DNA of 48,261 nt from positions 1-48,261 of the forward strand of contig DYLS01000025.1 in NCBI GenBank assembly GCA_020721965.1, in the 5' to 3' direction. Shown here piece by piece: positions 1 to 48,261 of the stretch (positions are counted from its first letter, which is position 1; each line of letters opens with the position of its first letter). This DNA is from Blastopirellula marina (GTDB lineage: Bacteria > Planctomycetota > Planctomycetia > Pirellulales > Thermoguttaceae). The position numbers and the translations under genes were made by a program. The notes beneath the pieces were generated by a model that was not told the DNA's origin, did no database searches, and saw only the letters and a list, made by a program, of their open reading frames with translations.

Positions 1-51
1 TTCGTCTATATTGTGGTGTTCTGTGGTCGCTCTACAGACCCCCGTGAACGC

Positions 52-93
52 TCACAAGCCTAGCAAACAACCTTGCACTGTAGTGTGAAATGG
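52..93. repeat. REP-like intergenic repeat, copy 1
   Basis: This stretch holds the core AGCAAACAACCTTGCACTGTAG. Related sequence appears near 15.5 kb (AGCCATCAACCTTACGCTGTGG) and 17.7 kb (AGCAAACAACCCTACCCTGTAG). The shared core lies only between genes. It could be a REP-like element or an old mobile-element remnant. No function is visible. Confidence 0.45.
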
Positions 94-172
94 GGTGTTA
101 ATCCCGCGGGTTGCTCGTTGCCATATCGGTTTGGATGCCTCGCGGGCCGAGGCGGATTCGGGTGCGGATCTC

Positions 173-1108
173 ATGGACGTATTTTCGCTGTCTGAGCCGA
201 TCGCCTTCTTCAATGGAGAGTTTCTGTTACAGTCCCAATTGGGGTTGCCCGTTGTGGACTCTGGTTTTGTGCTGGGGGCGACGGTCACGGAGCAACTTCG
301 CACGTTCAACGGCAGAATCTTCGAGCCGGAGGAGCATTTTCAGCGATTGCGGCACTCCCTGGAGACGATCGGATGCGATGCCGCATTGCTCATACCGCCG
401 TTGATCTCGGCGGCGGAGCGGGTCGCCGCGCACAATCACAGGCTGCTATCCCAAGGCGACGATCTGGGGGTCTCGGTTTTTGTGACGCCAGGGAGGTACC
501 TGCCGTATTCGGGTCCCGGTCCGGTGACGCCCACCTTGTGCGTTCACACGTATCCCCTCCCTTTTTTCCTGTGGGCCGATAAATACCGGCGGGGGCAGTC
601 CCTGGCCATTCCCGAGGTGCGACAGGTGCCGCAGCGTTGTTGGCCAGCCCATCTCAAGTGCCGCAGCCGCATGCACTACTTTTTGGCCGACCGTCAGGCG
701 GAGGCCAAGGACCGCGGTGCCCGGGCCTTGCTGCTCGATTTGGACGACTTCGTCACAGAGACACCGACGGCGAATGTGGTGATTTATTCGGCCGCGCGCG
801 GGCTGGAATCGCCGCCGGACGAGCGCACGCTGCCGGGCATCAGTTTGCACTATGTGGCACACCTGGCCGAGCGTTTGGGGATTCCCTTCCGTCGCCGCGA
901 TCTGAGGACGGAAGACCTATTCCAAGCTGAGGAGATCATCCTCACCAGCACCCCTCTCTGCCTGCTGCCTGTCACGCGATTCGAGGGACGCCCTGTCGGC
1001 GACGGCAGGCCCGGGGCGATCTTTCGCAAGCTGCTGGACGCATGGAGTCAGGCCGTGGGCGTCGATATCGAAGCTCAGGCCCGAGCATTCGCCAGTCGCC
1101 CGAATTGA
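173..1108 (+). CDS. Aminotransferase class IV (IlvE/PabC/D-amino-acid transaminase fold)
   Basis: The 311-residue protein fits the PLP-dependent fold-type IV family of branched-chain aminotransferases, D-amino-acid transaminases and aminodeoxychorismate lyases. Near the N-terminus it has the family's FNGEF and DSGFVLGATVTEQLRTFNG segments. The likely PLP-binding lysine is Lys162 in HLKCRSRMHY, followed by the TETPTANVVIY stretch that matches the family's cofactor-binding E-x-x-x-N segment. LPGIS near residue 225 fits the phosphate-binding region. The exact substrate cannot be told from sequence: PabC-like and BCAT-like roles both remain possible. An ATG at 95 would add 26 residues that do not look like the family, so 173 is preferred. 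The neighbours give no pathway context. Confidence 0.85.
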   Translation: MDVFSLSEPIAFFNGEFLLQSQLGLPVVDSGFVLGATVTEQLRTFNGRIFEPEEHFQRLRHSLETIGCDAALLIPPLISAAERVAAHNHRLLSQGDDLGVSVFVTPGRYLPYSGPGPVTPTLCVHTYPLPFFLWADKYRRGQSLAIPEVRQVPQRCWPAHLKCRSRMHYFLADRQAEAKDRGARALLLDLDDFVTETPTANVVIYSAARGLESPPDERTLPGISLHYVAHLAERLGIPFRRRDLRTEDLFQAEEIILTSTPLCLLPVTRFEGRPVGDGRPGAIFRKLLDAWSQAVGVDIEAQARAFASRPN

Positions 1109-1393
1109 ACCTCGCCCGCTAGCACTACCGCGCAGGCTTGTTTCCTTGGCTCAACGTTGTTTCCGCGGCTCCCTAGCGTGCGGTGATGGGAGACAGTGCC
1201 TCGCAACCAATGCGGGGCGCATGATGCCACCAAGCGGACTTTGCGCCGTAGCACTGCGCGCTCTGGTCCGGCGGTTTGATGGTCCCTGGGGCGGCAAGCC
1301 GCGGTCCGTAGGGATCGCACCGAAGAGCAGAGGTTGCGGCGGTGCCCCCAGCGCTTTTGCCCCAATCGGCGGACATCCCTTGCTGTACTGGGG

Positions 1394-1618
1394 ATTCCGG
1401 ATGATCCGCCAATCGCTCGGGCTTGGGGAAGGATACGTGAAGCGTTAGGGCTTGGGGAAGGATACGTGAATCGGTAGGGCTTCAAAAATGGTGGACCCAT
1501 CGCTCGGCTTCAAAAAAAGATCGGCCAATCATCAGGGCTTTCGAAATGATAGGTCCGTCGCTAGCGATTCAAAAATGATGGCCAAATCGCCAGGGCTTCG
1601 AAAACCGCGGCTGAACGG
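1394..1618. repeat. Degenerate 29-bp tandem array
   Basis: About eight imperfect units of 28-30 bp fill the gap before the vWA gene. Units begin near 1394, 1422, 1451, 1480, 1508, 1538, 1567 and 1596. Two adjacent units (1422-1450 and 1451-1479) are nearly identical, both starting CTTGGGGAAGGATACGTGAA. The others share the frame CTTCAAAAATGRT...CCAATCGCCAGGG. The rest of the 1109-1706 gap (about 600 bp) holds no gene that I can support. Confidence 0.75.
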
Positions 1619-1706
1619 TCCTGTTGCAACCTATATTTGAGATGATCCCTCGGTGTATCGGGCTACCTACCGCCCCTCCCTCCCTCGATATCGGTTCAGC
1701 CTCGCC

Positions 1707-3605
1707 ATGCCCAAGGTACGTTGGATGCTACAGCGTTTGAAGTGCCTTCCTTGCTCGAGCCGGAGCAGATTCTGGCAGGCATTCACCTTGGGGCTGGTCG
1801 TGGGGGGATTGTCGGCGGTGATGGCGATGGAAGCCATGCGAATCCAAACACTGCGGATTCGGCTCCAGTCGGCCGCCGACGTTTACGCTATCCATCAGGC
1901 GAGGCATTTGGGCCAGCGATGCCAGGCGGAGTCGCTTGCCAAAGGGCAATCCGGAACCGCATCGGCATTTACACGGGTGGCCGCACGCAAGGAACTCGTT
2001 CAGGTGACGGCAGGTATCTGGGACCAGACCACGCGGCGGTTTCACGCCACGGAGGACTGCGGCAATGCGGTCCGCGTAATCGTATCGGAAAATGCTCATT
2101 CATCGGGCTTTTTCGGAGGGATCGTGGGTTCGGATATGGGAGAGATGCCACATACCAGCACGGCCGAATCCGTAGCCGCCGTGGTGGCGCGGGACATCGT
2201 ATTTCTGGTCGATCTGTCCGGGGCGATGAATGATGCCACGGAACCGGTTTGGGCCTGGGCGCACACCTGTCCCATGGTGTCTCGGACAGACGCTCCTCCG
2301 CCTCCGGTCGGGTTGCAACAAGTCTTCGACGACTTTGGCTTCGGGGCGTATCCGGGCGAGTCGGAGTGGTTTGGCAAGCCCTGGGGAGCGGGGCCGGGGG
2401 TATCGGCGTACACACAGTTGGCTTCTGACGGCAGCCCTTTGACCGACGCGCCCCTGCCCACCCGTTACCGCATTCGACCCGAGGACAATCCGCTGACCCG
2501 AAAACGCAAAATCTACTCGCTGGTGATCGACGAGCAAATTGCGCGGCTCATGCCGCGTGCATGGCCCACGCCCAGCAGCGAAAGCCATTACGACTTTTGG
2601 GCGGCCTACTTGGACTACCTATTGGTTCCGGCGTCGGAAAGAGAGCGGCTCGGCATGCTTCCGCCCGAACAAAGCCCGGACCGGTTGGACCGGTTTTGCA
2701 ATCCCGACCGCGACTGGTGTCCCCACCTGCCGCACGATGTCTTGGTGGACTCGGCGGGCTTCATCGGATATCGGACGTACCTCCAGTTCCTGCTGGACCT
2801 CGGTAGGAATCGGTGGCCAGCAAAGACGCGGGACGGCGCATGGTCCGAATTTGGCCCGGGTCGCCCGCTCCACGAGGAGGGCACCGCGGGGGGCGTGTTT
2901 TCGTTCCCGCCGCGCGAGCAGCCGATGCACGCCGTGCGACGGTCCTTGATTGCTGCCCTGGCCGGGCTTCAGCGTCGCAATGCGCTGCTGCCAGATGCCG
3001 GGCTGCGCGACCGCATCGCCTTGATCGGCTACGACGCCCCGCAAGCCGGTGGGGCGATGATCTTCCAGCCGTTGACCACGGAGTATCGCGCCGCCATGCT
3101 TGCGTGCCAGCGGCTCCAGGCGGGCAGCGACAAGACCTCGGGGGAAGAGGTAGAGGCGGGCCTTCGCTCCGCCCTGCAAGTGGCACGGAAATGGACCAGC
3201 GTCGATCGGCCGGCCAGCCATCGCGACCGCTGGATCGTGCTGATTCGCTCAGATGGCCATGCCGCCACGGTACCTGTATCCCGGTGGCACGAAGGAAAAG
3301 ACGGTGTGGGCCAGGCCGACGGTATTACGTTTTCGCCAGACACCGGCGTGCCGACGCGACCTTGCCGCGAGGAGACCGCCAAGCTCATCGCGCGGTTGGT
3401 GCTGGAAGGCTATCGCGTACACACGGTTGCCGTGGGACCGAACGGGGTGGTCGCCATGCACGATGGCAGCGGAGGCACACGCTGCACGCTCCCCGCGCGT
3501 TCATCCCATGCCCTGGCACAGTGGCGATTTGCTGAAGTTAAACGCGAATTGACCGAACTCCTCTCTGGGCTGGCGTCTTCGGCCCGCGTTCGGCTCGTGC
3601 CCTAA
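1707..3605 (+). CDS. vWA-domain protein with TadE/TadG-like N-terminus
   Basis: The 632-residue protein starts with a short basic tail and one membrane segment (about 24-46). This is followed by RIRLQSAADVYAIHQARHLG, which resembles the N-terminal helix of TadE/TadG-type pilus-assembly proteins. A von Willebrand A domain begins at DIVFLVDLSGAMND (Asp169), where the usual DxSxS metal site reads DLSGA: the second Ser is Ala. The C-terminal half contains DRWIVLIRSDGHA and VHTVAVGPNG, typical of late vWA strands. The protein is probably anchored in the cytoplasmic membrane with the vWA domain outside. A GTG at 1653 would add 18 residues before the basic tail, and ATG 1707 gives a cleaner start. 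No other tad genes are nearby, so a pilus role is inference. Confidence 0.7.
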   Translation: MPKVRWMLQRLKCLPCSSRSRFWQAFTLGLVVGGLSAVMAMEAMRIQTLRIRLQSAADVYAIHQARHLGQRCQAESLAKGQSGTASAFTRVAARKELVQVTAGIWDQTTRRFHATEDCGNAVRVIVSENAHSSGFFGGIVGSDMGEMPHTSTAESVAAVVARDIVFLVDLSGAMNDATEPVWAWAHTCPMVSRTDAPPPPVGLQQVFDDFGFGAYPGESEWFGKPWGAGPGVSAYTQLASDGSPLTDAPLPTRYRIRPEDNPLTRKRKIYSLVIDEQIARLMPRAWPTPSSESHYDFWAAYLDYLLVPASERERLGMLPPEQSPDRLDRFCNPDRDWCPHLPHDVLVDSAGFIGYRTYLQFLLDLGRNRWPAKTRDGAWSEFGPGRPLHEEGTAGGVFSFPPREQPMHAVRRSLIAALAGLQRRNALLPDAGLRDRIALIGYDAPQAGGAMIFQPLTTEYRAAMLACQRLQAGSDKTSGEEVEAGLRSALQVARKWTSVDRPASHRDRWIVLIRSDGHAATVPVSRWHEGKDGVGQADGITFSPDTGVPTRPCREETAKLIARLVLEGYRVHTVAVGPNGVVAMHDGSGGTRCTLPARSSHALAQWRFAEVKRELTELLSGLASSARVRLVP

Positions 3606-3629
3606 AACTAGCTCGTCGTGCATCAGAAC

Positions 3630-3732
3630 AGGTTTGGCTCGGGCGTCACCACGCGTTCGGTCCGGGCAATAGAACGGGTTCGGCCCGGGCGTTAAACACG
3701 TTCGGCGCGTACACCAAGTGGGGTTCGACGCC
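3630..3732. repeat. Degenerate ~23-bp tandem array
   Basis: Four to five imperfect copies of a unit resembling GTTCGGCCCGGGC plus about 10 variable bases begin 25 bp after the stop of the vWA gene. The 3606-4130 gap otherwise holds only two weak small open frames (3912 and 4081). Confidence 0.6.
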
Positions 3733-3911
3733 TCCTATAATCAGCCCTGCCCGAAATCGGGTTGGTGGCAGTGCATGCACCTGCTTACAATGATGGTAGC
3801 GTAGTGATGCTAGGGGGTAGGTTTGGACTGCTGGTTTGGACTATTCATTGGGCTATTCAACGGTTTGGGCTGTTCCAGAGGATTACCCCCGGGTTGGGAG
3901 GGAAGGGAGAA

Positions 3912-4049
3912 ATGACGAACTCGAAAGGGCAGCCGCGCAAAACCCAGCGGATTGTGCGGCGACCGGCCACCGCGTTTGCGCACCTGCGGAAACGGATGGC
4001 CCAACGATCGCCCAAGGGGTTGAGTCGTCGCAGGCCGCCCAATCCATGA
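3912..4049 (+). CDS. Possible small basic protein (45 aa)
   Basis: The frame encodes a 45-residue, very Arg/Lys-rich peptide starting MTNSKGQPRKTQRIVRR. The purine-rich run GGGAGGGAAGGGAGAA directly before the ATG could serve as a ribosome-binding site, which is the main support. There is no recognisable domain and no homologue known to me. It lies 81 bp before the UbiD-type gene and could equally be chance. Confidence 0.2.
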   Translation: MTNSKGQPRKTQRIVRRPATAFAHLRKRMAQRSPKGLSRRRPPNP

Positions 4050-4080
4050 GGTCTTGGCGGTAGAGGAGGAAGGCGTCTTC

Positions 4081-4188
4081 ATGGCGCCGCCGTCGATTAC
4101 GGCAAGGACCTGGTTTCTGGGAAATGCAACATGGGTTACCGCACGCTCCGCGCCTGTGTCGAAGATCTGCTGGCCACGCGCCGCATGA
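4081..4188 (+). CDS. Possible leader peptide overlapping the UbiD-type gene
   Basis: A 35-codon frame starts at an ATG preceded by a strong Shine-Dalgarno run, AGAGGAGGAAGG, seven bases upstream. It ends at 4188 inside the decarboxylase gene, in another frame. The decarboxylase's own start at 4131 has only a weak Shine-Dalgarno. Translational coupling is therefore possible, but the peptide shows no recognisable features. Confidence 0.2.
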   Translation: MAPPSITARTWFLGNATWVTARSAPVSKICWPRAA

Positions 4189-5978
4189 TTCAAATCGACG
4201 TTCCGATCGATCCGAATCTGGAGGCGGCGGAGATTCAACGGCGTGTGTTTCGGGCGGGCGGTCCCGCACTCTATTTCGCCTCGGTTCGTGGCTGCCGCTT
4301 TCCCATGGCCTGCAATTTGTTTGGCACCATGGATCGGGTTCGATACATTTTTCGCGATGCGCTGGACGGTTTGGCCCGGCTCGTTCAGTTTGGCGTCGAT
4401 CCCTCCGACTGGCTGCGTCGGCCCCGATTGATGTTGAAGCTCCCTTGGTGGGCGCTGACCGCGCGGCCCAAGCCCGTCTCCTGGGGACCGGCCACGGCGT
4501 ACGGGATATCCGTCTCGCAACTGCCGCATCTTCGCTCTTGGCCGAATGATGGTGGGGCCTACATCACGTTGCCGGTGGTGTACACGGAAGACCCGGCCCG
4601 GCCCGGCTTCTTCCATTCCAACCTGGGCATGTACCGCATCCAGCTCGACGGCGGGCAGTACGAGCCGGACCACCAGGTGGGAATGCATTATCAGATTCAC
4701 CGCGGTATCGGCGTGCACCACGCCAAGGCCATCGAGCTGAAGCAGAAGCTCCGCGTGAACGTGTTCGTGGGAGGGGCGCCGGCCATGACGGTCGCCGCCG
4801 TCATGCCGCTCCCCGAGGGGATCAGCGAGTTGTTCTTCGCCGGGCTTTTGGGCCGCCATCGCATCCCCATGATCCGCAGAAAGGACAGCTTGCCGATCTA
4901 CGCCGAGGCGGACTTCGTGCTGACCGGCTATATCGAACCCAAGCGATTGCTGCCGGAGGGACCGTTCGGCGATCACTTGGGCTACTACAGTTTGGCCCAC
5001 GACTTTCCCATGATGCGCGTCGAGCATGTGTATCATCGACCGCGACCGATCTGGCCTTTTACCGTGGTCGGGCGGCCGCCTCAAGAGGACACGATGTTTG
5101 GTCGCCTGATTCACGAGATCGTGGGACCGATCCTTCCCAGGACGATACCTGGGATTCGGGCGGTGCATGCGGTGGATGCGGCGGGCGTGCACCCGCTGCT
5201 GCTGGCGATTGGCAGCGAACGGTACACCCCCTACGACGAACGGAAACGGCCCCAGGAGCTGCTCACGCTGGCCAACGCGCTGTTGGGGCAGGGGCAGCTT
5301 TCCCTGGCCAAGTATCTCTGGCTCGCCGCGGGCGAGGATGATCCCGAACTGGATGTCCACGATGTGGGCGACTTCTTCCGGCACATGTTGGAGCGCGTGG
5401 ACTGGCACCGCGATCTGCATTTTCAGACGTGCACGACGGCCGACACGCTGGACTACACCGGTGGGGCGCTCAACACAGGCTCGAAACTGATCGTCGCCGC
5501 GGTCGGCACCCCGCGACGGACGCTCCCCGTGGCCCTGGATTCCCGCATCAAGATGCCCCGAGACTCGGGCTTTCGAGATCCGCGGGTGCTCTTGCCGGGG
5601 ATTTTGGTCGTACAAGGTCCCCCGTTTCGGGCGGAGGAAAACGGAGAAGACAAGAGTATGGCCGCGTATTGCGCTGCCTACACCCGTCACGACGCCATCA
5701 ACCTCTTTCCCCTCATCGTGGTGGCGGACGACGCGGACTTCACCGCTCGGAATCTTGACAATTTTTTGTGGACCACGTTCACCCGCAGCGATCCCGCCCG
5801 GGATGTGCATGGGATCGAGGCCTTCATCCATCGCAAGCACTGGGGTTGCCACGGCTCGTTGGTGATCGATGCCCGAGCCAAGCCGGAGCATCCGCCCCCG
5901 TTGATCGAGAATCCGGAGGTCTCGCGGCGGGTCGACGAGCTGGCGGCCCCCGGAAAACCGCTGCACGGGATCATCTGA
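4131..5978 (+). CDS. UbiD-family prenylated-FMN decarboxylase
   Basis: The 615-residue protein belongs to the UbiD family of reversible (de)carboxylases that use prenylated FMN. Visible family features include RRMIQIDVPIDPNLE near the start, YRIQLDGGQYEPDHQVGMHYQIHRG written here in two halves (YRIQLDGGQ and GMHYQIHRGIG), and LTGYIEPKRLLPEGPFGDH. The last contains the E-G-P-F-G-D catalytic acid cluster and is followed by LGYYS. At 615 residues it is longer than E. coli UbiD (about 497) and closer to the long forms seen in several phyla. Candidate roles are a menaquinone/ubiquinone-type or aromatic-acid decarboxylase. No UbiX partner or quinone gene is in the window, so the substrate is unknown. 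Confidence 0.88.
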   Translation: MGYRTLRACVEDLLATRRMIQIDVPIDPNLEAAEIQRRVFRAGGPALYFASVRGCRFPMACNLFGTMDRVRYIFRDALDGLARLVQFGVDPSDWLRRPRLMLKLPWWALTARPKPVSWGPATAYGISVSQLPHLRSWPNDGGAYITLPVVYTEDPARPGFFHSNLGMYRIQLDGGQYEPDHQVGMHYQIHRGIGVHHAKAIELKQKLRVNVFVGGAPAMTVAAVMPLPEGISELFFAGLLGRHRIPMIRRKDSLPIYAEADFVLTGYIEPKRLLPEGPFGDHLGYYSLAHDFPMMRVEHVYHRPRPIWPFTVVGRPPQEDTMFGRLIHEIVGPILPRTIPGIRAVHAVDAAGVHPLLLAIGSERYTPYDERKRPQELLTLANALLGQGQLSLAKYLWLAAGEDDPELDVHDVGDFFRHMLERVDWHRDLHFQTCTTADTLDYTGGALNTGSKLIVAAVGTPRRTLPVALDSRIKMPRDSGFRDPRVLLPGILVVQGPPFRAEENGEDKSMAAYCAAYTRHDAINLFPLIVVADDADFTARNLDNFLWTTFTRSDPARDVHGIEAFIHRKHWGCHGSLVIDARAKPEHPPPLIENPEVSRRVDELAAPGKPLHGII

Positions 5979-6057
5979 AGGCCCATCTGCGGTCCCGGCG
6001 GCCGGGAGCGGCGATGCGCGTCGGGGATCGAAACCACGGCTCCCAGTGCGGTTGCAG

Positions 6058-6211
6058 GTAACCGTTCACGGAATATTCCGAGAACCATGCCGGGTTGACC
6101 ACAACGTCCTGTAGTTCCCTTGAACAATCGGCCGCTGCGAGCAGGGCGTTTTTGCTACACGGTTCGTGAAAACGCCGCGTTCTCCGCATCATGCCACCCG
6201 TGAACGGTTAC
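6058..6211. mobile_element. Short non-coding element with GTAACCGTTCACGG inverted termini
   Basis: The 154-bp segment starts GTAACCGTTCACGG and ends with its exact reverse complement. The flanking octamers GGTTGCAG (6050-6057) and GGTCACAG (6212-6219) match at six of eight positions, as an old 8-bp target duplication would. A 5'-GTAA terminus with an 8-bp duplication recalls IS66-type elements, but that link is from memory. No transposase is present. The right flank overlaps the stop codon of the M50 gene. Related ends occur at 24622-24635 and 46140-46153. Confidence 0.6.
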
Positions 6212-6213
6212 GG

Positions 6214-8460
6214 TCACAGGCGGAAATTGAACGTCCGCGCGACAATCCGCCACAGCCGTTCCGCGATGGTCAGCCAATTCGCGGGATCGGTGCGGACCTT
6301 GGCCCGACCGCGGAGACCAGCGAACAATCGTCCCGAAGTGTCATCGAGGGGGACGCGGGCCTGATAGGAAATGCTGATCGGCTTTTCCACGCCGGTCGTG
6401 GGGTCGGTTTTGGTGGCCAACTCGCCTCCTGCCTTGCCCGACAAACGAATCGAAGCGGCCTCGGTTTGCCGCTTCGCGACTTCGGCGATTTCGCCGTGGA
6501 ACGTCTCCGCCGGCAGCTCATCGAGCTTGATTCTTACCGACAACCCAGGGCGGACGAAGTCCACGTCGGCTTGATCGACGACCAGAACGGCCTCCATGCG
6601 TTGCGGATCGCCGATCAGGCAGAACAGCTCGCCCGTCCGCAGATAGGCTCCCAGATTGCGCTTTTCCAAGGGCGTGGCCGACCATTCCGCGAGGTTCGTT
6701 TCGGGCGTCTCACGCTGGGCCTTCCAGGGGGGCGGGTAAACGACGCCGTCCGCGGCGGCGCGGAGTACCAGGCGCTCGCGATCGCGAAGTTTCTCGGCCA
6801 ACTGGTTCTGGGCAGTTTGAGAGGCCTCGCGAAGCGTGGGGATCTCGGCCGCCGCCGCCGGATCGTCGAAACGGCGGCGCTCCAAACCCTGAAGGCGAAC
6901 CTCGTACTGCTTGACGATGGTTTGGAGCCGGGCAATCTCGTATTCCAGGTCGCGATCGCTGAGGCGGGCTAGGACCTGGCCCGCCTTGACGCGTTCGCCG
7001 GGCCGCACCAGCACCGCGTCGATCCGCCCCGGGACCTCGACGTAAACCGGAACGGCGTCCCGTGGTTGGACCTCGCAGGTACACATCACATGGTACGGCA
7101 GGGGGACGAAAAAGAGGAAAGCCAAGATCGCCCCCAGCCCCGCCAAAGTCATGTACAGTCGCGGTTTTTTCACCTGACTCCACCTTCCCGGCACTCGGAG
7201 AAACCGGAATAACTGGTACAGGGGTTGGATCAACAGCCCATACAGCGAAGCCAAAGCGATGGCCTGCCCGATGATTTCCAGACGGTAAGGTTTGAAGATG
7301 CGATTCAGAAACAGGAGGATGGAGAGCACGACCACCCAGCGATAGATGACCGCCGCCACCGAATAGGTGATGAATAGGGCATGGTTGCGTTGCGGCAAAA
7401 AGGGATCGTCTGGTGATTCCAGACCGAGAAAGAGATTGGCCGTATGGCGGGAAAGGATCTGGGTGGCCTTCTGCCGGAGGTTGGGAATCTCCAAGATGTC
7501 GGAGAGTACGTAGTAGCCGTCGTAGCGGAGGAGCGGATTGCCATTGAAGATCACGGTACTTACCGAGCAGATGAACATGACGTTCAACGCCAGGTGATTG
7601 ACCAGTCCCGGTTCGGTAAACCACCACAGGAAGGTAGCCAGCGCGGCGAGCGTCAGCTCGACGAAGATTCCCGCCGCCCCGATCAGTGCGCGGTGCCAGC
7701 GATTGGGGAGCATCCAGGAATCGGAGACATTGCAGTACAGGCAGGGGGTCAAAACGAGAAACATCACGCCCAGCTCGTGGCATTCGCCGCCGAAGTGCTT
7801 GCAGCTCACGCCGTGGCCGAATTCGTGGATGACTTTCGTCACGGCCAGCACGGCCGCCAACCAGAGGGCGTTGGTTGGAGTGAAAAACTGTTGAAAAGTG
7901 GGTAACCGCGAAAGAAATACGTTGAACTCGACCAAGACCAGGAGCAAGGCAGAGAGCCACAGGATTACGCACAGAGTAAACGTCACGGGGTGAAATACCC
8001 AGCGGACATACGGGTAAAGGGCGTTCAGGATACGCTCGGGGTCGATGCCCTTGAAACGGATCGCCAGAATATTGCTGACGGCTTGGATCAGTTCTTTTTT
8101 TCGCCGTTCGCGCCGCCGTTTGAGGAGGTGATAGCCTTGCTCCGGGACGTCGGCCACGACCAGCCCGCTGCGATGCAGCATCCCCAGGAATTGTTGCAAT
8201 TCTTCCAGCGTGATCTTCTGTGGCGGGAATTCGGCCTCGAAACGTTCCTTGATGGCATCCAAGCTGGAGGTGCCGTCCAATTGATTGAGAAGGAAAAACT
8301 CCTCCTCGCGAAACCGGAAATAGTTCAGCCCGACGGGGTCCTTGATGACCCAGTAGTTCTCGCCCTCGTAGCGCTGCCGTTGCGCCACCAGGTCCTGGCG
8401 CTTGCGCAGGGATACGCGACGCGCCGAGCTGGAAACGAGGCTGTCGCTGAGGGTGACCAT
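6214..8460 (-). CDS. PqqD-like / M50 site-2-protease-like / HlyD fusion membrane protein
   Basis: The 748-residue protein has three parts. Residues about 30-105 resemble a PqqD-type peptide-binding winged helix (WVIKDPVGLNYFRFREEEF...LDGTSSLDAI). Residues about 155-440 form a polytopic M50 metalloprotease core with HEFGH at 212-216 and the second motif NGNPLLRYDG at 306-315. All expected zinc ligands (His212, His216, Asp314) are present. After a membrane segment near 435-450, residues about 470-730 form a HlyD-type lipoyl/barrel adaptor (VEVPGRIDAVLVRPGERVKAGQ) with a helical hairpin. The gene is the last of a same-strand locus with two more HlyD-type genes and an outer-membrane barrel. Processing or export of a peptide is the natural inference, but no substrate is identified. 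Its stop codon abuts a repeat element. Confidence 0.85.
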   Translation of the reverse strand: MVTLSDSLVSSSARRVSLRKRQDLVAQRQRYEGENYWVIKDPVGLNYFRFREEEFFLLNQLDGTSSLDAIKERFEAEFPPQKITLEELQQFLGMLHRSGLVVADVPEQGYHLLKRRRERRKKELIQAVSNILAIRFKGIDPERILNALYPYVRWVFHPVTFTLCVILWLSALLLVLVEFNVFLSRLPTFQQFFTPTNALWLAAVLAVTKVIHEFGHGVSCKHFGGECHELGVMFLVLTPCLYCNVSDSWMLPNRWHRALIGAAGIFVELTLAALATFLWWFTEPGLVNHLALNVMFICSVSTVIFNGNPLLRYDGYYVLSDILEIPNLRQKATQILSRHTANLFLGLESPDDPFLPQRNHALFITYSVAAVIYRWVVVLSILLFLNRIFKPYRLEIIGQAIALASLYGLLIQPLYQLFRFLRVPGRWSQVKKPRLYMTLAGLGAILAFLFFVPLPYHVMCTCEVQPRDAVPVYVEVPGRIDAVLVRPGERVKAGQVLARLSDRDLEYEIARLQTIVKQYEVRLQGLERRRFDDPAAAAEIPTLREASQTAQNQLAEKLRDRERLVLRAAADGVVYPPPWKAQRETPETNLAEWSATPLEKRNLGAYLRTGELFCLIGDPQRMEAVLVVDQADVDFVRPGLSVRIKLDELPAETFHGEIAEVAKRQTEAASIRLSGKAGGELATKTDPTTGVEKPISISYQARVPLDDTSGRLFAGLRGRAKVRTDPANWLTIAERLWRIVARTFNFRL

Positions 8461-8490
8461 GGTGAGGACCGTCGAGACGCGAAGTTAGTA

Positions 8491-8655
8491 CTGGACTTTT
8501 GCAAACCGTTCGTTCCCTCTCTGGGAGCGGGCGATAAACTGTGACTCTGGGGAATTCAGGAAAATAAGGTAGTCCGTTTTCGCTGTAAACTATGCTCCTT
8601 CTTTAACCTCATGAGGAGCGAGTGGAGCTTGTGGACCCAATTTGCAAAAGTCCAG
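8491..8655. mobile_element. MITE-like element, copy A
   Basis: The 165-bp non-coding segment is bounded by perfect 15-bp inverted repeats, CTGGACTTTTGCAAA and its complement. The 6-bp flanks are TTAGTA (8485-8490) and GTAGTA (8656-8661), five of six identical. It lies between two genes of the envelope locus, where it could affect co-transcription. Related copies are at 14216 and 24409. Confidence 0.75.
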
Positions 8656-8705
8656 GTAGTAACCGCTTCATGCCCCCATGCGGCAGGGCCTGGCCCGGGC
8701 TGGGG

Positions 8706-9605
8706 TCAAGGTTTTGGCTGAATGCTGAGCGTGCCGCTCAGTCCCGGCCGCAGCAGCCAGTGACCGCTCTTTTCGTCGCGGACGTTTTCCACCTCGGCCC
8801 AGACGGGAAACTCCATGCCCACATCGACCAGGGGACTGACGAACACGACCCGGCCTTGGAACGATCTCTCCACGCCGGGGGGCAGGCGCACGGAGAGGAC
8901 GACCTTGGCACCATCCAACTGAGCTGCCGAGTATGTTTCGGCGCTGAGCATGGCCTCCACGCGGAGGCGATCCATGCGGACAATGCGAAAGACCGTGTCG
9001 CCCGGCTTGACCCATTCGCCCTGATGAAAAAACCGCTTTACCACCACGCCTTCGATGGGCGCCACGATGCGGTACATCTCCAGCTCTTGCTCCACGGCCT
9101 GCAACTCCGCGCGGCGGACGTTCACATTCAGGGAGGAGATTTCCTGGTCGTGCTGGGCCTGTTCGATGGCCAGGGCCGTCTTGCCGCGTTCCAATAACAG
9201 CCGCCGCAACTCGGCCTGCGGGACGGCACCCGTCGCCTGTTGATTGGCCTCCACGGCCTGTTGATATTCGGCGTCGGCCACCATGTTGGCCCACTTGGCG
9301 TATCGGACGTTGACGTCGTTGCCGGCCTCTTTCTCCGCGGATTGAAGCTGGTACATTTTGACGTCTTTGTTCCGCAAGATGAGGGCATCGTCGATCTTGC
9401 CCAGCGGGTCTCCCACCTTGACCGCCTGGCCCTCCACGACGTTGATCTCGACGAGTTGGCCAGCGGAGCGGGCCGGTACTTGGCTTTCATCGATCAGCGA
9501 GACGGGACAACCTTGGACCACGATGGCCGCGTCCCGCTCTCCAGCTTCGGTTTCCGGCCCGAATGCGGTGAGGGCGATACTCAGGGCGATCAGCACCGTT
9601 TGCAT
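8706..9605 (-). CDS. HlyD-family periplasmic adaptor (membrane fusion protein)
   Basis: The 299-residue protein begins with a signal-peptide-like stretch (MQTVLIALSIALTAFG). It has the two half-lipoyl motifs of membrane fusion proteins: VPARSAGQLVEINVVEGQAVKVGDPLGKID near residues 45-75 and YRIVAPIEGVVVKRFFHQGEWVKPGD after a long alpha-helical hairpin (about 80-180). A beta-barrel follows (LSAETYSAAQLDGAKVVL). The start is set at ATG 9605 because the signal peptide begins there and AGAGGA lies about 13 bases upstream; a frame start at 9647 would add 14 unlikely residues. It lies between the GAF-HlyD and M50-HlyD genes on the same strand and probably acts with them in the periplasm. Confidence 0.82.
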   Translation of the reverse strand: MQTVLIALSIALTAFGPETEAGERDAAIVVQGCPVSLIDESQVPARSAGQLVEINVVEGQAVKVGDPLGKIDDALILRNKDVKMYQLQSAEKEAGNDVNVRYAKWANMVADAEYQQAVEANQQATGAVPQAELRRLLLERGKTALAIEQAQHDQEISSLNVNVRRAELQAVEQELEMYRIVAPIEGVVVKRFFHQGEWVKPGDTVFRIVRMDRLRVEAMLSAETYSAAQLDGAKVVLSVRLPPGVERSFQGRVVFVSPLVDVGMEFPVWAEVENVRDEKSGHWLLRPGLSGTLSIQPKP

Positions 9606-9631
9606 GGCTTGGCTTCGATCCTCTTGTGTGT

Positions 9632-9848
9632 CGCTCGGTATCTGCATACCGATTGGTATCTATGTCCCGACTGGTTTTTTGCGTGCCGATTGGTATCTGC
9701 GTGCTGATTGGTATCTTTGTGTTGATCGGTCTCTGAATGGAGATCGGTGTCTGTGTGTCGATCGACTCTTACATGTCGATTGGCGTCTGCGTATCGATCA
9801 ATGGCTGCGTATCGTCGGCGTCTGTGTATCGAGCGGCGTCGTTGGGCA
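9632..9848. repeat. Degenerate 18-bp tandem array
   Basis: About twelve imperfect 18-bp units follow the pattern CGATTGGTATCTGCGTGC. They start 26 bp upstream of the small HlyD gene's start codon, so they lie in its leader or promoter region. One unit is 19 bp because of a longer T run. Because 18 is divisible by three, open frames cross the array as hexapeptide repeats on both strands, but none looks like a real protein. Confidence 0.75.
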
Positions 9849-9928
9849 AGGGGTTGCATAACGGCGGATTCCCGCAAGGTTCTCAAGGGCATGGCCGCGC
9901 CCCGGCCGCGATCCACCCTACCGCATGG

Positions 9929-10030
9929 TGATAATTCGTCCTACCATAGGATGACAATTCGCCGTACTACGGGCTGACGATTCGCCGTACCACAGGGTGA
10001 CGACCCGATCTACCACAGGGTGAACAGCAC
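9929..10030. repeat. 23-bp tandem array that runs into the end of the GAF-HlyD gene
   Basis: Four 23-bp units (9929-9951, 9952-9974, 9975-9997, 9998-10020) follow the pattern TGACGATTCGCCGTACCACAGGG. Read on the minus strand, the shared part TCACCCTGTGGTA corresponds to the last codons of the neighbouring gene (Phe-Thr-Leu-Trp-stop). The array therefore looks like repeated duplication of the gene's 3' end. Confidence 0.75.
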
Positions 10031-12094
10031 CCGCGTGCGGATGAAGGCCACCAAATCCCGGAACCACACGTATCCCACGGGCCGCGTGCCGCACAGCACC
10101 TTGCCGCTGACGCCGGCACCGGGCCGCAATTGTTCAGGCGTAAAATCGTTTTTGTCCACGCCGACCTTGATGAGGACGACGTTGCCTTCCTCTCCCAAAA
10201 CTTCCGCCGAGATATAGACCTCCTTGATCTTTCCACGGCGGACCCGGCCCGGGTCCGTGGCCAGGACGTATTCCACCGCCAGGTCTTGATTGGGGTCTTT
10301 CTGGCGGAGGGCCTGCCGGGCCAGGGCGATTTCCCCCATCCGGTCCTCCGGCATGTGCATTTCCAGCTCCCAATCGCCGCTGGTATCCGCCACGCGAAGG
10401 AGTACCTGGCCGCGATTGACCGGCCGGTTGATGAGGCGGTTGTATACGTCCCACGTCACCACCTCACCATCGCGGGGGCTGATTACGGTTAGTTCCTTGG
10501 CCTTCTCTTGCAAGACGGCCTTTTGCGCCCGCAGGCTGATCTGCTTGGCCTCCAATTCCGCCCGCTCTCCCGACAGCCGATTGCGGTCCTGCGTGGTGAG
10601 CAAGCGATTCTCGGCCAGCTCCTTGAGAATGGTGGCGATCTGCTTTTGATTGGCGGCGAGCTGACCGTCGATCTCCAGCATCGACTGCTTCAATTCCGAG
10701 TTCCGCAGCCGCACCAGTTCCTGGCCCTTTTGGACCCGCAGCCCGTGCCGCACGAATACCTCTTCGACCACCCCGTCGATCCCAGCGAAGACGTCGCTTC
10801 GCTCGGCCGGTTCCAAGGTACCACGGGCGTGCAGTTTGAAGGGCCACGGGAAGAAGGCCAAAAAAGCCGCCAGGGCGACGGTCGCGGCTGCAACCAGCGC
10901 CGCCTTGGGCAGCATACGTGCCTGGGCCAGGGTCCGCGACTTGCCGATGCTCCGCCAAAGCGGCATCAGAAAGACTTCGTTGTGCTCTACCGCATTAGCC
11001 AGGGCCAGCGAGGCGTGCGTGGCCACCACATCCACCCGGCGACGGAGTTGCGGCGTGATGCGGCTGTCTTCGATCTGTTCCACGACGAGCGCGCCGACCG
11101 GCGGCATGGGGTCCTTGGGACGGTCCGCCTCTGCCTCATCGTCCGGCGGCGGCATGGGCCGACTGAGCGGCAAGACGATCACCGTCTTGGACTGGGATTC
11201 GTCCACGTATTCCTGAACCGCGTCCTCGATTTGGGGTGCCTGGTTCGAGGTGTCCCCGCAATACCAGACCGGTTCGCGGCCCCTGGCCACTACCCGACAT
11301 AACCGATTCAACAGTCGCACGGTGTTCGACCGCTTATTGACCACATCCTGGCCGCTGATGGCCTCGATCACGCAATCCGTGCCTCGGCGGACCGCCACGC
11401 TGACGCGGTCGCACTCGATGAGGCGGCGGGCTTCGTTGGCCAAGACGTAGGCCGTCTCCCGAGGCTCCAGGCCCGCGTGAATCAGCCGCGTGAACTCCTC
11501 CAGTTTCGACCATAGCGCCTGGCGATCGGAAAGGCTGCGGAGTTGCCGGGACTTGAAATAGTCGCCCGCCAACTCGCACATCTGGGACACGAAACGGAGG
11601 TAGCCCTTCTGCGCAGGGGCCGGGGCATCCGGACGCTGGAAGACCTCCACCAGGCCGACCGTCTCCGACTCGGTTCGCACCGGTCCCAAAACCAGGAGAA
11701 AGTCGGTGGGGTTGGCCTCCCCGTTGGTTTCGCCCGTACCGCTCCGCGGAACGACGAGCGTCGGTTCACCGCTGGTCAGGACCTTTTGCAAGAGTCGCGC
11801 GTGCCTCTGCTGCGATTCCTCGCTCTCTGTCAGCCGCGTATCCTGGAGATTCATTTGATAGGCGAGTACCAGGCGGTTTTGGCCCTCGGAAAGCCAAAAG
11901 ACGCCGCCCACCGCAGCAAGCGCGGAGACCACGCGGGGGAGAAATTCGGCTGAATACTCCTCCGGACTCAGGTCGGAGCGCGACAATTGCGTAATCTCAT
12001 TGACCAAGGTGCGGATGTGCATCCGCGTCTGCTCAATGAGTTGAGGATCCAACGATTGTTCGCTACTCATGACCGATTGATCGCCACTTCCCAT
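10010..12094 (-). CDS. GAF-domain HlyD-family adaptor
   Basis: The 694-residue protein joins a long cytoplasmic part to a periplasmic adaptor. Residues about 45-180 and 195-370 each look like a GAF-type sensor domain (for example AAVGGVFWLSEGQNRLVLAYQMN and VSVAVRRGTDCVIEAISGQDVV written from two regions). One membrane segment lies at about 398-416. Residues 425-690 are HlyD-like: a half-lipoyl motif DGVVEEVFVRHGLRVQKGQE, a helical hairpin rich in Glu/Lys/Gln, and VISPRDGEVVTWDV as the second half. The start could also be ATG 12070, which removes eight residues. It sits upstream of the small HlyD gene on the same strand. The GAF part suggests that adaptor activity responds to a small ligand or redox state, which is inference. 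Confidence 0.8.
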   Translation of the reverse strand: MGSGDQSVMSSEQSLDPQLIEQTRMHIRTLVNEITQLSRSDLSPEEYSAEFLPRVVSALAAVGGVFWLSEGQNRLVLAYQMNLQDTRLTESEESQQRHARLLQKVLTSGEPTLVVPRSGTGETNGEANPTDFLLVLGPVRTESETVGLVEVFQRPDAPAPAQKGYLRFVSQMCELAGDYFKSRQLRSLSDRQALWSKLEEFTRLIHAGLEPRETAYVLANEARRLIECDRVSVAVRRGTDCVIEAISGQDVVNKRSNTVRLLNRLCRVVARGREPVWYCGDTSNQAPQIEDAVQEYVDESQSKTVIVLPLSRPMPPPDDEAEADRPKDPMPPVGALVVEQIEDSRITPQLRRRVDVVATHASLALANAVEHNEVFLMPLWRSIGKSRTLAQARMLPKAALVAAATVALAAFLAFFPWPFKLHARGTLEPAERSDVFAGIDGVVEEVFVRHGLRVQKGQELVRLRNSELKQSMLEIDGQLAANQKQIATILKELAENRLLTTQDRNRLSGERAELEAKQISLRAQKAVLQEKAKELTVISPRDGEVVTWDVYNRLINRPVNRGQVLLRVADTSGDWELEMHMPEDRMGEIALARQALRQKDPNQDLAVEYVLATDPGRVRRGKIKEVYISAEVLGEEGNVVLIKVGVDKNDFTPEQLRPGAGVSGKVLCGTRPVGYVWFRDLVAFIRTRVLFTLW

Positions 12095-12511
12095 CCCGTG
12101 GTTAGCTTCGCCAAATCATGCCTCCAGACCGAGTTGCCAGGCTCGGCGGAGGGTTTACTGTATTCTAGCAGTTAACTTTCGGCTCTTGGGAGGATCGATT
12201 TGCCTGTCCGGTTTTTTTCTCTGACTTGGAGGCAGAGGAGAACGATTGCTGGCGATTATAGCGAGCAGGCCGAGCTTGCCGATCGCGCGGATTTCGCTGG
12301 TAATCCTGGTGGTGATCCCGCCGCAGGAGAGGCTGCGACGAGGTGCCCGTTTCGATGCGGTCGCCCCTTCCGTGGTTGCTTGCCGAACGACGGAGAGGAA
12401 AGGCGGAATCAGGAGCGGGCTGCCTCGCCCGGCCCGAGGGGAGGGCTGCGTCTTCCCGGCATGTCGAGAGTTGAGTTCCGCGTCGGTCTGTGGTCCATCC
12501 CCATTCGCCGG
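12095..12511. other. Gap without a supported gene
   Basis: About 417 bp between the GAF-HlyD gene and the barrel gene. Open frames exist on both strands but lack family features and ribosome-binding sites. A TAGAAT -10-like hexamer on the minus strand (12162-12167) has no good -35 partner, so a separate promoter for the GAF-HlyD gene is only possible. Confidence 0.4.
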
Positions 12512-13984
12512 TCAAAACGCCAGCCCACCACTGAAAAATAGGGCGGTACTGGGTTTGACCTGGTCGGTGAGTCCCGCCTCGTACACCAATTCTCGGGAAA
12601 AACTAATGCCCAATTCGGCATATCCGCGGAAACCCCGCAGCCGGTAAGACTCCAGACCCGTCGCCAGGCGAACATCGTTGTAATCGACCTGCTCCCCTGC
12701 CCCGGCGTTGATGCCGCTGGTCCGCTTGATGGTCCACGACCCGCCTCCGTAGTCACCGCGCACATACCACCACCAGTCGGCCGCGGAGGCCTGCGGAATC
12801 CGCATCGCAAATCTGGGGTTGGGGAAAAGGATCGATATCTCCATAGACGGATCGTTTGGATTATCGACCCAGATGGCGCCGCCGGTGGGCAACGTCTTGA
12901 CGCGCACGCGGTCCAGATACATCACACCGCCTTTGAGCTTCCAGTTGGGCGATAGCGCGAGAGTCAAGAGGCCACGGCCCTGAAACCGCAGACTACCGCT
13001 GGTGACTTTGCGGAAGTCGCTGTACACACCAATGCGGAAGTCCAATTCTCCGCCCAAGGTGGGCGTAATGCTTGGCTCCCAGGCGGCGTCGAGATAGGCA
13101 TCGTACGTGGTGGGGGGCATGTCCGCCGAGGCTGGATCCAGGGTGGAAACAGGCCCGCTCCACCAGTGAAAGGCGAAACCCGGCGTCACGCGGAGGGGCG
13201 GGCCATCCGTCCGCAAAAACGGAAAGGCGAATGTCGCGAACAATTCCACGTCGTCGATGCCCAGGTGCGAGCTGTCGGGAATCAAGGTGCACCGCATCCC
13301 CACGGCCTCGCGGAACTTGATGGCGGAGTTGATGAAGTCGTTCGTCTGCAAGCCGGGGAAAATGGCGCCCTGGGGAAACACGGAGGCCGGCCCCGTCCCC
13401 GGCGTCGCGTAGGGGTCCCAGCTTGGCGGGGGGACCCCGGTCGCGGCATACGGCGCACCTGGCCCCGGGGCGACTGTCGGACCACCTGGCGCATAGTAGG
13501 GCACCGAACTGGGGGGATAGCTGGGCGGGGGGATCGCCGTGGTCCCTGCCCCCGGGGAGGCACCCGGGGCGGGCGTAGGCGGGGGACTGTCCCATGGCGA
13601 CGGGATGGTCGCCGTCCCCCCCGCAGGACTGGAGGGTCCCGCCGCGGTCCCCGGTGTGGAATACGTCGGCACAGGGTAGTTGCCGGGTGCCGCTGCACCG
13701 GACGTGCCTGTACTACTTGGTGCGATACCACCAGGGGGGACCGTTCCAGCATAGCTGGGAGCCAGGGGGGCTGTCCCTGCCGTCGGTGGTGTCCGTTCAT
13801 AGACCGACCCACTGCCTCCGGTAGTGTCGCTGCTATCCTGGGAGCTGCTATATGCGGCGGAGGGAAATCGGACCCGTTGGGCATTCGACTCGCCGAATCC
13901 GAGCGTCAATAGGACTACGGCCGCCGTGGCTGGACATAGCAACGGACTGACGCGAGAATGGCAGCAAGTCGGTTCAAAACGCAT
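12512..13984 (-). CDS. Outer-membrane beta-barrel protein with Pro/Gly-rich linker
   Basis: The 490-residue protein has a signal peptide (hydrophobic core around 18-30, ending FGESNAQ). A long low-complexity Pro/Gly/Thr/Ser/Ala region follows at about 40-210, then about 280 residues of alternating amphipathic strands ending in GLAF with a C-terminal Phe, as in outer-membrane barrels. The barrel part (VGMRCTLIPDSSHLGIDDVELFATFAFPFL in two strands, GGELDFRIGVYSDF, GRGLLTLALSPNWKLKGGVMYLD) resembles proteins labelled DUF6268, though that assignment is from memory. It is the first gene of the same-strand locus with three HlyD-type proteins and may be the outer-membrane end of that system. The gap of 417 bp to the next gene weakens the case for a single transcript. 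Confidence 0.7.
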   Translation of the reverse strand: MRFEPTCCHSRVSPLLCPATAAVVLLTLGFGESNAQRVRFPSAAYSSSQDSSDTTGGSGSVYERTPPTAGTAPLAPSYAGTVPPGGIAPSSTGTSGAAAPGNYPVPTYSTPGTAAGPSSPAGGTATIPSPWDSPPPTPAPGASPGAGTTAIPPPSYPPSSVPYYAPGGPTVAPGPGAPYAATGVPPPSWDPYATPGTGPASVFPQGAIFPGLQTNDFINSAIKFREAVGMRCTLIPDSSHLGIDDVELFATFAFPFLRTDGPPLRVTPGFAFHWWSGPVSTLDPASADMPPTTYDAYLDAAWEPSITPTLGGELDFRIGVYSDFRKVTSGSLRFQGRGLLTLALSPNWKLKGGVMYLDRVRVKTLPTGGAIWVDNPNDPSMEISILFPNPRFAMRIPQASAADWWWYVRGDYGGGSWTIKRTSGINAGAGEQVDYNDVRLATGLESYRLRGFRGYAELGISFSRELVYEAGLTDQVKPSTALFFSGGLAF

Positions 13985-14215
13985 GGCTCAGGCCTTCGCT
14001 GGCGTCAGCTTCGTTCGCTTCCCAAATCCGCGGCCTGCTCTGCCGCAGGCATCCCCACCCCGGCCGTATTCCTGGTTCCACATCCACCCCAGTAGTCTAT
14101 TTGGCTCCTGCTTACGGGACGCTGCGGTTCGCCAACCCTGAACGGGCAGCATGGCAGGGGTCGGGAATCGGGGCCCGGGGGTCCCATCGGACGCCGCGTG
14201 GTATCACAATTACGG

Positions 14216-14392
14216 CTGGGCTTTTGCAAACTGCCCATCCCCCTCTGAGAGAGGGCTGCAAACCGGATGGCTGGCTGGATGGCTGGGAAATCACGGAAAA
14301 CTAGGAAATCTGTTTTTATGGGAAACTACCTTCCCAGCTACCATCTCCTGAGGGCAGAGGGGAGTTTGTGAGCACTCGTTGCAAGAGTCCAG
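14216..14392. mobile_element. MITE-like element, copy B
   Basis: The 177-bp non-coding segment starts CTGGGCTTTTGCAAAC and ends GTTGCAAGAGTCCAG, an imperfect inverted repeat. It is flanked by a perfect 6-bp direct repeat TTACGG (14210-14215 and 14393-14398). Internal blocks such as CCCTCTGAGAGAGGG and GGGAAACTACCTTCC match the reverse complement of copy C. It ends 64 bp before the biotin ligase start and may lie in that gene's leader. Confidence 0.8.
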
Positions 14393-14456
14393 TTACGGGA
14401 CAGAATGGAGTAACAAAGGAAGGCGGGGACGTCAAGGGAGAATGGCGAGGGGGAAC

Positions 14457-15356
14457 ATGCGAACGGGAAATTTTTTGGATGTCGGCCGACTTGTGGAGGC
14501 GTCGCTGGTAGCGTCGGCCGAGCATTTCCAGGAGCTGACCTCGACGAACGACGTGGCCAAAGGGCTGGCCCGGCAGCCCGACTTGCCCCTGCCCTATCTC
14601 GTCGTCGCGGAACACCAAACGGCGGGGCGTGGTCGGGGCACGCATCGTTGGTGGACCGGTTCCGGCAGCCTGGCTTTTTCGGTGATCCTGAATGCCGGGG
14701 GGGGCACCGACGCGGATAACGCGGAGAATAGAGGGGGCCATGCGATCAGTTCCCGGACAAGTCGGGGCGTCTGCCACGGTCACCACGCGTCAGGCCCATC
14801 GGAGCCTTCGGAGGGCCACGCCGCGGAGATTCCTCTATCCAGTCCCGTGGTCTCCGCACTGGCGGCAGGTCTTGCGGTGCATGATGCCGTCCGCCCTTTC
14901 GTGCCTCTCACATTCCCGCTGGGCCTGCACTGGCCCAACGATGTGTACGTAGGCGAACGGAAGCTCAGCGGTACGTTGGTCGAAACTGCGAATGGGCGTA
15001 GCGTGGTGGGAATCGGCGTGAACGTCAATAATCGCTCGGCGGACGGCCCGGCCGAGTTGCGCGACCGGGTAATCTCGATCATCGATCTGGTCGGCGTACC
15101 GGTGGACCGGGGAGATGTTTTGGAGGCGATTCTGCGCAACCTGTGGCAGCTCTTGCGGCATCCCATCTCGCACGTCGCGAGCCGGGCCGATGCCCTGTGC
15201 CTTCAAAAAGGGCGGGAGCTGGAGGTTGATACAGGCTCCGGCGTGATCTCCGGGGTCTGCCGCGGCATCGACGCCCTGGGGCGGCTCGAGTTGGAGAGGC
15301 GTGGCCAGACCTTTCGCTGCGTATCGGGGACGGTGCGGCGACGCACCCCGGCGTAG
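14457..15356 (+). CDS. birA: Biotin--[acetyl-CoA-carboxylase] ligase
   Basis: The 299-residue protein is a BirA-type ligase that activates biotin with ATP and attaches it to carboxylase carrier domains. It carries ELTSTNDVAKG, VVAEHQTAGRGRG (the biotinyl-AMP loop, around residues 49-61), LHWPNDVYVGERKLSGTLVE with the key Lys, and a small C-terminal barrel domain. It lacks the N-terminal HTH of E. coli BirA, so it is probably only an enzyme and not a repressor. A poorly conserved, Gly/His/Ser-rich insert of about 45 residues lies at about 80-127, where other ligases have a short turn. ATG 14457 is preferred because GAGGGG lies seven bases upstream; ATG 14442 is also possible. Confidence 0.9.
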   Translation: MRTGNFLDVGRLVEASLVASAEHFQELTSTNDVAKGLARQPDLPLPYLVVAEHQTAGRGRGTHRWWTGSGSLAFSVILNAGGGTDADNAENRGGHAISSRTSRGVCHGHHASGPSEPSEGHAAEIPLSSPVVSALAAGLAVHDAVRPFVPLTFPLGLHWPNDVYVGERKLSGTLVETANGRSVVGIGVNVNNRSADGPAELRDRVISIIDLVGVPVDRGDVLEAILRNLWQLLRHPISHVASRADALCLQKGRELEVDTGSGVISGVCRGIDALGRLELERRGQTFRCVSGTVRRRTPA

Positions 15357-15369
15357 GCATCTGATACTC

Positions 15370-15420
15370 CAGCGTAAAGTCCGCCCATTTCATCGCTAAG
15401 TCCGCCCCTAAGTCCGCCTG
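15370..15420. repeat. Short 12-bp direct repeats
   Basis: Three copies of TAAGTCCGCCC (first as TAAAGTCCGCCC) lie just after the biotin ligase stop, two of them adjacent. They form one part of the repeat-filled 15357-15655 gap. Confidence 0.5.
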
Positions 15421-15465
15421 ATTGCATGATGGCATGATGTGCCCGGCATGGATTGCGAGGCGTCA

Positions 15466-15546
15466 TGTCCCATCACCACAAGATGTCGAGCCAAGCCATC
15501 AACCTTACGCTGTGGCACTCCATCAACCTTGCGCTGTAGCACTACA
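15466..15546. repeat. REP-like intergenic repeat, copy 2
   Basis: The sequence includes CCATCACCACAAGATGTCGAGCC followed by two copies of CATCAACCTTRCGCTGTRGCAC. It matches the 17.6 kb copy (CCATCACCACAAGCTGTTGAGCC) closely and the window-start copy in part. Confidence 0.55.
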
Positions 15547-15591
15547 AAGGTGTAACGTCATCCCCGGCGGAAGGAGGAGCCCCCAATGTGC

Positions 15592-15661
15592 AGCACGCAA
15601 TATGAAGCACGCGTTGTGAGGCACGCATTACGGGGCACGCGTTATGGAGCACGCATCATGC
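15592..15661. repeat. Five exact-length 14-bp tandem units ending on a stop codon
   Basis: Five consecutive 14-bp units of the form RGCACGCRTTATGG occupy 15592-15605, 15606-15619, 15620-15633, 15634-15647 and 15648-15661. The last unit contains the stop codon (15656-15658, minus strand) of the adjacent membrane-protein gene. Confidence 0.75.
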
Positions 15662-17491
15662 CGTTGCCGATTGCTGTTGTTGGGCAAGCCGCCGCTCGTA
15701 CAGTTCCCGAAGCCGTTTCTTTTCTTCTTTGGTGAGCTTCCGGCTGATCCCCACTGGCGACGGCTCGGGGCCGCCGTTTTGGGGCGAGCCTGAGTTGCCG
15801 GATGTCGGGCCGAGATGGCCGGTGGCCTGCGGAGGAGCCGGCGACGGATTCGGTGATATGGTCGCTCCGATGGCAGCGGCGGGGAATTGCGGGCCTGCTA
15901 TCTGCTGGTAGGCGGGGCTTGGCTGATTGCCCAGACCCGGTTGAGCGCGCCCAGCCCAACCTTGTACCGACATGCCGCCCGCAAATCGGGTGGAGACACT
16001 CTCGGAGGTAGTCGTCGTGTTGGCGTCGGCGGGTTGAGAAGCGCCGGGCATGGATGATGGTCCCAGTGTTGCATAGTTGCGGGCCGTCGGGCTGGGGCCG
16101 AGGGCGGGATGCGAGGCCGACGGCGGCTGTGGTGTGCCATCAGCTCGCCCAGCATTCCAGCCGTAACGGACGGCCTCGTCGCGCGGCGTCCCCCAGGGTG
16201 CTGGCGACGACGGCACGGAGGGAGTCGCATTTTGCATCTGAGCCGCTGCCCGCTGCGTTTCAGCGTAGGCCATGCCCGCCAAAAAGGCGTTGACGCTCGT
16301 CGCGGCGTCCGAGGTCGGCATCGGCGTTGCGCTCGGGGCGGCGAGGGTTGCCGCCGGCGGAGTCAGCGTGCCAACAGCCTGCGGTAAATCCAGGTCCGAT
16401 CGCCTGGCTCGCACGGAGGAGCTGCTGCGCCGTCGAATGATCCGTCTCGCGGCACTTACGACACGCCCGCGGCCTCGGATATGGGGCGGATGGATGATTA
16501 AGAAGTCGCCGTTCTCCAAGGCGGCGTCGAGGTCGTCGGAAAACCCTTGCGCCTCCGCAGGTTCGCCGCTTGGCGCCGTGGTCTGACTGCGACGCCAAAC
16601 TAGCTCTCGGAACGTGGCCAGGGGGGCCTCAGGGTCAGGAGGCTCGTCTCTGCCGTCACCCATCATCAACGCCTGCAATAGTCGCCGGGTGTGACAGCTC
16701 ATTGCCGTCAGCACAAGCCAATGTCCAGCCAGCTCCGGCACCTCTTCCCAAAGCACGCGGTCGGAAACGACGGGGAGCGGAATCCGCGGGAACAACTGCA
16801 CCCATGCGGACAACGCATAGGCCGCGGCCGCCGAGAGGAACAGCAGGATCGCCAGGGCCGAACGTCGCCGCGCCATGGCCGGAACGGCGCGGATGCCGAA
16901 GGCCAGAAATGCAAGGCCGTACAGGAGCATCCAAGAGAGTTGAGCGGGCATGTCGGGCCAGAGATTGGTCCGGCCAACGACGAAATCGGAAAGGATGGGG
17001 TGGAGACCCACCGATTCATCCAATCCCATCACGGGCCAAAGGATCGCGCCCAGCAGCCACGCCCGCGGAGGCGACGTATCCTCGCCTTCATCGATGTTCT
17101 CTAGCCACCAAGCAATGAGGGAACAAAGCCCTGCGGCGGTCAGCACCAGTGTGGCGAACCAACTTGCCACGTTGCCCGGACCGTCCAGCCCGAAGGCGGA
17201 TAGCGGTCGGTCCGTCCAAGAGGGGTTCGTGGTCCCCAAGCCGAGAAACAGCCCGATCAGGACGGAAATGGCGGCCACGCCGGTCACGAGCATTCCGATG
17301 GGCTGTCCCCGTGAGGGAAACAGATCGAGCGCCCAGGGGAGTTGATCGAGGAGCATCCAGCGTCGGAGTTCTTGGTGCGAAATGGGCACCGCCGGGGGAT
17401 CGGTGGGATCACCTCGGCCGCCGGAGGCCGGATGGGAGCCGGGACCCCGCGGCTGCATGTCGCCCGCCTGAAAAGAATGCGAAGACCCCAT
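15656..17491 (-). CDS. Multi-pass membrane protein with disordered tail, function unknown
   Basis: I do not recognise a named family. The first half has about five hydrophobic segments (for example GMLVTGVAAISVLIGLFLGL, ASWFATLVLTAAGLCSLIAW, LSWMLLYGLAFLAFGIRAV, LAILLFLSAAAAYALSAWVQ). The second half is a Pro/Ala/Ser/Thr-rich tail of about 280 residues ending in a short charged helix (LTKEEKKRLRELYERRLAQQQQ). It is probably a cytoplasmic-membrane protein with a flexible soluble tail. The start is uncertain: ATG 17491 or 17458 gives a short hydrophilic N-terminus, while a frame start at 17626 adds an unlikely Arg-rich stretch. Its 3' end carries a 14-bp repeat array. Confidence 0.6.
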   Translation of the reverse strand: MGSSHSFQAGDMQPRGPGSHPASGGRGDPTDPPAVPISHQELRRWMLLDQLPWALDLFPSRGQPIGMLVTGVAAISVLIGLFLGLGTTNPSWTDRPLSAFGLDGPGNVASWFATLVLTAAGLCSLIAWWLENIDEGEDTSPPRAWLLGAILWPVMGLDESVGLHPILSDFVVGRTNLWPDMPAQLSWMLLYGLAFLAFGIRAVPAMARRRSALAILLFLSAAAAYALSAWVQLFPRIPLPVVSDRVLWEEVPELAGHWLVLTAMSCHTRRLLQALMMGDGRDEPPDPEAPLATFRELVWRRSQTTAPSGEPAEAQGFSDDLDAALENGDFLIIHPPHIRGRGRVVSAARRIIRRRSSSSVRARRSDLDLPQAVGTLTPPAATLAAPSATPMPTSDAATSVNAFLAGMAYAETQRAAAQMQNATPSVPSSPAPWGTPRDEAVRYGWNAGRADGTPQPPSASHPALGPSPTARNYATLGPSSMPGASQPADANTTTTSESVSTRFAGGMSVQGWAGRAQPGLGNQPSPAYQQIAGPQFPAAAIGATISPNPSPAPPQATGHLGPTSGNSGSPQNGGPEPSPVGISRKLTKEEKKRLRELYERRLAQQQQSATA

Positions 17492-17611
17492 AAACAAGGC
17501 CAAGTGCGGTCGTGGTCCGTTCGATTTGGGCACCCTGACGCAACGACGAGCGGCTGCCACAGTCTGAGCACTACGCCGCAAAGTTCGCCGGAATGGCTGA
17601 TGGCCCCAGCG

Positions 17612-17725
17612 TATGCTGTGAGGCACTACGTTCCATTACCCCAACCACCACAAGACGCTGTGGGACACTACGTTCCATCACCACAAGCTGTTGAGCCAAG
17701 CAAACAACCCTACCCTGTAGCGTTA
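17612..17725. repeat. REP-like intergenic repeat, copy 3
   Basis: Two and a half units of GCTGTGRGRCACTACGTTCCATYACC...CCACAAG are followed by CTGTTGAGCCAAGCAAACAACC. The last part is shared with the copies at 52-93 and 15466-15546. The wider gap 17492-18235 holds this repeat and a promoter but no supported gene. Confidence 0.55.
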
Positions 17726-18011
17726 ACTGACGAATGCGGCAGACGCGGTCGCGATATCCCCCTATTCGCTCATCGGCTAGAGCGACCTTCTCGCGTCGAT
17801 GAACTCTCTGGAGGCTTGTCAGTTTGCCTATTTTGTCACGGTGCGGCCGCCACTATCGCGGTGGGGCTCTTCTGGAGCGGCGGGTTCTCCGCACGAATGT
17901 CGGTCTGTGGGAGGAATTTCAGGGAAATCCGGAACGACTGGGATATGCAATTCAGATAACGCTTGAATGCCAAGCGATTAAGATTTCAGTCAAAATCTGT
18001 GCGCAAAAAGA

Positions 18012-18039
18012 TTGCATATCTCCAGCGCATGCTTATAAC
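18012..18039 (+). promoter_or_regulatory. Probable sigma-70-type promoter
   Basis: TTGCAT (18012-18017) and TATAAC (18034-18039) are separated by 16 bp in a locally AT-richer stretch, about 200 bp upstream of the DUF1559 gene. Confidence 0.45.
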
Positions 18040-18235
18040 AATTCGGACGAGGGATCAGACATCGTATCTCCGTGAATCGCTTATCCGTTTGTAGAAAGGA
18101 GGCGAAAAAAGGTCGGCCTCGGGTGTGTGGGGTTTCTTCTCGGCGTGCTGCTGCCACCTACGATGGCAGCGGGTCCAAGGTCAGCCGCGGCGGGATTGCG
18201 GATGTGTTCTTTTCTTTTTCTGGGGAGTCTGTGCC

Positions 18236-19369
18236 ATGGTTACACGATTTGCTGAAACGATGCGGCATCGACGCACGGCTAGTGGTTTCACACTGGTGGA
18301 ATTGTTGGTGGTCATTGCGATCATCGGCATCTTGATCGCCTTGTTGTTGCCGGCGGTGCAGGCCGCCCGGGAAGCCGCGCGGCGGTCGCAGTGCACCAAC
18401 AACCTCAAACAGTTGGGGCTGGCGCTGCAAAACTATCACGACGTAATCAAGGTGTTTCCCCCTCGGAAAGGTGGGAGCAACGGGTGCTCAGCCAACGCTT
18501 GGTGTTCGAATCGCGGTCGCAAGAGCGGGTTCATCCCGATCCTACCTTACATTGAGCAAAATCCCCTTTACGAACGGATTCGCGCGGGGGATCCAACTGG
18601 AGCCACGTCCGGGGGAAACGTGGTCCCGCCCGATGGTCCTGCTGGTTGGCAGGCCTGGAGTGTCTGGAATGATGCCCCGGACGCCTTGCTGTGCCCTTCC
18701 GACAACGGCTATCCCGACAAGCGGGGTCGCTACAACTCGTACGCTTTTTGCATTGGAGACCAAGTTGAAAGCATCCGCGACTCGTAGGATGTTCGCGGTA
18801 TGTTTGGCAGTCAAAAAACGTATTCCATTGCCGAAGTCACCGACGGTACCAGTAATACCATCGCCATGAGCGAGCGGCTGTGCGAGCAACGAAGCCCGCG
18901 AGGGAGCCCCGGGCCGGCCACTGTCGGTGCCCGGCAAGTGGAGCACGTGATGGCGGTGGCCATTGGGGTCGGGGGATTGCGTACAGCTCCGAATGTGTGC
19001 CGGACCACGACGGATGGCAAGTATTACGTGGCGGGAACGCCCGTGCAAGGTCGCTGGGGGATAGTCTGGACGGATGGCCAGCCTATGTATGTGGGTATAA
19101 ACACCGTTCTACCGCCCAATGCTCCGGCCTGTTCGGAAGACAGTAGTAATTATGGCGACCAGGTTCATCTAGTCCTGCCGCCCAACAGCCGTCATCCTGG
19201 CGGCGTCAACTGCGTGTTCGTCGATGGTTCCGTGCGGTTCATCAGTGAGACGATCGAGACGGGCAATTTGGCGGCGGGGGTGACCCAGACTCGTAACGGT
19301 CCTAGCCTGTACGGGGTTTGGGGGGCGCTAGGCTCCAAGGACGGCGGCGAAACGGTCTCCACGCCGTGA
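18236..19369 (+). pseudogene. DUF1559 prepilin-like protein interrupted by an in-frame TAG
   Basis: The reading frame encodes a planctomycete-type DUF1559 protein. A type IV-like prepilin leader ([20 protein letters not shown]) sits about 17 residues in, followed by [32 protein letters not shown]. The C-terminal family half contains EVTDGTSNTIAMSE and GGVNCVFVDGSVRFI. A single TAG at 18785-18787 splits it into 183 and about 194 codons. The frame does not change across it, and family sequence resumes at once (DVRGMFGSQ). ATG 18236 has GGGGAG eight bases upstream. A nonsense mutation is most likely; sequencing error or stop read-through are the alternatives. The intact protein would be exported and anchored like a pseudopilin. 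Confidence 0.85.
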
Positions 19370-19426
19370 AATGAGGGTACGGCACTCGTCGTCCCGGCAG
19401 CGATAAGCAGCGGGCGATTTGCTGGA

Positions 19427-19456
19427 GGGGACAGGCCCGGTGGCTGTCCCCTTTTT
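19427..19456 (+). terminator. Rho-independent terminator after the DUF1559 gene
   Basis: A perfect 8-bp stem (GGGGACAG / CTGTCCCC) with a 9-base loop is followed by TTTTTCG. It lies 58 bp after the DUF1559 stop, so the gene was probably transcribed as a unit. Confidence 0.8.
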
Positions 19457-19603
19457 CGTTTGCCCTGCCGATGCCCTGCAAATGCAGATCCCCTGCCTTT
19501 GGCAGCCCGGCCTTGGGCTAGACAACGGGCCCTGGCCTAGACAACTGATCCGGTAGTGACGGCCAACTTTACGCCCGCGGAGGCACCGCCTATCTGTCGC
19601 CGA

Positions 19604-19960
19604 TTACCGCAGGGCCACCGGGATACGGTCGATCTTGGCGGCGAGAATGAAGTCGTTCTCGGATAACCCGCCCACGGCGTGCGTCCACAGGACGATCGTC
19701 ACGCGACAATAGGCCTCGAGGTGCAGGTCGGGATGGTGACCTTCAGTCTCGGCCAGCTCCGCCACGGCCTGGAAAAAGCGTATTCCCTCGGCAAAGTCGC
19801 GGACGAGCCATGTTTTTCGGATGGCGCGGCCGTCATCCGTGAGGGACCAATCACTCAGCTCCTTGAATGCCCGCTCGGCTTCCTCGCGGTCCAAGGCGGG
19901 GATGCCGCCCTCGCATGGCCGACACTTCTTTTGATGCAGTTGCGGCTTCTCGGTCTGCAT
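19604..19960 (-). CDS. Pterin-4-alpha-carbinolamine dehydratase
   Basis: The 118-residue protein has the usual length and motifs of the DcoH/PhhB family: WSLTDDGRAIRKTW, FFQAVAELAETEGHHPDLHLEAYCRV (written here up to the HHPD-H site) and THAVGGLSENDFILAAKID. The paired His and third His needed for dehydration of 4a-hydroxytetrahydrobiopterin are present. A Cys-x-x-Cys pair near residue 13 (KKCRPCEGG) is a short extra N-terminal feature. Without phenylalanine hydroxylase nearby, its role (pterin recycling or molybdopterin-related) cannot be decided. It stands alone on the minus strand. Confidence 0.9.
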   Translation of the reverse strand: MQTEKPQLHQKKCRPCEGGIPALDREEAERAFKELSDWSLTDDGRAIRKTWLVRDFAEGIRFFQAVAELAETEGHHPDLHLEAYCRVTIVLWTHAVGGLSENDFILAAKIDRIPVALR

Positions 19961-20528
19961 GGTCGTCTCCTAACGTGACGGGGCGGGAAAGGTTGCGCAC
20001 GGATGGGTGGGCTTGCCCGCCTATCCGCCTGCCTAGGAATGATATGCAAGACCGCTTCTCCTGGCCAATCGCGCGCTGAATCGGAGGAGCAATCGCGAGC
20101 TAGGCTGAACGAGAGAGGAGGATCGCGAAACCGCATGCCGCAATACCGCGCGCCGTAACGTGGCCCAACTGCGTCATGCACTGATGTAAAACCACTAATT
20201 CCATTGCCCAAATATCCCAATCGCAATCCGCGCATTCGCTACTGTAATCGGCTTGGGGTAAGACGCTTCCCGCCGTGGCCGATCTCCTTGGATGAATCGC
20301 CGATGACCGGAGCCGCTCGGGACGCAGAGACTGTTAATGGCGGCGTCATGTGGCCAGCCCGGCAGCCCAGCGTGGTTCCTCTCTGTTGGACGGATGTGCC
20401 TTTAGCCGCGTGGTTGGCCCAAGATCGAGTGGATTGCGCATAATCGGGCCAGCCCGGCCCCCGACCCGCGGAAAAACCTTCGGAAATTCACTTTCGGCGG
20501 CCGGTTTCAAGCTAGACTTGTTAATGCC
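19961..20528. other. Gap without a supported gene
   Basis: About 570 bp between the divergently transcribed dehydratase and regulator genes. I see no convincing gene, tandem array or promoter. A weak resemblance to the REP-like repeat occurs near 20165-20200. Confidence 0.4.
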
Positions 20529-21215
20529 ATGACGAAACAGCAAGAGAATAACCATGCCGTGCTGCCGGGGTTGAGCCTGCTCTTCGTGGATGGGCGAGCT
20601 TTGTTTTGCGAGGGGATGCAGGTTCTGTTCTCGGGTCGGCCGGGGATCGTGGATGTCCAGATCGCCGTCAGCGTGGGTCAATCGCAGACCCTTGTGGGGC
20701 GCTACCCGGTGGACGTGGTTGTGCTGGCTCCCCGCCTGCCCGATGGCACCGTCTTCGATGTACCCAGGCGGCTGCGGCAGTCGCAACCCAGCACCAAGAT
20801 CCTGCTCCTGGATGACCGATTTCATCTGGTGCACCTGAGGGCGTGCGTGCAACTCTATTTGGCCGGCTACTGGACGAAAGAGGTGGCCAGCGAAGAGTTG
20901 GAAAGGGCCATTCATCAGGTTCACGCCGGGGATCGGTCGTTTTGCCCGCAGGCTCTCCCGCTGGTAAAACGCTGGTCGGGCGAGTCCGCCTATTTTCTGC
21001 GCGATCTGGAGGGGCCTTGGAGTCGCATCACGATGCGCGAATTGGAGGTGCTGACCCTGATTGCCGCCGGCAAGACGATCCAGGAGTGCGCGGAAATCCT
21101 GCATCTTTCGCCCCACACCGTGGACAACCATAAAAACCGCATGATGCAAAAGCTGGGCGTCCGCAAGATTGCTGAGCTGACAGTCATGGCCTACCGCCAC
21201 GGACTGGTGGACTGA
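20529..21215 (+). CDS. LuxR/NarL-type regulator with a degenerate receiver domain
   Basis: The 228-residue protein has a receiver-like N-terminus (about 14-135) and a LuxR HTH (about 160-225: ITMRELEVLTLIAAGKTIQECAEILHL, then SPHTVDNHKNRMMQKLGV). The HTH is complete. In the receiver, the phospho-acceptor position of the usual LLDLxMP motif reads VLAPRLP, so the Asp is Ala67. One acidic-pocket Asp (VDGR) and the Lys of YWTKE remain. This fits an atypical receiver that works without phosphorylation, for example by ligand binding or constitutive dimerisation. There is no histidine kinase nearby. Glycogen synthase lies 600 bp downstream, but a regulatory link is speculative. Confidence 0.85.
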   Translation: MTKQQENNHAVLPGLSLLFVDGRALFCEGMQVLFSGRPGIVDVQIAVSVGQSQTLVGRYPVDVVVLAPRLPDGTVFDVPRRLRQSQPSTKILLLDDRFHLVHLRACVQLYLAGYWTKEVASEELERAIHQVHAGDRSFCPQALPLVKRWSGESAYFLRDLEGPWSRITMRELEVLTLIAAGKTIQECAEILHLSPHTVDNHKNRMMQKLGVRKIAELTVMAYRHGLVD

Positions 21216-21481
21216 AGGCCTGGCCTCGGCATTGCGAGCGAACGGCCACGCTGGCTCAGGTCCCTCTTGCGATCCCCATCCAGGCCGGTCAGATGACGGG
21301 ATCCCCGCACGGGCGAGTCCCAGGGCGCCGAAAGCATCCCGCACTTTCCTGCTCGCCTGTTCTTGAAAGGTTGCGACCCAATTTTCGCCTGCTCCCGGCG
21401 GAAAATCTTGGGCAAACCCACTCTTGCCCCCGGTTGGCCGAGCTGCCGCGATAGTGGCGCTCCGCCATGTGGCGGTTTTAC

Positions 21482-21550
21482 CTTCCTCCGAAGCGGATGC
21501 TCTCTCCACCGAACTGGATGCTCTCTCCACCGAAGCGGATGTACTCCCGA
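21482..21550. repeat. 21-bp tandem array
   Basis: Three units of CTCCACCGAAGCGGATGCTCT, the middle one varying at two positions, lie in the 21216-21814 gap before glycogen synthase. The rest of the gap shows no supported gene. Confidence 0.65.
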
Positions 21551-21814
21551 GCAAAAAGGTGACCGTGGACTCCTAAACGTAGCAAAGATAACAAGCTACA
21601 CTTTTGTGTTCAGGGAAAGTGTGCTCGATGCGGAGCCGTTGGCTCGACGCGCGGGGTGACGCATGGAGCTACGTCAACCGTTGTCGACCGATGTTGATGG
21701 GAATGACAACCGAAGATGAAAAACCGGGAGGGTGGAGGCCGCGCCGCATAATGATCCGCGACGGGTTTTGGCACTGCCTTTAGGGTGACAACTTCCGCCG
21801 AAAGGGGGGGATTC

Positions 21815-23305
21815 GTGAATATCTTGCTAGCTAGTAGTGAAGCCGTCCCTTTTGCAAAGACCGGGGGGTTGGCCGATGTTTGCGGTACCCTGCCGCATGC
21901 TCTCGCGGAGCTGGGGCATCGCGTCGGCGTTATCATCCCTGCGTATCGGGCGATTTGGTGCTTGGGCAAGCCGATTCGCCCTTTAGGCCTGGAATTCATC
22001 GTCCCGGTGGGCAGCAAGATGGTCTCCGGCCAGTTGCTGGAGTGCCCTGGCGACGTGCCGGGCGTGACCTACTACTTTGTTCGGCAAGATTATTATTACG
22101 ATCGGGACGAGCTTTACACCGTGCACGGCCAAGATTACGCCGATAACTGCGAGCGGTTCGTATTTTTCTGCCGAGCGGTGATGGAGGCGGTCCGGCTCTT
22201 GGACTTCCGGCCGGATGTCCTGCACGCGAACGACTGGCAGACCGGCTTGGTGCCCGTCTATCGCCGCACGCTTTACGCCCATGCCCCCGAGTTCCAGCGC
22301 ACGGCCTGCGTGATTACCGTGCACAACATGGCGTTCCAAGGCGATTTCTGGCATTGGGATATGCTCCTCACGGGCCTGGATTGGAGCTACTTCAATTGGC
22401 AGCAGATGGAGTTCTACGGCAAACTGAATTTCCTCAAATGCGGCTTCGTGTTTGCGGACGCCATCAACACGGTCAGCCCGCGGTATGCCCAGGAGATTCA
22501 GACTCCGCAATTCGGTTGCGGTTTGGACGGCGTGCTCCGATCGCGGAGCGACGTTTTGCGGGGCATTCTCAACGGCGTGGACTACAATGTCTGGAATCCC
22601 GCTACCGATACGTCCATTGCGCGGAACTATGATGAGGGGTCCGTCCGCGAGGGCAAGGCCGAGTGCAAACGGGCCTTGCAGGCCGAAGCCGGCTTGCCAG
22701 TGGAGGATCGAACGCCCTTGGTCGGGATCGTCTCGCGATTGACTTACCAAAAGGGTTCCGATCTCATCGTCAGCGTCCTTCCGCAGTGGCTGACCCGCGA
22801 GAACGTTCAATGGGTGATCTTGGGGCGAGGCGATCCCACGATGGAGCAACAACTGCTGGAGCTGGCTCAGGCCTATCCGCAACGGTTGTGCGTGCGGCTG
22901 GACCACTCCGAGGCATTGGCCCGGCGAATTCAAGCCGGAGCCGATCTGTTCCTCATGCCGAGCCGGTTTGAACCTTGCGGTTTGACCCAGCTTCAGGCCC
23001 TGAAGTACGGCACCGTGCCGGTCGTGCGCGAGGTCGGCGGACTTGCCGATACGATAACCGACTTCAGTCCCGAGAGCCTGGCGGATGGTTCCGCCAACGG
23101 CTTCCGTTTCGCAGGCGAGGATGGCGAGTCCCTGTCGGCGGCTCTACGGCGTGCCTGCGAAATCTATCGCGATGCCGATACGTGGTATCGGTTGGTTCGC
23201 AATGGGATGACGCAGGATTGGTCGTGGCGCCGCACCGCCCCGCAGTACGAGGCCCTGTATCGGGAAACGCTAGCCCGGCTGTACCCGGATGCAGTGCGGC
23301 CATGA
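21815..23305 (+). CDS. glgA: Glycogen synthase (ADP-glucose type)
   Basis: The 496-residue GT5 glycosyltransferase elongates alpha-1,4-glucan from ADP-glucose. The N-terminal KTGGLADV motif (ADP-glucose contact) is present, as are HANDWQTGL, VHNMAFQG, INTVSPRYAQEI and GILNGVDYNVWNP. The C-terminal Rossmann part has LVGIVSRLTYQKGSDL and the catalytic region MPSRFEPCGLTQLQALKYGTVPVVREVGGLADT, given here in overlapping pieces of the family. GTG 21815 is preferred: AAAGGGGGG ends six bases upstream, and the protein then starts at the family's usual MNILLASSEAVPFAK. A GTG at 21785 is also in frame. No glgC or glgB lies in the window. Confidence 0.95.
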   Translation: MNILLASSEAVPFAKTGGLADVCGTLPHALAELGHRVGVIIPAYRAIWCLGKPIRPLGLEFIVPVGSKMVSGQLLECPGDVPGVTYYFVRQDYYYDRDELYTVHGQDYADNCERFVFFCRAVMEAVRLLDFRPDVLHANDWQTGLVPVYRRTLYAHAPEFQRTACVITVHNMAFQGDFWHWDMLLTGLDWSYFNWQQMEFYGKLNFLKCGFVFADAINTVSPRYAQEIQTPQFGCGLDGVLRSRSDVLRGILNGVDYNVWNPATDTSIARNYDEGSVREGKAECKRALQAEAGLPVEDRTPLVGIVSRLTYQKGSDLIVSVLPQWLTRENVQWVILGRGDPTMEQQLLELAQAYPQRLCVRLDHSEALARRIQAGADLFLMPSRFEPCGLTQLQALKYGTVPVVREVGGLADTITDFSPESLADGSANGFRFAGEDGESLSAALRRACEIYRDADTWYRLVRNGMTQDWSWRRTAPQYEALYRETLARLYPDAVRP

Positions 23306-23315
23306 CGGTTGCAGG

Positions 23316-23375
23316 GCCGATCACACCGATCACACCGATCGTATCGAGGACGCCGATCGCACCGACGAGAGCGGT
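23316..23375. repeat. 9-bp tandem array after glgA
   Basis: About six imperfect copies of ACCGATCAC or ACCGATCGY follow the glgA stop by 10 bp. The 208 bp between glgA and the next gene hold nothing else that I can support. Confidence 0.6.
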
Positions 23376-23513
23376 GGACGCCGGCGCGTTGCCCAGACGA
23401 CTGGATGGATACGGTTTTCCGGTGAGGCCCTTCCTCAGCCACGCGGGACCGCAATCCGAGCCTGGCGCGGCAGCATACCGCACCGGACGTGCAATCGGCT
23501 GGCTCCATCGAGA

Positions 23514-24149
23514 TCATCCGTCGATGTTCGGCACCTGGGGGACCTCGAGGTTGATTTCCGGACCTGCGGGGTTCCCCTCGTGATCGGTCGCGGGAATCCT
23601 TGGCCCGGGGACTTCGTCGCGGTCCGGCACTGCCTCTCCCCCACCGTCAGGCGTCCACTTCGGGGCGTCCATTTCGCTGCTGCCCGTGTCGGCAACATCC
23701 AGCATCTGCCGGGTCCCATCCGGGTAGGTAACCGTGAGTTCCGTCAGCCCCCACTTTCCGTCGATCATCCTGGCAACCACGCTGACCGTGGCCTCGCCTT
23801 TGGGACCCTGGACTGGGAAGGTGTAATTGGCGCTGCCGGAGTCGTTTTCAAATCGCAGGCTTCCCGCGGGAATCCAATAGATTTCCTCGATTGGCTGGCC
23901 CAGTTGCTGAACGACCTGGGGATCGGTCTGCACCTTTTTCAGGGCCATTTTGTAGGGCGCGGAACGCTCGAAAAAGTAGATCGACACGAAGACCACACCA
24001 GCGCACAGGAGGATCACCGAAATGATGAGGCAACCAATCCCGGAAAGGAAGGCCATGATGCCACCACAACCGGGGGCACGGAACGGAATAGGGAGCGAAA
24101 GGCCCGGGGTGTAATCGTCGTCACGGTTCCAAGTATCGTCAGAACTCAT
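23514..24149 (-). CDS. Membrane protein with a Coa1-like domain
   Basis: The 211-residue protein has an acidic N-terminus, one strong membrane helix (about 31-57, FLSGIGCLIISVILLCAGVV), and a soluble domain at about 62-150. The soluble part includes ALKKVQTDPQVVQQLGQPIE, GSANYTFPVQGPKGEA and GKWGLTELTVTYPDG. This matches my recollection of the Coa1 family (cytochrome oxidase assembly factor 1), which in bacteria is mostly found in proteins of unknown role. A Pro/Glu/Asp-rich tail ends the protein. ATG 24149 is chosen because GAGGAG lies nine bases upstream. No oxidase genes are nearby, so an oxidase role is not supported by context. Confidence 0.7.
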   Translation of the reverse strand: MSSDDTWNRDDDYTPGLSLPIPFRAPGCGGIMAFLSGIGCLIISVILLCAGVVFVSIYFFERSAPYKMALKKVQTDPQVVQQLGQPIEEIYWIPAGSLRFENDSGSANYTFPVQGPKGEATVSVVARMIDGKWGLTELTVTYPDGTRQMLDVADTGSSEMDAPKWTPDGGGEAVPDRDEVPGPRIPATDHEGNPAGPEINLEVPQVPNIDG

Positions 24150-24341
24150 CCGCCAAGCTCCTCGTGTGAGAGATTGCACCTGGCCATGAAGCGGCGGCCT
24201 TCCCTTTCAGTAATCACCCCACAGCCTAGCAATTCCACGCGTTTTTCACAAGCCAAAATGGCGAGCCGCTTGGGCGGAGCTTTTATCGGCGACTAGCACC
24301 GCGGACAGATCGACGAGACCAAGGGCATGGACGAAAAATAG

Positions 24342-24635
24342 GGCGCCGTTCACGGCCTGCGACCGCAAAAGGCTACGATTCGCATTGGGCATCTATTGGA
24401 ACCTCTGACTGGACTTTTGCAACTTAGGGTCATGAGCTTCCCTCTTTCCTCGGGAGATCGCACGGCGAAGGAAGTTTCCCACGATAGCAGTTTTCCTCAT
24501 TTCTCTGCACTGCCCAGCACACCAGTTTTTCGTCCTCTCTCAGAGGGAAACGATCTGTTTGCAAAAGTCCACCTCGGAATATCTCTCGTTGTTTCACAAA
24601 ATCTTTTCCGTTCTAGCTCAGCCGTGAATGGTTAC
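24342..24635 (-). mobile_element. Old repeat element split by MITE copy C
   Basis: On the minus strand the element begins GTAACCATTCACGGCTGAGC (from 24635) and continues AACGGAAAAGATTTTGTGA, closely matching 46140 onward. After about 60 bp it is interrupted by the MITE and resumes with TCAGAGGTTCC, as in the 46.2 kb copy. A weak second end, GGCGCCGTTCACGG (24342-24355, 11 of 14 to the terminal consensus), may mark its other border. No coding capacity. Confidence 0.55.
24409..24572 (-). mobile_element. MITE-like element, copy C
   Basis: The 164-bp non-coding segment has ends CTGGACTTTTGCAAC and GTTTGCAAAAGTCCAC and 6-bp flanks CTCTGA (24403-24408) and CTCGGA (24573-24578), five of six identical. 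Its reverse complement aligns with the interior of copy B, so it is inserted in the opposite orientation. Confidence 0.75.
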
Positions 24636-24775
24636 GTTGATTTGAAAGGCCGAAGGTCGGTACACTGGTGGGACGCTGTGTGTGAAAAGCCGCCTGGGAA
24701 GAGCCGTGTGAGAATAATGTTTAACGACGGGTGGGGCCGTCGGAGTGCCTTTACCTCGAAAAAAGAGGCCTTGCC

Positions 24776-25486
24776 ATGAATGGGGGGGACTTTGATGTGG
24801 ATGGCCTGGCGGAATACTTGCACTTAACCCCGCAACAGGTGTTGCGCCTGGCCGATCGCGGGAAGATTCCAGCGCGAAAAGTCGCTGGTCAATGGCGGTT
24901 TTCCCCGGCCGAAATCCACCTTTGGCTGGAGCACAGGATTGGACTCTTGACCGATGACGAGGAACTGGTCGCGATGGAATCGCAGTTGCGCGATCATCGT
25001 GCCAGCGCCCAGGTGGTACGGATCGCAGAGTTGATGCCAGTTGAAGCGATTCAGGTCCCCTTGGCCGCGCGAACCCGCAATTCGGTAGTGCGGGCGATGA
25101 TCGAGCTGGCCTCGCAGACCGGCTGGCTTTGGGACCCGGAGACCTTGCGGGAGGCCGTCCTGGCCCGCGAGGAAATGCATCCCACGGCCTTGGAAAACGG
25201 CGTCGCACTGCTTCACCCACGCCGTCCGATGCCCAGCATCTTGGGGCAGGCATTCATCGCCTTCGGACGGACTGCAAGCGGGATTCCCTTCGGCAGCGAG
25301 AGCGGAACGCTCACGGACTGCTTTTTCCTGATCTGCTCGATCGACGAACGAAGCCATCTTCGTATCCTGGCCCGGCTGAGCCGCATATTGGGCGTCCCTC
25401 AATTTCTCCCCCGTTTACGCGAACTGGAGCAACCGAAGGATATCCGCAGTTGGGTCGCCGAGACGGAAAGTTGCCTGAACTCGTGA
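24776..25486 (+). CDS. HTH - PTS EIIA (PtsN-like) fusion protein
   Basis: The 236-residue protein joins two domains. Residues about 5-55 form an excisionase/MerR-type winged helix (DVDGLAEYLHLTPQQVLRLADRG, given as family pattern, then GQWRFSPAEIHLWLE). Residues about 85-232 resemble the type-2 EIIA/PtsN fold with the phospho-His site at His147 in ENGVALLHPRRP and a strand LTDCFFLICSIDE. The fold and His suggest phosphotransfer from HPr/NPr coupled to DNA binding, which is inference. No sugar permease or rpoN gene is nearby. ATG 24776 follows AGAGG at eight bases. An in-frame ATG at 24731 would add 15 residues without family likeness. Confidence 0.82.
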   Translation: MNGGDFDVDGLAEYLHLTPQQVLRLADRGKIPARKVAGQWRFSPAEIHLWLEHRIGLLTDDEELVAMESQLRDHRASAQVVRIAELMPVEAIQVPLAARTRNSVVRAMIELASQTGWLWDPETLREAVLAREEMHPTALENGVALLHPRRPMPSILGQAFIAFGRTASGIPFGSESGTLTDCFFLICSIDERSHLRILARLSRILGVPQFLPRLRELEQPKDIRSWVAETESCLNS

Positions 25487-25571
25487 GAAACCAGCGACGG
25501 CGAGGGGGCGCGGTCCGTTGACCCCCCCGGTAGGGACGATGGCACGCGTCCATCAGCCGCAGCGTCCCGCC

Positions 25572-25726
25572 CGGGCGACTTGTCCCGCAATCGCGCCTTG
25601 TCCTGCAATCGCGCCTTGTCCCGCCAGGGCGTCTTCTCCTGCCGGGACGCCTTGTCTCCCCGGGGCGTGTTGTTCCTCCAGGGCGTGTTGTTCCTCCAGG
25701 GCGTCTTATACTGCAAAGGCGTTTTC
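25572..25726. repeat. Exact-period 18-bp tandem array
   Basis: Eight and a half units of exactly 18 bp follow patterns such as ATCGCGCCTTGTCCTGCA and AGGGCGTGTTGTTCCTCC, drifting gradually from one to the other along the array. It starts 86 bp after the HTH-EIIA stop. Open frames cross it as hexapeptide repeats on both strands without ribosome-binding sites. The rest of the 25487-26098 gap holds no supported gene. Confidence 0.75.
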
Positions 25727-26098
25727 AAGAGATATTGCCAGGCCGCAAGGGGCATGTGCCCGACATGCAAAGGCAAGTGCTTCAGATATCGCTTCTTCAT
25801 CGCATGGCCGCCGCTTGATTGCCCTACCAATCCCCGCTGGAATCATGGAGGCGGCATGGCTAACATGGAGGCGCCCCGTTGCGATGGGCCGTGGCTCGCC
25901 GATGGGCTGTGGCCCGGCGAGGGATCGGCGGCGTAAAGGCCACGCTGCATTCGCGCGATCAAGCTCGTGCGGCGAAACCTGGTGACTCGTGTGGCGTAAG
26001 CGGGTGAAACCTAACGTCGCGACGGATTCACCGAAACGGAATGAGGCGGTCGGGACCGACGTATTCTGATGCATTTTGAGAAACGTGAGAGACCTACC

Positions 26099-27082
26099 AT
26101 GATTGGCCGCAATGTAAAGTTCGAGGGGGTGTTCGGCATGGGCCTGATGGGGCTTTTGGCGGCCAGTGCCGGTTGGATTTCCGCCGGAGTGAGCCACGGC
26201 GCGATTACTGCCGAAAAAACGGATCGTGGGGTGATCGTCGCGGTGGACGGTAAGTCTTTCGCGGAGTATCGCATCGATCTGGGGCCGAAGCCGATCGTCT
26301 GGCCCGTGATCGGCCCCACCGGCCTTTCCGTGACCCGGGACTATCCGATGGCCGACACGCCGGGCGAGACGCGGGACCATCCGCACCAACGGTCGCTGTG
26401 GTTTACGCATGGAAGTGTGAACGGTATCAGCTTTTGGGAAGAGGCGCCGGGCCGAGGGAGCATTCGCCATCGGGAATTCGTGCAGGTTCGGGGCGGACAA
26501 GATGCGGTGATCATGACCCGCAACGATTGGGTCACCCCGGACGATGAATGCCTCCTCCACGATACCCGACGGCTGCGGTTCGCGGCGCCGGGCGACGTGC
26601 GGCTCCTCGATTTCGATATCCGCTTGACGGCGGCACGCCCCGTCGTGTTTGGGGACACCAAGGAAGGGACGTTTGGAATCCGTGTCGCGGAAACGATCCG
26701 CGTGGATAGCAAAAAGGGTGGGCAAATCGTCAACAGCCACGGGGACCGGGATGGTGACGCATGGGGCAAACGGGCCGCCTGGGTCGATTACTCCGGTCCA
26801 GTCGGCGATTCCATCGTGGGGATCGCGGTATTGAATCATCCCGCCTCCTTTCGATTTCCAACGTATTGGCACGTCCGAACGTATGGATTGTTTGCTGCCA
26901 ACCCCTTCGGTCAACACGACTTTGAGCGCATGCAGGATGTGGATGGTTCGTATCGCCTGGCCGAGGGGGAGTCGCTCGTCCTGCACTACCGCGTGATTCT
27001 GCACCGCGGGCGCGCCGACGAGGCGGGCATCGCCGAGAAGTTCGCCCAATACGCGGCGGAAGACCCCGCCGAGATTCCGTAG
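26099..27082 (+). CDS. DUF6807 (PmoA-type) secreted protein
   Basis: The 327-residue protein has a signal-peptide-like N-terminus (hydrophobic part about 9-30). It then shows the DUF6807/PmoA family pattern: DHPHQRSLWFTHGSVNGISFW, GDTKEGTFGIRVAETIRV, and HPASFRFPTYWHVRTYGLFAANPFG written as separate family blocks. This family is abundant in Planctomycetes and Bacteroidetes. Despite the PmoA name it is not the membrane methane monooxygenase subunit; many members occur with sugar-processing genes. The catalytic role is unproven. ATG 26099 has GAGAG eight bases upstream; ATG 26069 is the alternative. It precedes the tRNA-tuf block by 220 bp. Confidence 0.78.
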   Translation: MIGRNVKFEGVFGMGLMGLLAASAGWISAGVSHGAITAEKTDRGVIVAVDGKSFAEYRIDLGPKPIVWPVIGPTGLSVTRDYPMADTPGETRDHPHQRSLWFTHGSVNGISFWEEAPGRGSIRHREFVQVRGGQDAVIMTRNDWVTPDDECLLHDTRRLRFAAPGDVRLLDFDIRLTAARPVVFGDTKEGTFGIRVAETIRVDSKKGGQIVNSHGDRDGDAWGKRAAWVDYSGPVGDSIVGIAVLNHPASFRFPTYWHVRTYGLFAANPFGQHDFERMQDVDGSYRLAEGESLVLHYRVILHRGRADEAGIAEKFAQYAAEDPAEIP

Positions 27083-27247
27083 CAGTCAGGCTTCGAGCCT
27101 GGTTAGGCTTTTGCTGCCTTTCGGGTGAGGTGGCTCGCTCGACAGGATGCTGGAGATGTCCTCCGCGCCGCGTCGTGATGGACCATCGCGAATAACCCGT
27201 TCCCCCACTATTGGCGGGGTGCCATCAAGGCGTGCTGGAGAGACGCC

Positions 27248-27277
27248 TTGCAAACTGCTATGTTCATTCGCTATACT
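27248..27277 (+). promoter_or_regulatory. Promoter of the tRNA-tuf cluster
   Basis: TTGCAA (27248-27253) and TATACT (27272-27277) with an 18-bp spacer lie 26 bp before the first tRNA. Position and quality suggest the main promoter of the tRNA-Thr operon. Confidence 0.65.
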
Positions 27278-27303
27278 AACCAGTTCCGATGGATGCCCAC
27301 TCC

Positions 27304-27376
27304 GCTAGCGTAGCTCAATTGGCAGAGCGGCTGACTTGTAATCAGCAGGTTGTGGGTTCGAGCCCCACCGTTAGCT
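27304..27376 (+). tRNA. tRNA-Thr (anticodon UGU)
   Basis: Seventy-three bases fold as a full cloverleaf. The acceptor GCTAGCG pairs with CGTTAGC (one G-T pair), and the anticodon stem GCTGA/TCAGC encloses CTTGTAA with TGT at 27337-27339. The T arm holds GGTTCGAGCCC. The 3' CCA is not encoded. It is the first gene of the Thr-Tyr-Gly-Thr-tuf order common in bacteria. Confidence 0.95.
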
Positions 27377-27478
27377 CTGGCCTGGAATGAGCGCGGGCGG
27401 CGAAGGCGGCTTCGGCCTGGGACCGGCTTCCGGCACGCTGTCGGCGGGTGAGGTCGCGGGCAAGAGATTCGTTTCCTT

Positions 27479-27560
27479 GGGGGGTTTCCCGAGTGGTCAA
27501 AGGGGTCAGACTGTAAATCTGATGGCACTGCCTTCGCAGGTTCAAATCCTGCACCCCCCA
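27479..27560 (+). tRNA. tRNA-Tyr (anticodon GUA)
   Basis: Eighty-two bases with a long variable arm, as expected for a class II tRNA. The acceptor GGGGGGT pairs with ACCCCCC. The anticodon loop CTGTAAA gives GUA, and the T arm has GGTTCAAATCC. The CCA end is not encoded. Confidence 0.95.
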
Positions 27561-27601
27561 CTTTTACGCCGCGCAAACCTTGGGTAAGAATTCAGTGGAG
27601 C

Positions 27602-27629
27602 TTGACAGCCGCAGGCGATATGGGACAAT
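27602..27629 (+). promoter_or_regulatory. Probable internal promoter before tRNA-Gly
   Basis: TTGACA (27602-27607) is followed after 16 bp by GACAAT (27624-27629); CAATAT two bases later is an alternative -10. It would give tRNA-Gly, tRNA-Thr and tuf a second start. Confidence 0.5.
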
Positions 27630-27721
27630 ATGCGCTTTTCCTGCTATTTTGGAAAAGGTAATGCGTGTCCCGTCCGCTTGTGGATTGTGGTGGGATAGAT
27701 AGGCGTCGTTCTCCCAGCCAT

Positions 27722-27792
27722 GCGGGTGTAGCTCAACGGTAGAGCAGTAGCCTTCCAAGCTATTGACGGGGGTTCGACTCCCCTCACCCGCT
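27722..27792 (+). tRNA. tRNA-Gly (anticodon UCC)
   Basis: Seventy-one bases form a cloverleaf. The acceptor GCGGGTG pairs with CACCCGC, the anticodon loop CTTCCAA gives UCC, and the T arm is GGGGTTCGACTCCCC. Confidence 0.95.
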
Positions 27793-27938
27793 CCTCCGTT
27801 GACGGCCTTGCCCTGCGAGGTCGGTCAAAGGTTTGGCGGCGGGGTGTCGTGAAGGGGGGCGTGAAAACGGTGATGCAGCGCCGGTGCGTTTGGGGGAAGA
27901 CCGCCCATGCCTGCCGGTGCAGGCGTTAACGATCGGTC

Positions 27939-28011
<73 letters not shown>

Positions 28012-28094
28012 CTTGGACTCGGTAAGCCGGACCGGCGGCGAGCCAGGCAGCATTCAGGTATCCGCTTTTTCAGTAGAACGGAGACTTAGGACGA

Positions 28095-29294
28095 ATGGCT
28101 AAGGACGTATTTGTTCGGTCAAAGCCCCACGTGAACGTGGGCACCATCGGCCACATCGACCATGGCAAGACGACCCTGACGGGCGCCATTTTGTCGGTCC
28201 AATCCAAGAAGGGGTTGGCCTCCTTCAAGTCATACGCCGACATTGCCAAGGGCGGTACGGTCCGGGACGCGACGAAGACGGTGACGATCCACGTAGCGCA
28301 CGTGGAGTATGAAACCGCGGCTCGCCACTATGCCCATATCGACTGCCCGGGCCACGCCGACTTCATCAAAAACATGATCACCGGCGCCGCTCAGATGGAT
28401 GGTGCGATTTTGGTGGTATCGGCCGCCGACGGCCCCATGCCGCAGACTCGCGAGCACGTTCTGCTGGCACGCCAGGTAAACGTCCCCGCCATCGTCGTCT
28501 TCCTCAACAAGGTCGATCTGGTCGACGACCCCGAGCTGCTCGACCTGGTGGAGATGGAATTGCGCGATCTTTTGAACAAGTACGACTTCCCGGGCGACGA
28601 GATCCCGATCATTCGTGGGAACGCCTTGGCCGCCTACCAGAATCCGGAAGATCCCGAGAAGAACAAGTGCATCCAAGAGTTGATGGATGCCATTGATAGC
28701 TACATTCCGGAGCCGGCCCGGGCCGTTGACAAGTCCTTCTTGATGGCCGTTGAGGACGTCTTCTCGATTGAAGGCCGCGGTACCGTGGCGACCGGGCGTA
28801 TCGAGCAAGGGGTCATCAGGCCTAGTGACGAGGTTGAAATTGTCGGCTTTTCGCGCGAGTCCCGGAAGACGGTCTGCACCAGCGTGGAAATGTTCAATAA
28901 GACCCTGGAAGAGGGTATCGCCGGCGACAACGTCGGCTGCCTCCTGCGGGGCATCAAACGCGATGAAATCGAGCGTGGGCAGGTGTTGGCCAAGCCTGGC
29001 TCCATTACACCGCACACCGAATTCGAGGCCGAGGTTTATATCCTCTCCAAGGAAGAGGGTGGGCGGCATACCCCTATTTTCGCGGGTTATCGGCCACAGT
29101 TCTACTTCCGGACCACGGACGTGACGGGCGAATTGAATCTGCTGGGTGGTGCTGAGATGTGCCTGCCTGGCGAGAACGTCAAGATCAAGGTGAGCCTGAT
29201 CTCGCCCGTGGCCATGCAGGAAAATCTGCGGTTCGCCATCCGAGAAGGGGGGCGGACGGTGGGTTCCGGCGTGGTCACCAAGGTCTTGAAGTAG
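28095..29294 (+). CDS. tuf: Elongation factor Tu
   Basis: The 399-residue GTPase delivers aminoacyl-tRNA to the ribosome. G1 GHIDHGKT (19-26), G3 DCPGH and G4 NKVD are intact, and domains 2-3 ([39 protein letters not shown] as separate blocks, [19 protein letters not shown]) are standard. Switch I is unusual: residues 52-65 read [14 protein letters not shown] instead of the common APEEKARGITI. From memory this form is typical of planctomycetes and is a strong lineage signal. The gene sits between tRNA-Thr and tRNA-Trp ahead of secE, as tufB does in many bacteria. There is no second tuf after fusA in this window. Confidence 0.98.
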
Positions 29295-29466
29295 TGTCAA
29301 GGCCGTTTTCCGCCGTCCAAACGGGGAACGCTATCGGGTTGTGATTCCAGCGTTCGGATTGACGAAGACCACTACGGATCGGCAAAATGAGTGAGCCGTG
29401 GTGGAGCTGAGAATGATGGCTCGTGTCCGGGTCGGGCGGCGACTCAGCTAACCGTCCGGATAGGGT

Positions 29467-29539
29467 AGGGGTGTAGCTCAATTGGTAGAGCACTGGTCTC
29501 CAAAACCAGCGGTTGGGAGTTCGAGTCTCTCCGCCCCTG
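29467..29539 (+). tRNA. tRNA-Trp (anticodon CCA)
   Basis: Seventy-three bases form a cloverleaf. The acceptor AGGGGTG pairs with CGCCCCT (including G-T pairing), and the anticodon loop CTCCAAA gives CCA. It lies between tuf and secE, its usual place. Confidence 0.95.
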
Positions 29540-29607
29540 TTGGATGACGAATACGGAGAGCCTAGCGAGGGCTGAGCGCTCTTGCCTTTGTGTCGGGTTT
29601 TTCGCGA

Positions 29608-30054
29608 ATGCTTCAAGTCGCCAGCAATCGAAAGAATTACGGCGTGAACGCCTTTTTGCAAGAACTGTTCCGTGCGACGATCTACAAGAGGAATCAGGGA
29701 CGCCTTGTCCGGCAGGGCACGTTTGCCGCGATTCTGGTCGTGGTGGCTTTTGGGGCGTGGCGATTGGGCCTGACCCTGGGAACTTGGGGGCTGGGGCTGG
29801 AGTGGCAGTTCGGAATACCTGCCGTGCTGGTCGCCGTAGGGGCTTGGGTGGCCTTTCGGCTCATGAATGTGATGGAAGTGGCGGATTTCCTCATCTCCGT
29901 GGAGGCGGAAATGAGGAAGGTCTCCTGGCCGAAGAGGCCGGAATTGATTCGCGGCTGCGTGGTGGTTCTGGTGGTGATTTTCTCGCTGTCGTTGATCCTG
30001 ACAGTTTACGACTTGTTCTGGCGGTCCTTCTTTGGTTGGCTCAACATCTATTGA
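29608..30054 (+). CDS. secE: Preprotein translocase subunit SecE
   Basis: The 148-residue protein is longer than minimal SecE (about 60 residues). Its C-terminal third holds the conserved amphipathic helix and membrane segment (AEMRKVSWPKRPELIRGCVVV, here cut to the family core EMRKVSWPKRPE, then about 20 hydrophobic residues). Two further hydrophobic stretches upstream (about 40-60 and 72-90) give three membrane segments in all, as in the long E. coli form. It works in the SecYEG channel. ATG 29608 is used; a GTG at 29590 is possible. The position before nusG supports the call. Confidence 0.93.
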   Translation: MLQVASNRKNYGVNAFLQELFRATIYKRNQGRLVRQGTFAAILVVVAFGAWRLGLTLGTWGLGLEWQFGIPAVLVAVGAWVAFRLMNVMEVADFLISVEAEMRKVSWPKRPELIRGCVVVLVVIFSLSLILTVYDLFWRSFFGWLNIY

Positions 30055-30222
30055 GGTCGTAATCAATCGAGGCCGCTCAGACCCCAGTTAACCAGTTAAG
30101 GGGTGATCTTCGCCGCGAGATGCTCGCCCGTATAGCACGCCCGGAGGTGGCTGATCGATAGTAGGTTGCATCGACGGTTGGCGAGAGAATGGAAAAAGAT
30201 GGGATCGGGCTTGTGGTGGGGT

Positions 30223-30251
30223 TTGCGATCCGTCGCGCAATTCAGTACAAT
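30223..30251 (+). promoter_or_regulatory. Probable promoter of nusG
   Basis: TTGCGA (30223-30228) and TACAAT (30246-30251) are spaced by 17 bp within the 296-bp secE-nusG gap, about 100 bp before the nusG start. Nothing else was recognised in that gap. Confidence 0.55.
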
Positions 30252-30350
30252 ATCGGGTTCCCGCCTTCTCTTCGCTGATCGGCGACTTCTGCGAGGCGAG
30301 ATCCCAAACCCTTCGGCAGTTCATTTGGACTTCACGTGTGGATGGAATAG

Positions 30351-31124
30351 ATGACCCTGGACCCCGAAAACCTGTCTGACCCGGAAGAAAGCCAGCAGCC
30401 CGTCGAGCTGACTGCGGAGGCCGGGCGTGGAGCAGATGGTGGCGTCCTGGACGATGCCGAGGAGGGTCGTGCCACGGAATCTGCCGTGGAAACGGCGGGG
30501 AACGATGAAGAAGCAGGGGAGTATAAAGAAGCAGCCGAGATAAAGTCCGGTGATCCCGCTGGCAGCCAGGGTGGCGGTGAGGTCCCGGCGAAAGAGTGGT
30601 ATATCCTCAAGGTGCAAACAAACCGCGAGGACACGATCCGAGATGCGCTGGTGCGAAGGATCAAAATCGCCGGGCTGGATCACCTGTTCGGCGAAGCGAT
30701 CGTTCCTGTAGAAAAGGTCACGGAGTTCAAGGGCGGCCGAAAAAGGGTTATTCGGCGCAAGCTTTACCCGGGTTATATCGTGGTGCAGATGGCTCTGACC
30801 GACGAGGCGTGGTTTATGGTTAGGGAAACGCCCGGGATCGGCGATTTCGCCGGTGCCATTGGTCGTCCAACCCCGCTGTTGCCGCACGAGGTGGGGCGGA
30901 TTCTGGCCAAAGCAGCCGAGGAAAAAGCCGAAGAGGCCCCGCGATTGAAGATAGGCTTCAATGTGGGCGACCGCGTGAAAATCAACGATGGGCCATTCGC
31001 AACGTTCGATGGCGATGTGTCGGGCATCGACGAGGCGAATGGTCGCGTGACGGTAGTGATTAGCATCTTCGGCAGGAGCACTCCGGTTGAGCTGGAGTAC
31101 TGGCAAATCGAGCGGATCGCCTGA
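30351..31124 (+). CDS. nusG: Transcription termination/antitermination protein NusG
   Basis: The 257-residue protein has a standard NGN domain from about 82 (KEWYILKVQTNREDTIRDAL, RKLYPGYIVVQMALTDEAW, ETPGIGDFAGA) and a C-terminal KOW domain (FNVGDRVKINDGPFATFDGDV). It binds RNA polymerase and links it to Rho or ribosomal S10. The first 80 residues are an acidic, Gly/Ala-rich, probably disordered extension with no counterpart in E. coli NusG (181 residues). The order secE-nusG-rplK is conserved. Confidence 0.97.
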   Translation: MTLDPENLSDPEESQQPVELTAEAGRGADGGVLDDAEEGRATESAVETAGNDEEAGEYKEAAEIKSGDPAGSQGGGEVPAKEWYILKVQTNREDTIRDALVRRIKIAGLDHLFGEAIVPVEKVTEFKGGRKRVIRRKLYPGYIVVQMALTDEAWFMVRETPGIGDFAGAIGRPTPLLPHEVGRILAKAAEEKAEEAPRLKIGFNVGDRVKINDGPFATFDGDVSGIDEANGRVTVVISIFGRSTPVELEYWQIERIA

Positions 31125-31208
31125 CCCCAGGGGCCGGGTTGTAGGTTGCCCTTGTTGGGTTAAATTCGGGCGGGATATCCGAATATCTGGCAATCTGGTA
31201 TCTGGAAA

Positions 31209-31256
31209 TCTGGCGCTAAGTAACACAGGCGATCTGGCGCTAAATAACACACTGGA
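31209..31256 (+). repeat. Two 24-bp direct repeats in the rplK leader
   Basis: TCTGGCGCTAAGTAACACAG plus four bases is repeated with few changes at 31233-31256, immediately before the rplK start codon region. Shorter TATCTGG copies precede it (31184-31205). It lies in the mRNA leader, so it could affect rplK translation. Confidence 0.55.
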
Positions 31257-31264
31257 TTGGTAGC

Positions 31265-31690
31265 ATGGCAAAACAACTGATGGGCATCGCGCGATTTCAC
31301 GTCCCGGGTGGGCAAGCAACGCCGGCTCCCCCCGTGGGCACTTCGTTGGGACGGTTTGGTATCAACCTCGGCCAATTCGTGCAGCAATTCAACGAGCGGA
31401 CGCGGCAGCATCTGGGGATGCGAATCCCGGTCGTCGTTCGGGTCTATAACGACCGTAGCTTCGAGCTGGAGACGAAAAGCCCCGTCGCTGCTGATTTGTT
31501 GAAGCAAGCCGCCGGGATTGCCAAAGGTGCATCCAACCCGCCCAGAGAAAAGGTCGGTAAGGTTACACGTGCCCAAATCGAGGAAATCGCCAAGGTCAAA
31601 ATGAGCGACCTGAACGCTCGGGACATGGACCATGCGGTCCGAATTTTGGCCGGCAGCGCGCGAAGCATGGGGCTGGATGTCGTCGACTGA
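31265..31690 (+). CDS. rplK: 50S ribosomal protein L11
   Basis: The 141 residues have the usual L11 length and both domains: PGGQATPAPPVGTSLGRFGIN at the N-terminus and the rRNA-binding C-terminal part (IEEIAKVKMSDLNARDMDHAV, shortened family core, ending GSARSMGLDVVD). It forms the GTPase-associated centre with 23S rRNA and the L10-L12 stalk. It follows nusG, as usual. The gap of 184 bp to rplA is longer than in most bacteria. Confidence 0.98.
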   Translation: MAKQLMGIARFHVPGGQATPAPPVGTSLGRFGINLGQFVQQFNERTRQHLGMRIPVVVRVYNDRSFELETKSPVAADLLKQAAGIAKGASNPPREKVGKVTRAQIEEIAKVKMSDLNARDMDHAVRILAGSARSMGLDVVD

Positions 31691-31874
31691 TGGCGCCGGG
31701 CGGCGCAAAGGTTGAAATTGGCGAAAAAGCATTGGCGGGAATCTCTGGTTTTTCCCGAGTATCGATTCGAATACCGACTCGCGATATTGGCGTAGCTAAG
31801 TTTTTGGATTTTACCGCCGAGCCGCCTCGCTGCAGCGTGTGCCACGGCGGGAGAGCCGAAGAGGTTCGACACTT

Positions 31875-32555
31875 ATGGTGAAGGATTCTAAACTCTATAA
31901 ATCGATGGCGGAGAAGGTGCCGGCTAAGAACCCGCTCGCTTTGCCGGAGGCCGTCAAGCTTCTCAAGACGTTCGACAAACGCAAATTCGATCAAACCGTG
32001 GAGATCGCGATCCGCACGGGGATTGATCCGCGGCAGGCCGATCAAATCGTGCGGGGATCGGTCGTTCTGCCGCACGGTTTGGGCAAGACGCTGCGCGTCG
32101 TGGTCTTCGCCAAGGGGGATCGGTTGGACGAGGCCAAAGCGGCGGGCGCGGATGAGGTGGGCGGGCCCGAGCTGGCCGACAAGATCAAGGGCGGCTGGCT
32201 GGAATTCGACGTCTGCATCGCCGCTCCGGACATGATGGGGATCGTCGGTCCTTTGGGGAAGGTCTTGGGGCCTCGCGGTTTGATGCCGTCCCCTCGCGCT
32301 GGCACGGTCACGCCGGATGTGGCAAAGGCGGTCAAAGAGTACAAGGCCGGTAAGGTCGAGTTCCGAAATGATTCCGGCGGGAACGTTCATGCCCCGGTGG
32401 GAAAGATTCGTTTCGACGAGCAAAAGCTGGTCGAAAACATTCAGGCTTTCATTGACTATGTGGTGGGTTTGAAGCCGGCATCGGTCAAGGGGCAATATAT
32501 TCGGGGGATCAGCATCTCGGCCACCATGAGTCCCAGCATTCGCGTCAGCCGGTGA
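31875..32555 (+). CDS. rplA: 50S ribosomal protein L1
   Basis: The 226-residue protein shows L1 hallmarks: [20 protein letters not shown], the [19 protein letters not shown] stretch, and the loop [20 protein letters not shown] that contacts 23S rRNA. It builds the L1 stalk and usually represses its own operon's translation. ATG 31875 gives the standard start [11 protein letters not shown]; an upstream GTG at 31839 adds 12 atypical residues. No L1-binding site was identified in the leader. Confidence 0.98.
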
Positions 32556-32664
32556 GCGGCGGTTGGCCTCGGCAGACAATGGGCTGGGACTCCGCAAGCC
32601 GCCGTTGGTGGGATGGCCCGAGTAAGGGCGTGGGTACAAATTCAACGCGTGGACACTCGCTACC

Positions 32665-33237
32665 ATGAGCAAGTTTGTCAAGCAACAAATTATTGATTTC
32701 TACCGCCGGAAGCTGGAAGGCGTCGACGGCGCGGTTCTGGTGAATGTCATCGGCCTGAATGGGCCGAAGACCACGCGGCTCCGCCGGGAGCTGGCATCGA
32801 AAGATATCCGCGTGCTCATGGTAACGAACACGCTGGCACGCCGGGCTTTGGCCGGCACCCCGCTGGAGGCGGCCTTCCAAGGCTTGGAGGGACCGACGGC
32901 TGTCTGCTGGGGGGCCACGGACTTGGTGGCCGTCGCCAAGGAAGTGGTTCGTCTGGCTGATGACGAGAGCTTCGCTCCGTTCGCCCCGAAGGGGGCCGTG
33001 ATGGACGGGGAGCGGCTGACGGCCGATCAAGTCAAGGAGATGAGTAAGTGGGCGTCCCGGGAGGAGGTGCTGGCGAAGATCGCGGGGCAGATCATGGCAC
33101 CGGCCTCCAAGCTCAGTGCTTTGATAAGCGGGGTGGGGGGCACTTTGGCCGGTCAAATCAAGCAGATTGCGGAGAAGGAAAATGCTGGCGGCGAGGCGGC
33201 CCCGGCCGTCGAAGCTGGAGCATCGCCGCAGGGGTAA
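32665..33237 (+). CDS. rplJ: 50S ribosomal protein L10
   Basis: The 190-residue protein has the L10 fold (N-terminal rRNA-binding domain and a C-terminal helix for L12 dimers). Visible family parts are VNVIGLNGPKTTRLRRELAS, VTNTLARRALAGTPLE, FQGLEGPTAVCWG and ILAKIAGQIMAPASKLSAL-like text near residues 125-145. The C-terminal tail (about 165-190) is Ala/Glu-rich. It precedes rplL by 153 bp. Confidence 0.96.
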   Translation: MSKFVKQQIIDFYRRKLEGVDGAVLVNVIGLNGPKTTRLRRELASKDIRVLMVTNTLARRALAGTPLEAAFQGLEGPTAVCWGATDLVAVAKEVVRLADDESFAPFAPKGAVMDGERLTADQVKEMSKWASREEVLAKIAGQIMAPASKLSALISGVGGTLAGQIKQIAEKENAGGEAAPAVEAGASPQG

Positions 33238-33390
33238 ACTGAGGAAAATAGCGGTGGGGCACCGTGCGATCGCCATGCCCGTCAGACCTGGTTTGGGCGC
33301 GGCAGTCTTTCGGAAAATTGCGAGCAGGGGATAGGGTTACCTGACGCTGAAGCGTATTTCGGTTTTTTCGAGGAAAGGATCGGACCTATC

Positions 33391-33810
33391 ATGGCTACTG
33401 ATGTTGCGGTGCGTGAATTCAGCCCCAAGGCGAAGGACTTGGGCGAGCAAATCTTGAGCCTCACCCTGAAGGAGGCCAAGGAGTTGACGGACTACCTGGA
33501 AATGGTCGGCGGGATCAAGCCGGCGGCTGGTGGAGTGGTGATGGCCGCCATGCCGGGGGCGGGCGAAGGTGGCGCCGCCGCTGCTGCCCAGGAAAAGACG
33601 GAGTTCGACGTCGTGCTGGAAAGCTTCGGCGCGAACAAGCTCAAGGTGATCACGGCGGTCCGTTCGTTGATCTCGGGAATCAGCTTGGCCGACGCAAAGA
33701 AGTTGGTCGAAGGCGCCCCTTCCAAGGTCAAGGAAGGTGTCAGCAAGGAAGAGGCCGAAAAGGCCAAGGCCGCCCTGGAAAAGGAAGGCGCCACCGTCGC
33801 CATCAAGTGA
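33391..33810 (+). CDS. rplL: 50S ribosomal protein L7/L12
   Basis: The 139-residue stalk protein has an N-terminal dimerisation part, a flexible Ala/Gly-rich hinge (about 55-67) and the C-terminal factor-binding domain ([20 protein letters not shown], then [20 protein letters not shown]). It recruits translation GTPases. Length and order before rpoB are typical. The 272-bp gap to rpoB shows no clear terminator or attenuator. Confidence 0.98.
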
Positions 33811-34082
33811 TCCAAAGGATCGCTGGGCGTGTTGGTGGCCGATCGTCGCTGCCCGATTGTCCGACGGGACATCCGCAATCGCGGCATTTGAGGTTAGCGC
33901 GTCTCACTTTTTGGGACATATCAACGGATGCGCGTTGACTCGAATTCGAGCAAGAGCCTGGTATTCGCGACGAGTCTGGGTCGATTGTTGCTTTTTGCGC
34001 CCCGGTAGGTCTTAGAGCGACAGTCGGCGCTGGACTCGTTTTTTCTTTCTTGCGCGTGCCCACATGGGAGGATGAGGACTCA

Positions 34083-37000
34083 ATGGCGATTTCCTCACGA
34101 CGCCGTCTCGAGCCTAGCAGCACACGAGTTTTCGGAAGTCGGCAGAGCGACTTCCCGATTCCGGAACTGAGTAAAATCCAAACCGACGCGTACGAGCGAT
34201 TCCTCCAGGCCGGCGTCCCGTGGAACCAACGCAAGGAGCAAGGTCTGGAGGGGTTGCTGCGCGAGATATTCCCCATTGAGACGTACGACAAATCGATACG
34301 CCTCGAGTATATCCGCTATGAGCTGGGCAAGCCGCGGTTTACGCCGCGGGAGTGCCGACAACTGCGGTTGACGTACAGCCGACCGCTCAAGGTGTGGCTG
34401 CGTCTGACCAAGGATCAGCCAGTCGAGGAAGAGGTCGCCTTGGGCGAGTTGCCCATCATGTTGGGGGGCGGCGAGTTCATCATCAACGGTGCGGAGCGGG
34501 TGATTGTAAGCCAGTTGCACCGTAGCCCCGGCATGGATTTTCTGGAAACGCGCGAAAAAGACAGCGATCGCAAGCTCCACAACTGCCGCATCATCCCCGA
34601 GCGGGGTAGCTGGGTCGAGATCATGATCAGCCGGCGCGAGACCTTGTCTGTCCGGATCGATCAGAGCGGGAAGTTCCCCGCGATGACCCTCCTTCGCGCT
34701 ATGGACCCGGTGTTCAGCGATAACGCGGCGATTCTGCGGGCGTTTTTCGGAGACGAGATCAAGGAAGAAATGATCGTCGATGGGCGCAGTGCATCCAAAT
34801 TGGAAGGGAAGATCGCCGTCGAGGACATTGTCTACCCGGCCGATAGCCCGAATGCCGGCGAGATTATCGTGGAGTGCGGGCAAAAGATCACCAAGGCGGT
34901 TGCGGGGCAGATTTGTGCGTCCGGGTTGAAGGGGGTATTGGTGATGCCTCCCCAAAAGAACCCTCTGATCCTCAATTCGCTAGCGGAGGATCCGACGGCC
35001 AGCCACGAAGAGGCCTTGCTGCGGATTTATCAGCGGCTGCGGCCTGGGAATCCGGCGCAGTTGGATCGGGCCAAGGCGCTCTTTCACGAGAAATTCCGCG
35101 ATCCGAACCGTTATCGGCTAGGCCGCGTCGCTCGTTTCCGCATCAACCGCAAGCTCGACCTGAATGTCCCCGAGGATGAAATGTGCTTGCGTCCGGAGGA
35201 TTTTATCGCGGCCATCAAGTATCTGGTTCGCTTGCGAAGCGGGGACCCGACGGTGGAAGCGGACGATATCGACCACCTCGGCAACCGGCGCGTCCGCACC
35301 ATCGACGAATTGGGCTCCGAGGAGTTGAGGAAGGGATTCTTGAAGCTGCGCCGTACCGTGCAGGATCGCATGGCCTACAGCGACGCAGCGGACATGACCC
35401 CGCGAACCTTGATCAACGCCAAGAGCGTTTCGGCGGCGGTGGAGTACTTCTTCGGTCGGGGTGAGCTTTCGCAGGTGGTGGATCAAACCAATCCGCTCTC
35501 GATGTTGACGCACGAACGGCGCCTTTCCGCTCTGGGGCCGGGGGGATTGAACCGCAAGCGGGCAGGCTTCGAAGTCCGCGACGTGCACGCTTCCCACTAT
35601 GGGCGGGTGTGCCCCATCGAGACGCCGGAAGGTACCAACATCGGCTTGATTTCCAGCTTGGCGATTTACGGCTCCGTCGATGAATATGGCTTCCTGATCA
35701 CGCCGTATCAGGTTGTCAAGAAGGGGGTGCTTCAGGATGAGATTCGCTGGTTGCGGGCGGATGAGGAATACGACGCTTATCTCGCGTCCGCCGACACCCC
35801 GGTGCGGAGTGGCAAGATACAGGCCGAGAGCGTGGTCGCGCGCCATCGCGGCGATTTCATCATGTTTCCCGTAGATCGCATTCAATACATCGACGTAGCG
35901 CCCGCTCAAATTGTCGGCGTATCGGCCGGTTTGATCCCCTTCCTGGAGCACGACGATGCCAACCGGGCCTTGATGGGATCGAACATGCAACGCCAGGCGG
36001 TGCCGCTTCTGGTGACGGAGCCGCCACTGGTGGGTACGGGCCTGGAACGCCGGGTGGCGGAAAACTCCAGCCTGGTAGTTCGCTCTAAACGCGGCGGCGT
36101 TGTGACCAAAGTGGACGCCGAACGCATCGTCATCGACGACACGGACGAGTATCGCCTGGAAAAATTCGTGGGCTTGAATGAACGCACCTGCCAGAATCAA
36201 AAGCCGGTCGTGCATTTGGGCCAAAAGGTGAAAAAGGGCCAGGTCATCGCGGACGGTGCCGCGACGTATGACGGCGCGCTTGCCCTGGGGCGGAATGTGC
36301 TAGCGGCCTTCATGTCCTGGGAGGGATACAACTTCGAGGACGCCATCATTATCAGCGAGGAGTTGCTTCACGAGGACGTCTTTACCTCGATCCACATCGA
36401 GGAGTTCGATGCCGAGGTCCGCGAGACCAAACTGGGACGCGAGGAGTTTACACGCGATATTCCGAATGTGAGCGAAAAAGTCCTGCGGAATTTGGACGAA
36501 AACGGCATCGTGCGGGTGGGCACGCATGTCAAACCGGGCGATATCCTCGTGGGGAAGATCACGCCCAAGTCCAAGGCCGAGTTGACTCCGGAAGAGAAAC
36601 TGTTGCACGCGATTTTCGGTCGGGCTGGCGAAGACGTCAAAAATGACTCGCTGGAGGTGCCCCCCGGCGTGGAAGGGATCGTGATCCATACCGAGAAATT
36701 CGCCCGGCGCATGAGCCTCTCGGAAGAGGAACGCAAGGAATTCGAGGAACGGGTCAAGACGGCTGAGGCGGAGGGCAACGCCAAGATCGCCGAGGCCTTC
36801 GGAAAATTGGTGGCGGCCATCGAAGATGTGACCAAGACACGCCTGACCGACGAGGAAGGGAATCACCTCGTGGAAGGCCAGGAACATCGCTATGTGGCGG
36901 AGCAGGCACAGCGGTTCATGATCGATCGCCTGGATATCCGCACGGACCGCCTGCGGAAACAGGTGGAGAGTGTCTATGAGGAATTGTGGCCGGAAGTCGA

Positions 37001-37808
37001 GGCGGCCATCGACAGCCGTGATCATCAGCTCAACTCGCTGAAACGGGGAGATGAGTTGAAAAGCGGCGTGCTGCAAATGGCCAAAGTGTACATCGCCACC
37101 AAGCGGCAGATCTCGGTCGGGGACAAAATGGCGGGGCGGCATGGGAACAAGGGCGTGATCGCGAAGATCGTGCCCAAAGAAGACATGCCGTTCTTGGCGG
37201 ACGGCACCCCCATCCAGATTCTGCTTAATCCGCTGGGCGTGCCCAGCCGAATGAACGTGGGCCAAATCTTGGAGACGCACTTGGGTTGGTCCGCCGCGAG
37301 GTTGGGATTTCGCGCCATCACTCCTGTCTTCGACGGTGCCGACGAGGATCGCATCCACGAATGCTTGCGCGAGGCGGGACTGCCGGAAAACGGCAAGGTG
37401 ACCCTCTACGACGGCCGCACCGGCGAGCCTTTTGAACAAAAGGTGACCGTCGGGTATATCTATATGCTGAAACTGCATCACCTGGTGGACGACAAGATTC
37501 ACGCGCGGGCGACCGGCCCCTATTCGCTGATCACGCAGCAGCCCCTGGGTGGCAAAGCGCGATTTGGCGGTCAACGTTTTGGCGAGATGGAGGTCTGGGC
37601 ACTGGAGGCCTACGGCTCGGCCTACATCCTTCAGGAGCTGTTGACCGTCAAGAGCGACGACGTGGACGGCCGCACCAAAATCTATGAATCCATGGTGAAG
37701 GGGGAGAATACGCTGGAGGCCGGAACCCCCGCGAGCTTCGATGTGTTGGTCAACGAAATTCGAGGCTTGGCCCTCAACATGCAGTTGGAAAAAGGTCCCA
37801 GTGTGTGA
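34083..37808 (+). CDS. rpoB: DNA-directed RNA polymerase subunit beta
   Basis: The 1241-residue subunit is complete, including the protrusion, lobe, fork and clamp segments. The rifampicin cluster reads [20 protein letters not shown], then [20 protein letters not shown]; compared with E. coli this gives Glu at 510, Val at 514 and Val at 515, while Asp516, His526 and Ser531 are kept. Catalytic-site segments such as [19 protein letters not shown] and [20 protein letters not shown] are standard. ATG 34083 has GGGAGGATGAGG just upstream; an ATG at 34050 is less likely. It is followed by rpoC after 131 bp. Confidence 0.98.
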
Positions 37809-37939
37809 CGGCGGATGGCTAGGCCGCCCTACGCTCGTCGCGGCGGCCGCGGCATGGGATGCCCGCTTGCCCTCCGCTCGATCCCCAAACGCAAATACGA
37901 CCTCCGATTTCTTTTCCCTCGGAAAATGGAGCGCCCAAG

Positions 37940-40900
37940 GTGAGTTTCGCCGAAGTTGCTTACGAACGCGTGAATGAGTACATGGCCGTCAAGGTCAGCT
38001 TGGCTCGCCCCCACGATATCCGAAGCTGGTCTTTCGGTGAGGTCAAAAAGCCGGAAACGATCAATTACCGGACGTACAAGCCGGAAAAGGATGGGCTGTT
38101 TTGCGAGCGCATTTTCGGCCCCGAAAAGGACTGGGAATGCTCCTGCGGCAAATACCGCGGCATGAAATACAAGGGCATGGTCTGCGACCGCTGCGGCGTG
38201 AAGATCTCGCACAGCCGCGTCCGCCGCAAGCGGATGGGCCATATCGAGTTGGCCAGCCCCGTCGTCCATATTTGGTTCTTCAAGGCCGCGCCGAGCCGCC
38301 TGGGCACCTTGTTGGGGATGAAGGTCTCCAGCCTGGAAAAGGTCATTTACTACCAGGACTATGTGGTCATCGATCCTGGCGATACGCCGCTGAAAAAGCT
38401 GCAACTGCTGACGGAAGAGGAGTATCGCCAGGTCAAGCTCGAGTATCCCGAGGGGGCGTTCCTCGCCGACATGGGCGCGGAGGCGATTCGCAAACTGTTG
38501 ACGGACATGGATTTGGTACAACTCTCCCGGGACTTGCGGATCGAGTTGAAGGAAACCAATTCCAAGCAAAAGAAAAAAGAGTTGATTTCCCGGCTGAAGC
38601 TGGTGGAATCCATCCGCGACAGCGACAACCGTCCGGAATGGATGGTGCTCGACGTCCTGCCGGTCATTCCGCCAGATTTGCGTCCTCTGGTTCTGCTGGA
38701 CTCGGGAAGCTTCGCGACCAGCGACCTGAACGATCTGTATCGGCGGATCATCAACCGCAACAATCGGCTCAAGAAGCTCGTCGACCTGAACGCGCCGGAC
38801 GTGATCATCAAGAACGAAAAGCGCATGCTCCAGCAGGCGGTCGACGCCTTGTTCGACAATGGTCGTTGCAAGCGGCCGGTCGTGGGGTCGAGCAATCGGC
38901 CGCTCAAGTCGTTGACCGACATGATCAAGGGCAAGCAAGGCCGGTTCCGCGAGAACCTGCTGGGGAAGCGGGTGGATTATTCGGCGCGAAGCGTGATCGT
39001 GGTCGGCCCGAGCCTGCGGCTGCATCAATGTGGCTTGCCCAAGCGGATCGCGCTCGAACTGTATTCGCCCTTGATCATCCGTCGCTTGCGCGAGTTGGGT
39101 CATGCCGACACCATCAAAAGCGCCAAAAAGATGCTGGAACGGCGCGACGAGGAGGTTTGGGACATCCTGGAAGAGGTCATCCAGAACCATCCCGTGCTCT
39201 TGAATCGCGCACCGACGCTGCACCGCATGGGCATTCAGGGGTTCGAGCCTGTCCTGGTGGAGGGGAACGCCATCCAGTTGCACCCCTTGGTTTGCAAGGG
39301 GTACAACGCCGACTTCGACGGGGACCAGATGGCCGTGCACCTGCCGCTGTCCATCGAGGCGATGGTGGAGTCGCATACCCTGCTGATGTCGTTCCACAAC
39401 ATCTTCAGCCCCGCCCACGGCAAGCCTATCATCAGCCCCTCCCAGGACGTGGTGATGGGATGGTATTACCTGACGCTGAGCATGTCGGGACGGCGTGGCG
39501 AGGACGCGGTGTTCTCGTCGATGCAGGAAGTGGAGCTTGCCCACGCCCTGAAGAAGGTCGACACGCACGCTCAGATCCGCGTCCGGCTGCCCGATGGGAT
39601 GCGTGTCAAAGGTCGGCCGGACATCGCGCCAGGCTCGGTCATCGAGACGACCGTAGGCCGGGTGCTATTCAATTTGATCTTGCCCAAAGGCATGTACTAT
39701 TACAACGAAACGATGTCGGGCAAGGCCCTGGCCCAAGTCATCTCCGACTGCTACGAGCTGCTGGGACGCCCGGCGACGATCAACCTGCTGGACGACATGA
39801 ATCGCAACGGATTCCGGCAGGCCACGTTGAGTGGCCTCAGCTTTGCCACGGACGACCTGTTGGTCCCGCCCAACAAGGCGAAAATCATCAACGATGCGCA
39901 AAAGACGGTGATGAGCAAGCACCGGGCGTACGAGCGGGGAATCATCACCGAGGGAGAGCGGAAAAATGCGGTTCTGGACGCTTGGACTCATGCCCGCGAG
40001 GCCATCACCAACGACCTCAAGGAATTGCTGGCCAATGACCGCCGCTATCCCGGCTACATCAACCCGATTCACTTGATGTCGGAATCCGGTGCTCGGGGAA
40101 ATATCGAACAGGTGCGGCAATTGGCAGGTATGCGCGGTTTGATGAGCAAGCCGTCCGGCGAAATCATCGAAACCCCCATCAAGGCCAACTTTCGCGAGGG
40201 ATTGACCGTCTTCGAGTATTTCAGCTCCACGCACGGGGCGCGGAAAGGACTCGCCGACACGGCCTTGAAGACTGCGGACTCCGGATACCTTACCCGAAAA
40301 CTGGCCGACGTGTCCCAGAACGTCGTAGTCACGATGCACGATTGCGGAACGACCCAGGGAGTTACCAAGGGGATCGTGTACCGCGGGGAGAAGGTGGAAG
40401 TGAGCCTGGCCGAAGCGATTCGAGGTCGCGTCGCTCGGCAGAATATCGTGAACTTGATCACCGACGAGGTGATCGTGCGCGAAAACGAATTGATAACGCC
40501 GGAGATCGCCCGAAAAATCGAGGAAAACAATATCCAGCGGATTCAAGTTCGCAGCCCATTGACCTGCGAGGCGCCCCTGGGTGTGTGCGCCCTGTGCTAC
40601 GGGATGGACCTCTCGACAGGGCGATTGGTGGAAGAAGGCTTGGCAGTCGGCATCGTGGCGGCGGAAAGCATTGGCGAACCCGGCACCCAATTGACGATGC
40701 GGACGTTCCACATCGGGGGTACCGCGGCCCGGGCCCTGGAGGAGACCCAGGCCCGTGCCCGACAGGTCGGACAGGTCCGCATGGTTCGCACGGAAGTGGT
40801 CACAAACGCTTCCGGCGAGCGCATCGCCATTTCGCGCAACGGGCGGCTTCTGATCCTGGACGAAAAGGGCCGCGAGCTGGAATCCTACGAAGTCCCCCTG

Positions 40901-42331
40901 GGCGCCCAGGTCAAAGTAGAAGACGGCCAGCGGGTGGATCCGGGGCAGGTCCTTTGCGAATGGGACCGGCACAACATCCCGATCATCGCGGAAGTCGGCG
41001 GACGCGTGCGCTTTGAGGATCTGGTGGACGGCGAAACCCTGCGCGTGGATCGCGACGCGGCGGGAACTATTCGCCGGATCGTCATGGAGCATCGCGGCGA
41101 CCGCCAACCGCAGATCATCATCGAAGACCCCGAGACGGGTAAGATTCTGGGATACGAGTATCTGCCCGAAAAGGCACATATCGAGGTCGAAGAAGGACAG
41201 ATCGTGACTCCTGGCACCTTGTTGGCCAAGCAGCCCCGGGAGGTGACGGGAACGCAGGACATCACGGGCGGCTTGCCCCGGGTCACGGAGTTGTTCGAGG
41301 CCCGAAAACCAAAGGACCCCGCGATCATGGCCGAAATCGACGGTGTCGTCGAATTGCTCGGCGAAAAGCGGCGCGGCAAGCGGACCATCATCATCCGCAG
41401 CGATAGCGGGATCGAACGCGAGCATATGGTCTCCCCCGGCAAGCACCTCCGCGTGCATACGGGCGACTTCGTGCGTGCGGGCGATGCCCTGGTGGAAGGA
41501 CCGCTGGTCCCCCACGATATCCTTCGGATCTCTGGCGAAGAAGCCCTCCAGCAATACCTGGTCCGCGAAATCCAGAACGTTTACCGCCAGCAAAAGGTGG
41601 AAATCAACGATAAGCATATCGAAATCATCGTGGGCCAAATGCTGCGTAAGGTCCGGGTGGAAAATGGCGGGGATACCGGCCTTCTGGAAGGGGCCTTGAT
41701 CGACAAATTCGAGTTCCGCGCCAAAAACGCCGAACTGATGAAGTGCGTGAAGATCGTGGACCCGGGAGACACGCATTTCTCGGTCGACGAGATCGTGCCC
41801 CGAACGGTATTCGAGCAGGAAAATACGGAGGTCGAGGCGGCGGGCAAGCGGCCGGCCAAGTGTGTGACCCCGACCCCTGCCGAAGCGAGCACGCAGTTGT
41901 TGGGCGTCAGCAAGGCCGCGGTCCAGAGTTCCAGCTTCATCTCGGCGGCGAGCTTCCAGGAGACGACCAAAGTTCTGACGGAGGCGGCCTTGGCGGGCCG
42001 TCTCGACTGCCTGGTGGGGCTGAAGGAAAACGTGATCCTCGGCCGGCTGATTCCCGCTGGCACCGGGTTTCGCAAATATCAACAGGCAGAAGTGCGGCTG
42101 CGGCCCGAGGCCCTGGAGAAACTGGCGGCCAGGCGACCCGCGGCAAGCGTCTCCGACCGCTTTACGTTACTGGAAGATATCCCCAATCCGTCAGAACCTG
42201 CCGCCGCGCAGGCCGAAACCGATGCTGCCTTTGGCAGCGAGGGGGATTTCCCAGGCTTGGACGACATCGGTGACGCACCGGTGCAGGCGGATTCACCGTC
42301 CGACACGCCCGAAGCCTCGGACAATACGTGA
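37940..42331 (+). CDS. rpoC: DNA-directed RNA polymerase subunit beta'
   Basis: The 1463-residue subunit is complete. The N-terminal zinc site is [20 protein letters not shown], the catalytic magnesium loop is [13 protein letters not shown], and the bridge-helix/trigger-loop region and a second cysteine set ([13 protein letters not shown]) are present. GTG 37940 is chosen because the product then begins [14 protein letters not shown], typical of the family, with GGAG about ten bases upstream. ATG 37859 would add 27 unrelated, Pro-rich residues. The C-terminus has an acidic tail of about 50 residues (Ala/Glu/Asp-rich). No intein or split is seen. Confidence 0.97.
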
Positions 42332-42590
42332 GTGGGGAAAATCGATCCCCGCGGAAAGCAGACGGGATCAGCGGACGAGGCGATTGGCTTGGCAGGGGTG
42401 TGACACACTCCACGAAGCCCGGCCTGTTGTTACGGCATCGGAGATTGGATGATTGGGGAGCAGGTGACGGATCATTGCGGTGGTTCTGTTTTACGGCTTA
42501 GGCGGCATCGCATGGCTGGCATCCAATCGCCGCTTTGAGATTGCCGCCCCGGCGACCGGCCCGCAGGAGGAGAACGGCTTCCGCGGCCGC

Positions 42591-42618
42591 TTGACATTCC
42601 CTAGGGAGTTGGTAGGCT
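42591..42618 (+). promoter_or_regulatory. Probable promoter of rpsL-rpsG
   Basis: TTGACA (42591-42596) and TAGGCT (42613-42618) are 16 bp apart and about 155 bp before rpsL. The 442-bp rpoC-rpsL gap contains no supported gene, so the str genes probably have their own promoter here. Confidence 0.5.
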
Positions 42619-42773
42619 TAAGGTTTCCCTCCCCCAACCGTTGCGTTGCGGATGACCGGCTGACGGACGTGCCTCACCAATGGGGGGCGTCTTTTGGGGT
42701 AATCCAACAAGAAAATTTGGTGCGGATGCCATTCGTACAGTTACCAAGCGACAGCGAGTAGAAGCGATTAGTC

Positions 42774-43148
42774 ATGCCCACGATCAATCAATTGGTGAAA
42801 AGGCCGCGACAGCCGAAGCGAAAATTCAGTAAGGCCCCGGCGCTGGACCGCTGCCCGCAAAAGCAGGGGGTGTGCTTGATCGTCCGTACCATGACGCCGA
42901 AGAAGCCGAATTCGGCTTTGCGGAAGATCGCCAGGGTGCGGATGAGCAACGGCAAGGAGGTGACGGTTTACATCCCGGGCGAGGGCCACAACCTGCAAGA
43001 GCACTCCATTGTGCTGGTTCGAGGGGGGCGTATTCGGGACCTGCCAGGGGTGCGGTACCAAGTGGTGCGGGGGTCCAGGGATGCCGCCGGAGTCGCCGAC
43101 CGACGTCAATCCCGAAGCCGCTACGGAGCGAAAAAGCCGGGCAAGTAG
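42774..43148 (+). CDS. rpsL: 30S ribosomal protein S12
   Basis: The 124-residue decoding-centre protein has [31 protein letters not shown] and [20 protein letters not shown]. Lys43 of the PKKPNS loop is the wild-type residue. The second streptomycin-related loop reads [12 protein letters not shown], so residue 88 is Arg (codon CGG, 43035-43037) where most bacteria have Lys; the methylthiolation-site Asp89 is kept. It precedes rpsG by 120 bp. Confidence 0.98.
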
Positions 43149-43268
43149 TTTTCGCGAATATTGGCGGATGTTGTCGGAGCGATACGGGAAGGTGAGAGGT
43201 GTCCCGGGAGTGAATGGGACTGAGGGCTGCAAAAGAGTTAACGAATATTGACCTCGTGACGGTGGAAT

Positions 43269-43739
43269 ATGGGACGGAAAACAGCAAGTGAAGCCAAGCT
43301 CAAGCCGGATCCGCGCTACGGATCGCTTTTGGCTGGGAAGTTCATCAATTGCATGATGTGGGACGGCAAAAAAAGCGTTGCCGAGGCCATCCTGTATCAG
43401 GCCCTGGATATTCTGGCGGAGAAGTTCCCGGACAAAAGCCCGATCGAGGTGTTCACCGAGGCTGTGGAGAACGTCAAGCCGAATATCGAGGTGCGATCGC
43501 GGCGGGTCGGAGGTGCCTCGTATCAAGTCCCCATGCAGGTCAACAAGAAACGGCAGCAGTCGTTGGCGATCCGCTGGTTGCTCCAGGCGGCACGCGACCG
43601 CAAGGGCAAACCCATGCATGAGAAACTCGCCGCCGAGTTGGAGGCCGCTTACAAACGCGAGGGTGCGGCAATGACCAAACGCGAGAATGTGCACCGCATG
43701 GCCGATGCCAATAAGGCTTTCGCCCACTTCGCGTGGTAA
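43269..43739 (+). CDS. rpsG: 30S ribosomal protein S7
   Basis: The 156-residue protein matches S7 throughout: [55 protein letters not shown] and the C-terminal [20 protein letters not shown]. It nucleates assembly of the 30S head. A terminator-like hairpin follows 19 bp after the stop. Confidence 0.98.
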
Positions 43740-43758
43740 GGGAACCGAGTTCTAGGAG

Positions 43759-43793
43759 CACCGCGCCGAGCTACTTCGGTGCGGTGTTTGTTT
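43759..43793 (+). terminator. Hairpin with T-rich tail after rpsG
   Basis: CACCGCGCCGA and TCGGTGCGGTG form an 11-bp stem with one G-T pair and a six-base loop, followed by TTTGTTT. It could end or attenuate transcription between rpsG and fusA, an unusual place in a str operon. Confidence 0.65.
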
Positions 43794-43933
43794 GCGCGGG
43801 CAGGACCCAGTTCAGGATGCCGAGGGCGGGACCGACGTGGCCCGCCCAATCGGCGCGGTAAAGAGCGATATCCCACCTGCTTGCTCAGAGTTGAAAAAGA
43901 AGGCGCCGGAAACCGTTTGCCGGTGATGCAGCC

Positions 43934-46006
43934 ATGCCGAGAGACATCAGCCAGATTCGAAATATCGGCATCGTCGCCCATATCGACGCAGGCAAGACCA
44001 CGCTCACCGAGCGGATGCTGTACTACGCTCACTTCATCCATCGGGTAGGCATGGTCGATGAAGGGACGACCACCACCGATTATGATCCCGAGGAGCAGGA
44101 ACGGGGCATTACGATCTTAGCCGCGTGCGTCACCTTCGATTGGAAGGGACGTCACATCAACTTGATCGATACGCCGGGGCACGTGGATTTCACGGCGGAG
44201 GTCGAGCGGAGTCTGCGGGTATTGGATGGGGCGGTCGTCGTTTTCAGTGCTCGCGAGGGCGTCGAGGCACAGAGTGAAACGGTGTGGCGTCAGGCGGATC
44301 GCTACCGCATTCCCCGGCTGGCGTTTATCAATAAGATGGATCGGGAGGGAGCCGACTTCGAGGGCACGCTGGAAGAAATCCGCGAGCGATTGGAATGTCA
44401 GCCTGTCCCCATCAATATCCCGATCGGATCGGGACCCTCGCATTATCCTACCCCCTTCGTCGGTGTCATCGACCTCATTCGCAGGAAGGCCTTGCGGTTC
44501 GAGGAAAGGGATGGCACGGCCCTGGTTTTGGACGAGGAGATCCCGGAGTCGCACCGAGCGCTGGCCGAGAAGTGGCGCATGCGGATGCTGGACCAGCTTT
44601 CGTTGTACAGCGACCGCATGACGGAATTGCTGCTAGCGGAAGAAGAGGTTCCTGAGGAATTGATCCACGACGTTTTGCGGCTGGCCACAATCCAAAATAT
44701 GGTGGTGCCGCTTTTGTGCGGCACGGCATTGCACGGGATCGGCGTCCAGCCCGTGTTGGATGCCGTGACCCGTTATCTCCCCAGCCCAGCCGATATTCCC
44801 CCGGTGGAAGGCTACGATATCGATAAGCCTGATCGCAAATTGACGCGAAAAGCCGACGTCGATGAGCCAATTTGCGGGCTAGTCTTCAAGGTTCAACCGG
44901 AGCGTTACGGCGATCTGGATTATGTCCGTGTTTACTCCGGACGCCTGAAAGTGAACAGCCGCGTCTTGAACGCCGGCAAGAACAAAAAGGAAAACGTGCC
45001 GCAGTTGTGGCGGATCCAGGCCGACCGCCGGGAGCAGATCGAATCCGTCGAGGCGGGCGACATCGTCGGCATCATGGGCATGCGGCATTCCGTGACCGGC
45101 GACACGCTGTGCGATCCCAAGCATCCGATCCTCTTGGAATCGATCGTCTTTCCCGAGACGGTGGTAGACATAGCCATCGAACCGGAGACGACGGCCGACC
45201 GCAAAAAACTGATCGATGTCTTGGAGTTGATGAAACGGCAAGACCCGACCTTCCGCTATCGCGAGAGTGAAGAGACGGGGCAGATTCTGATCAGCGGCAT
45301 GGGCGAGCTGCATTTGGAGATTATCACCCACCGTTTGCTGCGGGAATACCGTTTGCGGTGCCGGGTGCAAAAGCCCCGCGTCAGCTATCGCGAAACTATC
45401 GAGAAAGCGGTGGAGTCCGTGGGGCTGTGCCACCGCAATCTGGGTGGCCAGCAGCTTTGGGCCGAGCTTTCGATTCGCATGGAGCCGTTCGATCAGGGGG
45501 CCAAGCCGGTTGTCGTGGTCTCCGAATGCGGCGATGCGTTGCCGCCCCCGTTTCTCAAGGCGGCTTGGGAAACACTGGAACAGCATGGGGAAGGCGGTGG
45601 GCTGCTGGGCTTTCCCTTGACCCAGGTCAAGGTGGCGATCCTGGGCGGTCGCATCCACGAGACCGACTCCAACGAGCTGGCCTTTCGGCTCACCGCCGCC
45701 GACGCCTTCGAAAAGGCCCTGCGCGCGGCCGGCGTCGTTCTCCTCGAACCGATCATGAAGGTCGAGATCACGGTGCCCGAGGAATTCGTGGGCGACCTGT
45801 TGGGCGACTTGCAGCAGCGGCGCGGCGAGATTGTTCGCACCACCGTCCGCGGCAAAAACACGATCATCGAGGCCCGCGCTCCGCTGGCCAACTTGTTCGG
45901 CTACAGCAATGCGGTCCGGGGGCTGAGCCAAGGTCGGGCGTCGGCCTCGATGGAGCCGCTAAGCTATGGCCCCGCGCCCGCCGACGTGCTGGCCAATTTT
46001 CTCTGA
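43934..46006 (+). CDS. fusA: Elongation factor G, EF-G2-like type
   Basis: The 690-residue translational GTPase has G1 AHIDAGKTT, switch I TDYDPEEQERGITI, G3 DTPGH and G4 NKMD. Around these motifs the sequence (ACVTFDWKGRHINLIDTPGH, then EVERSLRVLDGAVVVFSARE and EAQSETVWRQADRY) resembles mitochondrial EF-G2 and bacterial spdEFG2, as far as I recall them. Domain IV lacks the canonical SGGRGQYG loop and instead reads CHRNLGGQQLWAELSIRMEP. Mitochondrial EF-G2 acts in ribosome recycling, not translocation, so a second EF-G elsewhere in the genome is likely. It is placed as fusA normally is, but 194 bp and a hairpin separate it from rpsG. Confidence 0.9.
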   Translation: MPRDISQIRNIGIVAHIDAGKTTLTERMLYYAHFIHRVGMVDEGTTTTDYDPEEQERGITILAACVTFDWKGRHINLIDTPGHVDFTAEVERSLRVLDGAVVVFSAREGVEAQSETVWRQADRYRIPRLAFINKMDREGADFEGTLEEIRERLECQPVPINIPIGSGPSHYPTPFVGVIDLIRRKALRFEERDGTALVLDEEIPESHRALAEKWRMRMLDQLSLYSDRMTELLLAEEEVPEELIHDVLRLATIQNMVVPLLCGTALHGIGVQPVLDAVTRYLPSPADIPPVEGYDIDKPDRKLTRKADVDEPICGLVFKVQPERYGDLDYVRVYSGRLKVNSRVLNAGKNKKENVPQLWRIQADRREQIESVEAGDIVGIMGMRHSVTGDTLCDPKHPILLESIVFPETVVDIAIEPETTADRKKLIDVLELMKRQDPTFRYRESEETGQILISGMGELHLEIITHRLLREYRLRCRVQKPRVSYRETIEKAVESVGLCHRNLGGQQLWAELSIRMEPFDQGAKPVVVVSECGDALPPPFLKAAWETLEQHGEGGGLLGFPLTQVKVAILGGRIHETDSNELAFRLTAADAFEKALRAAGVVLLEPIMKVEITVPEEFVGDLLGDLQQRRGEIVRTTVRGKNTIIEARAPLANLFGYSNAVRGLSQGRASASMEPLSYGPAPADVLANFL

Positions 46007-46139
46007 TGGCCGCGAGCGCCTGTCCGCTTCGATCTCAGTCAAAACCACCACTCCCCCGGCGCCAAGATCGCGGTGGCAGCTCGCCTCGCTGGGATGGATC
46101 GCCGCGGAGGTCACCGCTCACGAAACGGATACCTTACGG

Positions 46140-46290
46140 GTAACCGTTCACGGCTGAGCAATAACGGAAAAGGTTTGTGAGACAACGCGGGTTATTCAGA
46201 GGCTCCCATGGATTCTCCAGACGTTCCCAATGGTCGTTCAGAGGTTCCAGCGCGTTGTTCTGCGGTTCCAGAGGTTCCTTGAGTGTGCAA
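46140..46290 (+). repeat. Repeat element (uninterrupted relative of the 24.4 kb copy) with 21-bp units
   Basis: It starts GTAACCGTTCACGGCTGAGC and continues AACGGAAAAGGTTTGTGA, matching the minus strand from 24635. From 46197 it passes into three 21-bp units of CAGAGGTTCC plus 11 variable bases, with two shorter copies after them. No right-hand inverted end was found. Confidence 0.55.
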
Positions 46291-46296
46291 GGAATG

Positions 46297-46416
46297 CCCT
46301 TTTGGCGAGCGCCAGTCATGTCTTTGCGACGAGCGTCAGGAATGTCACTGCGATGAGTGCAGCACTGTCATTTCGACGAGCGCCGGCAGTGTCATTTCGA
46401 CGAGCGCTAGCGAGGA
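46297..46416. repeat. 23-24-bp tandem array with adjacent inverted repeat
   Basis: About five imperfect units of GTCATTTCGACGAGCGCCGGCAGT lie here. The following bases GCGAGGAGAAATCTTG and GACTTCTCGCTTCGCAAGATTTCC (to about 46465) form an imperfect inverted repeat. Similar TCATTTCGAnGnGCG...GAGAAATCT repeats are widespread between genes in several phyla, by my recollection. The 46007-46583 gap holds no supported gene. Confidence 0.6.
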
Positions 46417-46583
46417 GAAATCTTGCCTCCTGTCGCGAAGACTTCTCGCTTCGCAAGATTTCCGTAGTGCTCCACCGCCATTGCACACCACTATATGTTG
46501 CGACTACAAGTCGCTGTCACTGCTATGTGTTGTGCATCAATGGGCGTGTGCAATGAGAGTAGGCCACCGGGCGTTTTTCTCCC

Positions 46584-47771
46584 CTACTCCGATTCGCGCC
46601 CGACACGGAGCCTTGCGGGTCCAGCCGGACCTGCCACCGGCTTCAGGCGGAAGTCGCCAGCGGCCGCATTGATGAAGATTTCCACCGGCGCCATTTCGCG
46701 TGACCCCACGTCAAAGCCCATCTCTTGCCAATTCGCCAACGGCATGAATGAATCGTCAAACATGACCGGCGGTTTACCCGAAAGGTTGAAGTAGATGTTG
46801 CCGTGCGAGGAAAGGCTTTCAATTGTTGCCGATTCCAGTTCCAACGCGCCTCGAGAACTGGATCCGTTGACGAGGATGTTGTTTTGGACGATGTTGCCTG
46901 TGGAGCCGCCGGTAATCTTGAGCGCGTATTTGCCGTGCCCGAGCGGCAGGTAAACGGCATTGTTGCGGAAGGTGTTTCTATTCCCGCAACGCGCCGCGTC
47001 GCCGTGGAACGAAACGATACCACCGGCGTCGCAGTCGAAAACAAGATTCTCCGCGATAAGGCTGTCCTCGACGCCGTCCATGTTTATCGCGGCGCCGCCA
47101 CTTTTGCCGCAGCCGCTGATGGTGTTGCCGACGAAGCGTGCGTCTGTCATGATGCCGTCGCCGCCTTCCCGCGCATCGGCGTTGTTGTGGATACCGCAGC
47201 CGGAAGCCCCGTATATGCGGCAATTCTCAATCGCGGGATGGTCGGTCGTGGAGAAATAGACGCCGTGTTCGGAAGCGTGGGCGTCGATTTCGCAGGCCGC
47301 AACCGTCACGAAATCCGACCCAATCGTCTTAACGCACCACCGCCTGTGGTCGCTGAAACTGCACTCCCGAATGGTTATATGATTGGACTCGCTGATGCGG
47401 ATGCCCGCCTTACCTCGCGCGCCGGATATGGAAAGGCCGGATATTCCGAGCCAGGACGAATGGATGACGAGAATGCCGTCAATCCCTGCCGCCCTCAAAT
47501 GCGTCCCCCTGCGGCCTTCGATATGAATCGGTTTCTCCGGAGTCCCGCGAAGCCCATCGATCACGACCGATTCGGCATATTCGCCTTTCATAACGACCAG
47601 TGTATCGCCGGGCGTCAGTGCCCGCGCCCCGCGTGCGATTGTCGCCCATGGTGCGGCAACGCTTCCGTCGCCCCCGTCGTTACCCGCCGGCGAAACATAC
47701 AAGGTGCCTGCGAAAGCGCTCATCGTAAAAAGAGAAAAAACAAGAAGCAGCGTTGAACCGAATGTCCTCAC
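46584..47771 (-). CDS. Secreted right-handed parallel beta-helix protein
   Basis: The 395-residue protein has a clear signal peptide (MRTFGSTLLLVFSLFTMSAFA) and then the start typical of DUF1565/pectate-lyase-like helices (TLYVSPAGNDGGDGSVAAPW, PGDTLVVMKGEY). Repeated short strands with Asn/Gly/Ile follow (ISESNHITIRECSF, HPAIENCRIYGASG, DSLIAENLVFDCDAGG), and the C-terminal end is GDFRLKPVAGPAG. It may bind or cleave polysaccharide; no lyase catalytic set was identified. GTG 47771 is preferred because AAGGAGAG lies six bases upstream and the signal peptide begins there. The gene follows the integrase remnant and a repeat-rich region, so transfer is possible. Confidence 0.8.
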   Translation of the reverse strand: MRTFGSTLLLVFSLFTMSAFAGTLYVSPAGNDGGDGSVAAPWATIARGARALTPGDTLVVMKGEYAESVVIDGLRGTPEKPIHIEGRRGTHLRAAGIDGILVIHSSWLGISGLSISGARGKAGIRISESNHITIRECSFSDHRRWCVKTIGSDFVTVAACEIDAHASEHGVYFSTTDHPAIENCRIYGASGCGIHNNADAREGGDGIMTDARFVGNTISGCGKSGGAAINMDGVEDSLIAENLVFDCDAGGIVSFHGDAARCGNRNTFRNNAVYLPLGHGKYALKITGGSTGNIVQNNILVNGSSSRGALELESATIESLSSHGNIYFNLSGKPPVMFDDSFMPLANWQEMGFDVGSREMAPVEIFINAAAGDFRLKPVAGPAGPARLRVGRESE

Positions 47772-47963
47772 GGGGTCTCTCCTTGCCGTGATTGCTCGCG
47801 AGGTTCTTGCTCTTGTGATGCCCGCTGGAACCCCGCGGCAGTGGGCCAGCAAGCGTTATCTTGAACCTGGGATTCAGCTTGTCAAGCCCCCCCGCAAGAA
47901 GAGTGCTCGGGTCGGTGGCGACCTCCGCACCCGCCTCGAACCTGCGTCCCTCGGATGTCCCGT

Positions 47964-48204
47964 CGAAGCAGCGATACAGCCGTAAGGCTTCCAGGGCCTG
48001 CTGGACCTGCCTGGGCTTGTACTCGCGGCTCAGTTCGTCGAGGAGAGGAGAGACCGCCTCGGGAACCAACCGAGCCGTATCGGCCTCGGCCGTTTGCAGG
48101 AACCCGTCAACCCACCGAACGAAGTAATGGGCTTTCTCCTCCGGCGGGACGCTTTTGTGTCCGTGTATCAGAAAGCTACGGAAGCGGCTTCGCCAGTCCT
48201 GGGA
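47964..48204 (-). pseudogene. Probable N-terminal remnant of a tyrosine recombinase
   Basis: An open frame on the minus strand reads DWRSRFRSFLIHGHKSVPPE, KAHYFVRWVDGFLQTAEAD and LLDELSREYKPRQVQQALEA, then LRLYRCFDG. This recalls the SAM-like N-terminal domain of phage/integron integrases. There is no ATG in frame; a TGA lies just upstream, and a short ATG frame (from 48218) runs in another phase, so a frameshift is possible. The catalytic domain is absent, and unrelated sequence follows before the beta-helix gene. Confidence 0.4.
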
Positions 48205-48261
48205 TCATGGCGTTCCATGATTATCTCGCTTCGGTGTAATCCAAACTTCCTAAACGTATTT

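Follow-up and report, generated by a model that had tools for sequence, protein, structure and literature searches.

The question raised by this locus is what a set of envelope genes built around an intramembrane protease might export, and what would drive the export. In an initial annotation of the window (the whole stretch of DNA that was analysed, 48,261 nucleotides of Blastopirellula marina contig DYLS01000025.1), four genes were read as a peptide-processing or export system with no ATPase, comprising a PqqD-M50-HlyD protein, a free HlyD adaptor, a GAF-HlyD adaptor and an outer-membrane barrel.

A conserved trio of genes

An ORF check confirmed the four genes at the annotated positions, with products of 748, 313, 694 and 490 aa; these and all features located within them lie on the minus strand. 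The 748-aa protein, referred to here as M50H (6214..8460), joins a PqqD-like domain, an M50 intramembrane metalloprotease and a HlyD adaptor. Next to it are a free HlyD/RND-type periplasmic adaptor (8706..9647, 313 aa), which exceeds the cut-off of the RND_mfp model, and GAF-HlyD (10010..12094, 694 aa), which consists of GAF domains, one predicted transmembrane segment (a hydrophobic stretch at residues 398–416) and a HlyD part. The GAF domain at residues 211–365 (11000..11464) matched PF01590 with E=2.1e-7, above the cut-off. The M50 and HlyD calls likewise passed their Pfam cut-offs. The HlyD part of M50H (residues 457–723; 6292..7092) was matched by Pfam HlyD_3/HlyD_D23 and resembled MacA, MexA and EmrA in a Foldseek search.

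The PqqD call fell below its cut-off in the window protein alone (PF05402, 16.9 bits against 23.4). Across the family, PF05402 matched 15 of the 17 aligned M50H members at E≤0.05, the window protein included (best value 1.9e-6), and the family profile matched solved chains of PqqD (3g2b, E=0.002) and the RRE protein TfuB1 (6jx3, E=0.0075). The corresponding region, residues 18–103 (8152..8409), forms strands and three helices in the AlphaFold model and is the proposed leader reader.

Of 292 Planctomycetota genomes, 80 contained M50H, the window's own among them. Both protease motifs are intact, HEFGH at residues 212–216 (7813..7827) and NGNPLLRYDG at residues 306–315 (7516..7545). The catalytic residues H212, E213, H216 and D314, the last within the second motif, were invariant in all 80 full-length sequences, the window protein included, while the G of HEFGH was conserved in 66 of them. 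In the predicted model, HExxH and the distal Asp lie within helices, in agreement with assignment to Peptidase M50.

When neighbourhoods of M50H were compared, the free HlyD was present in 60/81 loci of a first set and 66/80 of a second, and GAF-HlyD in 60/81 and 62/80. The first GAF-HlyD count may be 63/81, since a second, HExxH-less protein in L102, L104 and L110 was labelled M50H by rule and is probably GAF-HlyD. The second set (L141–L220, n=80) contains many incomplete contigs and cannot be taken as independent of the first, since L168 and L040 lie on contigs of the same length. These three genes thus form a conserved trio, to which the putative outer-membrane protein (12512..13984, 490 aa) does not belong. 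The latter occurred in 3/81 loci, the window included, and in 0/80 of the second set, and was dropped as the outer-membrane exit. No Pfam or NCBIfam model matched it at the thresholds applied, and the sole feature in favour of its export is an N-terminal hydrophobic stretch, so that the label 'barrel' is unproven.

A consistently associated pump would have told against the initial reading, and no consistent association with an ABC pump was seen. ABC-ATPase-like ORFs were found by phmmer in 6/81 neighbourhoods, in 2 of these within 3 kb of M50H (a stricter motif pattern gave 2/81, an undercount), and there was none in window positions 1–20000. Among clusters present in at least 5 loci, no RND or ABC partner was seen except one ABC-ATPase cluster, c9, found in 5 loci.

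A secondary SecA, DUF3467 and a TolC-type channel

The statement that there is no ATPase holds for the interval itself, but not for the genome. A secondary SecA ATPase (SecA2) is encoded on another contig (C55; 893 bits), away from the trio, and is 63% identical to the SecA that stands beside the trio in L035; a longer SecA is found on C62. The same genome also encodes a DUF3467 protein (C358, 130 bits) and, again not adjacent to the trio, a TolC-type channel (C345, 577 bits to a locus-derived model). In a complete genome of the same genus, the secondary SecA, DUF3467 and TolC-type genes likewise lie elsewhere. A secondary SecA was present in 30 of the 81 fetched M50H neighbourhoods, with the Walker A sequence GEGKT in 29 of the 30. 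This association, together with the gene in the window's own genome, indicates a candidate for the energy source that the initial annotation had left unknown.

Co-occurrence was also tested at the genome level. Among the matches listed, 52 of the 292 genomes scored for SecA2, and all 52 were M50H-positive, compared with 80/292 overall (Fisher 2e-37); five of the 52 (G004, G028 and G034, from fetched loci, and G267 and G241) are not independent of M50H, because they were scored by a SecA adjoining it. For the other 47, ORF length (an open frame of at most 800 aa) was the sole criterion; the open frames of G267 and G241 are longer than 800 aa. In G052, G130, G269 and G027, the one SecA match, a shortened one, was taken to be the housekeeping protein; with these four genomes included, the proportion becomes 52/56. 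At most 28 of the 80 M50H-positive genomes had no scored SecA2 among the matches listed.

DUF3467 was also present in 16 of 75 genomes without M50H. It was considered as a possible SecB-like chaperone; its predicted model had a pLDDT of 73.7 and a pTM of 0.48, and no SecB appeared among the matches listed from Foldseek, VIA-align and a sequence profile against the PDB.

This set of families has been described before. Kamneva, Poudel and Ward (2015; PMC4452313) reported a T1SS-like module of a secondary SecA_DEAD, M50/HlyD, HlyD/biotin-lipoyl, GAF-HlyD and sometimes OEP proteins, in which SecA was proposed as the ATPase and M50 as a possible pore; META1p2399-2402 of Methylorubrum extorquens AM1, a host with the module, are named there. 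The window holds the M50 and HlyD fusion with separate HlyD/biotin-lipoyl and GAF-HlyD genes beside it, while the secondary SecA_DEAD (C55), the OEP/TolC protein (C345) and DUF3467 are encoded elsewhere in the genome. Sections 16–18 of that paper name no substrate, and the terms DUF3467, PqqD, LEPR and giant are absent from its main text. The new element is the likely cargo. In the open-access literature other than bioRxiv, searched by titles and openings of abstracts, we found no other treatment of the module, and none linking LEPR-XLL, DUF3467 or PqqD to it.

Large proteins with LEPR-type leaders

The LEPR-type leader is an N-terminal basic stretch followed by LEPRxLLSAD or variants of it. 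LEPR-XLL proteins (NF012209) were found in 34 of the 292 Planctomycetota genomes, and 33 of the 34 were M50H-positive (P=2e-20), G132 being the exception; outside the class, the figure was 22/23 (P=3e-18). Conversely, 47 of the 80 M50H-positive genomes had no LEPR match at E≤0.02, with a model that is short and misses leader variants such as those of L058, L060 and L035–L039. The co-occurrence may partly be an effect of genome quality or lifestyle; every one of the 34 LEPR genomes falls in a high-quality subset of 209, as do 69 of the 80 M50H genomes.

The window's own genome encodes proteins that match the LEPR-XLL model above the cut-off on three contigs (C63, C283, C259). On C229 the match was below the cut-off, and a 6,655-aa open frame starts with a similar leader. 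In all five loci from the window's taxonomic order (L035–L039), M50H and DUF3467 are followed on the same strand by a protein of 1,141–1,177 aa with an LExR leader, and the LEPR protein on C63 is 40% identical to that of L035 over 371 aa. The count of 7/32 long ORFs includes mutual relatives (L035/L036/L038; L058/L060). Separately, it may be noted that the barrel families BBP7 and BBP2 flank the trio region of L035–L039 on the opposite strand, and that the long ORFs near the trio in L056/L079 are kinase-WD40 proteins, plainly not cargo.

Within Planctomycetota, proximity of LEPR and M50H genes is modest. The numbers observed and expected were 2 and 0.38 within 5 kb (P=0.055), 4 and 0.75 within 10 kb (P=0.007), 6 and 1.51 within 20 kb (P=0.004), and 6 and 3.76 within 50 kb (P=0.18).

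On proteobacterial plasmids, large genes (1,213–16,239 aa) with a LEPR-type leader precede the exporter genes. By region, 19 of the 82 matching plasmid records were examined. A leader gene heads 6/6 readable loci of the SecA branch (the other 4 of its 10 loci end at a record or region edge) and 6/9 of the TolC branch, in which all 9 loci were searched. In Pseudosulfitobacter the order is LEPR-XLL protein (12,918 aa), GAFH, M50H, SapC, SecA2 and HlyD; in Methylosinus it is giant protein (8,847 aa), DUF3467, GAFH, M50H, SecA2, HlyD and TolC. In Azospirillum argentinense the gene with the leader (1,213 aa) stands one position further upstream, and in Alisedimentitalea the annotated start has no leader while the in-frame upstream sequence does. 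No leader was found on the 493-aa neighbour in Magnetospirillum, the 1,417-aa protein in Phyllobacterium, or in Indioceanicola, where only a mechanical start was available. Thalassospira belongs to the SecA branch by tree, yet has no SecA in its region. The leader variants largely follow the M50H tree, LEPRxLLxAD with SecA and LExRxMFDAA with the TolC branch. The match is not strict; in L037 and L039, the proteins linked to SecA carry LEVREVFDAAG. Further variants encountered were LESRxLLDAG and LEPRxALT.

Proposed exporter and alternatives

From these observations, the trio probably supplies the inner-membrane and periplasmic components of a dedicated, SecA-energised exporter of HlyD/TolC type for giant surface proteins marked as cargo by a LEPR-type leader. 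To that extent the initial reading is supported, namely a trans-envelope export route in which an intramembrane protease and HlyD adaptors are combined with a domain of the leader-binding type. Under the mechanism proposed, leader binding would fall to the PqqD/RRE-like domain of M50H, and the secondary SecA encoded elsewhere in the genome would drive the unfolded chain. Helices of M50H might make up or surround the route through the inner membrane, and its protease site may remove the leader, as the related protease MpaP is described to do in daptides. Together with GAF-HlyD and HlyD, M50H would assemble into a periplasmic conduit to the TolC-type channel, through which the cargo would be secreted; the GAF domains may gate or sense, and DUF3467 may be a cytoplasmic accessory.

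The initial annotation had pointed to modified peptides as cargo, with the PqqD domain binding a small precursor, M50 trimming it and the HlyD proteins exporting it. The precedent is MpaP, a related site-2 protease described in PMC10036551 as an RRE-dependent intramembrane peptidase that takes off the RiPP leader of daptides. It shares the RRE/PqqD and M50 architecture, and its model NF041824 matched residues 25–414 of the window M50H at 192.6 bits. That score is below the 300-bit cut-off, and the window M50H also falls below that of LiaK/YydH (NF058609); each of the 30 members of alignment A4 is matched by both models. M50H has an extra HlyD domain and travels with SecA and giant genes, and no RiPP gene cluster was seen. 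A CxxxCxxC (radical-SAM-like) ORF lay within 5 kb of M50H in 3/81 loci by a crude pattern, and no RiPP enzyme was seen among the representatives, one for each cluster of ORFs of at least 70 aa found in at least 5 loci. Large LEPR-leader surface proteins are therefore more likely cargo than small modified peptides, and we consider the RiPP-like route quite unlikely.

That the published module exports some other substrate, the LEPR link being a by-product of a lifestyle with large, adhesin-rich genomes, is unlikely as well. It would suit a co-occurrence seen at the genome level, with many M50H genomes lacking a LEPR match and both sets lying mostly in high-quality genomes; against it, leader-bearing large genes adjoin the exporter genes in Proteobacteria, and their leaders largely track the M50H tree. 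Signalling proteins often contain GAF and M50 domains, and the free HlyD exceeds the RND_mfp cut-off, as would suit a device that does not export proteins but regulates envelope stress or the efflux of small molecules through a GAF-sensing HlyD and an M50 site-2 protease. With the SecA association, the giant genes at the head of plasmid loci and c9 as the sole recurrent pump-like cluster, such a device is very improbable.

The preferred reading, of an exporter for LEPR-leader proteins, recalls type I secretion (HlyB-HlyD-TolC) in its HlyD adaptors, TolC-type channel and large adhesin-like cargo. Type I substrates are known for a C-terminal signal, in place of which the proposed cargo has an N-terminal leader. 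The exporter also differs in having a SecA-like ATPase and PqqD-M50 with no associated ABC transporter; no HlyB-type transporter was found at the locus (window 1–20000). Tentatively, and with somewhat less than even confidence, we suggest a separate class of Gram-negative export. An RRE/PqqD domain would read the N-terminal leader, the fused M50 would act as gate and also as leader peptidase, and a SecA paralogue in the place of an ABC protein would push chains as long as about 13,000 aa through HlyD/TolC. Proteins reaching 16,239 aa would be handled by a sister branch, in whose examined regions there is no SecA. Leader type largely tracks branch, in the way expected of a leader and a reader that evolved together.

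A published exporter with no substrate and a leader with no machine in the literature searched would be joined in this way, which makes each testable. If true, this would account for the transport of very large proteins to the surface in Planctomycetes and some Proteobacteria with no ABC pump, and a domain familiar as a leader reader in RiPP maturation would have been put to new use in protein secretion. The term LEPR-XLL occurs in PMC9611531 and in PMC10868602; the latter has one passage with it, on a giant Vibrio protein, and M50, HlyD and SecA were not found in that paper. RSP (IncHI) was considered as an experimental precedent and set aside as a different, 155-kDa protein, with exit by a type IV system reported in PMC6764697, PMC8730810 and PMC11268884.

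The three-gene unit and its conservation

All four minus-strand ORFs that the initial annotation had joined into a candidate peptide-processing and export system were present at the positions given, and its domain calls for the first three were found as described: M50H (6214-8460, -; PqqD-like, M50 intramembrane metalloprotease and HlyD domains), a free HlyD adaptor (8706-9647, -) and GAF-HlyD (10010-12094, -). The fourth, read as a barrel, gave no family match at the thresholds used. The PqqD match was weak for the window's M50H taken alone. A PqqD/RRE-like domain is nevertheless predicted at residues 18-103, with support from relatives, from profile matches to solved structures and from an AlphaFold model of mean pLDDT 84.6. 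The protease residues H212, E213, H216 and D314 were invariant in 80/80 full-length sequences.

It may be noted that degenerate tandem repeats of 18-bp and 23-bp units (9637-9840 and 9916-10023) occupy much of the gap between GAF-HlyD and HlyD, the latter repeat slightly overlapping the GAF-HlyD gene end. A 718-aa ORF (3810-5966, -), antisense to a UbiD-family decarboxylase gene (4131-5978, +), is probably a high-GC artefact.

M50H was present in 80 of 292 Planctomycetota genomes, the window's own counted. When 81 loci (80 fetched M50H neighbourhoods and the first 20 kb of the window; families named via representatives) were compared, GAF-HlyD and HlyD each occurred in 60, a secondary SecA ATPase (SecA2) in 30, DUF3467 in 18 and a TolC-type outer-membrane channel (OEP) in 16. 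The trio was complete in 47 loci, and lay on the same strand within 7.5 kb in 33. A second set of 80 loci, drawn from genome_contigs records titled as Planctomycetota or related bacteria, mostly MAGs with many contigs cut and not independent of the first, gave HlyD in 66, GAF-HlyD in 62, DUF3467 in 28, SecA in 10 (two of them fragments) and OEP in 3. The barrel was found in just 3/81 loci, window counted, and in 0/80 of the second set, and is dropped as a member of the system.

A candidate ATPase and other scattered partners

The absence of an ATPase, as annotated initially, holds at the locus but not genome-wide: a 658-aa secondary SecA is encoded on contig C55 of the same genome, separate from a longer SecA on C62. 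The former shares 63% identity, across most of its length, with the trio-adjacent SecA of L035, an M50H neighbourhood from the window's taxonomic order. DUF3467 lies on C358 and a TolC-type protein on C345. In G145, a complete genome of the same genus, the parts are likewise scattered (LEPR-XLL leader protein at 0.73 Mb, SecA at 2.40, TolC-type at 2.98, M50H at 3.23 and DUF3467 at 4.32 Mb); hence the scatter in the window's genome is not merely MAG contamination.

Among the matches listed, all 52 genomes of the 292 scored SecA2-positive (five of them through vicinity to M50H) carried M50H, and 28 M50H genomes had no scored SecA2; G222, G242, G272 and G257, of the class, had M50H and one SecA match each. 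ABC-ATPase-like ORFs occurred in 6/81 neighbourhoods, within 3 kb of M50H in two.

A SecA/M50/HlyD/GAF module found in Planctomycetes and elsewhere is described in the available text of Kamneva et al. 2015 (PMC4452313), where SecA is put forward as its possible ATPase and M50 as a possible pore. Compared with the module as given there, the window is a member whose partners are scattered. A term search of that text found no leader/cargo link, PqqD domain or DUF3467; among the papers listed in literature searches, judged from titles and abstract openings, apparently none joins these to the module.

Leader-bearing proteins as candidate cargo

In all five neighbourhoods from the window's taxonomic order (L035-L039), M50H and DUF3467 are followed, in the same orientation, by a gene for a protein of 1,141-1,177 aa (for example L035 4520-8011, -). 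With start codons assigned mechanically, all five carried an LExR leader (LESRELLDAG, LESRQLLDGA, LEVREVFDAAG, LEARQLLDAG and LEVREVFDAAG, respectively) preceded by a hydrophobic stretch that could be the substrate helix of the intramembrane protease. Cyclophilin and Ig domains were confirmed in the L039 protein. A protein on C63 of the window's genome, with the LEPR leader and also cyclophilin and Ig domains, was 40% identical to the L035 protein over 371 aa. In L035-L039 the trio is also flanked, on the opposite strand, by planctomycetal barrel porins (BBP7 and BBP2 representatives).

The LEPR-XLL model (NF012209, E<=0.02) matched in 34/292 genomes, 33 of them M50H-positive; outside the class the figure was 22 of 23. 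In the window's genome, proteins on C63, C283 and C259 exceeded the model cut-off and one on C229 fell below it; the three scanned had Ig-like, SdrD_B or beta-helix domains. For 114 LEPR matches, the numbers near M50H were 2 within 5 kb (0.38 expected, P=0.055), 4 within 10 kb (0.75, P=0.007), 6 within 20 kb (1.51, P=0.004) and 6 within 50 kb (3.76, P=0.18). A looser leader pattern, applied to the 81 loci, was found in 7/32 non-machine ORFs of at least 1100 aa (some mutually related), 3/88 of 600-1100 aa, 4/445 of 200-600 aa and 0/270 machine proteins. Shuffled N-termini of the ORFs in the longest class gave 0.12/32.

What is shown extends to gene content and order, conservation, co-occurrence and the catalytic residues; we infer a route in which the PqqD domain would recognise the leader, SecA would drive the cargo chain by pushing, M50 would act as cutter or gate, HlyD/TolC would build the conduit and GAF may serve as sensor. 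Leader removal in daptides is ascribed, in the available text of PMC10036551, to the RRE-dependent protease MpaP. The MpaP model matched 30/30 scanned relatives; the window protein fell below the cut-off.

Proteobacterial plasmids

A tblastn search with M50H matched 82 plasmid records, among which 19 regions were examined. The plasmid M50H proteins formed two clades (each 100/100), both keeping the PqqD-like N-terminus by alignment, not by model. One, the SecA branch, nests in the tree in a group with Planctomycetota and the window. Its 10 loci had GAF-HlyD and M50H in 10, SecA2 in 9, HlyD in 6, DUF3467 in 5 and OEP in 2 (by model). All six readable leaders were LEPRxLLxAD or close, on large genes (lengths from gene coordinates) of Pseudosulfitobacter (12,918 aa), Pontibrevibacter (10,603 aa), Mesorhizobium (10,518 aa), Methylosinus (8,847 aa), Alisedimentitalea (8,148 aa; leader lying 5' of the annotated start) and Thalassospira (4,033 aa; region lacking SecA).

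In the TolC branch (9 loci), a large gene is typically followed by TolC, HlyD, HlyD and M50H, and no SecA2 match was found in the nine regions. LExRxMFDAA-like leaders occurred in six (Niveispirillum, two Azospirillum, Variovorax, Burkholderia anthina and Citrobacter); none was found in the other three. The Variovorax paradoxus plasmid (L253) carries a 48.7-kb gene (16,239 aa; leader LEARYMFDAA) upstream of the exporter genes. Among the matched enterobacterial records, 18 from Escherichia and 8 from Citrobacter plasmids also encode an M50-HlyD relative. Of these, one IncHI1B,IncP Citrobacter plasmid (L225) was examined, and there the gene for the relative is preceded by that for a 4,465-aa Ig-like protein bearing the leader LESRQLFDGA.

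The plasmid loci independently support the reading of the leader proteins as cargo. Leader type is not strictly bound to branch, FDAAG leaders being present in the SecA-linked L037 and L039; this loose tie slightly lowers the odds of a novel leader-read, SecA-driven export class. In public records the secondary SecA of two plasmid regions (L222 14144-16060 and L223 17014-19038) is labelled 'prepilin peptidase'; both proteins matched the SecA2 model at 765-780 bits.
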